Positions 1-64,000 of a DNA stretch of 64,000 nt are shown one piece after another (position 1 is the stretch's first letter; each line of letters opens with the position of its first letter). Below the pieces are notes generated by a model that saw only the letters and a program-made list of their open reading frames with translations, ran no database searches and was not told the origin of the DNA. Source of the DNA: Scilla litardierei (Eukaryota > Streptophyta > Magnoliopsida > Asparagales > Asparagaceae). Position numbers and translations under genes: made by a program. The stretch spans positions 279,627,871 to 279,691,870 of the forward strand of contig CM061141.1 of NCBI GenBank assembly GCA_030789695.1, read 5' to 3'.

Positions 1-1330
1 TTGCTCAAGGCTATCAGCAAGAAGAAGGTATCGATTTCGAATAATTTTTGCCCCCGTAGCTAGATTAGAAGCTATTAGATTGCTTTTAACTTTTGCATCT
101 CATAAGAATTTTAAATTATTTCAAATGGATGTTAAAAGTGCATTTTTAAATGGAATTATTAATGAAGAAGTTTATGTTTCTCAACCACCCGGTTTCATAC
201 ATGATAAATTTCCAAACCATATTTTAAAACTTAAGAAAGCGTTATATGGGTTGAGACAAGCTCCTAGAGCTTGGTATGATCGACTCAAAACCTCTTTTGG
301 GATTTAGGTTTTAAAAGGGTGAAGTTGATTCAACTCTTTTTATTAAGGATTATGAAAATGACATCCTTGTAATTCAAGTGTATGTAGACGATATTATATT
401 TGGTTCTACTAACTTTAATCTTTGCCAAGAATTTTCTAAGTCTATGAAGGATGAATTCGAAATGAACCACATGGGTGAGCTCATTTACTTCCTTCGACTT
501 CAAATTCGGCAAATGAAGGATGTGACTTTCATACATCAAACCAAGTACACCGATGAGCTTATCAAGCGATTCGGGATGGAATCGTCTTCAAGCAAAAGGA
601 CCCCATAAGTACGACAACCCATATACACAAGGATATGAACGGAAAAGATGTAGACGTTCGTCTATATCGAGGTATGATCGGTAGGTTACTTTACTTAACC
701 GCTAGTAGGCCCGATATTATGTTTTCTGTATGCCTTTGTGCTAAATATCAAGCTAGACCTAAAGAGTCACACTTGATTGCGGTTAAACGAATTTTTTGTT
801 ACCTCAATCAATCACTAGATTATGTGTTACTTTACCCTAAGTCTAGCACATTTGAGTTAATCTCATATAGTGATGCCGACTTTGCCGGATGCAAATCCGA
901 TAGGAAGAGTACTAGTGTCACTTGCCATTTTCTAGGAAATTTCCTAGTTTCTTGGTTTTCCAAGAAACATAACTTGCTATCATTGTCCACGACTGAAGCA
1001 GAATATATTGTCGTGGGTCTTGTATGTGCACAAGTTCTTTGGATGAGACACACTCTTAAGGACTATGGTGTCAATTGTGATACTTGCGCTATCATGGTTG
1101 ATAACCAGATTGCTATTTGTCTTTCCAAGAATCCGATAAATCACTCATGTACCAAACACATAGATGTGAGACACCATTTTATTAATGATCATGTAGCTAA
1201 GAAGGACATCATCTTAGAGTACATTGAAACCCAAAAACAAATCGCCGACATCTTCACTAAACCTCTTAAAGAATATTCATTTGTGAGGTTGCATGGAGAA
1301 TTAGGGATTATGGGTGAATGTGAATTGTAG
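1..1330 (+). pseudogene. S1 pol remnant: reverse transcriptase and RNase H
   Basis: This is the C-terminal half of a Ty1/copia polyprotein. Reverse transcriptase copies element RNA into DNA and RNase H removes the RNA strand. Visible motifs are [10 protein letters not shown] and [16 protein letters not shown] (positions 80-307), the catalytic YVDD box (378-608), and RNase H motifs [26 protein letters not shown] and [10 protein letters not shown] (635-1330). The frame is broken by a stop near position 42, a frameshift near 300 and another break near 605. The protein end (LGIMGECEL) aligns with the end of S2 pol (LGIMGESEI), so the C-terminus is native. No active enzyme can be made from it. Confidence 0.93.
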
Positions 1331-1599
1331 GAGTTCATTCTTTCATGTTATATCATGCTTGAACTCATATCATCATTTTTACTTCTCTTCATTTGATAAA
1401 TTATATGTTTCACATATGTTTGTTTTAAGAGATGTATTTGAGATTTTGATGATTTCGATAGTTTGGATTGATTTACGAGTTTTGTACGTTAATCTATAAT
1501 ATTTTGATATTGATTTCTTGATTAGATTTGTGTTAAGTATAGGTTCTAGGGTGAGTTGTCTTTATCCTCAGTATTTTAACCTCACTGTGCATTTGTGAA

Positions 1600-1945
1600 C
1601 CAGGACAGACGACTGTCATTCCTTCGACAGTCGACTGCCCAACTCTATTTTCTCATACAGTAGATTGTATTTTCGCACAGGCGACTGATGAATATTTTAC
1701 AGTCTACTATCTGTTCGACAGGAGACTGTAATTTGGTCATCAGGCACCTGTCCAAATCTTCAGAGGTCTCTATTTTTATCATCATATTTTTGATTCTCTG
1801 TCAGTCGACTGATGTGTAAGTTACAATCGAATGTCTCTCCTATAGGCGACTATGAATTACTCAATAGTCGACTGCCTGTCAACCTAAGCCTATTTCTATC
1901 TTATCAACCATTCGACTGACGATTGTTCATCGATTGACTGTCAAC
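1600..1945. repeat. S1 internal palindrome array (CAGTCGACTG type)
   Basis: A series of variants of the palindrome CAGTCGACTG starts about 270 bp after the RNase H stop, for example near 1627, 1801 and 1868, with decayed copies such as CAGGCGACTG and CAGTCTACTA between them. Copies often face each other across roughly 15-20 bases. The same motif recurs in the S1 LTR (4058-4860). S2 has an array of a different motif at the equivalent place (39020-39410). Function is unknown. Confidence 0.85.
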
Positions 1946-2008
1946 AAATGTGGCGGTTCGTTAAATTGATCTGAGCTGTCGATTTTTCGATCCAACGGTC
2001 CAGATTCT

Positions 2009-2785
2009 TTGGACCCCTTCTTATATCTTCGAGAGCCATCGATTCGTTTTAGATTTTCTCTCTCATCCGACGCTTCTTCCCTCATCTTCCTTATTTCGAA
2101 TTCTACTGTTGCTGTCGATTTCTCTCCGATTCGAATCCCCAGTCTCCGATCACTCCCTCCAATCATTCGATTGCTAGGTCGACTGTCTCCTTCTCCATCG
2201 TTCTCCTTGGATTAGGTATCTTCATCGATTATCAGTCGTTTGTGCCCTAGTCGCTTTCGATCGATCTTCATGGAACCTGCTAGTCTATCGTCTTCAGGGG
2301 AGTATTTGGGTATCTTCATTACTGGCCATATTCCCTCTACCTCCGTTGCTGAACCCACTCCTCCTCCTGCTGACCAGCCACCCTCTTCTCCACTGTCTGT
2401 TCCGCTCGAAGAGTTTCTCCTTGCTTAGATGTGTGACCAAGTTTCTTCACTCGAACCGCAAGTTTCCATCATGGATCAGAAGATCTAGCTTCTCCTTGAG
2501 CTTCAGTATAATTAGTTCCTACATTAGCGCTTTCCTATCCCGGCCGCCCTCCAAGACATGTTTCCTGCTTCCGAGGATTCTCCCCATTCTGTTGTCCCTC
2601 CTCCTCCAGGCTTTGAGCATTTGTCTACTGATATTGTGCCCACTATACCTGTTCACGTGGAGTCTCCTGTCGGTGCATCGTCATCCAAGCAGAAGTCTCG
2701 TGTGTACCTGACTCATCGCTCTACCAGATTGATGTTCCGTCGGTTTGGTCGCCCTTCAGACCCATCTGTCATCCAGATTGACTGA
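2009..2785 (+). pseudogene. S1 third ORF (ORF3/env-like), shortened remnant
   Basis: Between the palindrome array and the 3' untranslated region lie short open stretches rich in Ser and Pro (2240-2428 and 2558-2785). They occupy the place of the 551-residue ORF3 of S2, which also has Pro/Ser/Ala-rich parts. The last stretch ends with a run containing RPSDPSVIQID and a stop, about 890 bp before the LTR. In S2 the ORF3 stop lies about 970 bp before the LTR, so this stop may be the native end. The segment is about half the S2 length, which suggests an internal deletion plus frameshifts. Position is the main evidence; I see no strong residue match. Confidence 0.45.
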
Positions 2786-3655
2786 TGCTGACTGATGCTG
2801 TTTTAGACAGACTCACCATAGGATCTTTTTGTTTTTATGGTTTAAGTGTCTGTGTATATCTTGTTGTTTTGTATTCTGATGTATGGATGATGTATGTATG
2901 ATGATCATCACTTTTGTTGATGTACATGGAGTAATAGATGTATTTTGTATTCTTGTATCTTTGGATTATATATATATATATATATGAAAATGCATTTACT
3001 TCATATTCTGTTTCACACATTGTCTCATTGTGTATGTTAATTGTGTGAAAATTGTGAAATTGTCTCTTTGTATGCTATCTCATATATATAATGTGATTTG
3101 AGACGTTTTTCTCATTTAGTTTGTAATGTTGATATTGGATTCTTGTTCCTTTAGTCAACAAAGATTTCTTATGTTTTATGAGTTTTTGATATGTATATCA
3201 ATGAGATGCCCTTTTGTGATTAGCTTTTCTCCGAAAATTTATTGGCATCACTTTTGATATACATTCTATCTTTAGACTCTCATGATTGTTTTAGTTATTA
3301 TTTAGCACTATTGTTGTTGTTATTCTACTCCCACCTTTTTGGATAATGCCATAGGAGGAGAGAAATAAACATATCATAATTATGTGCTAAGTAAATTCTA
3401 ATTATAAACTTGAATCTAAGATTGAAGTTACCTCAGATTCAGGGTGAGTAAGATATAATGAACTTGAATTATAAAATCCGAGATTTCAAGATTTCAAGAA
3501 AATCATTCCATTCTTGCATATATTACTAATTTGTTTCAATTGGTCAATAGATGCCCTTATATTCAATGACTAACTTGATTGGCATCTATGCAGGGGGAGT
3601 AAGTTTTCTTTAAGCACAATTATTTATCTTTTTGTTTATGTTCGTTTTCATCATC
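2786..3655 (+). other. S1 3' untranslated region with repeated purine tracts
   Basis: AT-rich, no coding potential. It holds a short TA microsatellite near 2971-2986 and several purine-rich tracts resembling the final polypurine tract, including GGAGGAGAGAAA near 3353, AGGGTGAGTAAGAT near 3438 and CAGGGGGAGTAAG near 3591. Equivalent tracts occur in S2. Multiple polypurine tracts before the 3' LTR are a described Sirevirus trait. Confidence 0.7.
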
Positions 3656-3669
3656 AAAAAGGGGGAGAA
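3656..3669 (+). promoter_or_regulatory. S1 polypurine tract
   Basis: AAAAAGGGGGAGAA lies directly before the LTR start TGTTGAGTATTGG. The S2 tract and LTR start read almost the same on the minus strand. It is expected to prime plus-strand DNA synthesis. Confidence 0.9.
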
Positions 3670-5616
3670 TGTTGAGTATTGGACTTCTCCCTATTTAGTG
3701 TTAATAATGAGCAAACATAAATACTTGTGACTAATCCCCTATTTGCAGTTAATCCATTGCCTAAGCATATCTTGAAGATCAATTAGCAATGGATGTCACT
3801 CAAAGATCAATGAAAGCAAGAAAAGTGGATTGGATTATCAAAGATGGTGATTGAAGCTTCTAGAAGAATTCAAGCTTATACTTTGGATAGAAGAGAGAGT
3901 TCTACAAGATGTAATCTTCTTTTTCTCTTCTAGTATGTAGCTTAGAAGTAGAAATATGTTGGAGCACACACACATCTTCATTACAGTCTTAGGAAATCGG
4001 TAGATCAATTTTCCTTACACTCTAATTCATAATTCTCAAGAATGTGCATGTTGTGATTTCAACAGTCGACTGATGAACAATTTATAGTCTCTTGTCTAAA
4101 AACAGTCGATTGTGATTTGTTCTACAGTTGCCTGTTATGCACATACTTAATCAGTTGATTTTTGGGCTTTCTAAGCTTTAACTCTTTCTGGCGACTGCTG
4201 TACATTTTACAAGTGCCTGTCTAAGAGACATTCGTCTGTATTTGTTAATCAGTCGTCTGTCTATCTTCAGCCCAAAGATCATTTTCATATTCATCTTACC
4301 AGTCGACTTGTGTTGTATTTACAGTCGCCTGTCCTGTCCAAGGCACAGTCGATTGTAAATGCTTCAACAGTCGCATGTGCATGATTACTATGCAGCATGA
4401 TTACTATGCAGAACTTGCTCTCTGGAATATTTCTAGTTCTAGTGCCAGTCGACTGATGTTGTATTTACAGTCTCATGTCCATGGAACATTCAACTGTCAA
4501 TGCTTCAACAGTCGTCTGTCTTTGAGCTCTCTGCAGACTCAGCTCTCTGGAAAATGTCAGTGTTTGTGACAATCGACTAATGTTGGTTGCACAGTCGCCG
4601 GCCCATTGCACAAGCGCATGTGTGTTCCACATCAGTCGCATATCCTGTCTTCCCAGAATTTTCCAAGACTTTCTTAGCTTACCCATGTTGCGGCCAGTCG
4701 CCTGTAGAAGTAATTACAGTCGCATGTTGGATTTACAGTCGACTGTCTTCTCTTCACCAGTCGATTATCCACCTTGTAAGTTACCATTTGAATTCTCACC
4801 AACCCTCTGACATAGTGCAGCAGTCAGTTGTGTTTTGTTCAACAGTCGATTGTCGCATGTGCAAATTCTATCTGTTGGCTTTTTCTCCACGGATTTCAAT
4901 GGGGTTTTTGGGGATTCTGTTTGATGGACTTGAGAAACCAATACAGGCTGCCTCTACTGTTCCATTGAGGGGTTAGCAACTTACTCAACCATTCAAGCTT
5001 TTAATCCTCCTTGATCAAATCTCTCAAATCCTAAAGCCCTAGAATTCCAATCTTTTAGTCTCTTTCTATCCAACCTAGAACCAAAGAGAAATCTTCTACG
5101 CAATTGGTGCTATCAAGAGAAAGGGCTTTCCTCTCTTCCAAAAGAGACTTCAATAATACACACTTGCTCCTTCAAGTTCTACTTCAAGGCATAGGTGATT
5201 GTAAGTGTTCTCATTTAATATTTCATTACTTTCGTTATTAGATTAACTCTCGGGTTGTGAGAGTGTTTTGCTTACTTCCAAGTTATGGGAGTCAAGGACA
5301 TCGAGTGTACTTCGATATCACTTGTAGGGTTGCTACAAGTGGGTTTAAAGGAAACCTCAAGTTAGGGTTCTAACTTGAGTATCCGGTGATATCCGGGTGA
5401 AAGGGACGTAGGATTACCAGAAACAAGTCGGAAGTTGACTTTGGAATCCGAACCCTTGAAACATCATTGTGTTTGCATTTTTTCATTTTTAGGGTTTATT
5501 TTCATTCCGCATTAATTGTTGGTTAGGAATTTAATTTGGTGTAATTATCATTTTAAATTGTATAAACACTATTCATCCCCCCTTATAGTGTTTTCCTCAT
5601 AGCCAGGGACCTTACA
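3670..5616 (+). repeat. S1 3' LTR
   Basis: It runs from TGTTGAGTATTGG after the polypurine tract to CAGGGACCTTACA. Both ends match the S2 LTR ends (TGTTGAATATTGG and GTAGGGCATTACA), including the block before the end with AACACTATTCA and a C run. Length is about 1947 bp against 1739-1740 in S2. The section around 5230-5470 (GGGACGTAGGATTACC, AACTTGAGTATCCGG) also matches S2. Positions 4058-4860 carry an array of CAGTCGACTG variants where S2 has an unrelated motif. I did not find a clear TATA box. A short ORF track in the U3/array zone has no coding meaning. Confidence 0.88.
4058..4860. repeat. S1 LTR palindrome array (CAGTCGACTG type)
   Basis: About twenty full or decayed copies of CAGTCGACTG and its half-sites (such as ACAGTCGCCTGT and CAGTCGATTGT) are spread over 800 bp, often paired across 15-20 bases that include TTTACAG or TTCAACAG. 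Many copies differ from the palindrome at the CpG, as TG or CA, the change expected when methylated cytosine deaminates. Confidence 0.87.
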
Positions 5617-7278
5617 AGTGTTTTGTGCATAAATGAGTGATAAGCTCCAAATTCTTATGATAATCCAAATATGCGCATAATGAAGATAAATTAGATATGA
5701 AATATACACAAAAAATGCCCATGAATTAGGTGGATAAGTATGCAATATTCAAACAGAATCAAATAGCCAAACACAAACAAGAACGATATACCCTTGTTCG
5801 GCCAACCCTAGGACTACATCCCGCATCCATTTAACCACTCTCACTAAGAGAGCAAAGTGCCTCAACTTGAGGGCTTCTATGTCATGCCTCGCTCTCCCAA
5901 ATACAGAGATACGTAGCTGACAAGGCCGCTGTAGTATTCAGACACTGGGCTTCGAGCCTCTAACATCCAAATACTACTAGGCATTACTTGTGATTAAAGT
6001 TAAACTACACATACATGCCACTACAACATACTGGAATAGTACAGAAACTTAAGGTAAAGTGCTCCAACAAATTTAAATCCATAAGTACTGATAAGGAAAT
6101 ACTAAACTGCATCATATAAACAAAATTACATCATATATACTCCGAACTGTACATTGGGTACAAAAAGTACAAAAGTGGGGTAAAATCCAAAAGATTACCC
6201 TAACCCACAAAAACAAACAAAAAAGGATTCCACACCCGGGACAACACACTCTCCAATATGCCCTAGGGAAATCTAACTAAACAAAATCACCATTGATTGT
6301 CTCTATTTGTACCTCAGAAGATGGAGTGGTCTGCTGAGTAAGAATCTACACCGTCGTATCTACTCATGAACATGAAAATTATAGATGAGACACGTCAACA
6401 CGTGACCCATTAGGAAAACTAACTAAACTAGGCAGTACCCAGTTTCAGAACCGGACTACCTATCTAAAGGGTCGGTCTGCTGAAATAAAAAGGTTCACAG
6501 AATGTTTATAAATGAAACATACCACATCATGCATGCAAGTACTGAATTTAAAACTGAGAAACATGAAGTAATAGCATCCAAAAGTTGGTATCAGTTAATT
6601 TAATAGTAATGAGTAAATATTCGGAAACCCTTGTAAATTATAGGACACTTAAGGAGCTAGACTTCACCCATTGTGGGTGAACATAGTGGTAACCCAAACA
6701 GCGACATGAGCACTATATGGGCCTCTTATAACCCCCCCATTTCGGGAGTGAGATGGTGAAACTTTTCTATCTCATGGTGCATCACGAGTACACCCATGGG
6801 CCTCTCTAACCATGCTCACTCCCCTTGCATGCTGTCGGGAGTGCGAGTGAGACTACAACTCTATGTCCACTCCTTAACGCCTACTCTTTGCACGTGTTTC
6901 TCCCAAACCCACATCGGGAGTTTCACTCATTTTAGAATGGACTGAACACTCCAGAACATTTACACTCATCTCACCCTCAGTTTATCAATTATTGCATCGA
7001 GTGTTTTTTTTTACGGTCTTAATTACCGCTTCCTTGTCATCATATCATGAACATCTCTTTATGTTCATTATTCACTTTCATTATTCTTTTGTTCATGATT
7101 AATTCTCCACATATTACAATTTCAATAGTAGCATGAAACTTCTATCTTGCATGAGTAACATGTAATCACATAATGGTGTTATCTCTCACAATTTCTAAAT
7201 ATGGAGCTCAAGCATAAAAACTGAAATGTCATGGCATGATTTTCATGATGTGCATCATTAACGTGAGATATTTATTTC
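5617..7278. other. Unassigned stretch without a gene
   Basis: No ORF with recognisable domains on either strand. The text has no clear LTR boundary. Around 6740-6930 there are repeated GGGAGT/ACTCCC words (for example CGGGAGTGAGATGG and GTCGGGAGTGCGAGTGAGA), which could be decayed repeat DNA. It ends at an assembly gap. It may be part of a degraded retrotransposon, but I cannot assign a family. Confidence 0.5.
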
Positions 7279-7778
7279 NNNNNNNNNNNNNNNNNNNNNN
7301 NNNNNNNNNNNNNNNNNNNNNNNNNNNNNNNNNNNNNNNNNNNNNNNNNNNNNNNNNNNNNNNNNNNNNNNNNNNNNNNNNNNNNNNNNNNNNNNNNNNN
7401 NNNNNNNNNNNNNNNNNNNNNNNNNNNNNNNNNNNNNNNNNNNNNNNNNNNNNNNNNNNNNNNNNNNNNNNNNNNNNNNNNNNNNNNNNNNNNNNNNNNN
7501 NNNNNNNNNNNNNNNNNNNNNNNNNNNNNNNNNNNNNNNNNNNNNNNNNNNNNNNNNNNNNNNNNNNNNNNNNNNNNNNNNNNNNNNNNNNNNNNNNNNN
7601 NNNNNNNNNNNNNNNNNNNNNNNNNNNNNNNNNNNNNNNNNNNNNNNNNNNNNNNNNNNNNNNNNNNNNNNNNNNNNNNNNNNNNNNNNNNNNNNNNNNN
7701 NNNNNNNNNNNNNNNNNNNNNNNNNNNNNNNNNNNNNNNNNNNNNNNNNNNNNNNNNNNNNNNNNNNNNNNNNNNNNN
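7279..7778. other. Assembly gap (500 N)
   Basis: Exactly 500 undetermined bases, the same size as the other two gaps, so probably a placeholder. The first 628 bp of the 5' LTR of element A should lie here, so the true missing sequence is longer than 500 bp if that LTR is whole. Confidence 0.95.
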
Positions 7779-9151
7779 TTTGGGTGATCTCTTATTTTTC
7801 TAGCATCGGCATCGTCGTTATCTTTCCAACGATAGGTCGCATGCCCAAATCCGATTTTTCTAGATTTTTCTGGAATTTTCTGAGCGCAACTATGTGCTGA
7901 ATTTGGCTGTTGTCTGAAATCTCACTTCAACCGATCGGTTGGGAGTCCAACCGATCGGTTGGAGTCAATTTCAGTTTCTGTCGAGTTTCTGTTTATCCCA
8001 CCCGATCGGGTGAGTTTTCACCCGATCGGGTGGGCCTGTTTTGACAGTTTTGAACCCGACCCAAGAGGGTTTTTGAGGGGTTTTAAATAGGGGTTGGGGG
8101 CACGACTTGGAGAGGATCCTCCTCTAGTTTTTAGGGCTTTTTCAGCCCCTTTATTGGGAGGCTTAGGGTAGATTAGATTAGGTCTTTTGGTTAATAAATC
8201 TTGTATTGGATTGTTGGATTCGAATCAAGATAAGTATTTCTTTCTCTTGTTCTCCATTTTTTGTGTTGTATTTCTTTTGCTTCATGATGAATATTTGTGT
8301 GTGTTTTGTGTTGTTTGGTTATATGTTTTTCATCATGGAGTAGTATTGATAAACCCTAATACGGGTTAGGGTAGGATTGTTGCTTGGGAATTTACATTAG
8401 ACTTGGTTGCATGGCACGTGTTCGATGAAATGTGTCAATGGGGATTTCTAGCAATCTGGGTCCAATTCGTACGGCAACACACTAGATGTGTTGGGGATTG
8501 GGGTCCGGTTCTTGTCCTGTCAAGATCCGCTTCGATGTATTGCTAGAAATCACATTTGACCTATTTGGCCATTAGGGTTACGTGGGGGTGTTTCATTGTC
8601 ATCGGCGGGAAAAAGACCGCCTTTGACCGTCGGGCCGAGGGGGAATAAACTTGGCGGTTGACTCCCTAGCCATAGCTCACGCCCCCAGCGTAGACATCGA
8701 GTCCTCGCGCGTGGGAGCGGCTTGGACGAAGTGTTGGGAGATATCATTGTGGCCTTAATGCTCCCGGTTGCGGAAGGTGTTTATGGACACGGGAGTGCCC
8801 ACCGTCCGGAACCGGGTAGGCCTAGCGTGCTTGGCACCGACCGGAATATCGGGCCATGGATGCTAGGTACCACCTTTTGGGGCAATGTCTCACCCTGGAT
8901 CAAGTCAAATGCCAAGTGTCATGAGTGCTCTAGCCCGTGTTAGCGGGGATTCATTTCGTGTCTTTTTCATTTCTTTCTTTTATTTCTACACTTCCACCCA
9001 TATCATCCGCGTAGCTAGCACACGACCTAGGCGAGGCTAGTAGCCACTCAAGCCATCCACCTCTCTGTGTTCGATATACCCGCACCCTACACTAACCGTG
9101 CACTTGCGGTAAAACGACACCGCGCCCATACCGTAAACGGGGCGCCGGTCA
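7779..9151 (+). repeat. A 5' LTR (left end lost in gap)
   Basis: Collinear with 13165-14537 without indels. It carries the palindrome pairs CAACCGATCGGTTG (near 7927-7963) and CACCCGATCGGGTG (near 7999-8033), then a TATA-like TTTTAAATAG at 8081-8090. The end reads GGGCGCCGGTCA, followed by six bases and the primer site. Short ORFs here recur in both LTR copies only because the LTRs are duplicates. Confidence 0.93.
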
Positions 9152-9157
9152 AGTTTT

Positions 9158-9175
9158 TGGCGCCGTTGCCGGGGA
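9158..9175 (+). promoter_or_regulatory. A primer binding site for tRNA-Asp
   Basis: TGGCGCCGTTGCCGGGGA is complementary to the 3' end of plant tRNA-Asp with its CCA tail. tRNA-Asp priming is typical of Athila elements. Confidence 0.88.
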
Positions 9176-9393
9176 GGCGTTCGGTTTGATATTAGCTTAG
9201 CTTGGGTTCGTTAGACTACGCATAAAAACACAAAAAAAAAATCTTTTTCTTTTTTTTATTTTTTATTTTAAAAATATTCAATAACCAAGAAATTTTTCCC
9301 CACCATTATATTATCTTTTTGTTATTTTCTTGTGCTATTGACGCTCCTCTCTAGTTTTCTTATTTTTGTTGTCCAGGTATCTTTGATATTGCC

Positions 9394-10746
9394 ATGTGGA
9401 GATCAGATTTCGATGCTCAGATGAGAGGCTACAATCCCTATTCATTTTTGGTTTGTGAGACTTGTGGGATGGCGGGGCACGTGTATTATGATTGCCTTGA
9501 GAGCCTCCCCCCACACCAAGGCCATACATTTTCCCACAACCATAACCCAAACACCTCCCATCCATTTCCTCAGCCTTATATCCCTCCACCACCACAAGAA
9601 GAATCAAGTCTCGTATCTCTCCTTGAAGGTGCCTTGTTTAATCAAGGCCAATTCTTACAAAACGTGATATTACCAATCACCGAGCCGACACCGAGGAGAG
9701 AGGATGAAGGAGAGGATATACCCACTTTCATGGTTGAGACCACCATGCCATCGGCCACCATAGACACATCTCATACCGATGCCCCAATTTTCCCACACTA
9801 CCACTTGGATGACGAAGCATTTTTTGATGATGATAGTGAGGATGGGGAGATTTCTCTAGGATCTGTGGGAGAGACTTGTCATCTTTATTTGGATACCCCA
9901 TATGAGTCCTACGAGAGCACCGAGGAGACCACAGAGCTTATGCATACCGGCGAGGAGGATGTACGTGAGGACGACGACACCACGACCACATACGAGTGGT
10001 CCGCTCCACATCCACCTCCACAGCCATCTCTGTCACAGCTTCCTCCTTGGTCGGTGGTCAACCATGAGGATGTCATTCAGGACATCGGGCAGATGGTGGA
10101 GCATGAGCATATCGTCGAGGAGGATGTGCATGAGGGCTTGGATACGATGGTCCACTCCATGGAGCCCGAGCCACTTCTACCTCTACCGTCACGCTCCACT
10201 TCTTCTGCGCATGAGCATCTACTTGAGCATATTGCCCCTATTCAGGGAGATTTTCATACTCACTCTCACTCCACATTTAAGTCTCGCTTTTCACATCCTA
10301 TTCCTTTAGACTTATATATTTTTGACACACCATATCTCTCGCAAGACACAGGATCGAATTCCCTTGAGGTATGTTGCGGTGTGTCACCACCTGGAGAGCC
10401 ACTTCTTATGGAGAGCGAGGATTTGGTCGTCGCTAGTATAGAGGATAGCGACCCATTCTCAGGGAGTATTCGTCACACTTTCACTATTTTTCCATCTTAT
10501 TTTGACGATTATCTCTGGGATACTTTTATTTTGGGGAAAGATTTTTTGCCATGGACTAATGCACCTCGTCCTTTGCAGGTCGCAGGTGGACACCTACGAG
10601 GGATGCTTGGAGGTGCATTGCTTGGGTCCATTAGCACACGTGGCACAGCGCTTCTGGCGGAGCCACAGAAGGAGCAGTTAGAGCAGCTACCTGCCCCACT
10701 TCAGATCTTGGATCCGCCTATGCTCAGGTGTATCCTAATCCAGTAG
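9394..10746 (+). CDS. A gag-like acidic protein with a CCHC zinc knuckle
   Basis: An uninterrupted 450-residue frame and the only good gene in element A. Near the N-terminus (about residues 27-40) is CETCGMAGHVYYDC, which fits the CX2CX4HX4C zinc knuckle of retroelement Gag proteins that bind RNA. The rest is rich in Pro, Ser, Glu and Asp, with acidic runs such as FFDDDSEDGEI near residue 150. The C-terminal third contains FDDYLWDTFILGKDFLPW and LRGMLGGALLGS. A similar pattern (SFSDDPFWNAF, then GALGVALLES) is seen in element E at 51956-52375. There is no N-terminal Retrotrans_gag domain like that in E, so this looks like the C-terminal part of an Athila-type Gag kept alone. Its role, perhaps RNA packaging in trans, is inferred. 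Confidence 0.75.
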   Translation: MWRSDFDAQMRGYNPYSFLVCETCGMAGHVYYDCLESLPPHQGHTFSHNHNPNTSHPFPQPYIPPPPQEESSLVSLLEGALFNQGQFLQNVILPITEPTPRREDEGEDIPTFMVETTMPSATIDTSHTDAPIFPHYHLDDEAFFDDDSEDGEISLGSVGETCHLYLDTPYESYESTEETTELMHTGEEDVREDDDTTTTYEWSAPHPPPQPSLSQLPPWSVVNHEDVIQDIGQMVEHEHIVEEDVHEGLDTMVHSMEPEPLLPLPSRSTSSAHEHLLEHIAPIQGDFHTHSHSTFKSRFSHPIPLDLYIFDTPYLSQDTGSNSLEVCCGVSPPGEPLLMESEDLVVASIEDSDPFSGSIRHTFTIFPSYFDDYLWDTFILGKDFLPWTNAPRPLQVAGGHLRGMLGGALLGSISTRGTALLAEPQKEQLEQLPAPLQILDPPMLRCILIQ

Positions 10747-12536
10747 TGTAAAAATTTACCGCTTTCTAGATTAGATTTGAATAATCTCGTCTCCTCTCAT
10801 TAGCGAGGGGAGCGTATCTAGGATTTGCTTTTGCATCTTAATAACCCTTCATGTCGTGCCCTTCTATCATTTCACCCTCTTCCTCTTCCGAGGAGAATGA
10901 GCACACTGTCTCTCCTGCATTTTGATTTCTTTCTTTTCCGATTTTCCCCTAGCATATCTCTACATCCCCATTGATCATATCATTTTGCTAGCATTGTCAT
11001 GTTCAGCTTGGGGGGAAATCGACTTTTGTGTGCATGTTTTTGCGTGTCGTTGTTGTGTGTCTGTGTCTATGTGTTCTTTTGTCGTGTTTCATATCTTTTA
11101 TTTTAGTGTTTCTTCTTCTTTATTTTTTAATTTCGCTCATGTGTTTTTCGTGTTTTTCATTTTTTGTGTCGGTGCGTAACTCCCCCCCATTTTCATTGCC
11201 CTCCCGTATTCACTACTATTGCATTGAGGACAATGCAAGTTTTAGCTTGGGGGAGTCGCACTTCGTGCGTCTTTTGTCTCTTTTTCTTCGTTATTTGAGT
11301 CGTTTTTCTCCGTGTTTTTCTTTTTCTTTTTCTTTTTTTCTTTTTATCTCTTTCTCCTAGAGATGAACCCTATGATGAATTGCCACGAAAATCACACGCA
11401 CACTTAGCATAGCTTCGATAATCACATTCACTAACCCTAGGAAGCCGAGTCCATTGCATTTCATGCTTCGTGGGTCCACTTAGCTTTTTGTGAGTCGTGT
11501 GTCGTGACTAGCATTTGGTGTGCTTCTGCTTTGTGATTTTACTTTATATACCTGTCCAGGAATGACCCCTAGATTATCATGCTTCGATATTGAATATGCG
11601 GTATTTGCTTCTAATGTCTGCTTCTATATGCATGCTATATATATCGTATACTTCATTTCGCATGTGTCGGGATTCCACAACTAAGGACTAGGATAACCCA
11701 TTTAGCCTACGCTCTATTTAGCGAAAATAGTTTCCTTTGCCCAAGTGTTTAGATTTCGACTTCTTTTTGTTTTACTTGGTGCAAATCCCCTCGTCGTGTA
11801 CCGTTCTCCCACTTGGGAGAGTACAGCCAATATCCCAAAAATCCAAAAAAAAAAGGAGAAAAGAAAAGAAAAACCCAAAAAGAAAAGAAAAGAAAAATCT
11901 TGTATAGCCCAAAATCAAAAAAAAATACAAATACCCAAGACCCAAAAAAAATTTCCGTGGGAATATTTTTTCATACTTGCCATGAATAAAGGGAAGGCGA
12001 GAATTTGCACCGAGTGTTCTTCTCCACATCATCTCAACCCCCGTCGTTATCGAAAACACTTGGCTTAGGAACTTTTTAGCTATTATCTAGGCTTTAGTGA
12101 GGTGATTTCCTTAACCCTAGTTGTGGAGTCCCTGACACATGATATGTTTCGATTCTCTCTCTATTCTCATGCATGCTTGAACTATATATTCACTGCTTTA
12201 TTCAATTCGAATCGATATTTGGGTCATATCTTGGATTTGTGTATATCGAGCTTTATTGCACAATGTAGATAGTGACACCGTTTGCTATCACACGACCACG
12301 CTCACTTGCGCTTCACCGCGTGGGCCCACGACACTTGTTCGGACTCACATTCCTTGGTTTAGTGTTGTGTTTTGTCGTATGCTTGCTTCGTGTGGCGTGT
12401 TTGATTTTGTTGGTCCTTACGGGCGATCTAAGATATAGAATTCTCTTTTTCTCTCCTTCTCTCTATTTTCTCCCTCCGAGCTCCTACTCTCACTCGTCTT
12501 CCTCGAGGACGAGGAAGAGTTCAGCTTGGGGGATTT
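10747..12536 (+). other. A 3' non-coding region with repeated purine tracts
   Basis: No gene. It contains three similar purine tracts: AGCTTGGGGGGAAATCG near 11007, AGCTTGGGGGAGTCG near 11244 (preceded by ATTGAGGACAATG), and AGCTTGGGGGATTTTGA near 12523, which abuts the LTR. An A-rich tract at about 11840-11960 precedes the end. CTTCCTCGAGGACGAGGAAG at about 12499 is a near-perfect inverted repeat; a relative of it occurs in B at 18209. T/C-rich blocks fill 11270-11360 and 12440-12660. Confidence 0.7.
12523..12536 (+). promoter_or_regulatory. A polypurine tract
   Basis: AGCTTGGGGGATTT lies directly before the LTR start TGACGTGCG. Element B has AGCTTAGGGGATTTTGATC at its own LTR start. Confidence 0.7.
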
Positions 12537-14537
12537 TGACGTGCGTTTATATTTCATATATTCACGCACGTTTTCTTCCGTGTTTCTCCGTATTTTACCG
12601 CCGTCTTGTATTCGTTTTCTCGTGTTTTCTTATTTTCTTTCACTTTTCCTTGTTTTTGTATATTTGCAGGAACTTACAGCATTTGGGACATAAAACGATG
12701 ATATCATGAGTCCCCGGAGCAACGGGAGGGGTCACGCGTGATCAGGGGGTCAAACGACCAAGATTGCCACTTTTCAGCCCCCACCCGATCGGTTGGACAC
12801 AGCCAACCGATCGGGTGATGCATGTGTGTCTGACCCGGACTGAAGCTGGAGAGAAGCGCAAGGTCAACCGATCGGTTCGCTGACCGGTTCATCCCAACAG
12901 AGTTCTCGGGAAAATGGAGCTGAATTCCAACCGATCGGGTGACCTTCACCCGATCGGTTCATCTGTAGCCGATTCCTCCGAAGAACGACCCGATCACGCC
13001 ACCCGCTCTCTTCAGTGACCGGTTGAAGCTCCCGAAGCCCGATGGCCAAAGCAACAAGCGGCTCACCCGATCGGTTGATGTTTCAACCGATCGGGTGGCC
13101 TTTTCTTCCGCCTTTGCGCGCTGTTGATGCATTCATTGAAGATCTGCTATCATTCCAGAAGGATTTTGGGTGATCTCTTATTTTTCTAGCGTCGGCATCG
13201 TCGTTAGCTTTCCAACGATAGGTCGCATGCCCAAATCCGATTTTTCTAGATTTTTCTGGAATTTTCTGAGCGCAGCTATGTGCTGAATTTGGCTGTTGTC
13301 TGAAATCTCACTTCAACCGATCGGTTGGGAGTCCAACCGATCGGTTGGAGTCAATTTCAGTTTCTGTCGAGTTTCTGTTTATCCCACCCGATCGGGTGAG
13401 TTTTCACCCGATCGGGTGGGCCTGTTTTGACAGTTTTGAACCCGACCCAAGAGGGTTTTTGAGGGGTTTTAAATAGGGGTTGGGGGCACGACTTGGAGAG
13501 GATCCTCCTCTAGTTTTTAGGGCTTTTTCAGCCCCTTTATTGGGAGGCTTAGGGTAGATTAGATTAGGTCTTTTGGTTAATAAATCTTGTATTGGATTGT
13601 TGGATTCGAATCAAGATAAGTATTTCTTTCTCTTGTTCTCCATTTTTTGTGTTGTATTTCTTTTGCTTCATGATGAATATTTGTGTGTGTTTTGTGTTGT
13701 TTGGTTATATGTTTTTCATCATGGAGTAGTATTGATGAACCCTAATACGGGTTAGGGTAGGATTGTTGCTTGGGAATTTACATTAGACTTGGTTGCATGG
13801 CACGTGTTCGATGAAATGTGTCAATGGGGATTTCTAGCAATCTGGGTCCAATTCGTACGGCAACACACTAGATGTGTTGGGGATTGGGGTCCGGTTCTTG
13901 TCCTGTCAAGATCCGCTTCGATGTATTGCTAGAAATCACATTTGACCTATTTGGCCATTAGGGTTACGCGGGGGTGTTTCATTGTCATCGGCGGGAAAAA
14001 GACCGCCTTTGACCGTCGGGCCGAGGGGGAATAAACTTGGCGGTTGACTCCCTAGCCATAGCTCACGCCCCCAGCGTAGACATCGAGTCCTCGCGCGCGG
14101 GAGCGGCTTGGACGAAGTGTTGGGAGATATCATTGTGGCCTTAATGCTCCCGGTTGCGGAAGGTGTTTATGGACACGGGAGTGCCCACCGTCCGGAACCG
14201 GGTAGGCCTAGCGTGCTTGGCACCGACCGGAATATCGGGCCATGGACGCTAGGTACCACCTTTTGGGGCAATGTCTCACCCTGGATCAAGTCAAATGCCA
14301 AGTGTCATGAGTGCTCTAGCCCGTGTTAGCGGGGATTCATTTCGTGTCTTTTTCATTTCTTTCTTTTATTTCTACACTTCCACCCATATCATCCGCGTAG
14401 CTAGCACACGACCTAGGCGAGGCTAGTAGCCACTCAAGCCATCCACCTCCCTGTGTTCGATATACCCGCACCCTACACTAACCGTGCACTTGCGGTAAAA
14501 CGACACCGCGCCCATACCGTAAACGGGGCGCCGGTCA
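12537..14537 (+). repeat. A 3' LTR, complete
   Basis: It runs from TGACGTGCG to GCGCCGGTCA (TGAC and GTCA inverted ends), about 2001 bp. The palindrome array is at 12782-13420 and the TATA-like TTTTAAATAGGGG at 13467. U5 holds CGTGCACTTGCGGTAAAAC near 14480, matching the B and K LTRs. The five bases after it (CCTAC) are the expected right target duplication. Confidence 0.88.
12782..13420. repeat. A LTR palindrome array (CCGATCGG core)
   Basis: Five close pairs and one loose copy of CAACCGATCGGTTG, CACCCGATCGGGTG or hybrids of the two (such as CACCCGATCGGTTG) occur near 12782, 12864, 12928, 13066, 13314 and 13384. Spacers in a pair are 4-8 bases. Each copy is a near-perfect palindrome around CCGATCGG. 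The array ends about 50 bp before the TATA-like box. Confidence 0.93.
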
Positions 14538-16014
14538 CCTACCGCACCTATTCCACCACCAGCACAGACCGCCCCAGCTTTCGACACGATGGAGATTACG
14601 TTCAGAGATGACGCACACCGCGCCAGATTTGAGCGTATCTCCCATCGCTCGATCATACCCTCTAGGTTCGCATACGTAGCAGACTTTGAGCGCCTAGAGG
14701 TATTTGAGGGGCTGCTCCAGTTGTATGACAACATGGGGTGGCATGACTTTTTGTCGGTGTCGACGGACACATATATCCGTCCGACACTAGAGGTCCTGAG
14801 TTCTATTGCTAGGACTCCCGGAGGTTGCTTTTTCGACTTATGGATCATGAGTGCGAGGTCACTCTCGGCTTGCTCTGAGCCTACTCTCAGTGGCCCCCAG
14901 TTCTGGACCCAGACCGAGCCTACAGTCCCACGCACATCTCACCACTGTCATTCGACACATACGCCTTCTGGACACGTATCACGGGATCACCTCTCGCCTT
15001 TGACCCTAGCCAGGCCAAGGCCTTCGCTATCCTCCACCCTGCCTCCACATTACACAGCGCCTTATGGCGACCACTTTCCTTGCGAGGTATGAGCCAGGGA
15101 CGATGTCGACGCCGGAGCTCTACATGCTCTATGCGATGACTCGATCGAGGGCCTTCGAGAGGGGTGGACACGTTTTACTCCATGCCATTGAGATTGATAT
15201 AGCTAGTTGGTTCTTAGACCGCATCGTTATCTCTGTCGGTGCTAGGACGCCTATCTGTTGCAACGGTCTGATTATCCATCTGGCTCCCATATGCGGAGTA
15301 GACCTTCCAGCTGGCTTGCTTAGACCACCGGGCCCCTCTTCACTTTCCATAGACGTTATGGCCCAGATGAGGATGTTGTGTCCTCACGGTCAGTACCACC
15401 GGGTGTGGCTGCACGGTCCTTTTGGCGCTGATTACATGATTCTCCCGAGCCCTGCTCGGACCCATATTGGACCCGCAGGTGGGGAGTGGATTCCAGCGAT
15501 GGATCTCCTCATCCCAGCTGCGTACATGCTAGAGCCTGAGGGTGCTCAGCAGGAGCCCCTCCTTCCACCTCTGGTCCCGAAGATACCTCAGCCTGCACCT
15601 GATTTTTCTGCACCTCTCGACACCTCTGTCCACACTTCTATCAGTGTCGGGAGTACACTTGCTGAATACACCACCACCACCACCACCACCTCTGTGCCGA
15701 TGACCATATATCCCATTTCTGCTGTGAGCCCTGAGCGTCCCATCACCATTTTTGAGAGCGACGAGCCCTCTTTTGCCTCTCCAGTGGAGACCCTTTCCTC
15801 TTTCTTATTCTCGACCCCTGAGGAGTCATTTTCTGCACACTTCACGGCCTCCCCAGCCGTCGACACTTCCATCTCCACTGCAGCTTTCTTCACTGAGAGT
15901 GTCGTGACATCTGTCCCCATTTCTGTGTCAGCGACCTCTTTGTCCCACTCGCCCTCTGTCACCATTTCAGCCTCTGCTGCAACTCCTTCTTCTTTGACCA
16001 TTCACGCGTCTTAG
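14538..16014 (+). pseudogene. B ATHILA ORF-1 (env-like) protein, broken
   Basis: From 14538 a frame reads into a segment with FERLEVFEGLLQLYDNMGW, then HDFLSVSTDTYIRPTLEVLS, which fits the ATHILA ORF-1 family (the ORF after pol in Athila elements). Within about 14820-14850 the match moves to another frame (LMDHECEVTLGLL), then continues with FDTYAFWTRITG near 14955 and a third frame from 15064 (ELYMLYAMTRSRAFERGG; SWFLDRIVISVGARTPICC). The C-terminal part to 16014 is Pro/Ser/Thr-rich. At least two frameshifts and a stop make it non-functional. The start is lost through the insertion of element A. The role of this ORF in Athila is not settled; env-like is a conventional label. Confidence 0.78.
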
Positions 16015-18232
16015 CCTCCTACAAAGGCTGAGCGTCTTTTTGCGAGCACAGCACCACAGCCCCACAGGTAGTTGCACCAGTCATTTACTATAGCTGTGCG
16101 AGGCAGCCCCGTTCCTCACCTGTTCGGCCCTCTGCTCCACCTCCCCCCCCCCTGACACTCAAGTTTAGCACCTGTGTGCTCTAGAGGGGGCAATTAGTGG
16201 GCTCAGAGGAGACTTCCGAGCTCTCTCAGCTATCGTCAGTGTTGTACAGTCTCGCGTCGCTTTACTTCCTGGTATTCAGGTCTGCCTGAACCAGATTCTT
16301 ACGTGACTGTCACAGCCGCCACCTGCCACTACACCTACCCCTACCCAGCAGCCACTGCCACCACCTCCTCCACCACAGGACGGTTCTGGTGCTCCACCAC
16401 CCACTTAGGCACACACTGGATGCCTCTCATACTTCTACTACTGCTATACTGGATATCTTCTGACTACTGATTTTGCACCCCTCCTCCACACATGTTTTGT
16501 TCACTTTTTGCTCATATCTGTCTACATCATTTTGGGAGAGAGGAGGTATTTTTGGGGACACTTATATTACACCATCTTAATCTCTGCATGCATCACTTGC
16601 ATATCCATCTCATTTTCTTTTAGTTCCACCAACCATGCATCCTCACCCGCCCCGCCCATATCATTTTTCTTCTCGATGTGCCACACTTAGCACATTGAGG
16701 ACACTGTGTAGTTTAGCTTGGGGGATTGAGCGTCTCACACACTTTTCATTTTTTTACCTTTACTTTTATTTTCCCACTTTTCTTTTTTTACACTTATTTT
16801 CACTCACTTTTTCATTTTTTTTTCTCATGCATCAAGTTTTCTTACCTTTTGAGTGTGCTGCATATGTATAGTAGTTCTTATTTTTCTTTCATTCTTGTTT
16901 CCTTTATCCTTTTGCTAGAGATGAATTTTATGTGATGATGATGACGTGGTATTAGCTTATATCTATATGCATATTATCTGGTCATGCCATCGTTTTTATT
17001 TCAGATATCATATGCCATGCTTGCTATGCATTCGAGATAGTAACCCGCACCTTTATTATATGAATGTGAATGAAATTCTTCTATTAGCTGATTCTGATGA
17101 TTTATATCGTATACTCTTCATAGAAAACACACCAAGATTCACGCATTGATTGCCTATATTTGGAGTACTACTTTGTTGTCTAATATCACTTCTTATTGCA
17201 TGAAATTGTACGCTTCACTTTCAGGTTGCCTGAATGTATGCTATATTGATATAACTGGATTAGTTTACTTTCTGAGATAAAACTGAGGATTATGTTACTC
17301 CGCTGAAAGTTGTCATGCACATTCTATAGAGTGAACTGAGCATTGCATACTTTTCTTTGTCCACATATCTTGATCATTATTTCTACATTTGAAACCATTT
17401 GTGAATCTCCCTTTAGCGAATCTTACATTGGCATATCCCCCTTGCTATAAAAGTCCATGCTCTAACACCCCAAAAATCAAAAAGAAAAAAAGAATACATG
17501 TATGGGATCCTTATTGGATATGTTGATTAAAAAAGAAAAAAAAAGGAAAAAAAAGAGAAAAAAGAGAAACAAAGTACATATAAGATCCCATTTCAATTTT
17601 TCTTTCTTCCCTCTTTTTCTTTTGTTATTGGAGCTTCAAAAATGGGAAAGTCGTATTGTTAAATTTGGTGCCACCACGCTTATAGATAAGCTTGGGGGAG
17701 AGGATCCAATGATGTGTGGGAGAGTGGCTACTTGTCTGTGCATGACAACCTAAGCTAGGTAATTTTCTATACTCAGGAAGATTACTAAAAGTATTATGAA
17801 GTCCAGGAATTGAAATTTAGCATGCATTTCATGAAAACCACTCCTTTCTATTCTTATTGCTTCATATTATGTGATACCTCTTATACTACAAATAGAAAGC
17901 GATCAATTAAAAAGTGTGTGGTCTATGATTATGTATATTGCTTTAGATGCTTCAGACGATGCTAATTCTAGAATGATTTCATATTTCATATCGTTTTGAT
18001 ATTCTTGGGTTTCTATATTGAATGCGTCCCTATATGATCATGATATCGAGATAAAAATCATTTGCATGTTTTTATTCACTGTATGTTACTTAAGTAAGCA
18101 AGACCATGTCCTGCGAAAATGATCTAGCACCTCCCTCTTTGTTTTCTTTTCTATCTTCTTTTTCCTTTTTCCTTATTTTTTACCTGCCGGGCTTGCTTTT
18201 TACTTATCTTCCTCGAGGACGAGTATGAGGTA
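16015..18232 (+). other. B 3' non-coding region
   Basis: No gene. ATTGAGGACACTGTGTAG followed by TTTAGCTTGGGGGATTGAG (near 16697-16731) parallels the ATTGAGGACAATG and GCTTGGGGGAG block in A. A second purine tract, AAGCTTGGGGGAGAGG, is near 17689. A-rich runs lie at 17476-17580. CTTCCTCGAGGACGAGTATG near 18209 matches the same box in A. Confidence 0.65.
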
Positions 18233-18246
18233 AGCTTAGGGGATTT
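18233..18246 (+). promoter_or_regulatory. B polypurine tract
   Basis: AGCTTAGGGGATTT lies just before TGATCACTTC, the LTR start. It aligns with the tract of element A. Confidence 0.65.
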
Positions 18247-19983
18247 TGATCACTTCTTATTTTACACCTTTTTCCTGCATATTTTCATGGTGTTTCGATC
18301 GCCCATATTGTGTTTTCCACGATTATTCGACGATATCACGTCATTTTCACTATTTCTTGTTTTTGTCGTTTTTCAGGAGATATTGAGCGATTTGAAGCGA
18401 AAATGAGATCAAAGGATTTTTACGCACATCGGAGCATCACACATAGCTTATTTGAGGAGTTGACAGCGCTAGAGGATGAGCGGAAGAGGAAGAAATTCGA
18501 TAGAATCAACGAGGAGGCGAGGAGGAGAAGAAAAGAGCCCAGAGACAGCTCACTCGGCCGAACAGCCAGCTCACTCGGCCGAGTGAAGAGCTGTACTCTG
18601 CCAAGTGAAACGGATACGCACAGCCAATTTTCAGAGTTCACTTGGATGAACAAGGAAGTTCACTCGGCCGAGTAAGAAAGCTCACTCGTCCGAGTAGAAC
18701 AGGGATTTTCTCTCGAGAAGCGGCCAAGTTACTGGAAATTCTGAGAAGACCCACTCGGCCGAGCAAGATTGCTCACTTGGTCGAGTAAAGAAGCCCACTC
18801 GTCCGAGTCAGTCAGATCGACAGAACCCCAAATTTCCTAGACTCTTTGTCTTTTATTGGGTCTGTCACTCGGCCGAGTAACGTATGTCACTCGGCCGAGT
18901 GACGTAGTTCGACTGCTACACAAATTGGGATTTCTGGGCTGCGCAGAGGAAAATCTGTCAGGATTTTTTGGACGCATTTGGCCTGTATTTAAACCTAGTT
19001 TTATCCTTAGTTTTAGGAGCGACTTCTATTTTTTTGACGGCTATTCCTTTTGTAAATCTCAGCTGGAGATCATAGGCGACAATTTTGGTTTGTTCTTTCT
19101 TGCTAAAACCCTCATTTTTATGAATTGTTGCTTCTCTATTATGAATTGTGCTATGATCCTATTCTTTATTTCTGAGGTTTCCATAATGATTTGTGGGTAG
19201 TTTCGTCGTTCTAAGGCATGGGGATGAACCCTATGGACCCGATCTTTGAATTGTGATGAATGAATAGAATTGTTGCTAGGATTAATGAAAGGTTAGGTTG
19301 TGATTGATTTATTACGAGTAGCTAGGAATTTCCATCGATTAGGATTTGCAAGAGATTGGATCCAAATTGATGGGAAGGCCTAGATATTCGATTTAGGTTT
19401 ATAATTGAGATTCTCTAGATTTGGTTTACAAGAGATTGGACCAAAGCTAGGATTTTTATTATAAATCTATACTAATATTCGTTTGCAAGAGATTGGACGA
19501 ATACGAACTATCATAACCTAGGTCGTAGCTCGAATTTGCATAAGAGTGGGCTCGAGTTACGATTGGATGATGATGTCGATCTTCACGCTTGTGGCTTGGG
19601 TTAGGGTTTGCACGAGAGTGGGCCCTAATCTAAGTTGCTATAGACCGGCAATAGCGCGAGAGCGTGAGCTTGGTTCTACATTAAGTTGCGACTAGTTCAC
19701 CTACATTCAAGCTTTGCAACATTGATATTCATGATCCACAAGGATAAGAGACGGTCCGTAGTCAGGATTTCCTATCCCTAGACGTTTTATTATGTTAAAT
19801 TCTATTTGCTATTTGAACGATTATGACATTACTATCAAAACTATTCTTATTCCATCGATAGCTAGGTGATCAAAGTAAGATACTGTCAATTGTCCTCCAT
19901 GAGTTCAATACCCGCTCGCCACTACGCCGTGCGCTTGCGGTAAAACTACAGTCGTTTTCCGGGTGTATATCCGGGCGCGACCA
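18247..19983 (+). repeat. B 3' LTR
   Basis: Proposed from TGATCACTTC to GGGCGCGACCA, about 1737 bp. The end is set by alignment with A: CGTGCGCTTGCGGTAAAAC in U5 and a GGGCGC block before the final CA. U3 has the palindrome array 18548-18905, followed by a TATA-like TGTATTTAAACC at about 18983. The region 19210-19700 repeats phrases such as CAAGAGATTGGA with short spacing. Only one LTR is visible, so the exact ends are inferred. Confidence 0.72.
18548..18905. repeat. B LTR palindrome array (CTCGGCCGAG core)
   Basis: About ten copies or variants of CACTCGGCCGAGTG occur near 18549, 18571, 18661, 18683, 18752, 18774, 18798, 18866 and 18889, usually as pairs with 9-14 bases between. Variants such as CTCGTCCGAG and TTGGTCGAG differ at one or two bases. 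Confidence 0.92.
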
Positions 19984-20831
19984 GCTTGAATTAATTTTTA
20001 TTTCTTCATGGAATTACTCATTAATATGCTATTTATGAAAACTTTCAATTGCCGTGACTAATATCTCGAAATAGTTTGAATTTATTTCATGCATGTTATT
20101 GTAATGCAAAAGCTTAAGTATACCCGATTTATTAGAATAGTCTTCAAGTCGAAGAGGAATTTGGCCTTTGTTACTAATGCTTATGTTCATATTTATGGGT
20201 GTTGATTTGCTTACAGAAAAAAAGAAAAGGAAAGAAAAGAAAGAAAGAAAAAGTGCATCGTTCCCTTAAGTTCATTGATTAGCCGAGTCTTCGTGCCTTA
20301 GGAAGCAATGGAGATTCATGTCGAAAGATGGATGAATATGGAGTGCATTCAAAAAAAAAGGAGAAAATAAAACTTAGATGATTCGAGTTATTAAGTTCGA
20401 GTGGCTCTTCTAAGCCTAATGCCCGAAGGTCGTTTGGCCTAGGAGTCATTAACTGAAAGCTCATTACATGGATCACTCTAAGTCATCAAAAAGAAAAAAA
20501 GAAATGTGAATAAACTAAGCAACTTCAATACACATGATTTGAACAATCTTTTTGAGATGCCAATTACTTGGAAATAAGAAAACTATAATATAACGACGTG
20601 TTATACTTTAGCTTGCGCAAAATGATGCTCGTATATTATTTATTCAAATTAAATTAGAGAAAATATCATGTGATTGATCTTATTCATAGATTGTGTATAT
20701 TGATGGTCAAAATCATGATGGAAAGCGTATTATTGAGCCATGCCATAAGCGATTGATAGAATTTATTATTTTATTGATCATTCGACTTAATCGATCTTTT
20801 TGCTAGGGACTAGCAAATCGCTAGTTGGGGG

Positions 20832-23800
20832 TGTGATTTGGGTTGAATATTGCATATTTAACACCTCATTTGGCCCTATTTTGTGCATACATGATACGTA
20901 TTTGGTCTCTAATACGATCGAATTTTGAATACCCTTATTTATTGAGCAGACTCCAATTTTATGCATAAAACAGCAATATACTGAGTATTTCTATACTCTT
21001 TGTATTTTTAGTACGAAGATCTCGATCTCACAATTCCAACGACTATTTATTTTTATTTTGCTGAGATCTTTGCTAATTTTTATGAATTTTTGAATGCAGA
21101 ATACCAATTTAATGAAGAAATATGGCCTAAATACGCTTGAAATACGTCGTATATACGCCCACGCTCGCTCATTCCTTGCCACATGGCAAAATATGGAGAA
21201 ATCTCGCTCGAATCCAACGGCTCCAAAGAACGAACGACGCGGCACATTCGTAGACGTCGATCACAGATCGAACGGCCCGCCTTCAAAATCAAATGAAGTC
21301 AGGCGGAGGCGCTTTTGAGGGCCACGTGGTAGCCATCGAGGGTATTCCCGCCTCATCCAATGGGTAAATGAGTGGTGAGATGTAGCTGTCTTTACAACCG
21401 TTGCGATCAGATCGAACGGTTCACAGTTATCCGAAGCGTACTCGGAGAGATGAGTGGATGCAAACGATGAGCGAAGTAAAACCCAATCCGATTGCCATGT
21501 GTTGCTCCCACGACAGATCTCGCGTCGATCCAGCGGCTGAGATTTGCGACACCCGTGGGTTTGGGTTTTAAGTGATATTGGAGCGGGTTTCAAACCCGTT
21601 AAGACCCCAAAACCTGCAATTCCTCTATAAGCATATAGAAATAACCCGTGCACAAAGTGCACGGAACGAAAAAAAACTCACATGAACAGAATGCGGTGCA
21701 CGCACGCAACTAGAAAGGAGCAAAAAGTGTAGGTGGCTGTGTACGTAACGTTAGGGGTTAAAAGGTGCAAAAGGCAAGCATGTAAATAAGTGGCTTGGGC
21801 GGTGTTTTTTGGGTTTTGGGGGAATGGCAACCTTGTAAATAAGTGGTTTGGGAGTGTTTTTTTGGGGGGTTTGTCCCAGTCAACTTATGGCTGGGACTAA
21901 CATATCCAATCCTAGGTGGACATTCCTTGTTTGTATAATAGATATTTCTTTTTCATAAAACCAAACAAACCTTTAACTTTCTCTACTATTTATAGTTTTG
22001 CCACCTCACTTCTAGCAATAAGATAAATGACAAATTTTTAAACTGCGATAAAAGTTAGAAATAATTTTAAAATACATTCAAATTTTAAATTTAACGATGA
22101 AATCCTCGTCGCGGGCACGGTTCATTTAAGATTTTTCCCCGCGAAATCTTTGTTTCCCAAAAAATTATTTCCACAGCCAAAATTGCGCGGAACAACAAAT
22201 TAGCATAAAAATATTTAGCGGCACGGGTGTCTTCAGTGCTGAACAACAAATTCGGCACGGACACATTCGACACGGAACGACAAATTAGCGTAAAAAATCG
22301 GCGCGTGCGCCTTCGGCGTGGAACAATAAATTAGCGTAAAAAATTTAGCGGGCGCCTTCGGCACGGGCAATTATTCAATTTTGTCCAATGGGTCAAAGGG
22401 ACGGTGGGCCCAATGGGTCGAAGGGACGGTGGGCCCCGCGTTGAGGTAGAGATCATGCGTTGAGGTAGAGATCATTCGATCTGTAGCATTAAGTGTAAGT
22501 TAATGTTTTTTTCTCAGATGCATTAATTGTGTGCACTATGATATTCCCAAGAAACTTTCATTCACCATAAAGTTTCAGTTCCCCTAAGCGTAAAAAATTT
22601 AGCTGACGCCTTCGGCGCGGGCGCCTTTGGCACGGGCAATTATTCTCGTCTTTGCCCAATGGGTCGAAGAGACGGTATGCCCTATGGGTTGAAGAGACTG
22701 TGGGCCCCGTGTTGAGGGAGAGATCATGCGTTGAGGGACAGATCATTCGATCTGCAGCATTAAGTGCAAGTTAATGTTTTTTCTCAAATACATTAATTGC
22801 GTGCACTATGATATTCCCAAGAAATTTTGATTAACCATAAAGTTTCAGTTCCCCAGAAACTTTCATTTCCCTAGAAATGTTTTTCCCTCCAAAACTTTCC
22901 ACAAAATCTCATCTCAACCATTCAATCCTCAAGATTAAATCCAAGCCGTCTTTCTATCAACCTGTTTGTCCTAGTCAGCTTGTCCTAGTCAGCCCTAGAA
23001 TTCAAAATCAGTTGTGTTTTAATATATAGATTTTAGGGTTTTTGGATGTATTCTGATGTATTGGGCGCTCTAGGAGCCGTATTTTGGCGTGAAATTTGGA
23101 GGCCCTGGAGACAGAGGCCAGAGCTATCATCTGAAGGATATTTGGGCCTAATTAGAGGGTTTTGGTGATATAATTTCTAACATTACTCTTATATTTTGCG
23201 TATTTAGCGAGTATTTTGAGACTTTGATCATGTATTTGTCTATGAATGTGGTTTATTTTCTCTCCATGCGTGGCTAGTACCTATTTGTGTTGGTTGTAAT
23301 GTAGTTCGGGTGTTGTAATCATTTATTTCGATATCTTTTCACCGTATATTCACATTATATTGTGTATTTTGTCGATTTCTACATATATCTTGTTTGGGTA
23401 TGTTATACGGAGATGTGGGCATGCTTGAATTGAATATTAAGGATTATTCGTGATGCGATCTGAGAGGATGTATCGTGACCTGAGAGGGCACTTGTGCGTA
23501 TTTTCTTCAGGAAATCGATGATAAACGTGATTACTTTTTGGCAATATTTTACGTTCTTTATTGTTATACCTTCCGACATTCTCGTGCCCTAGCCAGACGA
23601 AACGTTGAGTTATAGAAAAGATATTAATAATCATTGGTTTCATATACCCTAACAAAATCACTACCAACACATACTCTCCATATTAGTACCATAGTATAGA
23701 ATTCACCGTAACTATCGTCGGATTTTCTTTTATTATTTTAAACCCTCGACACCATATCTTTATATATGAAAGGTGGTTGTTTCTCGTCGTTTTAGTACTC

Positions 23801-23911
23801 TTTATAAACTGAAGTCCGTGGTTTTGCAGGTCAGTTGTCCCGTGGATACGATCCTGGACTCACCAGGATTATTACTTGTTCGATCTCCTACACTTGGGAG
23901 TAGCGCTCACA
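20832..23911 (+). repeat. C 3' LTR, long, with internal duplications
   Basis: It starts with TGTGATTTGGGTTGAAT after the purine tract and ends near a block (GTGGATACGATCCTGGACTC) resembling gypsy U5 ends. It contains CCTCTATAAGCATATAG (about 21620), a perfect 8-bp hairpin CCGTGCAC-AAA-GTGCACGG at about 21646-21664, a duplication of about 60 bp (GTAAATAAGTGG twice, 21780-21870) and the tandem repeat at 22334-22850. Boundaries are inferred from a single copy. Confidence 0.5.
22334..22850. repeat. Tandem duplication of about 254 bp in LTR C
   Basis: Two consecutive units begin with GCGTAAAAAATTTAGC (near 22334 and 22588) and share CTTCGGC, GGGCAATTATT, CCAATGGGTCGAAG, GATCATTCGATCTG, AGCATTAAGTG and GATATTCCCAAGAAA in the same order, ending with AAAGTTTCAGTTCCCC. 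They differ at some sites. A smaller related block (AAATTAGCGTAAAAAAT, 22280-22340) precedes them. Confidence 0.85.
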
Positions 23912-25290
23912 CATTTTGAGACGAGTCAGAGGTCAATGACATGAAGAACTGCACCGTGGTGATTCTCATCGGTACTCTCATGTATTACGAAGTAAGAAGG
24001 AAGAACCGAATGAATATTAGAGCGATGATGAACCCAACGGAGGCCAAGGAGAAAGCATTAGCCTTCAAGGCTACTTCTTCATCCTCTGATAGTGAAGAAT
24101 CCGAGAATGAAATGGATTTGGAAGAAATGGCGCAAATGGCAAAGAAGTTCCAACACTTCTTTCGCAAAGGTAAATTTCCTTCCAAATCTAAATTTTATTC
24201 CACTAACAATTCGTCTTCTCTATGTTTTAAGTGTAACAAGCCGAGGCACATCAAGAAGGATTTTTCAATGCTAAGAAACAAAGAAAAGTGGAAAGCACCA
24301 AAGTACCACAAGTCCGACAAATTCAAGAAGGACTAGATGAATTGGTGGGACGTTCGATGATTCAAGCGGAGATTCATCAAGTGAATCCGAGGATGAAAAG
24401 GGTGAGAGTCCACATATGTGCTTTATGGCCCGAGAAGATCCATTTTCTGATGAGAGTGATAGTGATAACGATGAACCCGAGGTAACCATGGATGAACTTC
24501 GTATTTCTAACGAAGAATTATTTTCTAAGTACTAATCTCTTATGCTTAGATATACTAGTTTAAAGAAATCTAATGTTAGCAAATCATCCATGCCATGCAT
24601 AATCAACAATGACACCATTGTTGATACGGTTACACTTGAGAAAGCAAATTTGGCTTCTCAAAATAACATCTTGAGAAATGAGGTGAATTCTCTCAAATCT
24701 CAACCAGATCAAAATTATTCTAAAAATAGTATTGATCTAGCTTCACAACACACACAATTGGGTATTGAGAATGAATCTCTTAAAACCCAAGTGCATGAGC
24801 TCAAAATATGTGTGTCCACTTTGGATACCAGCATTTCTTCTTTCAAGGAGAAATATGAGCTCATATCCTCCCAAGTTAAGAAATTTAACAAAGGGAAAGT
24901 GCAATTGGATGAATTGCTTGCAAACTAATTTTCGGCCACACATCGTGTTGGACTTGGTTATATGCAAGCAAATGCATCCAAATCTCGCACCTACTATAGT
25001 GATGTAACTATAGATTTTACGAGGCCATCCTCTGGTGCATCCACAAGTGGTGTCAAAAATACTATTGGTCGTAAACATACCAAGAAAGCCACCACTTCAT
25101 ACTCTCCTTCTTTTGGCAAGAAACCCACTAAGGGTGGAAGCCAAATGAAAGGTCATGCATATATGTACACCAACACGCATACAAGTAGGAAATCTCCTAC
25201 TTCACATGTGGACACGTATGACACATGCATTTTATGCTCCACACCCACGAACACGTGCAAACCCGCACAATAGAAATACTCATGCACACC
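23912..25290 (+). pseudogene. S3: decayed Sirevirus gag fragment
   Basis: The sequence aligns with residues from about 200 of S2 Gag. Frame 23941-24336 has IGTLMYYEV, DLEEMAQMAKKFQHFFRKG and the zinc knuckle CFKCNKPRHIKKDF, where the last cysteine is lost. Frame 24542-24928 is the coiled-coil region, and 24962-25273 ends with GGSQMKGHAYMYTNT, matching the C-terminal Gag of S2. Several frameshifts separate the parts. The N-terminal 200 residues are missing because LTR C ends just before. Gag forms the virus-like particle in intact elements; this copy is dead. Confidence 0.88.
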
Positions 25291-25707
25291 AAATAGTGAT
25301 GGGAATCGAATCCCACCCCTAAGTGGTTTTGATGTTGAGCACACCAAATAATATTAGTGTACTAACTACACTACAAGTGTGCAGGTTATACGACAAGTGG
25401 TGACTTTATGCATACTCCGAAGAAACTCAACCACACTCAAGACTAAGACGAAATTGGTAGTTCTACATCAAGCACAAGATGAAGTCAGTGCTCAAACCTA
25501 AATGAAGAAGGAACTCAAATTCAGGAGAAGCAAGCTTTCACCAGATCAGCTTCCCGAAGGTCTTGTCATAAGTGTAGTGTATAAGTTCTTAGGATAATGT
25601 TAAAGCCAAAGTATACATAACACACACACACATAAATGATTTCGAAAATAAATGTTTTAAATGTTTTAAACTTTTGAGAGCAATTGCTAGCTTTTTCATA
25701 CCCTAAT

Positions 25708-25885
25708 AGTCAATCTCCATTACACCCAGGAGTTGACTACACTCTTTGCTAGCCAAGTTTCAGAAGAAATTGCTTTGGGAGTCGACTACCAAAGGAGGGA
25801 GTCGACTACCAGCTGGAAGAAAATTTCCAATGAAACACTCTGGGAGTCGACTACCACTCCTAGGGAGTCGACTACCAGCTGGCAA
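25708..25885. repeat. D LTR palindrome cluster (AGTCGACT core)
   Basis: Four copies of GGGAGTCGACTACC occur at about 25779, 25798, 25842 and 25864, in two pairs, with a decayed copy AGGAGTTGACTACAC near 25728. Three of the spacers contain AGG or CAGCTGG. The CpG-to-TpG change in the decayed copy fits deamination. Confidence 0.9.
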
Positions 25886-25980
25886 ATTTCAACGATTTGA
25901 TTTGCTAATTTTATTCTCTTATCCTTGATTTTTGGGACAAAAGTCAAACTTCATTTGAAATTTGAATCCTCTCTTATCAC

Positions 25981-25988
25981 TATAAATA
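25981..25988 (+). promoter_or_regulatory. D LTR TATA box
   Basis: TATAAATA preceded by TTATCAC and followed by GAGGACTC, about 95 bp downstream of the palindrome cluster. A typical plant core promoter context in an LTR. Confidence 0.75.
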
Positions 25989-26782
25989 GAGGACTCTATG
26001 AGATCTTTTTAACAAGAAAAATATTATCATCAAATTGAAAAATCTCTCTTGTGCTAAAATTCTCAGATCTCTTATTCTCAAAGCTCTCGTTATTATTTTC
26101 AGCCAAATCTGTTTTTATATTTTTGAACTCTATCTTTTATAGCGAGTATTTTTTTGAGATCAACTTATTTTATTTGACTATTAAAAATAGTTTTTTCAAA
26201 TACTTGTTCTTCATTTTCATTATTTGAAAGGATTTTTTGAAAACATACGATCTAGATCACAACGAATTATTTCATATCTTTGTGTGATCTAAAGATCGAA
26301 TTTGAATTCTTTTAGCCACGTAAGTAGACTTTGTTATAATTTATTTTGGCTATAGAATTCTGGGTGTAAATCCAAACTCCACTAATCTTTGTGGTAAGTT
26401 GGAAGTCATTCTTATTTTTGGATTGCCCTTTGTTGAAAGGGTGTTGGAAATCCTAGACAAGTCTAGGTGGTTGAAAATCCTGGTCAAGGCTAGGTGTTTT
26501 GGAAATTCTAACGAGTGAAGTTAGGTACTTGTATTTGCCAAGGCAAATAGTGGAAATCTCGTACCGGATTGGTCGGGGACTGGACGTACCCAAGTTGTGG
26601 GGAACCAGGATAAAAATCTTTGTGTTTGTGTTTGATTCTTTCTGTGTTTGTTTATCTTTGGTCTTACATTATTATTTGCTGGTTGTTGTACATCTATTGC
26701 AAAGAATAACTCTCTTTTATCCGCTGTGAATAAAGATATAATATTTGTATTATTTGTAATCTTATCTATCTTATCACTCAGC

Positions 26783-27282
26783 NNNNNNNNNNNNNNNNNN
26801 NNNNNNNNNNNNNNNNNNNNNNNNNNNNNNNNNNNNNNNNNNNNNNNNNNNNNNNNNNNNNNNNNNNNNNNNNNNNNNNNNNNNNNNNNNNNNNNNNNNN
26901 NNNNNNNNNNNNNNNNNNNNNNNNNNNNNNNNNNNNNNNNNNNNNNNNNNNNNNNNNNNNNNNNNNNNNNNNNNNNNNNNNNNNNNNNNNNNNNNNNNNN
27001 NNNNNNNNNNNNNNNNNNNNNNNNNNNNNNNNNNNNNNNNNNNNNNNNNNNNNNNNNNNNNNNNNNNNNNNNNNNNNNNNNNNNNNNNNNNNNNNNNNNN
27101 NNNNNNNNNNNNNNNNNNNNNNNNNNNNNNNNNNNNNNNNNNNNNNNNNNNNNNNNNNNNNNNNNNNNNNNNNNNNNNNNNNNNNNNNNNNNNNNNNNNN
27201 NNNNNNNNNNNNNNNNNNNNNNNNNNNNNNNNNNNNNNNNNNNNNNNNNNNNNNNNNNNNNNNNNNNNNNNNNNNNNNNNNN
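26783..27282. other. Assembly gap (500 N)
   Basis: Exactly 500 N. It should hold the end of LTR D and the reverse transcriptase, RNase H and 3' LTR of element J, several kilobases if J is whole. Confidence 0.95.
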
Positions 27283-28065
27283 ATTCTCCCACTCGAACGT
27301 TCTGATCCTTCTTGATCCCAAGTCTCAAACAAGGATAAGTCTTGACTTATCTCACCCTGTCTTGGAAACTCATTTTCCAAGAAGACAACATCCCTCGATT
27401 CGAATTCTATAAGACCCCCATTGTCCTCTTGACCGACGAAAGCATATCATTTGGAGTTTTCAGCGTATCGGATGAAGATACACTTCCTCCCACGTGGCCC
27501 AAGTTTGCCATATTTGTGAGAGGATAAATGTGCATAAGAGGCACAACCCCAAGGTTTTAGAATGCTTAAGTCTGGAGTTCTATTGTTCCACAACTCATAA
27601 GGAGTAGAACTTACCGACTTCGAGGGTACACGGTTTAAGATGAACGCTGCCGTCAATAATGCATCACCCCAAAAGGTGATAGGCAAATTTGCCTGAGACA
27701 TCATTGATCGGACCATTTCCATCAATGTCCTATTTCTTCTTTCCGCAACACCGTTTTGTTGCGGAGTATAAGGCATAGTTATTTGATGAACTATGCCTTT
27801 TTCATCACATAGTTCCTTAAAACTCGTTGATTGATATTCTCCACCCCGATCGGTTCGCAAGACCTTTATCTTGCGATCTAGTTGATTTTCCACTAAACTC
27901 ATATAGTTTTTGAAGCAAGTTAAAGCTTCATGTTTGTGGGAAATCAAATAGATGTGACCGAAACGAGTGAAATCATCAATGAAGGTGATGAAATAGGACT
28001 CCCCGCGTCTTGTCTTAACATTCATTGGACCGCAAATGTCCGAATGGATAAGCTGTAATGAACTT
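27283..28065 (-). pseudogene. J integrase core and C-terminal part
   Basis: The Ty1/copia integrase joins element DNA to the genome. The catalytic core shows FIDDFTRFGHIY, VLRTDRGGEY (second Asp) and QQNGVAERRNRT (catalytic Glu), then FWGDALLTAAFILNR. The first Asp block (LQLIHSDICGP) lies just upstream in this frame and is separated from the gag-protease frame by a one-base frameshift near 28065. A stop at 27447 follows FIRYAENSK, but coding similarity continues in frame towards the gap (GYAFV-like and FESRDVVF segments on the minus strand). The rest of pol is in the gap. Confidence 0.86.
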
Positions 28066-29587
28066 CGGCCCTTGTGCCAGTTCCAAACGGCTTACGACAA
28101 GTTTTCCCTACAAGACAATGTTCGCAAGTTGACATTTCAACTTTTGAAACATTAGATAGCAAGCCACTTTTGGCAAGTCTATCCATTCTAGTTGGTCCAA
28201 TATGACCAAGTCTTGCATGCCAACAAATGATCTCAGATTCAGAGTTAGAAGCATTTGTCAAATGAAAACTTTCATTAATGGAAGAAGAATCATCATACAT
28301 TGTGTTTAAAACAATTAATCCATTACAAACATTACCAGAACCAATCAAAGAATTATTACAAACAAGGTCAACATATTGTTTATAGAACCTCCACTCATAA
28401 TCTAAAGACATTAACATGACCACGGATACGATATTTCTTCTAATATCTGGAGCAAAGAGGACGTCATGCAATAATAAAGTCCGGCCGTTGTCGAGAACTA
28501 GCTTGCATGTTCCGACGCCTTTGACTTCAACACGAGTGTTGTTGCCGACGTATATCCACTGTGTTCCTTGAGTTATCCTTCGATACTCTACGAAGAACCT
28601 TCTGTCCTTCGCTACGTGGTCTGTGGCCCCTGAATCAATCAACCAAAAATAGTTAGATTCAGCAAGAAACATGGAACTAGAAACACATATGTAACTAGTC
28701 CTACAAGTTACCTTATCACTTCCATCCGTACATGTACGGGCGAAGTGACCGTACTTGTTGCACTTAAAGCACTTGATCTTCTTCAAGTTTTTCTTCTTTG
28801 AGTGCACATTCTTTTGCCACTTTTTGTTCTTAGTCTTCTTTGAGGTTTCCGGTTCTTGCTTTCGTTCGTTCACAAACCTTAAGCGTTTATTCTTCCGCTT
28901 ATTTCCTCCATGTGAGGAACTAGCGGCCACGTGCACTTCTGCACTTGGTTTTGCGGCTTGAATCCGCTCTTCCTCGAGTTCGAGGTGTTTCGATACATCG
29001 CTTAATGTTTTAATGCACTCATTATGAGTGAGATGCATTTTCATGTTATCCCAGCTATCTGGGAGTGAACGAATGACTGCTTGGATCTGCTGTTCATCAG
29101 ACAGCGTAACACCCGCATCCTTTAATTCAGATATGAGATTCGCCATGTGGCGGAGATGCTTTTTCATAGAATGATCTCGCCGCATCTTGTACGAATCAAA
29201 TTGAATATTTAAGGAGCGGAGTTTGGTAACCGAAGTTCCACCAAACTTTACTTCTAGCTCAGACCATATGTCTTTGGCTAGGTCGAATTCCCGAAATAGA
29301 CGCATTATGTCATTGTCCATTGTGGACAGTAACGTAATACGTGCTATTTTGTTCTTTCGAGTCCAAGTATCATAAGCTTCCCGGTCCCTCTTGTGTTGGG
29401 TCGTATTGCCCAACTCAGGTTCTTCCATTATGTTTTGGAGTGTTTCGAGCAAATCTTGCTCCTCCAAAACATATTGGATTTTTATTGACCAAAGTTTATA
29501 ATTGTCGACGTTGATCTTTTCACCTTTGTTAAGCTCTGCGACAATGTTCTTAGAAGCGGTAGACATATTCGATTCAAAAAACTGCAA
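28022..29587 (-). CDS. J Gag, protease and pre-integrase region
   Basis: A 521-residue frame. Residues about 20-230 are the copia Gag domain (UBN2-type; motifs LWSIKIQYVLEE, MRLFREFDLAKDIWSELE). A basic stretch leads to the zinc knuckle CFKCNKYGHFARTC (273-286) for RNA binding. The aspartic protease motif WLIDSGATDH has its catalytic Asp at about 318. The GAG-pre-integrase domain follows with WHARLGHIGPTRM and CEHCLVGK near 455-495. The second methionine (position 29566, MSTASKN) is the more likely start because family members begin with similar residues. The last 13 residues are out of frame because of the frameshift near 28065. Otherwise intact; the element is disabled downstream. Confidence 0.9.
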   Translation of the reverse strand: MQFFESNMSTASKNIVAELNKGEKINVDNYKLWSIKIQYVLEEQDLLETLQNIMEEPELGNTTQHKRDREAYDTWTRKNKIARITLLSTMDNDIMRLFREFDLAKDIWSELEVKFGGTSVTKLRSLNIQFDSYKMRRDHSMKKHLRHMANLISELKDAGVTLSDEQQIQAVIRSLPDSWDNMKMHLTHNECIKTLSDVSKHLELEEERIQAAKPSAEVHVAASSSHGGNKRKNKRLRFVNERKQEPETSKKTKNKKWQKNVHSKKKNLKKIKCFKCNKYGHFARTCTDGSDKVTCRTSYICVSSSMFLAESNYFWLIDSGATDHVAKDRRFFVEYRRITQGTQWIYVGNNTRVEVKGVGTCKLVLDNGRTLLLHDVLFAPDIRRNIVSVVMLMSLDYEWRFYKQYVDLVCNNSLIGSGNVCNGLIVLNTMYDDSSSINESFHLTNASNSESEIICWHARLGHIGPTRMDRLAKSGLLSNVSKVEMSTCEHCLVGKTCRKPFGTGTRAEVHYSLSIRTFAVQ

Positions 29588-30020
29588 AGAGAATGAAAAA
29601 CACGATCAAAATTCTATGCATAAAGTTTCGATTCTTTAAACGCTTGATAAGTTCCTTGGATGCGTTGAAATGTTACTCTAGAATCGAGAAGTTCACTACG
29701 TTCCCAACTACCATCTAGAAGTAACTTTCAAAGTATCCCTCTTACTTATCTCAAGTAAAAAGAAATCAGAAATAATACCCGTATGGTATTAGCAGCGGAA
29801 AAATACTTTGAAAAACATATCTTTCAAAATAGAATAGGTGAGAGTTTGCGCAAAGAATTTTAGCGCAACAATTGCCAAGCCACGAGACCTGTTCTACACA
29901 CCCATGGGTTAGATAACCATGGCCGGATCGTGGTAGGACTTGGAATTCTAAATTGCGCTATCCCGATTTAAGGACGGGACATAACCTATTTGAAAACATC
30001 TTTGTCAAAAATTTGAAATA

Positions 30021-30160
30021 CATTGGCTAATCTCCGTAGAGTAGAGCACAATGTCACAAGTACATTGGCTAATCTCCGTAGAGTAGAGCACAATGACATG
30101 GCTAATCTCGCATGAAGTAGAGCACTATGGCTAATCTTCAAGGAGTAGAGCCCAATGAAA
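30021..30160. repeat. Tandem repeat in J leader
   Basis: Four units share the frame GGCTAATCT, GTAGAG or GAAGTAGAG, and GCACAATG. The first two are nearly identical over TTGGCTAATCTCCGTAGAGT and onward; the third and fourth are diverged. Related words (GTATGGGCTAATCGGCAC) continue to about 30280. Confidence 0.85.
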
Positions 30161-30312
30161 AACTTCATTAAAACGTTAGTCCCGTATGAACTAGTCGGCA
30201 CTGTGGTTAGCCCCGTATGGGCTAATCGGCACATTCGAGTTTGACCAAGGCCTTTTGTCACCCCGTATGGGTCAGTTGGCAAGTTTGCAATCGACCCAGA
30301 CCTTCTGTCAGA

Positions 30313-30346
30313 TTGGTCGACCAAAAACACCAAATTGGTCGACCAA
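30313..30346. repeat. Palindrome pair TTGGTCGACCAA in J leader
   Basis: Two perfect 12-bp palindromes, TTGGTCGACCAA, at 30313-30324 and 30335-30346, 10 bases apart. They fit the paired CpG-cored style seen in the LTR arrays, although this is leader sequence. Confidence 0.85.
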
Positions 30347-30354
30347 TTTTGGTC

Positions 30355-30750
30355 TGCAACATCTTCCCGGCCAGGGCCTCTGCCCTGGCCGGCCAGGGGC
30401 CCTGGCCCTTCGACCAGGGCCTCTGCCCTGGCCGAGGCCGGCCAGGGCCGGCCATGCCCTGGCCGGCCCTGGCCTCTGCCAGGGCCGGTCAGGCCCTGGC
30501 CGAGGCCAGGGCACCGGCCCTGGCCTCTGCCAGGGCCGGCCAGGCCGGCCAGGGCCGGCCCTGGCCTCTGCCAGGGCCGGCCAAGGCCGGCAGGCCGTGG
30601 CCGAGGCTGGCCATTGCCGGCCTGGCCTTGGCCGGCCACTGCCGGCTTGGCCATGGCTGGCCATGGCTTGGCCATGGCCGGTCATGGCCAAGGCCATTTT
30701 GGGCATTGGCCGGCCATGGCCCCTTTGGCCATGGCCGGCCACCCCCTTTG
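30355..30750. repeat. GC-rich GGCCGGCC/CCAGGG minisatellite
   Basis: Nearly 400 bp made of GGCCGGCC, CCAGGGCC and CTGGCCTCTGCC words. The unit CTGGCCTCTGCCAGGGCCGG recurs near 30470, 30520 and 30563; further on it decays to GGCCATGGC words. The block is much richer in G and C than anything around it and has dense inverted repeats. Long ORFs exist in almost all frames of this block, a by-product of its composition. Confidence 0.9.
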
Positions 30751-31211
30751 AATGGGGTTGCCGCACACACTCCTCCCCCTTGATGGGGTGGACGCCGGTG
30801 GTTATTGGCCGTAGCCAACCCCATCCGCTTGGGGAGGGGGGATGCATGGCATGCATAGCCCATTTGGCCATGGTGCACATGCACCAAATTTCCTCTTACC
30901 CGATGGAAATAACTACCATCATCTTCCTCGATGAAGCACCCGTTCGTCGAGAAATTAGTTATTTCCTAATGGCCGTGTGCCAAAAATGAAAAATAACATA
31001 CTACATGAACGGTCGGTTCTTCCCGTCACGGAGAGTTCCTACCATATCTGTAATGATAGAAGACCCTTACGTGAAAAGAAAAACCGCTGCGTTCTCTCCG
31101 TCACGAAGCGTTCCTACCATATCCGTAATGGTAGGATACCCATTCATGAAAAAGACAACGACTCGTTCATAGTTTCGACGGGACGACAGTTTGACCAGGG
31201 CGAACCCATAT

Positions 31212-31224
31212 GGCTCTGATACCA
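31212..31224 (-). promoter_or_regulatory. J primer binding site, initiator tRNA-Met
   Basis: The minus strand reads TGGTATCAGAGCC, complementary to the 3' end of plant initiator tRNA-Met. One base separates it from the LTR. Confidence 0.92.
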
Positions 31225-31225
31225 A

Positions 31226-31629
31226 TGTTGGATCCTGCCAAAACAGAGTTAGGATCGATAATTAAAGTTGAGACTTACGCTTGCGTATGCGGAACGGTAG
31301 TCTCGGAACTTTGCCTTCAGATTCGCCACGACGGATCGAGTCTTCTCACGAACGGAGTAAGGCTACTAAATCCACAATCTAAATCTCTACTTTAGATTAA
31401 GAACTTGGATAGAGGAAGAGAAAGGATTTCTGCAGAGCTTCGCTAGGATGAAGTTGCATGCATGAATTCCATGCAAAAGGTGTAAGAAATGGCTTACCCT
31501 TGGGTCTTATTTATAGCCCCCAAGGTAGTTATTTTAGGGTAAATTGTTCCTTTGGAACAATTTAACTAAGGTGTACCATGATACATGGCACATTGTAAGC
31601 TTAAGTTGTAACATATGCATGGTACAACA
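31226..31629 (-). repeat. J 5' LTR
   Basis: On the plus strand it runs from TGTTGGATCCTGCC, next to the primer site, to GGTACAACA (TGTTG and CAACA inverted ends), about 404 bp. The outer end is inferred from the inverted ends. A TATA box lies inside on the minus strand. There is no palindrome array. Confidence 0.68.
31507..31516 (-). promoter_or_regulatory. J LTR TATA box
   Basis: The minus strand reads CTATAAATAA in the context GGGGGCTATAAATAAGACCC, a typical plant TATA box. Transcription would run towards the primer site. Confidence 0.75.
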
Positions 31630-32231
31630 TAAGCTTAAGATATTCCCCCTTTATTAGCCATATGTCGCATGCACTTATGCATATATAATGCGACTTTCCT
31701 ACTCATCCAGAGATCCTCTCCGCAAGGGAACAGATTCCTTTGCACACGACTTCATGTACGCGACGTTCGAGGTCCGTATTTCCTCGTACATCCCCCACAA
31801 GGGTGTACAAACGTCTTCCATATCCAACACCCGGGTAGTCTGGCGTATCATCCTGGCATCGACCAGAATATCAGGCCCTTGGAACGCTGGTATCACCTTT
31901 AGAGGCAACGTCTCACCACTAAACCCTAAATCCAATCGTACTCCTATCCGTCGGCCATAACAGTGAGAACACATGATAGGTGGAAACCGAAGTCCTAGGT
32001 TTCCTTTTATATCGTTCATCCTTCGTATTCATTTTCTGTGACAAACCAGTGATCGTTCGAGCTAGCTCACCCATAGGGTGGACCGGTTCCTCTTTGACAC
32101 AAGCACAATCACGCCTCCCTGTGTTCGACCCCCAAGCCACACTACAACACCGTGCGCTTGTGGTATAACTATTTAAATCTGGTATCCCCAATCATATTGC
32201 ACACATATAGTGCCAAAACCAGGGGACGTCA
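31630..32231 (+). repeat. K 5' LTR, 3' part
   Basis: AATATCAGGCCCTTGG, ACGCTGGTATCACC and GGCAACGTCTCACC (31865-31920) match AATATCGGGCCATGG, GCTAGGTACCACC and GGCAATGTCTCACC in LTR A. Near the end CCGTGCGCTTGTGGTATAAC corresponds to the U5 box of A and B. The end GGGGACGTCA is set by alignment with A. The left limit is not defined. Confidence 0.7.
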
Positions 32232-32238
32232 AGCTTTA

Positions 32239-32256
32239 TGGCGCAGTTACCGGGGA
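32239..32256 (+). promoter_or_regulatory. K primer binding site (tRNA-Asp), decayed
   Basis: TGGCGCAGTTACCGGGGA differs from the tRNA-Asp site of element A at two of 18 bases. It stands seven bases after the LTR end, as in A. Confidence 0.8.
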
Positions 32257-32410
32257 GGCAATGTGCTTGTTATTTTAGAATCTAATGAACCCTCGAGTCC
32301 AGCTGATATCCCTATCTGGCGATAATTTTCGCACTCTACTTTTTCATTTTTATTTTCTATTTTTATCTGTTTCTATCCCATACTTGCTTCACGGGTGTTC
32401 GTGATTTTTC

Positions 32411-33436
32411 ATGTGCAGGAATATAAGGAGTCTCGACGACTTGATTCCAATTGACCCAGAGATCAACGCCACCCTGAGGCATCTGAACGCAGAGAAGAGA
32501 AGAAGAGAAGAGTCTGCAGCTATGGGGGAGAATGCCCCACCGCAGAAGTCCCTGCTGGAATACTCGATGCTATCCATTGGGTCCACCTCCTCCATCCAAC
32601 CTCAGGCTATTACGGCACAAAGTTTCAAGCTTAAGCCGTCGTTAGTGACATGGATCCAGCAGGATCAATTTTCTGGGGCACCCATGGAGAGCCATATTGA
32701 ACATCTGGACTCCTTCTAGAGAAGTGTGACACATTCCGGATCAATGGTGTCACGACTAAAGCTATCTGACTGAAGCTATTCCCCTTCTCTCTGCAGGATA
32801 AAGCCAAGCAATGGCTTAGGGGAAAGGACCCGAACACCTTCAATACTTGGGAGAAGCTCTCGAATGCTTTCTTGACTATGTTCTTTCCCCCGGGGAAGAC
32901 CATGAAGCTGAGGAGTGAGATCTCCTCCTTTTTCCAGGCCAGCCATGAGTCCCTGCATAAAGCGTGGACGAGATACAAAGAGACGCAGCGGAGATGCCCT
33001 CATCACGAGCTTCCAAAGTGGCAGATTATAAATCTGTTCTATAATGGATTGAGTGATGACTTGAAATCTTCGATGGACGCATCCATATGGCCAGCAACGA
33101 GAGCCTCTTGACCCAGTATATTACGAACCAGGAGAAGATCAACTTGAAGCTGGAGATGGGGCAGAGGGCCCTCACCGACCAAGTAACCCAGCTGGGGTTG
33201 CAGGTGGCGAACCTTCAGATGGCGCAAAACCAATTGCCGGGTCAACCGGAAGTAAATCCAAGGGGACGAATCAGACATTGGCACTAACACATGATCATGC
33301 GAATGTGTCCTCTATCGTCTTGAGAAGCGGTACACAAATTCCTAAAAGAGTGCCCGCTAAAGAACCTGAAGCTCCGTTGGTCGATGGGCGACCAATTGGA
33401 AAAGCTAATAACAACGGAGCTTCGTCATCAAAAGCT
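32411..33436 (+). pseudogene. K Athila Gag, broken
   Basis: Frame 32411-32719 begins with MCRNIRSLDDLIPIDPEI; the match continues in other frames with FPFSLQDKAKQWLRGKDP, FNTWEKLSNAFLTMFFPPGK, then RRCPHH and INLFYNGL (about 32770-33060), the hallmarks of the Retrotrans_gag domain of Athila. Further parts are NQEKINLKLEMGQRALTDQV (from 33087) and SIVLRSGTQIPKR (from 33278), which resembles the start of the protease region. I see at least three frameshifts and one stop. LTR F interrupts the gene at 33440. Gag would form the particle; this copy cannot. Confidence 0.85.
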
Positions 33437-33439
33437 ATG

Positions 33440-34365
33440 TGTCACGCCCCGCTTCCCTAAAATGGAGGTGAGACGTGAAAAGGTCCGCACGAGAGTCGAG
33501 CTGTGAAGCCCCAAACCCGATAAGCGTCAATAAAACATAAGCAGGTCCCTGTAACCACAAACGGAACAACAATAATAACACAAGGAGAGACAGAAATAAA
33601 ATCTCAAATCTCAGAATTTGTCCAACATGAAAATTAAGTTCAACATCCAGAAAAGCCACCAGGCTAAAATAAAGAGTCTAAAGGCCCAGAACAAGGCCAA
33701 CAAAAGGGACAACAAAACAAAGTATAGGTGCCACGCACCGGCAACTAAACAGTAGTCTAAAACAAAAAGGGGAAGCTCAACGAAGACATTAGGACTGGTC
33801 CCCAGTGTCCACGTACTCCTCGCCAAACACAGGCTCGGGCTCGGCGTCTGCAAACACCTCGTCCTCAACAATGAACTCAGGCTCAGGATCTAACATGTAT
33901 CACCCAAAAGAGTAAAGGGGCACATGTCAGCAAGTCTAAAAGACTTGGGCAAGGAAACTGAAGGTAAGGCGAACTAACAACCTAGCAGTTATAGTATGCA
34001 TGACATGGCAGTTATGGTATGAGTGCACAAGTAAGACATGGTGAAACAATAAGTATAGGAGAACAATTTATCAGGGCATGTCAAGAGTAGCCAAGCTACT
34101 AACAATCTCAATCTTTTCACTAGTCACGATTCACGTTGTTTGTAGATGTTTACGCTTTACAGATGAACTGTTGGACGTTCACACTGACTGGCCCCTTAAC
34201 ACTACCCCAGAACCCAGAGTTTACGCCTTACAACTGCAGTTGCTAATCGGGCAGACTCCCAGTTGAATGGCCGCTTAACGCTTACCCCTCCTACATGTAA
34301 ACGAGCCAGGGTCCCTGCACACGAGCTCAGTAAATGAGCCAGGGTTGCCCCGCACAAGAGCTCGT
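33440..34365 (-). repeat. F 3' LTR, distal half
   Basis: It starts on the plus strand with TGTCACGCCCCGC, the complement of an LTR end in ACA. It continues at 46837 after the S2 insertion; the target bases CTCGT stand on both sides. It is interrupted U5/R sequence with no gene. Confidence 0.8.
34361..34365. other. S2 target site duplication, left copy
   Basis: CTCGT directly before the LTR start TGTAATGCC. The right copy is at 46832-46836. Confidence 0.93.
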
Positions 34366-35102
34366 TGTAATGCCCTACCAGCTACTGCACAAGTACTAGA
34401 GGGGGGGTGAATAGTACTTTAAAATAATAAGGAGTATAATTCCAAATTAAATTGCAATCAACTACCAAATCAATTTGCGGAAGCTTAAATTGAATGACGA
34501 CAACGAAATTAACAATGCTAACAAACGATGTTAATGGGTTCGGATCCACCCAAGTCTCCCCGACTTGTTCCCGGTGATCCTACGTCCCAACCACCCGGAT
34601 CCCCTCCGGATACTTGAGTTAGAAACCCTAACTCAAGATTTCCACTATGAATATCTTGTGAAAAACCTTCACAAGATCAAATCATACATGCAATGGCAAA
34701 GTGAATCCCACAACCCGGGATCACAAACTTCTCTCACAACCGAGAGAACCAATAAGCAATATAAAAGAGTTTAGATGAAATAAATACTCTTACCACAAAA
34801 TCCTATACCTTGAGTTTTTCTTACCCAATAGGTGGAATGAAGGATTTGAGGGAGATGAAGTCACCAAGCCCTAGCACCAAGGAAATGAGCAGCAATGGGT
34901 GCCTAGGGAAGAGTTGGAGACTTGGATCAAGCAATAGCTTGAAAAGCTCACCAAGAACAAGCTTCTCTCTAGATCTAGAAATGAGAGAGAATGGGTTTCT
35001 TGTGAGGAAGAGAGCTTTAGATTTGAGGGAGAATAGCTATCTCTTTAGAACTCAATGAATCTCTTAATGGCAGCTCTAACCTAGATAGAAATGACCTAGG
35101 TT

Positions 35103-35114
35103 CGTATTTATAGG
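35103..35114 (-). promoter_or_regulatory. S2 3' LTR TATA box
   Basis: The minus strand reads CCTATAAATACG. The same box is in the 5' LTR at 45829-45840. The palindrome module starts about 55 bp upstream of it in the direction of transcription. Confidence 0.82.
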
Positions 35115-35166
35115 AACCCAAAAACACAAGTTAGGTCATTCTCCAACGGAAAGAAATCTGGGAGAA

Positions 35167-35705
35167 TTAGTCGGTCAAAGATCAATCACTGACCGACTAG
35201 TTCATCAACTAGTCGGTCAGTCAAACAGCATGGACCTACTAAGAGAGGAACTGAGAAGAAAGAGAATTTCAGACCTAGAAATCTAGTCGGTCCAAGAAGA
35301 CTTTCTGACCGACTAGTTTCACAACTAGTCGGTCAGTCAATGACCGTAGACCGACTAAGAGGCAAAATAAGTTAGTCTGAAGGCAAGTTGACTTAGTCGG
35401 TCCAAGAACAAAAGCAGACTGACTAGATTGTCAACTAGTCGGTCATCAAACGTTCTTAGACCGACTAACGGTAAACAGTAGCTCAGGAGAAATTTAGAGT
35501 GAACAGTAAGTCACAATTAGTCGGTCACAGAAGCATCACTGACCGACTAGTTCACAAACTAGTCGGTCGGTGAGTCAACGTAGACCGACTAACTGTAAAC
35601 AGTAAATTCCAAGAAATTAGAGAATCAAACTAGTCGGTCCAAGAACAGTTGCCGACCGACTAGATCACCATCTAGTCGGTCAGTACTTGTTCTTGTACCA
35701 ACTAA
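35167..35705. repeat. S2 3' LTR tandem palindrome module
   Basis: Five monomers start near 35168, 35283, 35393, 35517 and 35630 (periods about 110-124). Each has TAGTCGGTC, GACCGACTAG, CTAGTCGGTC and GACCGACTAA. The inner pair GACCGACTAG...CTAGTCGGTC is separated by 6-10 bases and can form a hairpin. Confidence 0.95.
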
Positions 35706-36105
35706 CATGCACAACAAAGTCCGAATCGAAGCGCGACGCTTCGAGGAAGTTAGAATGAACTTGTGCAAGGATCCTAGAGCTACGAAATGAGCGTAATGAA
35801 GATAGAAACGTAAGATATACTCAAGGCTTAACATTCTATCAATCGAAACTAAAAGACTATAAATAAAACCTTAATAAACGGTCTTTGAGAGCTTCGATTG
35901 AATCTTCATATCTTCCAAAGCATCGCAAGAGCTTCAACGAAGCTTTAGGCTTGAATATGAGCTTTGGGAAGTGTTGAGATGTCGCTTTGAATGTTCTCGT
36001 GAATTTGGTGACGATCTCCAAAACTGCGCTCACAAATTGTTAGTTCATGGATTATTTATGTTTGCTCATCATCAAAACCAAAACCGGGGAGTCCAATATT
36101 CAACA

Positions 36106-36403
36106 TTCTCCCCCTTTTTGGTGATGACAAACCAACATAAATAATAATCAAAGATAATAATTCAAATGTAAAATACTTACTCCCCCTGCATTGATGACAC
36201 GTTAATTCCAAAATGAATATAAATGAATTGCATCAAGCAGACGAGTAAGATATATAATGAGAATCGATTTTTGAAATATCGGATTTTGAAAATCCTTATA
36301 TGTATCTTAACTCCCCCTGAATCTAACATATCAAATTAGATTCTTGGAAATTGAGTTAAATTTTCATTTGCGCTATTTATTATCATTATCTCTCCCCCTT
36401 TGG
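36106..36403 (-). promoter_or_regulatory. S2 polypurine tracts
   Basis: On the minus strand the tract next to the LTR is AAAAAGGGGGAGAA (36106-36119). Three more tracts lie upstream: TGCAGGGGGAGTAAG (36176-36190), TTCAGGGGGAGTTAAG (36306-36321) and CCAAAGGGGGAGA (36391-36403). All share GGGGGAG. Only the first is at the LTR; the others may be alternative priming sites. Confidence 0.85.
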
Positions 36404-37079
36404 CATTATCCCAAAAATGGGGGGCATACAACGACAACAATTAGGAAATGTAAAATCCAACATCGGGAGTCGTAGACAAAGACAATGGACCAACTTGACA
36501 CCAAGGGAAAATGAAAATTCAAAACAAGGTGTGTCAAATTTTCCATTATCAATAAAAATCAATGATAATCCAATTCATCAAAAATAATATTTGGTATTTT
36601 TTTTCATTTATTGAATAATGAAACATACTCTCCAATATTCAATATTTCTTGGTTAATTTTGTGCATGGAAAACAATTCTATATTAATATAGAAATATAAT
36701 CTATTTAACCAAGTTTTTATGCGTCGAGCGACGAAATCACATTTCAAATGTATTCAACGAATATTAAAATTTGCACGACGAATAAAAGACAAAGTGAACG
36801 ATGATGAACATATATATATATATAGAGACAACATGAGTACATCCAAAAAGATATCACATCGAATATATGAGGTACATCATATGAAGTGAGACACATCATC
36901 TATATAAACAACAAAAAGTACATCATCATCATCAACATCGTCATATCATAAAATCCAACACCGACAACCAGAAAGCACAAAAAAATACATCAAAACATCT
37001 CTCAACCCCATCCTAACCCAAAACACTCTCACTAAAATATATCATCCAGAATGCAGTGGAGAGTCCTCGGAACAGACGA
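36404..37079 (-). other. S2 3' untranslated region
   Basis: AT-rich, no gene. It contains a TA microsatellite near 36812-36824. It corresponds to 2786-3590 of S1. Confidence 0.75.
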
Positions 37080-38735
37080 TCACGAGGAGGAGGCTGGATC
37101 TGCAGCGTCCGTGGGTCCAGTCGACAGAGTGGACTCAGGCTCTGCAGGGAGAAGAGGTGTCTCAGCAGATGGAATCGTTGGGGCAGGAGTGGAGATCTCA
37201 GCAACAGGCTCAACAGCAGCATGAGTCTCGACAGAAGCAGCAGCAGCAGATACATGAGCAGGCTCGGAAACTGGGTCAGCAGCAGGCTCAGAAGGCTGAA
37301 GAGCTGCAGCAGATGGCTCTGGAACACCGGAAGTGGTGGCAACTCCAGGAGCAGAAGTGGAAGTACCAGCAGCAGCAGCAGCAGTGGCCTCATCGCCACG
37401 GGCAAAAGAAGTGACAAGCTCGTCAAGCTCCTCATCGTCCATCTCCTCGGCCTCAGACACCGAAGGAGGAAGATCAATCCCCATCATACGCGCCATACGG
37501 CAGACTACCTCCTCAGTACGAGCCAAACGGGAGTCGTGCTGACGAAGTAGGCGTAGGACATCGTCCAATGAAGCAGGACGAGAGGGGGCAGCAGCAGCTG
37601 ACGGAGTAGACTTAGAAGCAGATGCGGTAGACCTCTGCACGTGACGAAGAGCCGCTAGAGATTTCTTCACGGCCTTCGCGTTCAGAGGCGTACCCAAAGG
37701 ACGCTCATCGTCAGGAGGGAGGGGGACACGGAAATGACGGAATACGAGAGTCAACAAGCAAGGGTATGGAATGTGCGCAGACTTATTGGTCTTGCGTATA
37801 CACTCGAAAGAATCCATCTTATCGAGTATCACGCGAGCCCAATTAATCTCGCACCCCAAGAAAAGAGCGTATATGAGCTTCAAAAACGGCTGAGAGGGGA
37901 GAGAAGAGGATCCATATTTCGGGAGAAGACAGGACTTCAAAATCAGGTTAAGAACACACGCATTCGGCTTAAAAGATTTCGATGGAACACCAATGAATGC
38001 AGAGGGGATAACCTGGAAAATCTCAGAAAGAATAGACTGATCCAAGGAAGAAATGTCGTCTACGGAAATGTCCGAAGGGAGGAGACCACACGACGCACAA
38101 CCAAGGATCTCCCCCAAGATTTCTGCCGTGAGAACTATAGGAGTTCCCAAGACAGTCGTCTCAATGGAGTGGCTGGCGTCGTACTGGCCTCGAATACGGT
38201 TGTCATAGAACAATTTCACGAGGCGAGGGTACGGTTTGGGATTGGCCTTGGGGTCGTATCGGAGATAATCTAGAAGGCCACTATAAGACAGAAGATCAGC
38301 AAGGCCGAGAAAATCAGAGAACTGAACGTAATGCTCTAACAACAGTGAACAGTGCTCTATACGTTTGTACGCTGCGAGACACTGAGGGTCATCGCGGCAC
38401 AACGATATGTCTACACCGCCAACTGGCATAGGAGCTTTACCGTTGGCCTTACGGGTCTTCGGAGGTGGGGTAGGTTCCCTAGTAGGCTCATCCTCAGGGA
38501 TAAAATCAGTATCGGAATCGGGAGGAGTAGCCGGAGATTGGAGAATAGGCTTTTTGGTCTTGGATTTACGGGGTTTAACTATGGCAGTCCTAGGCTTCTT
38601 AGGAGGAGGCGAAGATGGAGAGCCTTGGGTTGACTTGGCACGACGCTTAGGCTTCGGGTGATTCCTAGGGTCGGAAGGCCCTACGGTCATAGGAGAAGCC
38701 CCGGAAGAGGCGATAGGAATGCGAGTCTTAGCCAT
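37080..38735 (-). CDS. S2 ORF3 (env-like position), plant transposon protein domain
   Basis: An intact 551-residue frame downstream of pol on the same strand. The N-terminus is basic and Pro/Ser/Lys-rich (residues 1-100, for example PKPKRRAKSTQGSPSSPPPK), which resembles a nuclear-targeting or nucleic-acid-binding tail. The middle (about 110-350) is globular, with LADLLSYSGLLDYLRYDP, KPYPRLVKLFYDNRI and HIPYPCLLTLVFRHF, and resembles the 'putative plant transposon protein' domain found in plant retroelements. A helical segment near 390-415 (VLRLLRQHDSRLARTEEVV) may be a coiled coil, and the tail is Ala/Pro/Glu-rich. I see no clear signal peptide or membrane segment, so env-like describes position only. 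The function is unknown. Gln- and Arg-rich ORFs on the other strand are shadows. Confidence 0.78.
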   Translation of the reverse strand: MAKTRIPIASSGASPMTVGPSDPRNHPKPKRRAKSTQGSPSSPPPKKPRTAIVKPRKSKTKKPILQSPATPPDSDTDFIPEDEPTREPTPPPKTRKANGKAPMPVGGVDISLCRDDPQCLAAYKRIEHCSLLLEHYVQFSDFLGLADLLSYSGLLDYLRYDPKANPKPYPRLVKLFYDNRIRGQYDASHSIETTVLGTPIVLTAEILGEILGCASCGLLPSDISVDDISSLDQSILSEIFQVIPSAFIGVPSKSFKPNACVLNLILKSCLLPKYGSSSLPSQPFLKLIYALFLGCEINWARVILDKMDSFECIRKTNKSAHIPYPCLLTLVFRHFRVPLPPDDERPLGTPLNAKAVKKSLAALRHVQRSTASASKSTPSAAAAPSRPASLDDVLRLLRQHDSRLARTEEVVCRMARMMGIDLPPSVSEAEEMDDEELDELVTSFARGDEATAAAAAGTSTSAPGVATTSGVPEPSAAALQPSEPAADPVSEPAHVSAAAASVETHAAVEPVAEISTPAPTIPSAETPLLPAEPESTLSTGPTDAADPASSS

Positions 38736-39019
38736 AGTACTACGAGCACAATCAATCGAAGAAAATCACAAGCAACCTAGAGATCACAAGCCAACAACCC
38801 TAGAAATCAAGAAATTCGAAAATAAACCAAACCCTAGAATACCTAGGAGGAGAAATCGAACCCTAGGGCAAGAAATCGACCTAGGAGAGGGAGGAAGATA
38901 CCTAGGGGGTGGAGGCGACGGCGGCGGACGGCGACGATGGCCGGAGATATGGCCGGAGACGACGAGAATGCGAAGGGGCTCGATCGGGGTTTGGGGGTTT
39001 TCGAGTTTGAGCTGGAGAG

Positions 39020-39410
39020 AAGACCGACTAATTAGGAAATTAGTCGAATGAAAAATGAGTATAAGTCGGTCTGGAATCAAAAAGACGTAACTGCCCTAAC
39101 ACACTTAGTCGGTCACAGTTCAAGTACTGACCGACTAGATTACGATCTAGTCGGTCGGTCAATGAGCTTGAACCGACTAAGTCGAAACAGAGGCACAGAG
39201 TGATTTTTAGGGCTAGATTTAGTCGGTCGCAGTATATTCACTGACCGACTAGTTTTCAATCTAGTCGGTCGGTAAGTGTACTATGACCGACTAACGAAAG
39301 AAAATGATAGGAGATGGATATTTGCTTGATCTAGTCGGTCTGAGTTCATTTGCTGACCGACTAGATGAGCATCTAGTCGGTTGACAAGAGAACTGAAACC
39401 GACTAGAAGA
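39020..39410. repeat. S2 internal tandem palindrome module
   Basis: Three full monomers start near 39103, 39217 and 39329 (periods 114 and 112), with a partial copy at 39022-39075. They carry the same TAGTCGGTC/GACCGACTAG pattern as the S2 LTR. The array starts about 240 bp after the pol stop, the same relative position as in S1. Confidence 0.94.
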
Positions 39411-39651
39411 GTCCAAAAGTAGAAATTTGATTTCTCTTCACAAACCACTTGGATGAAACATCCTAACTCACTCATTAGACATCTAAATTACCCCATAAAA
39501 CGTCGAAATCTTAAATACGACATTGAAATACGAATTCGAGCAATAAATTCAAATAAATCACATAAAATTCCCAAAAATTCAATTAATCTAGCATGAATGA
39601 AATATCGCGAAATATATTAGCATGCAAGATGATTGAATTTAAATATGAATC

Positions 39652-42600
39652 CTATATCTCGGATTCACCCATAATCCCCAATTCTCGACGAAACCGCACA
39701 AAGGAGTCCTCCTTTAGGGGTTTCGTGAAAATATCGGCGATTTGCTTTTGGGTTACAACGTACACTAAAATGATGTCCTTTTTAGCAACATGATCATCTA
39801 AGAAATGGTGTCGGACATCTATGTGTTTCGATCGGGAATGGTGCACCGGATTCTTTGAAAGACAAATAGCACTTTGGTTATCCACCATGATAGGGCTAGT
39901 ATCACAATCAATACCAAAATCCTTCAATGTGTGTCTCATCCAAAGAACCTGGGCACAAGCGGCACCGGCGGCAATATATTCCGCCTCGGTGGTTGAAAGT
40001 GATACCGAATTTTGCTTCTTGGAAAACCAAGAGACAAGAGAATTTCCTAGAAAATGGCAAGTGCCACTAGTACTTTTCCTGTCGGATTTGCATCCCGCAT
40101 AATCAGCGTCACTATATGAGACTAACTCATATGTGCTAGATTTCGGATAAAGTAATCCAAAATCTAAAGTGTAACTTAGATAGCGAAAAATACGTTTTAC
40201 CGCTACTAAGTGAGAATCCTTAGGTTGAGACTGATAACGAGCACATATGCATACGGCAAACATAATATCGGGCCTACTTGCGGTAAGATAAAGCAAACTA
40301 CCTATCATACCTCGATATAGACGAATGTCTACATCCTCACCGCCCGTATCCTTGTCAAGATGCGTAGTCGTGCTCATCGGAGTCTTTTTCCCGGAGGCAT
40401 TCTCCATTCCAAATCGCTTTAGCAACTCCACCGTGTACTTCGTTTGGTGGATGAAGATTGCATCGTTCAATTGGCGAATTTGGAGACCTAAGAAATATTT
40501 GAGTTCGCCCATGTGGCTCATCTCAAATTGTTCCTTCATAACATTAGAAAACTCTTCGCAAAGAGCGAAGTTAGTAGCACCGAAAATGATATCATCAACA
40601 TAAATTTGAACTAATAAAATATCATTATTCGCATGCTTAATAAAAAGTGTTGAATCGGCTTCGCCCATTTTAAAATTCAAATCCAAAAGAAAATTCTTTA
40701 GGCGATCATACCAAGCTCGAGGAGCTTGTCTCAAACCATAAAGAGCTTTCTTTAGTTTAAAAACGTGATTTGGAAATTTTTCATTTATGAAGCCGGGAGG
40801 TTGAGAAACGTAAACTTCCTCAACGACATCTCCGTTTAAAAATGCACTTTTAACATCCATTTGAAATAATTTAAAATTCTTATGGCATGCAAAAGACAAA
40901 AGTAATCTAATTGATTCTAATCTAGCTACCAGAGCGAAAGATTCTTCGAAATCGATACCTTCCCCTTGACGATAGCCTTGAGCTACTAACCGAGCTTTGA
41001 TCCGGACGACGACTTGGTTTTCGTCGGTTTTGTTCTTGAAGATCCACTTTGTCCCTATGACGGTGTGGTTCTTCGATGGCAATGGAACAAGCTCCCAAAC
41101 TTCATTCCTCTCGAATTGAATGAGCTCCTCCTCCATGGCTAAGATCCAAGCGCTATCTTCGCATGCTTCATTAATATTCTTTGGCTCTATCGATGAGGCA
41201 AAGGCACAATTTGCGAAGTGGTGAACTTGCGATCTCGTCTTGACACTATCATAGATATTGCCAATGACTTGCTCATGGGGATGGTCACGAACCGAATGAA
41301 GCCGTTTGGGAATACCTTGATCACTTGGAACATTCTCAACACCTTCATTAGTTGGGTTAGTCTCAATAGAATCAATAGAATCATTAGACTTAGAATTATC
41401 AAACGAATCACATAAAACATCCATAGAATCATTATCATTTGAAATTCTAGTTGGAACAAATCCTTCATTAAATGAGACATGAAGCGATTCCTCGATCGTT
41501 GAGGTTCGTTTGTTGAATATCCGGTAGGCTTTGCTACGCGTAGAATATCCAACAAAAATCCCCTCATCGGATCTTGGATCGAATTTGTCCAAACTACCAT
41601 ATGTGTTCTTAATAAAACATTTCGAACCAAAAACACGAAAATGTTTAACTTGAGGCAACCTACCAAACAACAATTCATAACAAGTTTGTTTAGTGCCGGG
41701 CCTCAAAAGTATTCTATTAAACACATAGCAAGCGGTGTGTACCGCTTCCGCCCAAAATTGATGGCCAAGTTGGCTATCATCAAGCATAGTGCGAGCACAC
41801 TCCACTAGCGTCCTATTCTTTCTCTCAACTACACCATTTTGAGGAGGTGCACGAGGGAAAGAGAAGGTGTGAGTAATACCAACTTCATCACAAAATGTCT
41901 CAAAAGTCTCATTCTCAAATTCACCTCCATGATCACTACGAATAGTGACAATGGTGGTTCCTAAGAGATTTTGTACTTTCTTAACAAAAATTGTGAAGTT
42001 TTCAAAAGCTTCATTTTTATTACACAATGAAAATACCCAAGTAAATCTTGAATAGTCATCTACGATGACAAGTCCATACCTTGCATTTCCTAAGGAAGCT
42101 ACTCTAGTTGGCCCAAATAAATCTAGATGTAATAGCTCTAGTGGCCTTTTAGTAGAGATGCTTTTCTTAGGTTTAAATGAAGATTTAGGAAGCTTGCCAC
42201 GTTGACAACAATCACAAAAACTTTTCTTTTCAAAAACAAGCTTCGAAAAACCTTTAATAGAATTCAATTTTGAAAGCTTATATAGTGTTCCAAAGTTCAC
42301 ATGTCCAAAGCGTCGATGCCATAAGTGTTGTTCACTTGTGTTGGCAACGAGACATTGTTCATATGACTTAGGAAGATCCAAAATATAAATGTCTTTACGA
42401 CGAGTTCCGGAAAATAATAATTTTTCATTATCCTTTCTTAAAATATGACACAATCCTTTCGCAAAGCTAACTTTGTAACCTTTGTCACAAAGTTGGCTTA
42501 TTGAAATGAGATTATGATTTAAACCGCTAACTAGATAAACATCACTAATTAAGGGTTTAGAGGGGTTACCGACTTTACCAACACCTATGATGGTTCCGCT

Positions 42601-42714
42601 CTCGTTGCCTCCAAATACGACGCGGTTTCCATTCGCAATGGGAACCACTCCGGAGAGCAATCGAGCGTCACCCGTCATGTGTTTTGAACACCCGCTATCG
42701 AGTATCCAATTCCC
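39652..42714 (-). CDS. S2 Pol polyprotein: protease, integrase, reverse transcriptase, RNase H
   Basis: The frame is open from 42714. The first Met is at 42678, but the protease motif [11 protein letters not shown] starts upstream of it, with catalytic Asp at 42699-42697, so translation must enter from gag and the true start is not this Met. Counting from the Met: GAG-pre-integrase about 118-165 ([22 protein letters not shown]); integrase core with D186, D249 and E285 (D-D-35-[19 protein letters not shown]); reverse transcriptase about 530-775 with [10 protein letters not shown] and YVDD near 693; RNase H about 850-1000 ([26 protein letters not shown]). The total beyond the Met is 1008 residues, without stops. 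These enzymes cleave, copy and integrate the element. Confidence 0.95.
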
Positions 42715-42821
42715 TTAGGAGCTAAATTTAAATTTGTTGCTCCTTTTCTTTTTCTTTTCCTTGAGTACCTAAAGATAGAAACTTTCATATCATGGTACCC
42801 AAGGTCATTGGGTCCAAGGGA
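42715..42821 (-). other. S2 gag-pol junction
   Basis: The gag frame stops with TAA at 42822. It stays open beyond that stop to the protease region, but pol is in the -1 frame relative to gag and has its own stop TAA at 42717-42715. Between them is a purine-rich run, AAGGAAAAGAAAAAGAAAAG. Expression of pol therefore needs stop bypass plus a frame change, a spliced RNA, or internal initiation. Confidence 0.8.
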
Positions 42822-45065
42822 TTAGACCTTTGGAAGCCAAGTCCAAGTGGACTTAGACTTCCCCACATAATTCTTACTATGCACAACATCCGAAAAATAA
42901 GCATTCATGTACATTTGTTTTTCGTCCATGCTTGTGTCCTTTGGGCTCCAAATAGTGAATATTTTGGGAGCCATCATCCTATTGGGTGCATGCATGCGAC
43001 GTTGATTTCTACGTGATGCATGTTGTGGATAGGCATACGGGACATGATGGAATGGTGCACGACGAGAATTATTCATATGATGTGGTGGGTGAACATATGC
43101 ATGTGTAGGAACACGTGCGTGAGGGTGTCTCACATGGTGTGCATGTGCCCGAGAATGTGTTGCATAAAAATCATCATATGTGTGAGATGGTGGAGTAGGA
43201 CGTGTGTTCCTACGTGGCATGGTATTGGTGTACATATAAGCATGCCCCTTCTTTGGAGGTCCACCCAAAGTGGGTTTCTTTCCAAAAGAGGGCGTGGACG
43301 AGGTGGAAGCACCATTGGTAGATGAACTATCAATAGAGTGTTTGCTACCACTCGTAGAGTCACCGGAAGTTGGCCTAACAAAAGTAGTGGCCGCTTTGGA
43401 TGGACATCCCATCGTATACCCCAAACCAATGTGGTGATTGGCCGGAAGTAAGTCACTTAGGATTTTATCCAAATGGTCCTTACCTTTGTTGAATTTGTTA
43501 ATTCGGCCCAATGTGTTCTCATATTTCTCTTTGAGAGAACGCATAGAAGTATCCAAATTGGATACTTGCGATGTGAGCACAAAAACACGAGATTTAAGAT
43601 TCTCGTACTCAATACTCAAAGTCGAGTTTTGAGAAGTTAAATCCGCTATCCTATGTTCTTCCGGATCCTCGATGCTAACATGTTCAAGTTTAGATTTGAG
43701 ATTAACAATCTCATTTCTTAACTCTTCAACAACGGTGTCGTTGTTGGTGATGATAGTCTTAGGCGATGTTTGAATGCTAGCTAGGTCATCTTTTACCTTA
43801 GTATATCTATTTACTAACTTAGTGTATTTTGACCAAAGTTGAGAGTTAGCATTTCTAAGATCATCCATCGTTACCTCATCGCTTTCGTCATTACTATCAT
43901 CGGAAGAGGAGGATCCTTGATCGTTCTCCTCTCTTGCCATGAAGCACATATGTGCATGCTCCACTTTCTCATCATCCGACTCTCCGCTTGAGGAATCCTC
44001 GGAGTCGGTGAATGTTGCTCCGACAAGTCCTTTCTTGTACCCCTTTTTGTATTTCTTGGACTTATCGAATTTTGGCGCCTTCCACTTCTCCTTTTGTTTG
44101 TTGAGAGGACACTCCGCTTTCATGTGTCCTGGCTTATTGCACTTGAAACACAAAGGAGAGGAAGAGGCGTTAGAAGAACCAAATTTACCTTTGGTCTTGA
44201 AGTTACCTTTCCGGAAGAAACGGTTGAACTTCTTGGCCATGAGTGCCATGGACTCCAAGTCCAACTCGTTTTCCGAGTCTTCATCATCGGAAGATGTGGA
44301 TGAAGCCGCCTTGAATGCAATTGCCTTTTTCTTAAGCGCATCTAGGTTCAAATATGACTTCATCTTTTCTTGTAGCTTCACCTTGCTATCTTTGCGTACC
44401 TCGTATGACATCAAAGTACCCATTAGTTGAACTACGGTATATTTGTTCATGTCATTACCTTCCTCGATGGCGAAGGTACGTTTTTCCCAAGAAGAGGGAA
44501 GTCCTTCAATAAGCTTTAAGCACTTCTCCTTTTGAGTGTAGACCTTGCCGAGGGCCTCTAACTCGTTTATTATGTCAACGAAGCGAGCGTAATATTCTTT
44601 CATCTTCTCGCCCTGTTGCATATGAAACATTTCGTAATCTTTGGTTACGACTACGAGTTTAGAGTCTCTTACCCGACTCGTCCCTTCATGTAGTATGAGG
44701 AGAGAGTTCCAAATTTGATATGCACTCTTACATGTGCATATCTTATTGAAGTCCTCGGGCTCCAATGCGCATTGCAAGGCGTTCATTGCCTTGGCATTGC
44801 TTACCTCCGCGGCGACCTCCGCGGTAGTCCATTTCTCAAAATCTTCTTCTTCGGGCTCGATGTACTCCTTCATTGTAGTCCTCCATAAAGATGCACTTCG
44901 GAGGAAGGTTTCCATCCGACATTTCCAGTACCCGTAGTTGGTACCGTTGAAGAATGGAGGCCTTGTAGAGGAATGTCCTTCCATCACCGATGACGCTCCT
45001 TCACGGTTCCTGAAGGTGTCATAGTTGGAAGGTGGAGGCACGGTCTTGTTGTCGTTGGCAGACAT
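42822..45065 (-). CDS. S2 Gag, zinc knuckle and coiled coil
   Basis: An intact 747-residue frame starting 13 bp after the primer site. Residues 35-250 are a copia Gag core (STRPPFFNGTNYGYWKCRM, YARFVDIINELEALG, LIEGLPSSWEKR). A basic linker carries the zinc knuckle CFKCNKPGHMKAEC (306-319), for genome RNA binding. An acidic Ser-rich segment (350-400) and a coiled coil (about 403-540, with LRNEIVNLKSKLEHV and LKSRVFVLTSQV) follow. The C-terminus is rich in His (HAHHVRHPHARVPTHAYVH). A coiled coil in Gag is a described Sirevirus trait. It should assemble the cytoplasmic particle. The last residues, near TWTWLPKV, resemble the segment before protease in relatives. Confidence 0.93.
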   Translation of the reverse strand: MSANDNKTVPPPSNYDTFRNREGASSVMEGHSSTRPPFFNGTNYGYWKCRMETFLRSASLWRTTMKEYIEPEEEDFEKWTTAEVAAEVSNAKAMNALQCALEPEDFNKICTCKSAYQIWNSLLILHEGTSRVRDSKLVVVTKDYEMFHMQQGEKMKEYYARFVDIINELEALGKVYTQKEKCLKLIEGLPSSWEKRTFAIEEGNDMNKYTVVQLMGTLMSYEVRKDSKVKLQEKMKSYLNLDALKKKAIAFKAASSTSSDDEDSENELDLESMALMAKKFNRFFRKGNFKTKGKFGSSNASSSPLCFKCNKPGHMKAECPLNKQKEKWKAPKFDKSKKYKKGYKKGLVGATFTDSEDSSSGESDDEKVEHAHMCFMAREENDQGSSSSDDSNDESDEVTMDDLRNANSQLWSKYTKLVNRYTKVKDDLASIQTSPKTIITNNDTVVEELRNEIVNLKSKLEHVSIEDPEEHRIADLTSQNSTLSIEYENLKSRVFVLTSQVSNLDTSMRSLKEKYENTLGRINKFNKGKDHLDKILSDLLPANHHIGLGYTMGCPSKAATTFVRPTSGDSTSGSKHSIDSSSTNGASTSSTPSFGKKPTLGGPPKKGHAYMYTNTMPRRNTRPTPPSHTYDDFYATHSRAHAHHVRHPHARVPTHAYVHPPHHMNNSRRAPFHHVPYAYPQHASRRNQRRMHAPNRMMAPKIFTIWSPKDTSMDEKQMYMNAYFSDVVHSKNYVGKSKSTWTWLPKV

Positions 45066-45077
45066 AGCTGAGTATCT

Positions 45078-45090
45078 GGCTCTGATACCA
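45078..45090 (-). promoter_or_regulatory. S2 primer binding site, initiator tRNA-Met
   Basis: The minus strand reads TGGTATCAGAGCC, two bases from the LTR end. It matches the complement of initiator tRNA-Met, as in J and H. Confidence 0.95.
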
Positions 45091-45092
45091 AA

Positions 45093-46831
45093 TGTAATGC
45101 CCTACCAGCTACTGCACAAGTACTAGAGGGGGGGTGAATAGTACTTTAAAATAATAAGGAGTATAATTCCAAATTAAATTGCAATCAACTACTAAATCAA
45201 TTTGCGGAAGCTTAAATTGAATGACGACAACGAAATTAACAATGCTAACAAACGATGTTAATGGGTTCGGATCCACCCAAGTCTCCCCGACTTGTTCCCG
45301 GTGATCCTACGTCCCAACCACCCGGATCCCCTCCGGATACTTGAGTTAGAAACCCTAACTCAAGATTTCCACTATGAATATCTTGTGAAAAACCTTCACA
45401 AGATCAAATCATACATGCAATGGCAAAGTGAATCCCACAACCCGGGATCACAAACTTCTCTCACAACCGAGAGAACCAATAAGCAATATAAAAGAGTTTA
45501 GATGAAATAAATACTCTTACCACAAAATCCTATACCTTGAGTTTTTCTTACCCAATAGGTGGAATGAAGGATTTGAGGGAGATGAAGTCACCAAGCCCTA
45601 GCACCAAGGAATTGAGCAGCAATGGGTGCCTAGGGAAGAGTTAGAGACTTGGATCAAGCAATAGCTTGAAAAGCTCACCAAGAACAAGCTTCTCTCTAGA
45701 TCTAGAAATGAGAGAGAATGGGTTTCTTGTGAGGAAGAGAGCTTTAGATTTGAGGGAGAATAGCTATCTCTTTAGAACTCAATGAATCTCTTAATGGCAG
45801 CTCTAACCTAGATAGAAATGACCTAGGTTCGTATTTATAGGAACCCAAAAACACAAGTTAGGTCATTCTCCAACGGAAAGAAATCTGGGAGAATTAGTCG
45901 GTCAAAGATCAATCACTGACCGACTAGTTCATCAACTAGTCAGTCAGCCAAACAACGTGGACCGACTAAGAGTAGATCTGGGAAGAAAGAGAATTTCAGA
46001 CCTAGAAATCTAGTCGGTCCAAGAACACTTTCTGACCGACTAGTTTCACAACTAGTCGGGCAGTCAGTGAACGTAGACGACTAAGAGGCAAAATAACTTA
46101 GTCTGAAGGCAAGTTGACTTAGTCGGTCCAAGAACAAAAGCAGACCGACTAGATTGTCAACTAGTCGGTCATCAAACGTTCTTAGACCGACTAACGGTAA
46201 ACAGTAGCTCAGGAGAAATTTAGAGTGAACAGTAAGTCACAACTAGTCGGTCACAGAAGCATCACTGACCGACTAGTTCACAAACTAGTCGGTCGGTGAG
46301 TCAACGTAGACCGACTAACTGTAAACAGTAAAGTCCAAGAAATTAGAGAATCAAACTAGTCGGTCCAAGAACAGTTGCCGACCGACTAGATCACCATCTA
46401 GTCGGTCAGTACTTGTTCTTGTACCAACTAACATGCACAACAAAGTCCGAATCGAAGCGCGACGCTTCGAGGAAGTTAGAATGAACTTGTGCAAGGATCC
46501 TAGAGCTACGAAATGAGCGTAATGAAGATAGAAACGTAAGATATACTCAAGGCTTAACATTCTATCAATCGAAACTAAAAGACTATAAATAAAACCTTAA
46601 TAAACGGTCTTTGAGAGCTTCGATTGAATCTTCATATCTTCCAAAGCATCGCAAGAGCTTCAACGAAGCTTTAGGCTTGAATATGAGCTTTGGGAAGTGT
46701 TGAGATGTCGCTTTGAATGTTCTCGTGAATTTGGTGACGATCTCCAAAACTGCGCTCACAAATTGTTAGTTCATGGATTATTCATGTTTGCTCATCATCA
46801 AAACCAAAACCGGGGAGTCCAATATTCAACA
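45093..46831 (-). repeat. S2 5' LTR
   Basis: 1739 bp; partner of 34366-36105. It has the TATA box at 45829-45840 and the palindrome module at 45896-46432. Short ORFs in it (for example 45292-45501 and 46351-46560) are duplicated in the other LTR and are not genes. Confidence 0.95.
45896..46432. repeat. S2 5' LTR tandem palindrome module
   Basis: Five monomers, collinear with 35167-35705, but with about 18 substitutions and one single-base deletion between the two copies. Some half-sites are closer to the consensus here (GGACCGACTAAG against GGACCTACTAAG), others in the left LTR. Confidence 0.94.
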
Positions 46832-46836
46832 CTCGT
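46832..46836. other. S2 target site duplication, right copy
   Basis: CTCGT directly after the LTR end, matching 34361-34365. Confidence 0.93.
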
Positions 46837-47661
46837 TTCCTGGATCACAACCCAGGAGCGTATTTCATTTGGCATATGGGTGCACCTAGCCACAATCATT
46901 TCACAAGGTGTAGCAGAGCTACGCAATCACGGGAACACTTAAAGAATGCAATGACATGACAATTAATTTGCGTACCGTTAATGGACATTAAACATGACAT
47001 GGTAGTTGTGCAACATGGAAAATGACGGATCTAGCTTCATTGTCAAGCTAGTTCCTAAAATTGCGCCTAGGCGAGTATCATTTCGTCGCCTAGTCTCTTT
47101 TACGCCTACAACAAGCAAATGGCCTAAGACATGGCCCAAAACCCTAAGTGGCAAGTTTCACTTGCCTAGCACCGAGGATGACGATCAACGAGGCCGTCAC
47201 ACAAATGCTAACTATGGAGATGAGATCGCTGCCATGGCAAAATAATATTAGAACAACATCCAACCTAGTTTTATTAGGGTTTCACAAAAACACAAATGGG
47301 CTATGAGGATATTAAGAGATCGCGTTATTACCGTATCGGAAGCTGAAGAACGATGCCGAGCAAGCACAGCAACGGAAGAAACGATCCGGGGAACCTAGGG
47401 TTCAGATCTGGAATGGATGGGGAAAATCTGGAGAAATGGGGTTTTGGGGATTTTTGGGGGTTGGAGATGGCCTAGGACATGGTGGTAGACCAAAATGGAG
47501 AGGGAAACTCCAAAGGAGGAAGGAATGGTTTGGGGAAATGTTGGAGAGTGATTTGGGGAAGAAGGAGGCTCAGGAGAGTGAAAGAGGGATGAAAGAAATC
47601 ATGGTTGGGGTTTAAATAGGGAGTGCTGGCGGCTGCCCAAAAATTAGGGTTTCGACACTGA

Positions 47662-48110
47662 TTAGTCGGTCAAAGAGCAACCACTGACCGACTAGTTTGG
47701 GAACTAGTCGGTCGGTTGACCAACGCAGACCGACTAAGTCCAAAGAGTAACTCCTGTACAAAAATAGGATTTAGAATTAGTCGGTCAAAGAACAACTACT
47801 GACCGACTAGTTTCTCATCTAGTCGATCGATGAACGTTCTTAGACCGACTAAGAATGAATAGTACTTGGTATCAAAATGATCATAGAGCTAGTCGGTTAA
47901 AGAACGATTGCTGACCGACTAGTTTGCAACCTAGTCGGTCGACCAATGTTCTTAGACCGACTAACGATAAACAGTAACTCTTGAGTAATTTACAAAGCCC
48001 ACTAGTCGGTCCATGAAGGTTTGCCGACCGACTAAATCGTCATCTAGTCGGTCGGTTCCCCTTCTTACACCGGCTAACGTGCACAGAAAGTTCCGAAATG
48101 GAGCGCGAAG
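47662..48110. repeat. F LTR tandem module of about 113 bp (TAGTCGGTC/GACCGACTA)
   Basis: Four monomers start near 47662, 47777, 47889 and 48002. Each holds TAGTCGGTC, GACCGACTAG, CTAGTCGGTC and GACCGACTAA in this order, with CTGACCGACTAGTTTG or relatives in the middle. The monomers match the S2 LTR and S2 internal arrays. The match goes on past the array: GTGCACAGAAAGTTCCGAA and GGAGCGCGAAGCTC here against ATGCACAACAAAGTCCGAA and GAAGCGCGACGCTTC in S2. Confidence 0.93.
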
Positions 48111-48349
48111 CTCTGGGATCGATTCCTAAGACCCCCTAGGCTTGATCTAACAATAAGATATGACCGATATGAAGCCCGTCACGAATGACTTACTCCAAAA
48201 TCGACGATTCCAATGAAGAAGCTAGAAAATCACGACGAAACGATCGAAAATGAAAGCTACGGAGACGAAAACCACACATGAGGAGAAAATCCACCCAAAC
48301 ATATATAAATAATATAAATAATCCAGATACATGAAAACCAGTCGTTACA

Positions 48350-48362
48350 TCCTCCCCAACTT
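48350..48362 (-). promoter_or_regulatory. F polypurine tract
   Basis: The minus strand reads AGTTGGGGAGGA, then TGTAACGAC, the LTR start. Confidence 0.8.
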
Positions 48363-48395
48363 AAGAAAAATTCTGTCCTCGGAATTTTCTAACAC

Positions 48396-50282
48396 TCACG
48401 TGTCCGGAAACAAAAGTGGGAAACGCTCTCGCATCTCATCCTCATTCTCCCAAGTAGACTCTCCAGGCGAGCCATGTCGCCACATCACCCTCACAAGATT
48501 GACAACCTTGTTCCGAAGTGACTTCTAACGCCTGTCCAGAATCTACACTGGCGGCTGGTCATACGTCATATCAGGGCGAACGGTAATCTCTGAGAAATCC
48601 ACAGCATGAGATGTATCGCTAATGTATCGACGAAGCTGCGACACATGGAAAACATTGTGAAATCCCTCCAAAGATGGCGGCGAGGCTAAGCGGTAGGCTA
48701 CCTCGCCAACTTTCTCCAGAATGTCAAACGGTCCAATGTATCGCAGGCTCAACTTCCCTCGCTTCCCAAAGCGAATCACACCACGATTCGGGGAAATCCT
48801 CAAGAACACATGGTCGCCCGGCTGAAACTCCAAAGGACGGCGTTTAGCATCCGCCCAATGCTTAAAACGGTCCTGAGCAATCCTCAACCTCTCCCGAATG
48901 TTCCTGACAATATCCACAGTCTCCACAATCATCTCAGGTCCCAACAGCTCTCGATCTCCAACGTCATCCCAACTCAATGGCGATCGACATTTCCTCCCAT
49001 AAAGAGCGGCGAAAGGCGCCATGCCAATACTCGCCTGGAAGCTGTTGTTGTAGGAAAACTCTACCAGATGTAGATGGTCCTCCAACGAACCCTTGAAATC
49101 CAACATGCACTCCCTTAGCATATCCTCCAAGATCTGAATCGTTCTCTCGGACTGGCCATCCGTCTGCGGATGGTACGCCGTGCTTAAACTCAGACGCGTA
49201 CCCAAACTCTTCTGCAAACTCTGCCAGAACTGAGATGTGAACCTCGTGTCCCTGTCCGACACGATACTCACGGGGACTCCGTGAAGTCATACGACCTCCT
49301 GCACGATTCACGTTACATCACTATCTAAACTAGGAAAAGGAAATAAAACGGAGAGCAAAAGAATTTACCTCCATATATCTCCTCACTAGCGCCTCAGTGG
49401 TCTGTCCCACTCGGAATGGAATAAAGTGCGCGGATTTGGTCAATCGATCTACGATCACCCAAATCACGTCATTCTACTTCGGACTCCGAGGTAGTTCAGT
49501 CACAAAATCCATAGTGATGTGTTGCCATTTCCACTCCAGAATCGAAAGCGGTTGTAGCAACCCTGCCGTACGCTGATGCTCCGCCTTCACTTGCTGGCAA
49601 ACCAAACACTTGGCCACACTCTGAGCCACGCTCCTCTTCATACCATGCCACCAATAGTTCAGACGAAGATCCTGGTACATCTTGGTCCCACCAGGATGCA
49701 CAGAATACGGCGAACTGTGTGCCTCCACCATCAACCCCTCTCTAATATCCCCAGCTGGAACGCACAACCTAGCTCCAAACCTCAGCGAGCCATCCTCATG
49801 AATTAAAAAGTCAGTCCGCAGACCGGCTTCCATATGCTCCTGAATCTTCACCAGCTTTGGATCCTCAGCCTGGCCAGCCTTGATCCGATCCATAATCGTT
49901 GACTGTATCTGCATACACATCAACGAAGAAGCCTCTCCAGGAAGGACAATCTCAACACCAGACTCGCAAAAATCCTGCTGCAATCTCCACTGTGAGGTCA
50001 AAATCATCACCGCTGGAAGCCTACTCAGCGCATCAGGAACCACATTCACCTTGCCAGGGTGATACTACAATTCGATCTCATAATCCGCCATGAGCTCCAA
50101 CCATCGACGATGTCGCATGTTGAGCTCCTTCTGAGTAAAAATATACTTCAAGCTTTTGTGATCGGTGAAAATCTTCACTTTCTCACTCAGCAGGAAGTGC
50201 TTCCAAATCTTAAGAGCAAACACAACAGCAGCCAACTCCAAATCATGCGTCGGGTAATTCTTCTCATGAACCTTGAGCTGAC
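48396..50282 (-). pseudogene. F pol remnant: RNase H end, integrase and chromodomain
   Basis: The frame read leftwards from the gap begins with RNase H ([20 protein letters not shown]) and VVPDALSRL, then the HHCC zinc-binding part of integrase (YWWHGMKRSVAQSVAKCLVC), the core ([27 protein letters not shown] with the catalytic Glu), [12 protein letters not shown], and a C-terminal GPF-type segment ([34 protein letters not shown]). After two stops a chromodomain continues in the same frame (LVRVMWRH, ESTWENEDEMRERFP) and ends at 48396. The chromodomain is known to direct insertion towards heterochromatin. Stops lie near 50070, 49474, 49291, 48543 and 48525, several explained by C-to-T changes. 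A 70-nt intron-like insert sits at 49299-49368. Confidence 0.88.
49299..49368 (-). other. Intron-like 70-nt insert in F integrase
   Basis: On the minus strand the integrase text is interrupted between a codon for Glu (after RYM) and the codons for EVV. The insert begins GTAAATTC, has a T/C-rich middle (TTTTATTTCCTTTTCCTAG) and ends GTGCAG. Its length is not a multiple of three, and without it the flanking codons are in one frame. This fits a spliceosomal intron, but a random insertion is possible. Confidence 0.5.
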
Positions 50283-50782
50283 NNNNNNNNNNNNNNNNNN
50301 NNNNNNNNNNNNNNNNNNNNNNNNNNNNNNNNNNNNNNNNNNNNNNNNNNNNNNNNNNNNNNNNNNNNNNNNNNNNNNNNNNNNNNNNNNNNNNNNNNNN
50401 NNNNNNNNNNNNNNNNNNNNNNNNNNNNNNNNNNNNNNNNNNNNNNNNNNNNNNNNNNNNNNNNNNNNNNNNNNNNNNNNNNNNNNNNNNNNNNNNNNNN
50501 NNNNNNNNNNNNNNNNNNNNNNNNNNNNNNNNNNNNNNNNNNNNNNNNNNNNNNNNNNNNNNNNNNNNNNNNNNNNNNNNNNNNNNNNNNNNNNNNNNNN
50601 NNNNNNNNNNNNNNNNNNNNNNNNNNNNNNNNNNNNNNNNNNNNNNNNNNNNNNNNNNNNNNNNNNNNNNNNNNNNNNNNNNNNNNNNNNNNNNNNNNNN
50701 NNNNNNNNNNNNNNNNNNNNNNNNNNNNNNNNNNNNNNNNNNNNNNNNNNNNNNNNNNNNNNNNNNNNNNNNNNNNNNNNNN
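50283..50782. other. Assembly gap (500 N)
   Basis: Exactly 500 N. It should contain the reverse transcriptase, protease, gag and 5' LTR of F, and probably the 3' end of E, many kilobases if both are whole. Confidence 0.95.
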
Positions 50783-51955
50783 AAATGATTTCAAAGCCAA
50801 TATACCCAATGTATGAAAGTAAACAACAAATGACATTCTCCTCAATCCAATTCAAAGAAAAGTAAGGAAATAAGCACTGTATCACATTCTTTGGGATATA
50901 TCACAAATGACCAAGTTTCTAATTTTCATGGAAATGGCCAAAATAAAAGAAATTCCTCTAAATTGTGGGAGATGAGATTGCATCACTCATGTTGTTTATT
51001 CTTTCATTTAGTTATTCATTTTTTTCTTTTTCTTTTCTTTTCTTTTTTTATTCTTTTTTGTTTATGTTATGCATTCACGCGATAACACTATGAAATGCAA
51101 ACACCGCCCCCTTTGCATACACGCGATAACGCTATATAGGCAAAGGGATGGAATGATTTCCTAAATCTCATTTTTGGCGTCCTCCCCAATGTTTTGTGGG
51201 GTACCGGCTACTCAACTTGATTAGGAAAACCATTCACTTATATAACTCTTTTTCTCATTCCAAACATGAATTATCAACTCATCCAACCACTCCTTAAGAG
51301 GAAAACAAAGCATGCACCATATGGCCACACCCAATCCAATTAAAAACTAAGCCATTCATCCCAAATCATGCAATCACTTACACCAAACTTTTTCCAAATT
51401 ATCTCAAAGAGAGTATTACGACATATAATGTAGTTCCATACATGGCATATTTGCATATGAATCCAAATTAGAAAAGAATTAAACCGTGCCAATCAAACAT
51501 TTATGAATTTGATACCAAAATGATAATCCGAAAAATTGCATGTCATTAAAGCATGTAGGGACTACGCATAAAGCTAACAGCTTAGGGACGAGGAGAGACA
51601 AAATATGATATGCAATGAAGTTCATGGGATGAGGGCAAAATGGAGGTATCTCAAAAAAAATTTGGCTAACATCAAAATCCTAACAATCCTAAAGATTCTA
51701 ACACTCTTCCCCCAACTTAAAATAAACAATGTCCGCAATGTTGGGTGAGTATAAGATCTCACAAAAGATCCTAGCAAAGAAAAGAAAAGCATACGAAAGC
51801 AAACATGCAAAAGAAAACTAACTAACTTTTGATTTTATTTATTTACACTACGTAAAGGAAAGAATGCACCTTAGCAAAAGGCGGATTTCGAATGTATAAC
51901 GGTGGTGGCAACTGCTCGATCATATCCTTTTGCTCCTCTGCCAGCCGCTTTGGAG
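50783..51955 (-). other. E 3' non-coding region
   Basis: No gene. On the minus strand ATTGCGGACATTGTTTATTT followed by TAAGTTGGGGGAAGAG (about 51705-51742) parallels the ATTGAGGACAATG and purine-tract block in A and B. Near 51078-51136 the words CACGCGATAACACTAT and CACGCGATAACGCTAT are repeated. A T-rich run lies at 51005-51060. Confidence 0.65.
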
Positions 51956-53412
51956 CTAGGCTCCACCGGCCTCCTTGGATTCCAGCAATGCAACTCCCAG
52001 CGCCCCCTTTGTGTAAGATGTGTCATGTGTAAGACAAGCTGCATCAATCCAAGCCATGTCCTCATGCCCTGCAAAAGCATTCCAAAACGGGTCGTCAGAA
52101 AAAGAATTTAAATGTAAACTACGACAATCTAAATCAAAAATATGCGGAAGTGCAAATTGGGAATCAGAAATGCAAGGCATGATATGGTGGAAACTTCCCT
52201 GAATAATGGCGCTAGGTATGGCATGACACTCTGTCTCAGGAGGAGGGGGAAGCGGCTGCAGAAGAGAATCTAGAAGAGATGACAGCTCAGGCTCAACGTA
52301 TACCATCTCACAATCGTCCTCGCTATCAGAAAGTGTACGCTCTGTAGACCTCCCCAGACTAATGAATGATGGCATGGTGTGTATCCTGAGGTGAAGGGTA
52401 TATGACTTGCTGCACTGAAGTAGGAGTAAGGTCTGGCTCGGGCTCTGTCATGGTCTGTAAACTCACTCCCTCGCCAAAATCATCCTCATCATCGTCAAAG
52501 AAAACTCTCTCAGCAGTCCGTCCCATGCACTCGTACACCTCAAAATGGGTGGATGTAGTATACGGGAAACATAACTCAGGCTCTCCAATATCATCCATAT
52601 CGCTCATGCCTTCACATGCATCCACCACAACATCACCACCAACATAAAAATGCCTCGTGTCCTCAACATGGTCGACACGCACCCCATCATCCATCTCCTC
52701 CGACTCCTCAAAATATGTACATTCAGCTTCCTCTACTTGGCTCCAATGCGCCCCATCATCATGTTCTGCTTGTTCCTCCATAGGGCCGTAATGGAATGAG
52801 CTCTCAGCTGGCTCCTCAGGCTGGTCCTGGACCTGCTGGACTGTCTCCTCATACTCTGCAAGGTCCCTCAGGTAACACCATGAATCCTCGGTCGAATAAT
52901 CGAAGAACTCCCCACCGCAACTCATCTGCACAAAATCCCTCCCAGAAGGTAGTAATCCTGTGTAGAAGATCTACAGGAGATGATCCTCGTGAAAGCTTTG
53001 GTGTGGGCACGCAAGCATCAAATCATTGAACCTCTGCCAAGCCTAATGGTAGGCCTCCCATTCAGCTTGGCTAAAGCTTGCTATATGCTGCTCTATAGCC
53101 TGCTGCCCCTATACCTGCTCCAAGAAAGTAGGCAAAAACACTCGGAGAAATTCAGCCTGAAATGACAACCAACTAAAATGTGAGTCAAGAGACAATGAAT
53201 CAAACCACAATCTAGCATCATCTTGTAAAGAAGAGGGAAAAAAATCTAAAGTATATGCAATCATCAAAAATTTTCCCACCAAGACATGAAAATATCATAT
53301 CTTCAAACTTTTTCAAATGTAAATAGGGATTTTCCCACTCCGAACCATAAAAGAATTGTGGAAGTGGAATATCCTCTGAATCAATGTCGGAAAAGTCTGA
53401 AGATGATGTCAT
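51956..53412 (-). pseudogene. E Gag with acidic C-terminal region, broken
   Basis: It starts with MTSSSDFSDIDSEDIPLPQF and YGSEWENPYLHLKKFEDM, the N-terminal part of a gypsy Gag. After a frameshift near 53270 come FFPSSLQDDARLWFDSLSLD, AEFLRVFLPTFLEQ, then QRFNDLMLACPH and IFYTGLLPSGRDF (Retrotrans_gag). The frame from 52931 is very acidic (MEEQAEHDDGAHWSQVEEAE; VFFDDDEDDFGEG); a second frameshift leads to 51956-52375, ending near SFSDDPFWNAF and GALGVALLES. That end resembles the C-terminus of the element A protein. Three in-frame stops lie in the gag domain. No zinc knuckle was found. Confidence 0.82.
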
Positions 53413-53570
53413 TTTGTTGTAAAATAATTTCTCAAGAAACTGAAAATAAACAACCAAAAGACTCAATAAATGGAAAATAAATAAAATGAAAAGACACAAC
53501 ACTAAGAGATAGAAGTATCACACTAAAACTTTCAAAATCAATCAAAAAATGCGAATAGTAGAAACTGTTG

Positions 53571-53588
53571 TCCCTGGCAATGGCACCA
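53571..53588 (-). promoter_or_regulatory. E primer binding site (tRNA-Asp), mutated
   Basis: The minus strand reads TGGTGCCATTGCCAGGGA, which differs from the site in A only by three C/T or G/A transitions. Confidence 0.82.
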
Positions 53589-53590
53589 AT

Positions 53591-55177
53591 TGGTTGAACT
53601 GGAGGACGGCAAGGAGCATGCCTTCCACTCCCAAGCGTAGGAGCGTCAAAGCAATAAATTTATAAATAACCGGTGAGTACCGGGTCGGATCACAGGGACA
53701 AGTCGTTCTACACTCGCAAAATTGATCGATAAAGAAAATAAAGCGTGCTACAACCACCTCGCTAACGGTGGATGAGTGTGGGAAAAAATGTGGTGAAATT
53801 ACAATAATCCTATCCTAAGTGGGTAGGGTTAGAGAGCCAAATGGGAAGTTAGGATTGCTAGGAGAGAAAGCATGGGTTGTGGTTTCACTAAGATTGGTGT
53901 TAATCAAGCTCTAATTACCGCATATAAATTAATTGATTATCCGGCTAAGGACACTCAATCGGAATATTTAACATTAAAGAACACAATAATTAGCAATAGG
54001 GATGGATGTATTATCATGGCACTAATCAAATTTAAACATGGTCTCTTCTCAAAGAGTGCCCACTTGTGTCTTAGCCAATTAAATTGTGCCCTAATAATAA
54101 CCCAACATTAGCATGAAAGTAAGCAAGATGCAATTAGAACTAACATTAACAACCCATCATCATGAACACAACCCACACCAAATCAACACTACACAATCAT
54201 AGCAAACAAGATGTAAACTTCATTCAAAATTAACCAAGTTCATTACAACATAGAGATATCAAAATACAAAGGGGAAGAAGAAAGGTTTCACAAAGATCTC
54301 CCCATATGAGCCCTAGCCTCCTCCAATTTGCTCCTCCACCAAGCTTTTCAAGCTCTCATGGCTTCCAACACTAACCCTAGCCTATTTAATGAAGAAGACT
54401 CCCCAAAACCCTAAAAAACTCAGAAAAACCAAAGAGAACTCAAAAAAACGAAGCTGCTTCCCTGGAATATTGCTACAGGCAAATTAAACCCAGGAATTGG
54501 GCTTGCGGGTCGGGCAAATCGCGCCCGACCCGCCCGCAAAAAGTGCGTGTGCGTTGGCTGCTCAATAGGCGGAGCGGGCCGGGCAAATCACGCCCGACCC
54601 GCCCGCAAAATGACCGCCCGCTCCAAAGGAGCGGGCGCTGCGGGCCAGCCGCTAGGCCGGCCCGCGAAACCTTTGTTATTTTTTTATATAATTCCAAACG
54701 CAGTGGCCCGCTGCTGGGAGCAGGCCACGGGCGTGGGCCGGCCCAAAGGCCTTTTTTATTTATTTTTAATTTTCTTTTCCTGGAATTCCAGAAATAGTTC
54801 TCTTGCTCCAAATAAATCTCCAAAAATATCTAGAAATCCCAGAAAAATCCCAAAAAATTCTAGAAAATCCACAAGACTCCTAGGAGTACCTGAAAAATAG
54901 GAGAAGGGGAAATTAGTCTCTATGATGATAAAATAAACATAATGGCTAGTATAAAACACTATTGATCTCCAATAATCCATATATATTATTCACATGCTCA
55001 AATAATTCCCAAAAATGGCGATATGATCACAATAATAGCAGGAGCATATGAAAACTAGTAGAAAGCCAATAAGAACGATAAAATCGTATTTTGTGCAAAG
55101 AATGAGAATAAGCCCTAAATAAAACATAAAGTGAAAATTCACACAAAAGGGCAAGATTATACCTAATCTTTAGCACA
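53591..55177 (-). repeat. E 5' LTR
   Basis: It adjoins the primer site and extends on the plus strand to about TTTAGCACA. The outer end is inferred. It contains a GC-rich palindromic block (54504-54660), CCTATTTAATG near 54379 as a possible TATA-like site on the minus strand, and otherwise AT-rich DNA. No gene. Confidence 0.6.
54504..54660. repeat. E LTR palindrome pair (GGGTCGGGC...GCCCGACCC)
   Basis: GCGGGTCGGGC is followed after about five bases by GCGCCCGACCCGC (54505-54535), and the same pattern recurs as GCGGGCCGGGC and ACGCCCGACCCGC (54571-54605). CGCTCCAAAGGAGCGGGCG follows as a smaller hairpin. Confidence 0.85.
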
Positions 55178-55555
55178 AAATGGGGGTAGTTAGGGGGGTA
55201 TAAATATACACTTTTCCCTCCGAATCACTCTTTGTCTTATTAGAGACATGATTTCTGGATCCTTTGTTCATATATGAACGTGTGGCTGGATGTAGGACAA
55301 GTATTGTATTAACCAGGGTAAATCTTATTGTCTTGTCTCTCTTTGTGATTGTTTGTTTATGTACTTGCAATTGTTTTAAGCTTCTGTATTACTCTTATTT
55401 TGCAAGTAATATTATTGATTAGGTTTTAATTATGTAACTCTAATTAACAACTTAGGTAGAATTCTCTAGAGGGGTTTTTATATTTGCATAAACACTATTC
55501 ACCCCATCTAGTGTTCTGTTTGCCATTTTTGGGATCCAATAGTTTTCCACATGTA
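55178..55555 (+). repeat. L: 3' part of a copia LTR
   Basis: GTATAAATATACAC (about 55197) is a TATA-like box. GTGTGGCTGGATGTAGG with AACCAGGGTAAATC (55279-55325) matches U5 of LTRs D and H, and AAACACTATTCACCCC with a GTGTT word near 55490-55520 matches LTR ends in S1. The left part is lost where E begins. Confidence 0.62.
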
Positions 55556-55559
55556 TATA

Positions 55560-55930
55560 TTTTTCCATCAGTTAGAAAGCAACTTTGCAACTGATGGTTG
55601 CTTTGTCTACGATAGTAGAAGAGTATGTGATAGTTGTTGAAGTGGTGAAAGAACCCATTTGGTTGAGAGATTTGGTAAGTGATCTTGGTTTATAATTATG
55701 GTATCATGTGATAGTCAACGTGCATTTCACTTGATTAGAGATAGCATGCATCATGATAGGACCAAACATATTGATGTCATGTACTACTTCATCCAAGAGT
55801 TAAAGGCTGTAGATATGAAGAAGATTGGTACTCAAAACAATCTAGCTGACATGATGACAAAGCTCATTCCTTCGTACAATTTCATGCATTGCTTGGACTT
55901 GCTTATTATTTCATATAGCAAAGGCTGAGC
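55560..55930 (+). pseudogene. L RNase H fragment of a copia pol
   Basis: The frame near 55585-55690 reads LQLMVALSTIVEEYV and EVVKEPIWLRDLVSDLGL, then after a frameshift MVSCDSQRAFHLIRDSMHHD, RTKHIDVMYYFIQEL and NLADMMTKLIPSYNF, ending with HCLDLLII. These are the conserved C-terminal RNase H motifs of Ty1/copia. The fragment stands directly after an LTR end, where a primer site should be, so a large internal deletion probably joined the two. Confidence 0.85.
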
Positions 55931-57517
55931 CCTACATGACATTGACGATGTCAGAGGTGCCACTTGATGGTATTCGAGTTAATAGGAAAAATTTGTGATT
56001 TAATGCATAAATGTAGAGATTATTTGAGTTTTGATGCTAACAAAGTTCTAACCCTGTCCATATTCAAATAAAAATATATGTTGAAAAATGATATACGATT
56101 GATAATCTCCAAAATGAGCCGAATTTAAAATTTCTAATGGGTCTAGGAAATATAATAATAATTTGAGTCATGGTCGGCTGGGGCGAATGCACTCTTGGGT
56201 TGACCCGGACTACAGCTCGGGTCAGTTTTGGGTAAAACCAACTATATATATCTAAAGTAGCCCATGGCCCAACTAATTAGCCCAAGCTCAAAATGTCCAG
56301 CCCAAGCACAGGGTTGGCTGAGATCTAATAAGCTGAGATCGGTCAAATTCGGTGTAGGGCTTCAAAGAATCAAAATTTTCAGACTTCTCTCTTCGCCGAA
56401 TCATCCCCCTTCTCAAAAAAATTTCAGCCCCACCAAAATAAAAGAAATCAATCGACACTCCGTTCTCCAAAAAAATTCTTTGTGATTTGAGAAGAAGCGG
56501 TAGTCTATGAGCTCGAAACTCCCGTTCTCCAGCTACCTCCCGTTCTCTGCGCCGCGCGGCAGTTAAATTTCGGAGGTTTCAATTTCTAGTGTTTGGTGAG
56601 GATCGTCAACAAGATGTAAGCAGTTTTTCGATTTAGGTTTTTCTAATTGGTTTGTTTTGTTTTGTTTGATGAGCTGGTTTCATCGATTTGTCTACACATC
56701 GGTCAGTTTGATTTGGGGTTTTGATAATTAATACCATAGTTTTTATTAATGGGTATTACTAATACTGTATTAGGTGGACTATATGTTTATGGGGTTTTTT
56801 CTGCTGTTGTTTGAGAGCAAGCCCATTGTAATTTGTAGCTCTGTAACTTTTTCATAACCTACAGTATTGGTGAACTCTATTTCCTTTTTTGGGTAAGGTT
56901 CAGTTTGCTTGGCTTTCTGCTGGGTTTTTTTGGAAGGTATCAGAGCAAGGTTGCAGGAGTAAGAAGGGGGTGTGTGGGTCATGTAATAATCTTTGTTCGT
57001 GATGTTTTTAATCCAAGATCCAGAGGATGATTGTTTTTTGCTCCCATGTCTTGTTGTCTCTCATACTATTGAGAAATTATGGTGTTGATTCAAGTTTTTA
57101 AGCAAAAGATTGCATTGTTTGGATTAATGTTTTCTTTATGATATGCTAGGAGTTGGATAATTGGATCATTAGACTTCTTACATTCTTTGGAATTTTTAAT
57201 CGAATTCTAATTAATACAGAACATAAAGGGCCAATCATATCGTTTCCGATTACTGCCGATCTATGACAATCACATCGTGTTCATCCGTGGCCATCGCCTT
57301 TGTACACAGACTGCAACCATCTCTCACCATCTGAGCAGCGCCTTGATCTTGGTATGATCCTAATTCATTATTATCGTTTTCTTCTATTATTCCTTTTTTG
57401 GTGTTAGACTCTTATAATCTAGTGCTTTTAATTGAATGATACACATATTAATATTTGTATCACTTTAATAAGTTATTAATTATAATGGATACTCCTTGAA
57501 ACAAGAGAGGAAAAACT
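55931..57517. other. Non-coding stretch before the hAT pseudogene
   Basis: No supported gene. GAGTTTTGATGCTAACAAAG near 56028 resembles the start of copia LTRs and may be the rest of L. From about 56250 on, the sequence (AGCCCAAGCTCAAAATGTCC, then a GC-richer patch near 56500-56560) may be the 5' part of the hAT element. I could not find its terminal inverted repeat. Confidence 0.4.
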
Positions 57518-59164
57518 ATGGTTTCATTCTTTAAACCAAAAGAGTATTCATCGATTAGTGAAGGGACTCCTTCTTTGTTGATTTGTCAAATGTTAATGAG
57601 CAACCGCTTTCTAAATCTCGAAGAATTGAAATTGATCTTGGTACTCTTGAGCGGGATCTTGGGATTCGAATCCCTATATGGCAACATCCTGTTAGTCAAC
57701 GAGATGAAATACAGGGAGCTTACATTAAAATGGATCTATATCAACCTAAGTTGGCAGAGTACCCAAGAACTGAATCAGGATCACAACATCGTAAATTTCA
57801 GTATTCTTGGTTTGAGAACTTTCCTTGGTTAGAGTACTCTCCATCAAAGGATGCAGTATTTTGTTTTCCATGTTTTGTTTTTCAAGATAAGATGCCTCGC
57901 CAAGCTACATTTATCACTGAAGTGTTTAATAGTTGGAAGAGGATTCACGATGGAGTTAGATGTGCATTTCTGATGCATGTGGGATGCCCTACATCACCGC
58001 ATAATAATGTTGTGAAATCTGTTGAAGATTTAATGAAAGGAACTCGACATATTGATAAATTGCTAAATGTACAGACTGCAGAAGAAGTTCAGAAGAATTG
58101 ACTATGACTTACAACAATAATTGAGAGTATTCGGTGGCTTAGCCTACAAGCTTGTGCACTTAGAGGTCACGATGAATCTCAGACTTCTAGCAATCGTGGA
58201 AATTTTATAGAGATGATAAGATTTATGGGAAAATTAAATGTTAACATCGATGATGTTATCTTGGAAAAAGCTCCGAAAAAAGCAAGATATACTTCACTGA
58301 CTATGCAGAAAGAAATTTTGCTTATTCTTGCAAACAAAGTTAGGAGAAAAATCAGTGAAGAAGTTGGAGATGCAAAGTTCTGCATTTTGGTTGATGAAGC
58401 TAAAGGCACGGCAAATAAAGAGCAGATGGCTATTGTTTTGAGATTTATTGATAACCATGGTTTCTTATGAAAGCGTTTTTTTTTTTGAGATTGTGTATGT
58501 TTCAGACACTACAGCTTTAACACAGAAAAGAGAAATATCTATTGTCCTTACCCAAAATAATTTGCACATTCTCAATATGCGAGGTCAAGGATATGATGGT
58601 GCTATCAATATGCGTGATGCGTGGAACGGACTTCAAGCTCTATTTCATATGCATATTATGTACATTTTTTGCACATCGATTACAACTAGCATTGGTTGTA
58701 GCTGTTGGAAATGAGATGTCTGTTTGGTTATTATTTTTCAAAATCAACATCTATTATCAATCTTATTGTTGCTTCTCCAAAACGACAAATTGAGTTACAT
58801 TCTGCTCAAGAAAATGAAATTGCACGTATGTTAGCTTCCGGTGAACGTGAGACTAGTAGAGGGATTAATCAGATTGGTAATTTACATCGGAGTGGAACTA
58901 CTCGGTGAAGCTCTCATTTTAACTCTATTTGCAGTTTAATTGATATGTATGACGCATCTATGACAGTGCTTGAAAGTATTATTCAAGAAGGAACATCAAA
59001 CTCTATGCGAGGAGAAGCTTGTGGATGTTTGATGGTGATGAGGTCTATTGAATTTATTTTCATCTTATATATGATGCATAAATTATAGGGATTAACGATT
59101 TGCTTTGTCGAGCTTTACAGCAGAAATCTCTTGACATCTTAAATGCGATGGATCTGGTCTCCTC
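57518..59164 (+). pseudogene. G: hAT-type transposase (ZMYM1-like), broken
   Basis: Segments on the plus strand fit plant proteins named zinc finger MYM-type protein 1-like, which derive from hAT transposases with a TTF-type zinc finger and a DUF4371 domain. Seen: LGIRIPIWQHPVSQRDEI, FQYSWFENFPWLEYSPSKDA, VFCFPCFVF, RCAFLMHVGCPTSPHN (57583-58101), NFIEMIRFMGKLNVNIDDVI and DAKFCILVDEAKGTANKEQ (58213-58470), NMRGQGYDGAIN (about 58580), and IELHSAQENEIARMLASGER (58705-58908). The domain Asp lies in ILVDEA. I count at least four frameshifts and several stops. The frame ends at LNAMDL, where LTR H is inserted; the dimerisation part should lie beyond the window. Confidence 0.88.
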
Positions 59165-60670
59165 TGTTAGATACAACGTGTAGTTGGATACAATGATCGA
59201 TGACTTCGTGTTTGATGATAACAAACATGTGTGAACGATTTAATGTGTGTGCTAAGTGTTTTCAGGAATGGCACTCTCGCAAATACTCAAAGAGAGACTA
59301 AGTAAAAGTGATGGAGAATGTGCCATGCATTAGCAAAGTGGACTAAGTCAAAGATGGAGATAATGGCTACAAATATTGGACTAAGTCAAAGATGGAAAGA
59401 TAATGAGGAAATAAATTCAAATCCATATTTGAATTGATTCAAATCAATTGGTGCAATATTCAAATCCTAATGCCATGCAAATTAAAGACTTGGTCAAAGA
59501 TGGAGAGATATGGAGAATCTCATTCAAATCAATGGTGATTAAATGAGATCTTATTTGAAATCATATAGCTACTCAAATTCAAATCCTATAGCCATCCATA
59601 TTCAAACTCCATATCCATGGTGATTCATTCAAATCCTATTCAAGTTAGGATTCCTTCCAATCTCCATCAATTATGGGATTCTAATTGATTCTATTATATC
59701 ACATCCTCTCCTATATAAACCCATATTCAAAGAGAGAGATTTTAATAGAGAGGGCAATAAAAACACCAAGAAAAATTCGGCCATACCCTCCTCCATGCCA
59801 ATTAGCTCAAAGCCATCCTCCTTTACATATTGCGCAACAAGCCCTAGGACGCACTTCAAAGATCTGAGAATTCATTTCAACAATAGCATCCAAATTGGCC
59901 CTTTCTTATTTTGCAGTCGAAGAGGATGATCTCACAATTCCAATGAGTATTTATTCGGATTTTTCTGAACTTGGGTCGATTTATTACAATTTCTGGAAGA
60001 CTGAGCAAAAAATATACTTTACGCAGATTGCTACCAATTCTGCAAAACATAGAATTAATTTACACACAGACCCGACAGACCAGATTCGGGTAAATTTGCG
60101 CATCGAATTTTGGAGGGCTATATCTTGGAATTCAGGCATCGGATTAAGACATATTTGCGCCAGCATGAAGCTGACGACGCACTAATCAACAGAGACTACA
60201 ACACCGACACGAACTAAACTTTCTAAACTCTTATTACTTTATATTCGTGTACTTGGTGTATAGATCTCTGTCAGGAAAACTTTACCGTAATTGTGACTTT
60301 TGGGGTCTTGTCTAGTAGGTGTTAGACAAGAGGGACTTGGCTAGTTGGGACTAGCCAATAGAAAGCTTATACTAGGATAAATTTTGTTGAACACGGTGAG
60401 TGAGGTACTGAGAGCCTGGTGAGTATAGAGACATGGGTTATTTAGCTATTACGGTTGTACCTGTTACATTATTAATCTGGTATCTGCTTTGGGGGCTGGA
60501 CGTAGGTCGTGTGTGCGACCGAACCAGGGTAAATATGATGTGTACTTTGTGATTGCTTATTGTTTACTCTGCATCAGTTATAACTGCGTGTGATTGCTAG
60601 TGGGTTGCACGAGAATTTTTATTTGCATTTTCACCCACCCCCACCTCTAGGCTTAGATCCAGATCCAACA
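59165..60670 (+). repeat. H 5' LTR
   Basis: 1506 bp from TGTTAGATACAACG to GATCCAACA (TGTT and AACA ends). The first 485 bp recur at 63516. U3 is rich in ATTCAAATC words, including the AT-rich palindrome ATTTGAATTGATTCAAAT (about 59428), and ends in the TATA box CCTATATAAACCC (about 59711). Two stem-loops are in the U5 part, including GGCTAGT-TGGG-ACTAGCC (about 60338). Confidence 0.9.
59711..59723 (+). promoter_or_regulatory. H LTR TATA box
   Basis: CCTATATAAACCC, a classic plant TATA context. Confidence 0.8.
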
Positions 60671-60672
60671 AG

Positions 60673-60684
60673 TGGTATCAGAGC
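60673..60684 (+). promoter_or_regulatory. H primer binding site, initiator tRNA-Met
   Basis: TGGTATCAGAGC, two bases after the LTR end. Confidence 0.93.
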
Positions 60685-60710
60685 GGGTTAAAGGATCTAG
60701 TCTAGTTATC

Positions 60711-62131
60711 ATGAATACCCCAAAGTTTATTTTTCCTCATGGCATGCATATTGATCGTCCTCCTCTATTTAGTGGCAATGATTATATATACTGGAAGGCT
60801 AGGATGAAAACTTATTTACTATCCGTTGATGTTGATACTTGGTACATTATTGAAAACGGATATTCTATTTCTGAAAGTAATTTGAATTAAATGATAGAAA
60901 TGTGTGTGTTATAAATGCTAGGGAAATAAATAGCTTATTGTGTGGTTTGAATAGATAAATATTTGATTATATCTCACATTTCTCTTCTGTGCAGGATATA
61001 TGGAGGACTTTGGAAACTACATATGGAAGCGAGCAACCCCTCAGCAGGAATGAAAAGAAGCAAAAGGGAAGAAAATCTCCTTTAAATAAAAATGATGCTT
61101 ATCTACCCAAGAATATTAGTAAGAAAACTACTAAAAGTAGGATTTGTTTTTATTGCAGGAAGAGGGGGACACATTATAAAGGACTGCCCACAAGAAAAAA
61201 TGACGTCGCTGAAAAGAAAGGAACATCGTTAGCGATAACGTGGGACGATGATAGCGAGGAAAAGCCTGAGGAAACTGTGCACACATCCCTCTGCTTGATG
61301 GCAAAACACAATGAGATAAAATCTTGCACTAAAATTGATCTTGTGAATATTTGTAAGGGAATTCAAGATGAAATTGACAACCTAGAATCTACTATAAAGG
61401 AACATGAATCCATATTTGAAGAGTATTGAAATTCCAATGCTGAAATGCAACAAGACACTTACAACATGTCATTAGAAATCAAGGAACTAAAAGGAAAAAT
61501 TGTTGCATGTGATTCTACCATTGCTTTGTTGGAAAAAGAGAATTCGAGGTTGCGTGAAAAAGCTAATTGTCTTTCTTGACATACTTTATTGAATGATATT
61601 AGCATGTATAAACAAAATGTGATTAAGCTAGAAACTGAAAATGAATTGCTTATTGAAAAGATTAGCATGCTACATACTGAGCTTAAAGAAAAAATGGATG
61701 TCTTTGAAAAGAAGGAAGAGGAAAACAAGAAAGATTTTATAAGTAAATGCACTTTGATTGTGAATGTGAATGCTTTATTGAAATCCAAAATCACTAGTCT
61801 AGAAATTGTCATTAAAGAAATTTTCTATTGGAAAACATTCGTTGGATACTATTCTTGAAAATCAACTTTATGGCAATAATAGACGTGGACGTGGATTTGG
61901 TTCTAAAAATGTTGAATAGCCCAATTATAAGAAAGGTCATAGTGTGCCTACAAAAGTCAAAAACATATATGCAAAGTGCTTTACTTGTGCTAGTGTTGGT
62001 CATACATCTTATTATTGTAAGTTTAAGAACACGAATATGAAATTCAGGCAAATATGGGTTCCTAAATCTTTGATGACTAACATGAGTGGACCTTGTTGGG
62101 TTCCAAGGTCACACATAACATTTACTGTGTA
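60711..62131 (+). pseudogene. H Gag with coiled coil and zinc knuckle, broken
   Basis: It begins MNTPKFIFPHGMHIDRPPLF and WKARMKTYLLSVDVDTWYI, the N-terminus of copia Gag. After a frameshift near 60885 come QDIWRTLETTYGSE and, following a deletion, a knuckle-like CFYCRKRGTH (about 61146), where the last part is shifted. Then an acidic segment and a long heptad-rich region (about 61290-61850, for example ELKGKIVACDSTIALLEKEN) predict a coiled coil. A second, complete zinc knuckle, CFTCASVGHTSYYC, is near 61976. The protein ends with RQIWVPKSL and CWVPRSHITFTV at 62131. Several stops disable it. No protease follows. Confidence 0.83.
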
Positions 62132-63503
62132 GGTAAGATGGAGATTTGGCGAGAAACTATGGATTGAACATCTCTTTATTTAGTTCCTTAGCCAAACGAC
62201 GACGCGAAGATATATTTTTCTACTTTGCACTTAATGCATACCTTCATAGCATTTTTTGTTTTGTGTGCTTGACTTATTTTTATTTGTATGCTAGTTTGTT
62301 TGCTTTCTAGCTTGTTTTAGTTCATTACAAAGAAAAATAAAAAATGAAAAGTCAAAAAGCAAAAAAAATTGAACTTAATGCATTTCTTTTCTTTTGAATC
62401 ATTCAAGTGATATTAATGAATGATAATCTTATCCATGTAGAAATTGATGTATTATAGTTATGGCTACATGCACATGTTTGTTTTTCTAAATAGCCATGAC
62501 ATATTCAATGATTAGAATAATTTGATTTCTACACCTACACTTTCACTTCCACGAACATTAAATGTTGTTGCATATCTGGAGACATCTTTTATGAAATATT
62601 GAAAAGTGAATGTAGGATGAAAAATAACTGAAAATCTAAGGGATATGATGTGTCTTGCCTTGGATAAAAATTGAGCACAAAAGAATTGAATGTGAAAAAA
62701 TTGAAAAAGAATGAAAATAGCTCCGTATGAAAAATGGATACAATCCTTGGCAAGTACACTATCCACAAATATCCAACATATGTTTTATGGGTAATCTTTA
62801 GCGTTGGTGTTATACTCGTCAAGCAATGTCATCCCCATATCTAAGAGTCCTTATAGGATATGTTTTTGGGGTGTAGTACCTTGAACTCATTTTTAATGAG
62901 GTGGGAAAAATCAATCCTTAGTGATTTCATGTTTAATGGAAAATAGGGATTTGTTTCGGTTGAATTTCTTAAAAAGTTCTCCTTATGTGCTTCAATGTTT
63001 AATCATCACACTTGCACGAAGGTGTTGAAGTCTATGTTATAATTTTCATTGAATTTGAAGTGCTTATTCTATGGATGTCTACATGCAAGTGCTGGTTGTA
63101 ATTTATAATACTCTTTAGTTTGCATGTGGTATGCAATTTGACTTCAAGTATACACTTTTGATGATAACAAAAGGGGAAGAAAACATCGAGAAGATTTGTA
63201 TGCATTAATGCTTACATATTGCATACATGAATATTGGTTTAAGGGGGAGCATTAATGAATAATGAATGAATGCATGTGCAAATGAATATGTGAATATTTG
63301 TTCAAGGGGAGCATGAATAAAGGGGGAGCATGCACACATGTTTGAATATTTAAAACATCATTATTGCATGTTTGTATGTTGGCACATCATTGCCATACTT
63401 GTTGCATATTGCATACATCCTCCATCTTCACACTTCACACACATGTCACGATGATATTATATGAATTGTTATTGCTCAAATCTTATATTATTTAGTCATC
63501 ATC
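62132..63503 (+). other. H 3' non-coding region
   Basis: No gene. AT-rich DNA with AAAGGGGAAGAAAA (about 63170), TAAGGGGGAGCATTAATG (about 63240) and AAAGGGGGAGCATGC (about 63320), which are extra copies of polypurine-like tracts. It is located where pol would be in a complete element. Confidence 0.65.
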
Positions 63504-63515
63504 AAAGGGGGAGAT
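63504..63515 (+). promoter_or_regulatory. H polypurine tract
   Basis: AAAGGGGGAGAT, then TGTTAGATAC, the LTR start. Confidence 0.88.
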
Positions 63516-64000
63516 TGTTAGATACAACGTGTAGTTGGAAACAACGATCGATGACTTCGTGTTTGATGATAACAAACACGTGTGAACGATTTAATGTGTG
63601 GGTTAAGTGTTTTCAGGAATGCACTCTCGCAAATACTCAAAGAGAGACTAAGTAAAACTGTAAAAGTGATGGAGAATGTGCCATGCATTAGCAAAGTGGA
63701 CTAAGTCAAAGATGGATATAATGGCTAAAAATATTGGATTAAGTCAAAGATGGAAAGATAAGAAGGAAATCAATTCAAATCCATATTTGAATTGATTCAA
63801 ATCCTAATGCCATGCAAATTGAAGACTTGGTCAAAGATGGAGAGATACGTAGAATTTCATTCAAATCAATGTTGATTAAATGAGATCTTATTTGAAATCC
63901 TATAGCTACTCAAATTTAAATCATATAGCCATCCATATTCAAACTCCATATCCATGGTGATTCATTCAAATCCTATTCAAGTTAGGATCCCTTCAAATCT
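63516..64000 (+). repeat. H 3' LTR, first part
   Basis: Matches 59165 onwards with substitutions and small indels (for example an extra AAACTGTA-type insertion near 63656). Cut by the window end. Confidence 0.9.

Follow-up and report, generated by a model that had tools for sequence, protein, structure and literature searches.

The usual view keeps Ty1/copia and Ty3/gypsy lineages apart and gives each its own promoter. Arrays of the kind described below are known from Sireviruses as "RM boxes" (Bousios 2010, PMC2829016); the available text of that paper gives most of them a CGG...CCG core, calls them Sirevirus-specific and absent from the "classic" elements of its Ty1/copia data set, and leaves their role open. 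At the locus presented here, such arrays are found in nested elements of both superfamilies.

The analyzed window is a stretch of 64,000 nt from Scilla litardierei (CM061141.1), and all coordinates are positions in it; the elements, with their LTRs, genes, arrays, flanks and TATA-like boxes, are read on the minus strand. A Ty1/copia, Sirevirus-type element (S2, 34366..46831) is nested in an LTR of a Ty3/gypsy, chromovirus-like element (F). This insertion, proposed in an earlier sequence-only reading, is confirmed by a 5-bp duplication, CTCGT, on both sides (34361-34365 and 46832-46836) and by F copies elsewhere that are uninterrupted there. The 3' LTR (34366..36105) and 5' LTR (45093..46831) of S2 differ by about 1.3% (98.7% alike). 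Its domain order is that of Ty1/copia: a gag frame (Retrotran_gag_2, 42822..45101, stop to stop, so that its upper end overruns the gene) lies upstream of a pol (39652..42714) in which integrase (rve) precedes reverse transcriptase (RVT_2) within one ORF. The primer binding site, TATCAGAGC (read as TTTGGTATCAGAGC on the minus strand, immediately beyond the LTR end at 45093), agrees with the Sirevirus one in the available text of PMC2829016. A candidate for the polyC integrase signal that Sireviruses have near the LTR 3' end is a run of seven C noticed by eye in minus-strand positions 34401-34407, some 35 bp away from that end. In an env-like position lies ORF3 (37080..38765, 561 aa stop to stop), which matches Pfam Transposase_32 (PF20167, E 8.8e-15). 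The F LTR part to the right of S2 (46832..48349) starts with TGTAACGACTGG, its first base being 48349, and LTR sequence resumes at 34365, running downwards, on the other side of S2. Ty3 RNase H and integrase domains (RT_RNaseH, Integrase_H2C2, SH3_Tf2-1) are present in F in broken frames (48546..50790), in a region that includes a 500-bp run of N (50283-50782), and a Chromo-like integrase end (48399..48524, E 1.8e-4) is a 42-aa piece scoring 21.8 bits against a Pfam cut-off of 25.1.

Three LTR arrays were found where the sequence-only reading had placed them: four monomers in F (47663..48076, starting at 47663, 47778, 47890 and 48003) and five in each S2 LTR (35168..35704 and 45895..46430). 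Each monomer holds four half-sites, TAGTCGGTC/GACCGACTA, at offsets 0, 23, 42 and 65 and in alternating orientation (+,-,+,-); the window holds 56 exact copies of TAGTCGGTC, where chance would give 0.13. From one monomer to the next, the period is 115/112/113 in F, and in S2 it ranges over 109-124. The geometry is rigid: neighboring (+,-) half-sites are exactly 23 bp apart in 234 of 235 cases, counted over 27 stretches, of which L055 and L063 are the same place and some are paired LTRs from a single element, and across 18 arrays the linker between monomers varies among 11 lengths between 34 and 51. TATA-like boxes follow 45 bp past the array in F (CCCTATTTAAACCC, 47608..47621) and 56 bp past it in the S2 5' LTR (CTATAAATAC). 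An additional array of three monomers (39106..39405) lies inside S2 between pol and ORF3, with an exact stray half-site nearby at 39022 and another, with a single mismatch, at 39063; the scan that found the boxes of F and S2 found no TATA-like box before ORF3 or in S1, a related Sirevirus-type element. Elsewhere in the window, palindromic arrays built on different motifs occur in other LTR-like regions, and in two cases a TATA-like box follows. S2 has RM boxes both in the LTR before TATA and before its env-like ORF, and its arrays resemble those in the available text of PMC2829016: many dyad-symmetric boxes lie in the upper LTR half shortly before TATA, an array precedes ORF3 as one precedes the env gene in env-bearing Sireviruses, and the half-site CGGTC/GACCG is that of Vitis (CGGTCGACCG) and of Osr8/Osr10.

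The arrays of F and S2 share about 70% identity (E ~1e-51). Half-sites agree at 137/144 positions and spacers at 98/152 without gaps, the latter against a null of 42.7 +/- 5.2 that never reached this value in 2000 shuffles, with spacers paired in order (F1-S2.1, F2-S2.2, F3-S2.3, F4-S2.5). Among 120 assignments of monomers, the in-order one scored highest, by a slim margin (144; runner-up 142). In a wider comparison of 8 Sirevirus and 7 Ty3 arrays, taken as one per family or form with others of the same family left out, the pairing of first with first monomer gave the sole best match for 35 of the 56 array pairs, and that of last with last for 37, against about 8 (at most 18 in 500) when monomer order was shuffled. 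The similarity continues past the last half-site, into 48077..48201 in F (TGCACAGAAAGTTCCGAA, GGAGCGCGAAGCTC, AAGATATGACCG...; aligned with 16 Sirevirus and 9 other Ty3 rows) and 46431..46562 in the S2 5' LTR (TGCACAACAAAGTCCGAA, hairpin TCGAAGCGCGACGCTTCGA), the outer limits being approximate. Flank bases 1-60 were significant in 15/16 Ty3 x Sirevirus pairs (<=3/300 shuffles; the exception, F-L066, gave 27/300) and bases 61-120 in all 16 (<=1/300). On the TATA side, the similarity ends at the first half-site: the adjoining 50 bp showed none in 16/16 pairs (best 74/300 shuffles), and the next 100 bp reached at best 29/300. Similarity outside the half-sites, set beforehand as a test, is thus borne out by spacers and flank alike, and the array of F qualifies as a homologue of the Sirevirus RM array by motif, geometry and flank. 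The same half-site order and orientation in the LTRs of both superfamilies, as the sequence-only reading had them, belong to a homologous block of several hundred bp, that is, 4-5 monomers of about 113 bp plus a flank of about 120 bp. Since this block is homologous and the neighboring LTR parts are unrelated, a segment was transferred between Ty3 and Ty1 LTRs, as had been proposed.

The module is present in several Sirevirus and several Ty3 families of this genome. The exact dyad occurs at 481,387 places in 3.68 Gb; a 14-mer of the flank, outside the half-sites, occurs at 18,982, and each of the 20 examined adjoins an array; 13 belong to Sirevirus LTRs and 7 to Ty3 LTRs, a few of these being both LTRs from a single element. 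Among the viral contigs searched, a single one (L001) had one dyad, and none had an array. A tree of the block (26 rows, 192 columns) supports the split between Ty3 and Sirevirus rows at just 44/0, so that a single transfer is, from these alignments, neither shown nor rejected. Mean identity among rows is 73% for Ty3 and 84% for Sireviruses in a sample biased by the 14-mer used, and the greater diversity of the Ty3 rows counts against a young acquisition by Ty3 elements.

We consider it probable that the block is an upstream activating part of U3 that was passed between a Sirevirus and a chromovirus-like lineage and then inherited, one superfamily having probably taken its promoter switch from the other long ago. 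The shared block would be a phased array of paired putative binding sites, ending about 45-56 bp before the TATA-like box and taking in the distal flank. An ancestral copy would have crossed at least once, long before the S2 insertion seen here, into a recipient that kept its own LTR ends and TATA/R/U5, amounting to an enhancer-only swap; inheritance within each lineage would have followed, with gain and loss of monomers and amplification to very high copy number. Protein binding and a transcriptional effect are what we infer for the array: a single sequence-specific protein would occupy the TAGTCGGTC half-sites of each 74-bp monomer, either as two dimers or as a tetramer, and families of both superfamilies, together with the env-like ORF3 of S2, would answer to the same factor.

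Several other origins were weighed against such an inherited transfer. That unrelated LTRs separately built arrays of one host factor's site is conceivable in so far as the palindromic arrays on different motifs in other LTR-like regions of the window, two of which a TATA-like box follows, show that such structures do arise repeatedly, but the two superfamilies have spacer sequence, the order of monomers and a 120-bp flank in common; convergence is very improbable, and we rejected it because spacer identity, conserved monomer order and the sharp TATA-side limit make the block homologous. The sequence-only reading had taken the nesting to raise the chance of an exchange on the spot, and S2 does sit within this F LTR; gene conversion or recombination between the two is nonetheless ruled out, its likelihood being close to nil, since the block is found in four F copies at other places, with 98.0-98.7% identity across the array, three of these copies spanning an empty S2 site, and since F and S2 are about 30% apart where the two S2 LTRs are 98.7% alike. 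(Near L005, which is among these four copies, lies a different Ty1-type pol, not an S2 at this site.) The module being common to several Sirevirus and several Ty3 families, the transfer predates either copy. Tandem structure and sharp edges might also suit an origin of the block as a satellite or small mobile element inserted into both LTRs, yet it precedes the TATA-like box in F and S2 alike, with position and orientation unchanged, all 20 flank places examined are in LTRs, and no terminal repeats or target duplication were seen when its edges were viewed by eye; this origin is scarcely more credible than convergence. As to direction, we infer that passage from Sirevirus to Ty3 is somewhat the likelier. 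Birth of the module in Ty3 chromoviruses, a possibility we hold only tentatively, is favored by the more diverse Ty3 rows and by the different motif of the related S1, CAGTCGACTG; against it, RM arrays occur in 13 of the Sireviruses surveyed, nine of which also have them before env in the available text of PMC2829016, and S2 has the module in two places, which one transfer from a Ty3 element to an LTR would not alone produce. More than one transfer between the superfamilies is possible to a similarly limited degree: the Ty3 clade of T43 and T52 joins the F clade only weakly (44/0), but six Ty3 arrays (F, Fb, F57, Fc, T43 and T52) resemble one another at the TATA-side junction (...TAGGGTTT...), and that of the Sireviruses is different, which is the pattern a single event would leave.

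Two further readings concern what the array does. It might act mainly as a nucleic-acid structure, with transcribed U3 hairpins serving the RNA or feeding small RNAs, which we consider rather unlikely, as we do the corresponding view of the half-sites as stems and not protein sites. All four monomers folded have z from -5.6 to -7.6, sites pairing 1-4 and 2-3, and the outer spacers pair more frequently within a monomer than across monomers (0.552 against 0.480 +/- 0.018, 0/2000; 37 of 94 monomers kept, with 23 up and 9 down of 34 in a same-array control), a covariation that speaks in part against a pure protein-site reading; small RNAs are also drawn to palindromic Sirevirus LTR regions in maize, according to the available text of PMC10760457 citing Bousios 2016. 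However, the half-sites pair equally well with the partner of a random monomer (0.925 against 0.924; 0.949 against 0.953) and are thus conserved as sequence, not merely as complement. Among 264 dyads, counted with arms 23 bp apart where the folded hairpins pair sites 1-4 and 2-3 instead, 26 were changed on both arms and four of these alike; the loops have lengths constant to the base, a precision that hairpins do not need, and conversion between arms can also keep a DNA palindrome alike. It is more doubtful still that the arrays respond to a trans-acting system carried by the elements themselves, in which a protein of S2-type Sireviruses, perhaps ORF3, whose own reading frame follows an array, would bind the phased half-sites as a tetramer and activate or de-silence the LTR. 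The Ty3 elements and Fc, a relative that is probably non-autonomous, would then have captured the array and live on a Sirevirus activator, and S1 would be a sister system whose recognition sequence changed in concert. S1 has the same two-place layout and a similar spacing (22/19/22) with another motif. With distances chosen after looking, its LTR gave 15 against 1.9 (0/3000); with the F/S2 distances +/-1 fixed beforehand, the result was weaker for the LTR (13 against 5.7 +/- 2.2, 15/3000), 8 against 3.2 (43/3000) for the internal array, and not significant for an array at 18.5 kb (6 against 2.95, 172/3000). ORF3 had no homologue in the protein database at E 0.001. In a genome search for PF20167 (150 matches scored of 25,844 candidates), one of 16 loci (L090) had TAGTCGGTC sites, which belong to the adjoining S2 LTR; this says little on ORF3-like genes in general, as DNA before the ORF was absent or shorter than 400 bp in 10 of the 16.

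If a transferred enhancer is what the block represents, a whole upstream promoter module crossed between superfamilies. Its motif now stands in hundreds of thousands of places in the 3.68 Gb genome. Should one factor read it, activation or silencing would reach families in both superfamilies at the same time, and their bursts would be linked. The case allows a concrete test of how transposons gain new promoters and offers a defined candidate binding site from which the factor behind the RM boxes of Sireviruses could be sought. Among the literature matches listed for TAGTCGGTC/GACCGACTA as text, all look unrelated by title and abstract opening, and a search that covers subscription papers poorly, and so does not establish absence, returned nothing equivalent to LTR exchange across superfamilies.

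VANDALs are DNA transposons. Their VANC anti-silencing arrays, as presented in the available text of PMC5735166, resemble the F and S2 arrays in being a clustered short motif in non-coding transposon parts that spreads by tandem repetition, and the VANC6 motif also occurs in AT9TSD1, which is unrelated to VANDAL and responds to VANC6. They differ in that the element-encoded binder was demonstrated in vitro, whereas any binder of the F and S2 arrays is putative, and in that their motifs are arrayed in one orientation, whereas the half-sites here alternate. In the Tnt1/Retrolyc group, a U3 regulatory module likewise evolves apart from the coding part, but the available text of PMC1838419 places this modular evolution within the Tnt1 group and does not describe a transfer to Ty3. 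For the mechanism of transfer, which may have been template switching or DNA recombination, a possible route is suggested by template-switch complex elements of Triticeae, whose chimeric LTRs would arise via co-packaged RNAs; there it was proposed for similar elements, and a Ty1/Ty3 hybrid is not described in the available text of PMC1950507. A palindromic motif of Copia/Sirevirus elements is also found in maize Helitrons, another superfamily, although the likeness is one of motifs in folded regions, a homologous promoter block not being described in the available text of PMC10760457. Compared with the Sirevirus RM boxes themselves, which were already known, the locus differs in having a homologous array in Ty3 elements and a fixed four-site geometry with non-adjacent arms (14 and 10 bp apart); these two features, together with the scale on which the module occurs, are what is new here.

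The sharing of a U3 array between F, a chromovirus-like Ty3/gypsy element, and S2, a Sirevirus-type Ty1/copia element, that the sequence-only reading had described turned out to be real and larger than reported. The F LTR starts at 48349 (TGTAACGACTGG) and runs leftwards on the minus strand, with Ty3 pol pieces ending in a Chromo-like part to its right and N at 50283-50782 within this pol region. The window has three stretches of N, each exactly 500 bases long, at 7279-7778, 26783-27282 and 50283-50782, and some listed reading frames in the window cross such runs. The F LTR is the insertion site of S2 (34366-46831, minus strand), since three F copies from elsewhere in the genome (L003, L004 and L007) align straight across the site and since CTCGT is duplicated on both sides of S2. 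It has a Sirevirus PBS, Ty1/copia gag and pol and an env-like ORF3 with a PF20167 domain. PF20167 (Transposase_32) gave 25,844 first-look candidates in the genome, many best-scoring matches lying in frames of 700-930 aa, and 11 aligned matches were 18-24% identical to the ORF3 domain. Another F copy (L005, G000 C4:221940788-221944385) adjoins a Ty1-type pol that is 64-68% like that of S2, and GGCC-rich short tandem repeats occupy 30367-30741 of the window.

Each monomer of the array is built on four half-sites 9 bp long, which read TAGTCGGTC or its complement and lie at offsets 0(+), 23(-), 42(+) and 65(-), and the next monomer starts 108-125 bp further on. An independent search of 27 stretches for half-sites, allowing one mismatch, placed 234 of 235 neighbouring (+,-) pairs at exactly 23 bp and 127 of 233 (-,+) pairs at 19 bp, the rest being mostly inter-monomer distances; symmetry axes are therefore about 21 bp, or two helical turns, apart. 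Linkers between monomers took 11 different lengths, from 34 to 51, in 18 arrays. Genome-wide, an arm gap of 14 bp was found at 481,387 places versus 434 for 15 bp, and a 10-bp inner gap at 253,184 places; these counts mirror the multiplication of a limited set of forms, so that constraint is better judged by comparing families.

The transfer of a block between superfamilies is supported by what the two elements share outside the half-sites. With half-sites excluded, 98 of 152 spacer positions are identical between F and S2 (null 42.7 +/- 5.2; 0/2000), the best pairing following the order 1-1, 2-2, 3-3, 4-5, narrowly at the top of 120 assignments. Among 7 Ty3 by 8 Sirevirus arrays, the unique best match of the first monomer was the first in 35 of 56 pairs and that of the last was the last in 37 of 56, as compared to about 8 (maximum 18 in 500) with shuffled order. 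A flank of about 120 bp past the last half-site is also shared. Over flank bases 121-240, L073, from a Ty3 family, gave 0, 6 and 1 of 300 shuffles against S55 (a Sirevirus array), L066 and L064, and 260/300 against S2, while the best of the other 12 pairs was F-L066 (19/300); judging from these alignments, sharing with Sireviruses may extend further in L073. On the TATA side, none of 16 pairs showed similarity (best 74/300 for the nearest 50 bp, 29/300 for the next 100), so the tested parts adjoining the block are each element's own.

The suggestion that the nesting of S2 in F may have led to local exchange was refuted, since F copies elsewhere in the genome carry the block too. Arrays of five Ty3 elements (the F-like Fb and F57; Fc; and T43 and T52, the last two assigned to Ty3 by RNase H/integrase similarity) and of two Sireviruses (S53, S55) lie within the initial 420 kb of contig C1. 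Fc carries the module in LTRs 6.3 kb apart (L036/L058/L059, G000 C1:54-63 kb) and is probably non-autonomous, since no ORF of at least 100 aa was found within the 2.8 kb of its body read (L056). The flank 14-mer CTAAGATATGAGCG occurs at 18,982 places, and all of the first 20, which come from the initial 1.7 Mb of a single contig and include LTR pairs of single elements, adjoin such an array; 13 are in Sirevirus and 7 in Ty3 LTRs, assigned by resemblance in the start of the LTR and in any coding pieces present. Among the best 40 of 6,187 candidates scored with the F block, at least 7 same-strand pairs lay 7.26-7.31 kb apart, as would two LTRs of one element.

A tree built over 192 columns from the last monomer and its flank in 26 rows, 25 of them different, gave four clades, Ty3-F (98/98), Ty3-T43/T52 (100/100) and two Sirevirus clades (95/95 and 97/96). 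Ty3 and Sirevirus blocks were separated by a single split, which fits one old transfer; with support of 44/0, this reading is not proven. We lean towards a Sirevirus donor, since many Sireviruses are described with RM arrays in the LTR and ahead of env (PMC2829016), and since S2 has both, in its LTR and before ORF3. Transfer from Ty3 to Sirevirus is less favoured, and the greater diversity of Ty3 blocks counts against the Sirevirus as donor.

The array ends 45 bp (F) or 56 bp (S2) from a TATA-like box; the same scan detected none before ORF3. Identity between F and S2 is 137/144 in half-sites versus 98/152 in spacers, and half-site changes are not compensated, which fits putative protein sites. 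On the opposite strand GTCGGT reads ACCGAC, the core of the plant DRE, which makes a DREB-type factor one candidate. A reading by protein sites alone is opposed by two observations: each monomer is a near-palindrome with strong predicted RNA folding (z -5.6 to -7.6, 4/4 monomers folded), and outer spacers covary within monomers (37 of 94 kept), the spacer of sites 1-2 with that of sites 3-4 in the same 74-bp monomer, most strongly at columns 16/59 (G-C 14, C-G 12, of 37). A hairpin role could explain this covariation, and so could conversion between the arms of the palindrome.

S1, a second Sirevirus-type element whose pol is in part 79% like that of S2, carries a different motif in a similar spacing. 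With at most 2 mismatches, 20 CAGTCGACTG boxes lie in its LTR (4067-4848) and 10 ahead of a 177-aa frame (1610-1914), with 14 more such 10-mers elsewhere in the window. Distances of 22 and 41 recur in both arrays and 63 in the LTR, close to the 23/42/65 of F and S2, and the palindrome spacing of 22/19/22 is near their tetrad; with the F/S2 distances preset, the excess was moderate (15/3000 in the LTR, 43/3000 before the frame). Palindromic boxes spaced 20-22 bp from one another also precede a TATA-like box in two more LTR-like regions. In the LTR pair 7779-9151/13165-14537, CAACCGATCGGTTG and CACCCGATCGGGTG are paired 20 bp apart (7928-8032, copy near 13314-13420), 52 bp before the TATA-like box, and CAACCGATCGGTTG matches exactly at 34,625 genomic places; in the other region, at 18550-18905, CACTCGGCCGAGTG-like boxes (at most 4 mismatches) have neighbours 22 bp apart five times and 21 bp apart once, the array lying 81 bp before a TATA-like box of its own. 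These arrays suggest a general design whose motif differs from family to family, against which the sharing between F and S2 stands out as descent. Arrays of this kind are themselves known; what is new is that Ty3 elements harbour an RM array of the Sirevirus type.
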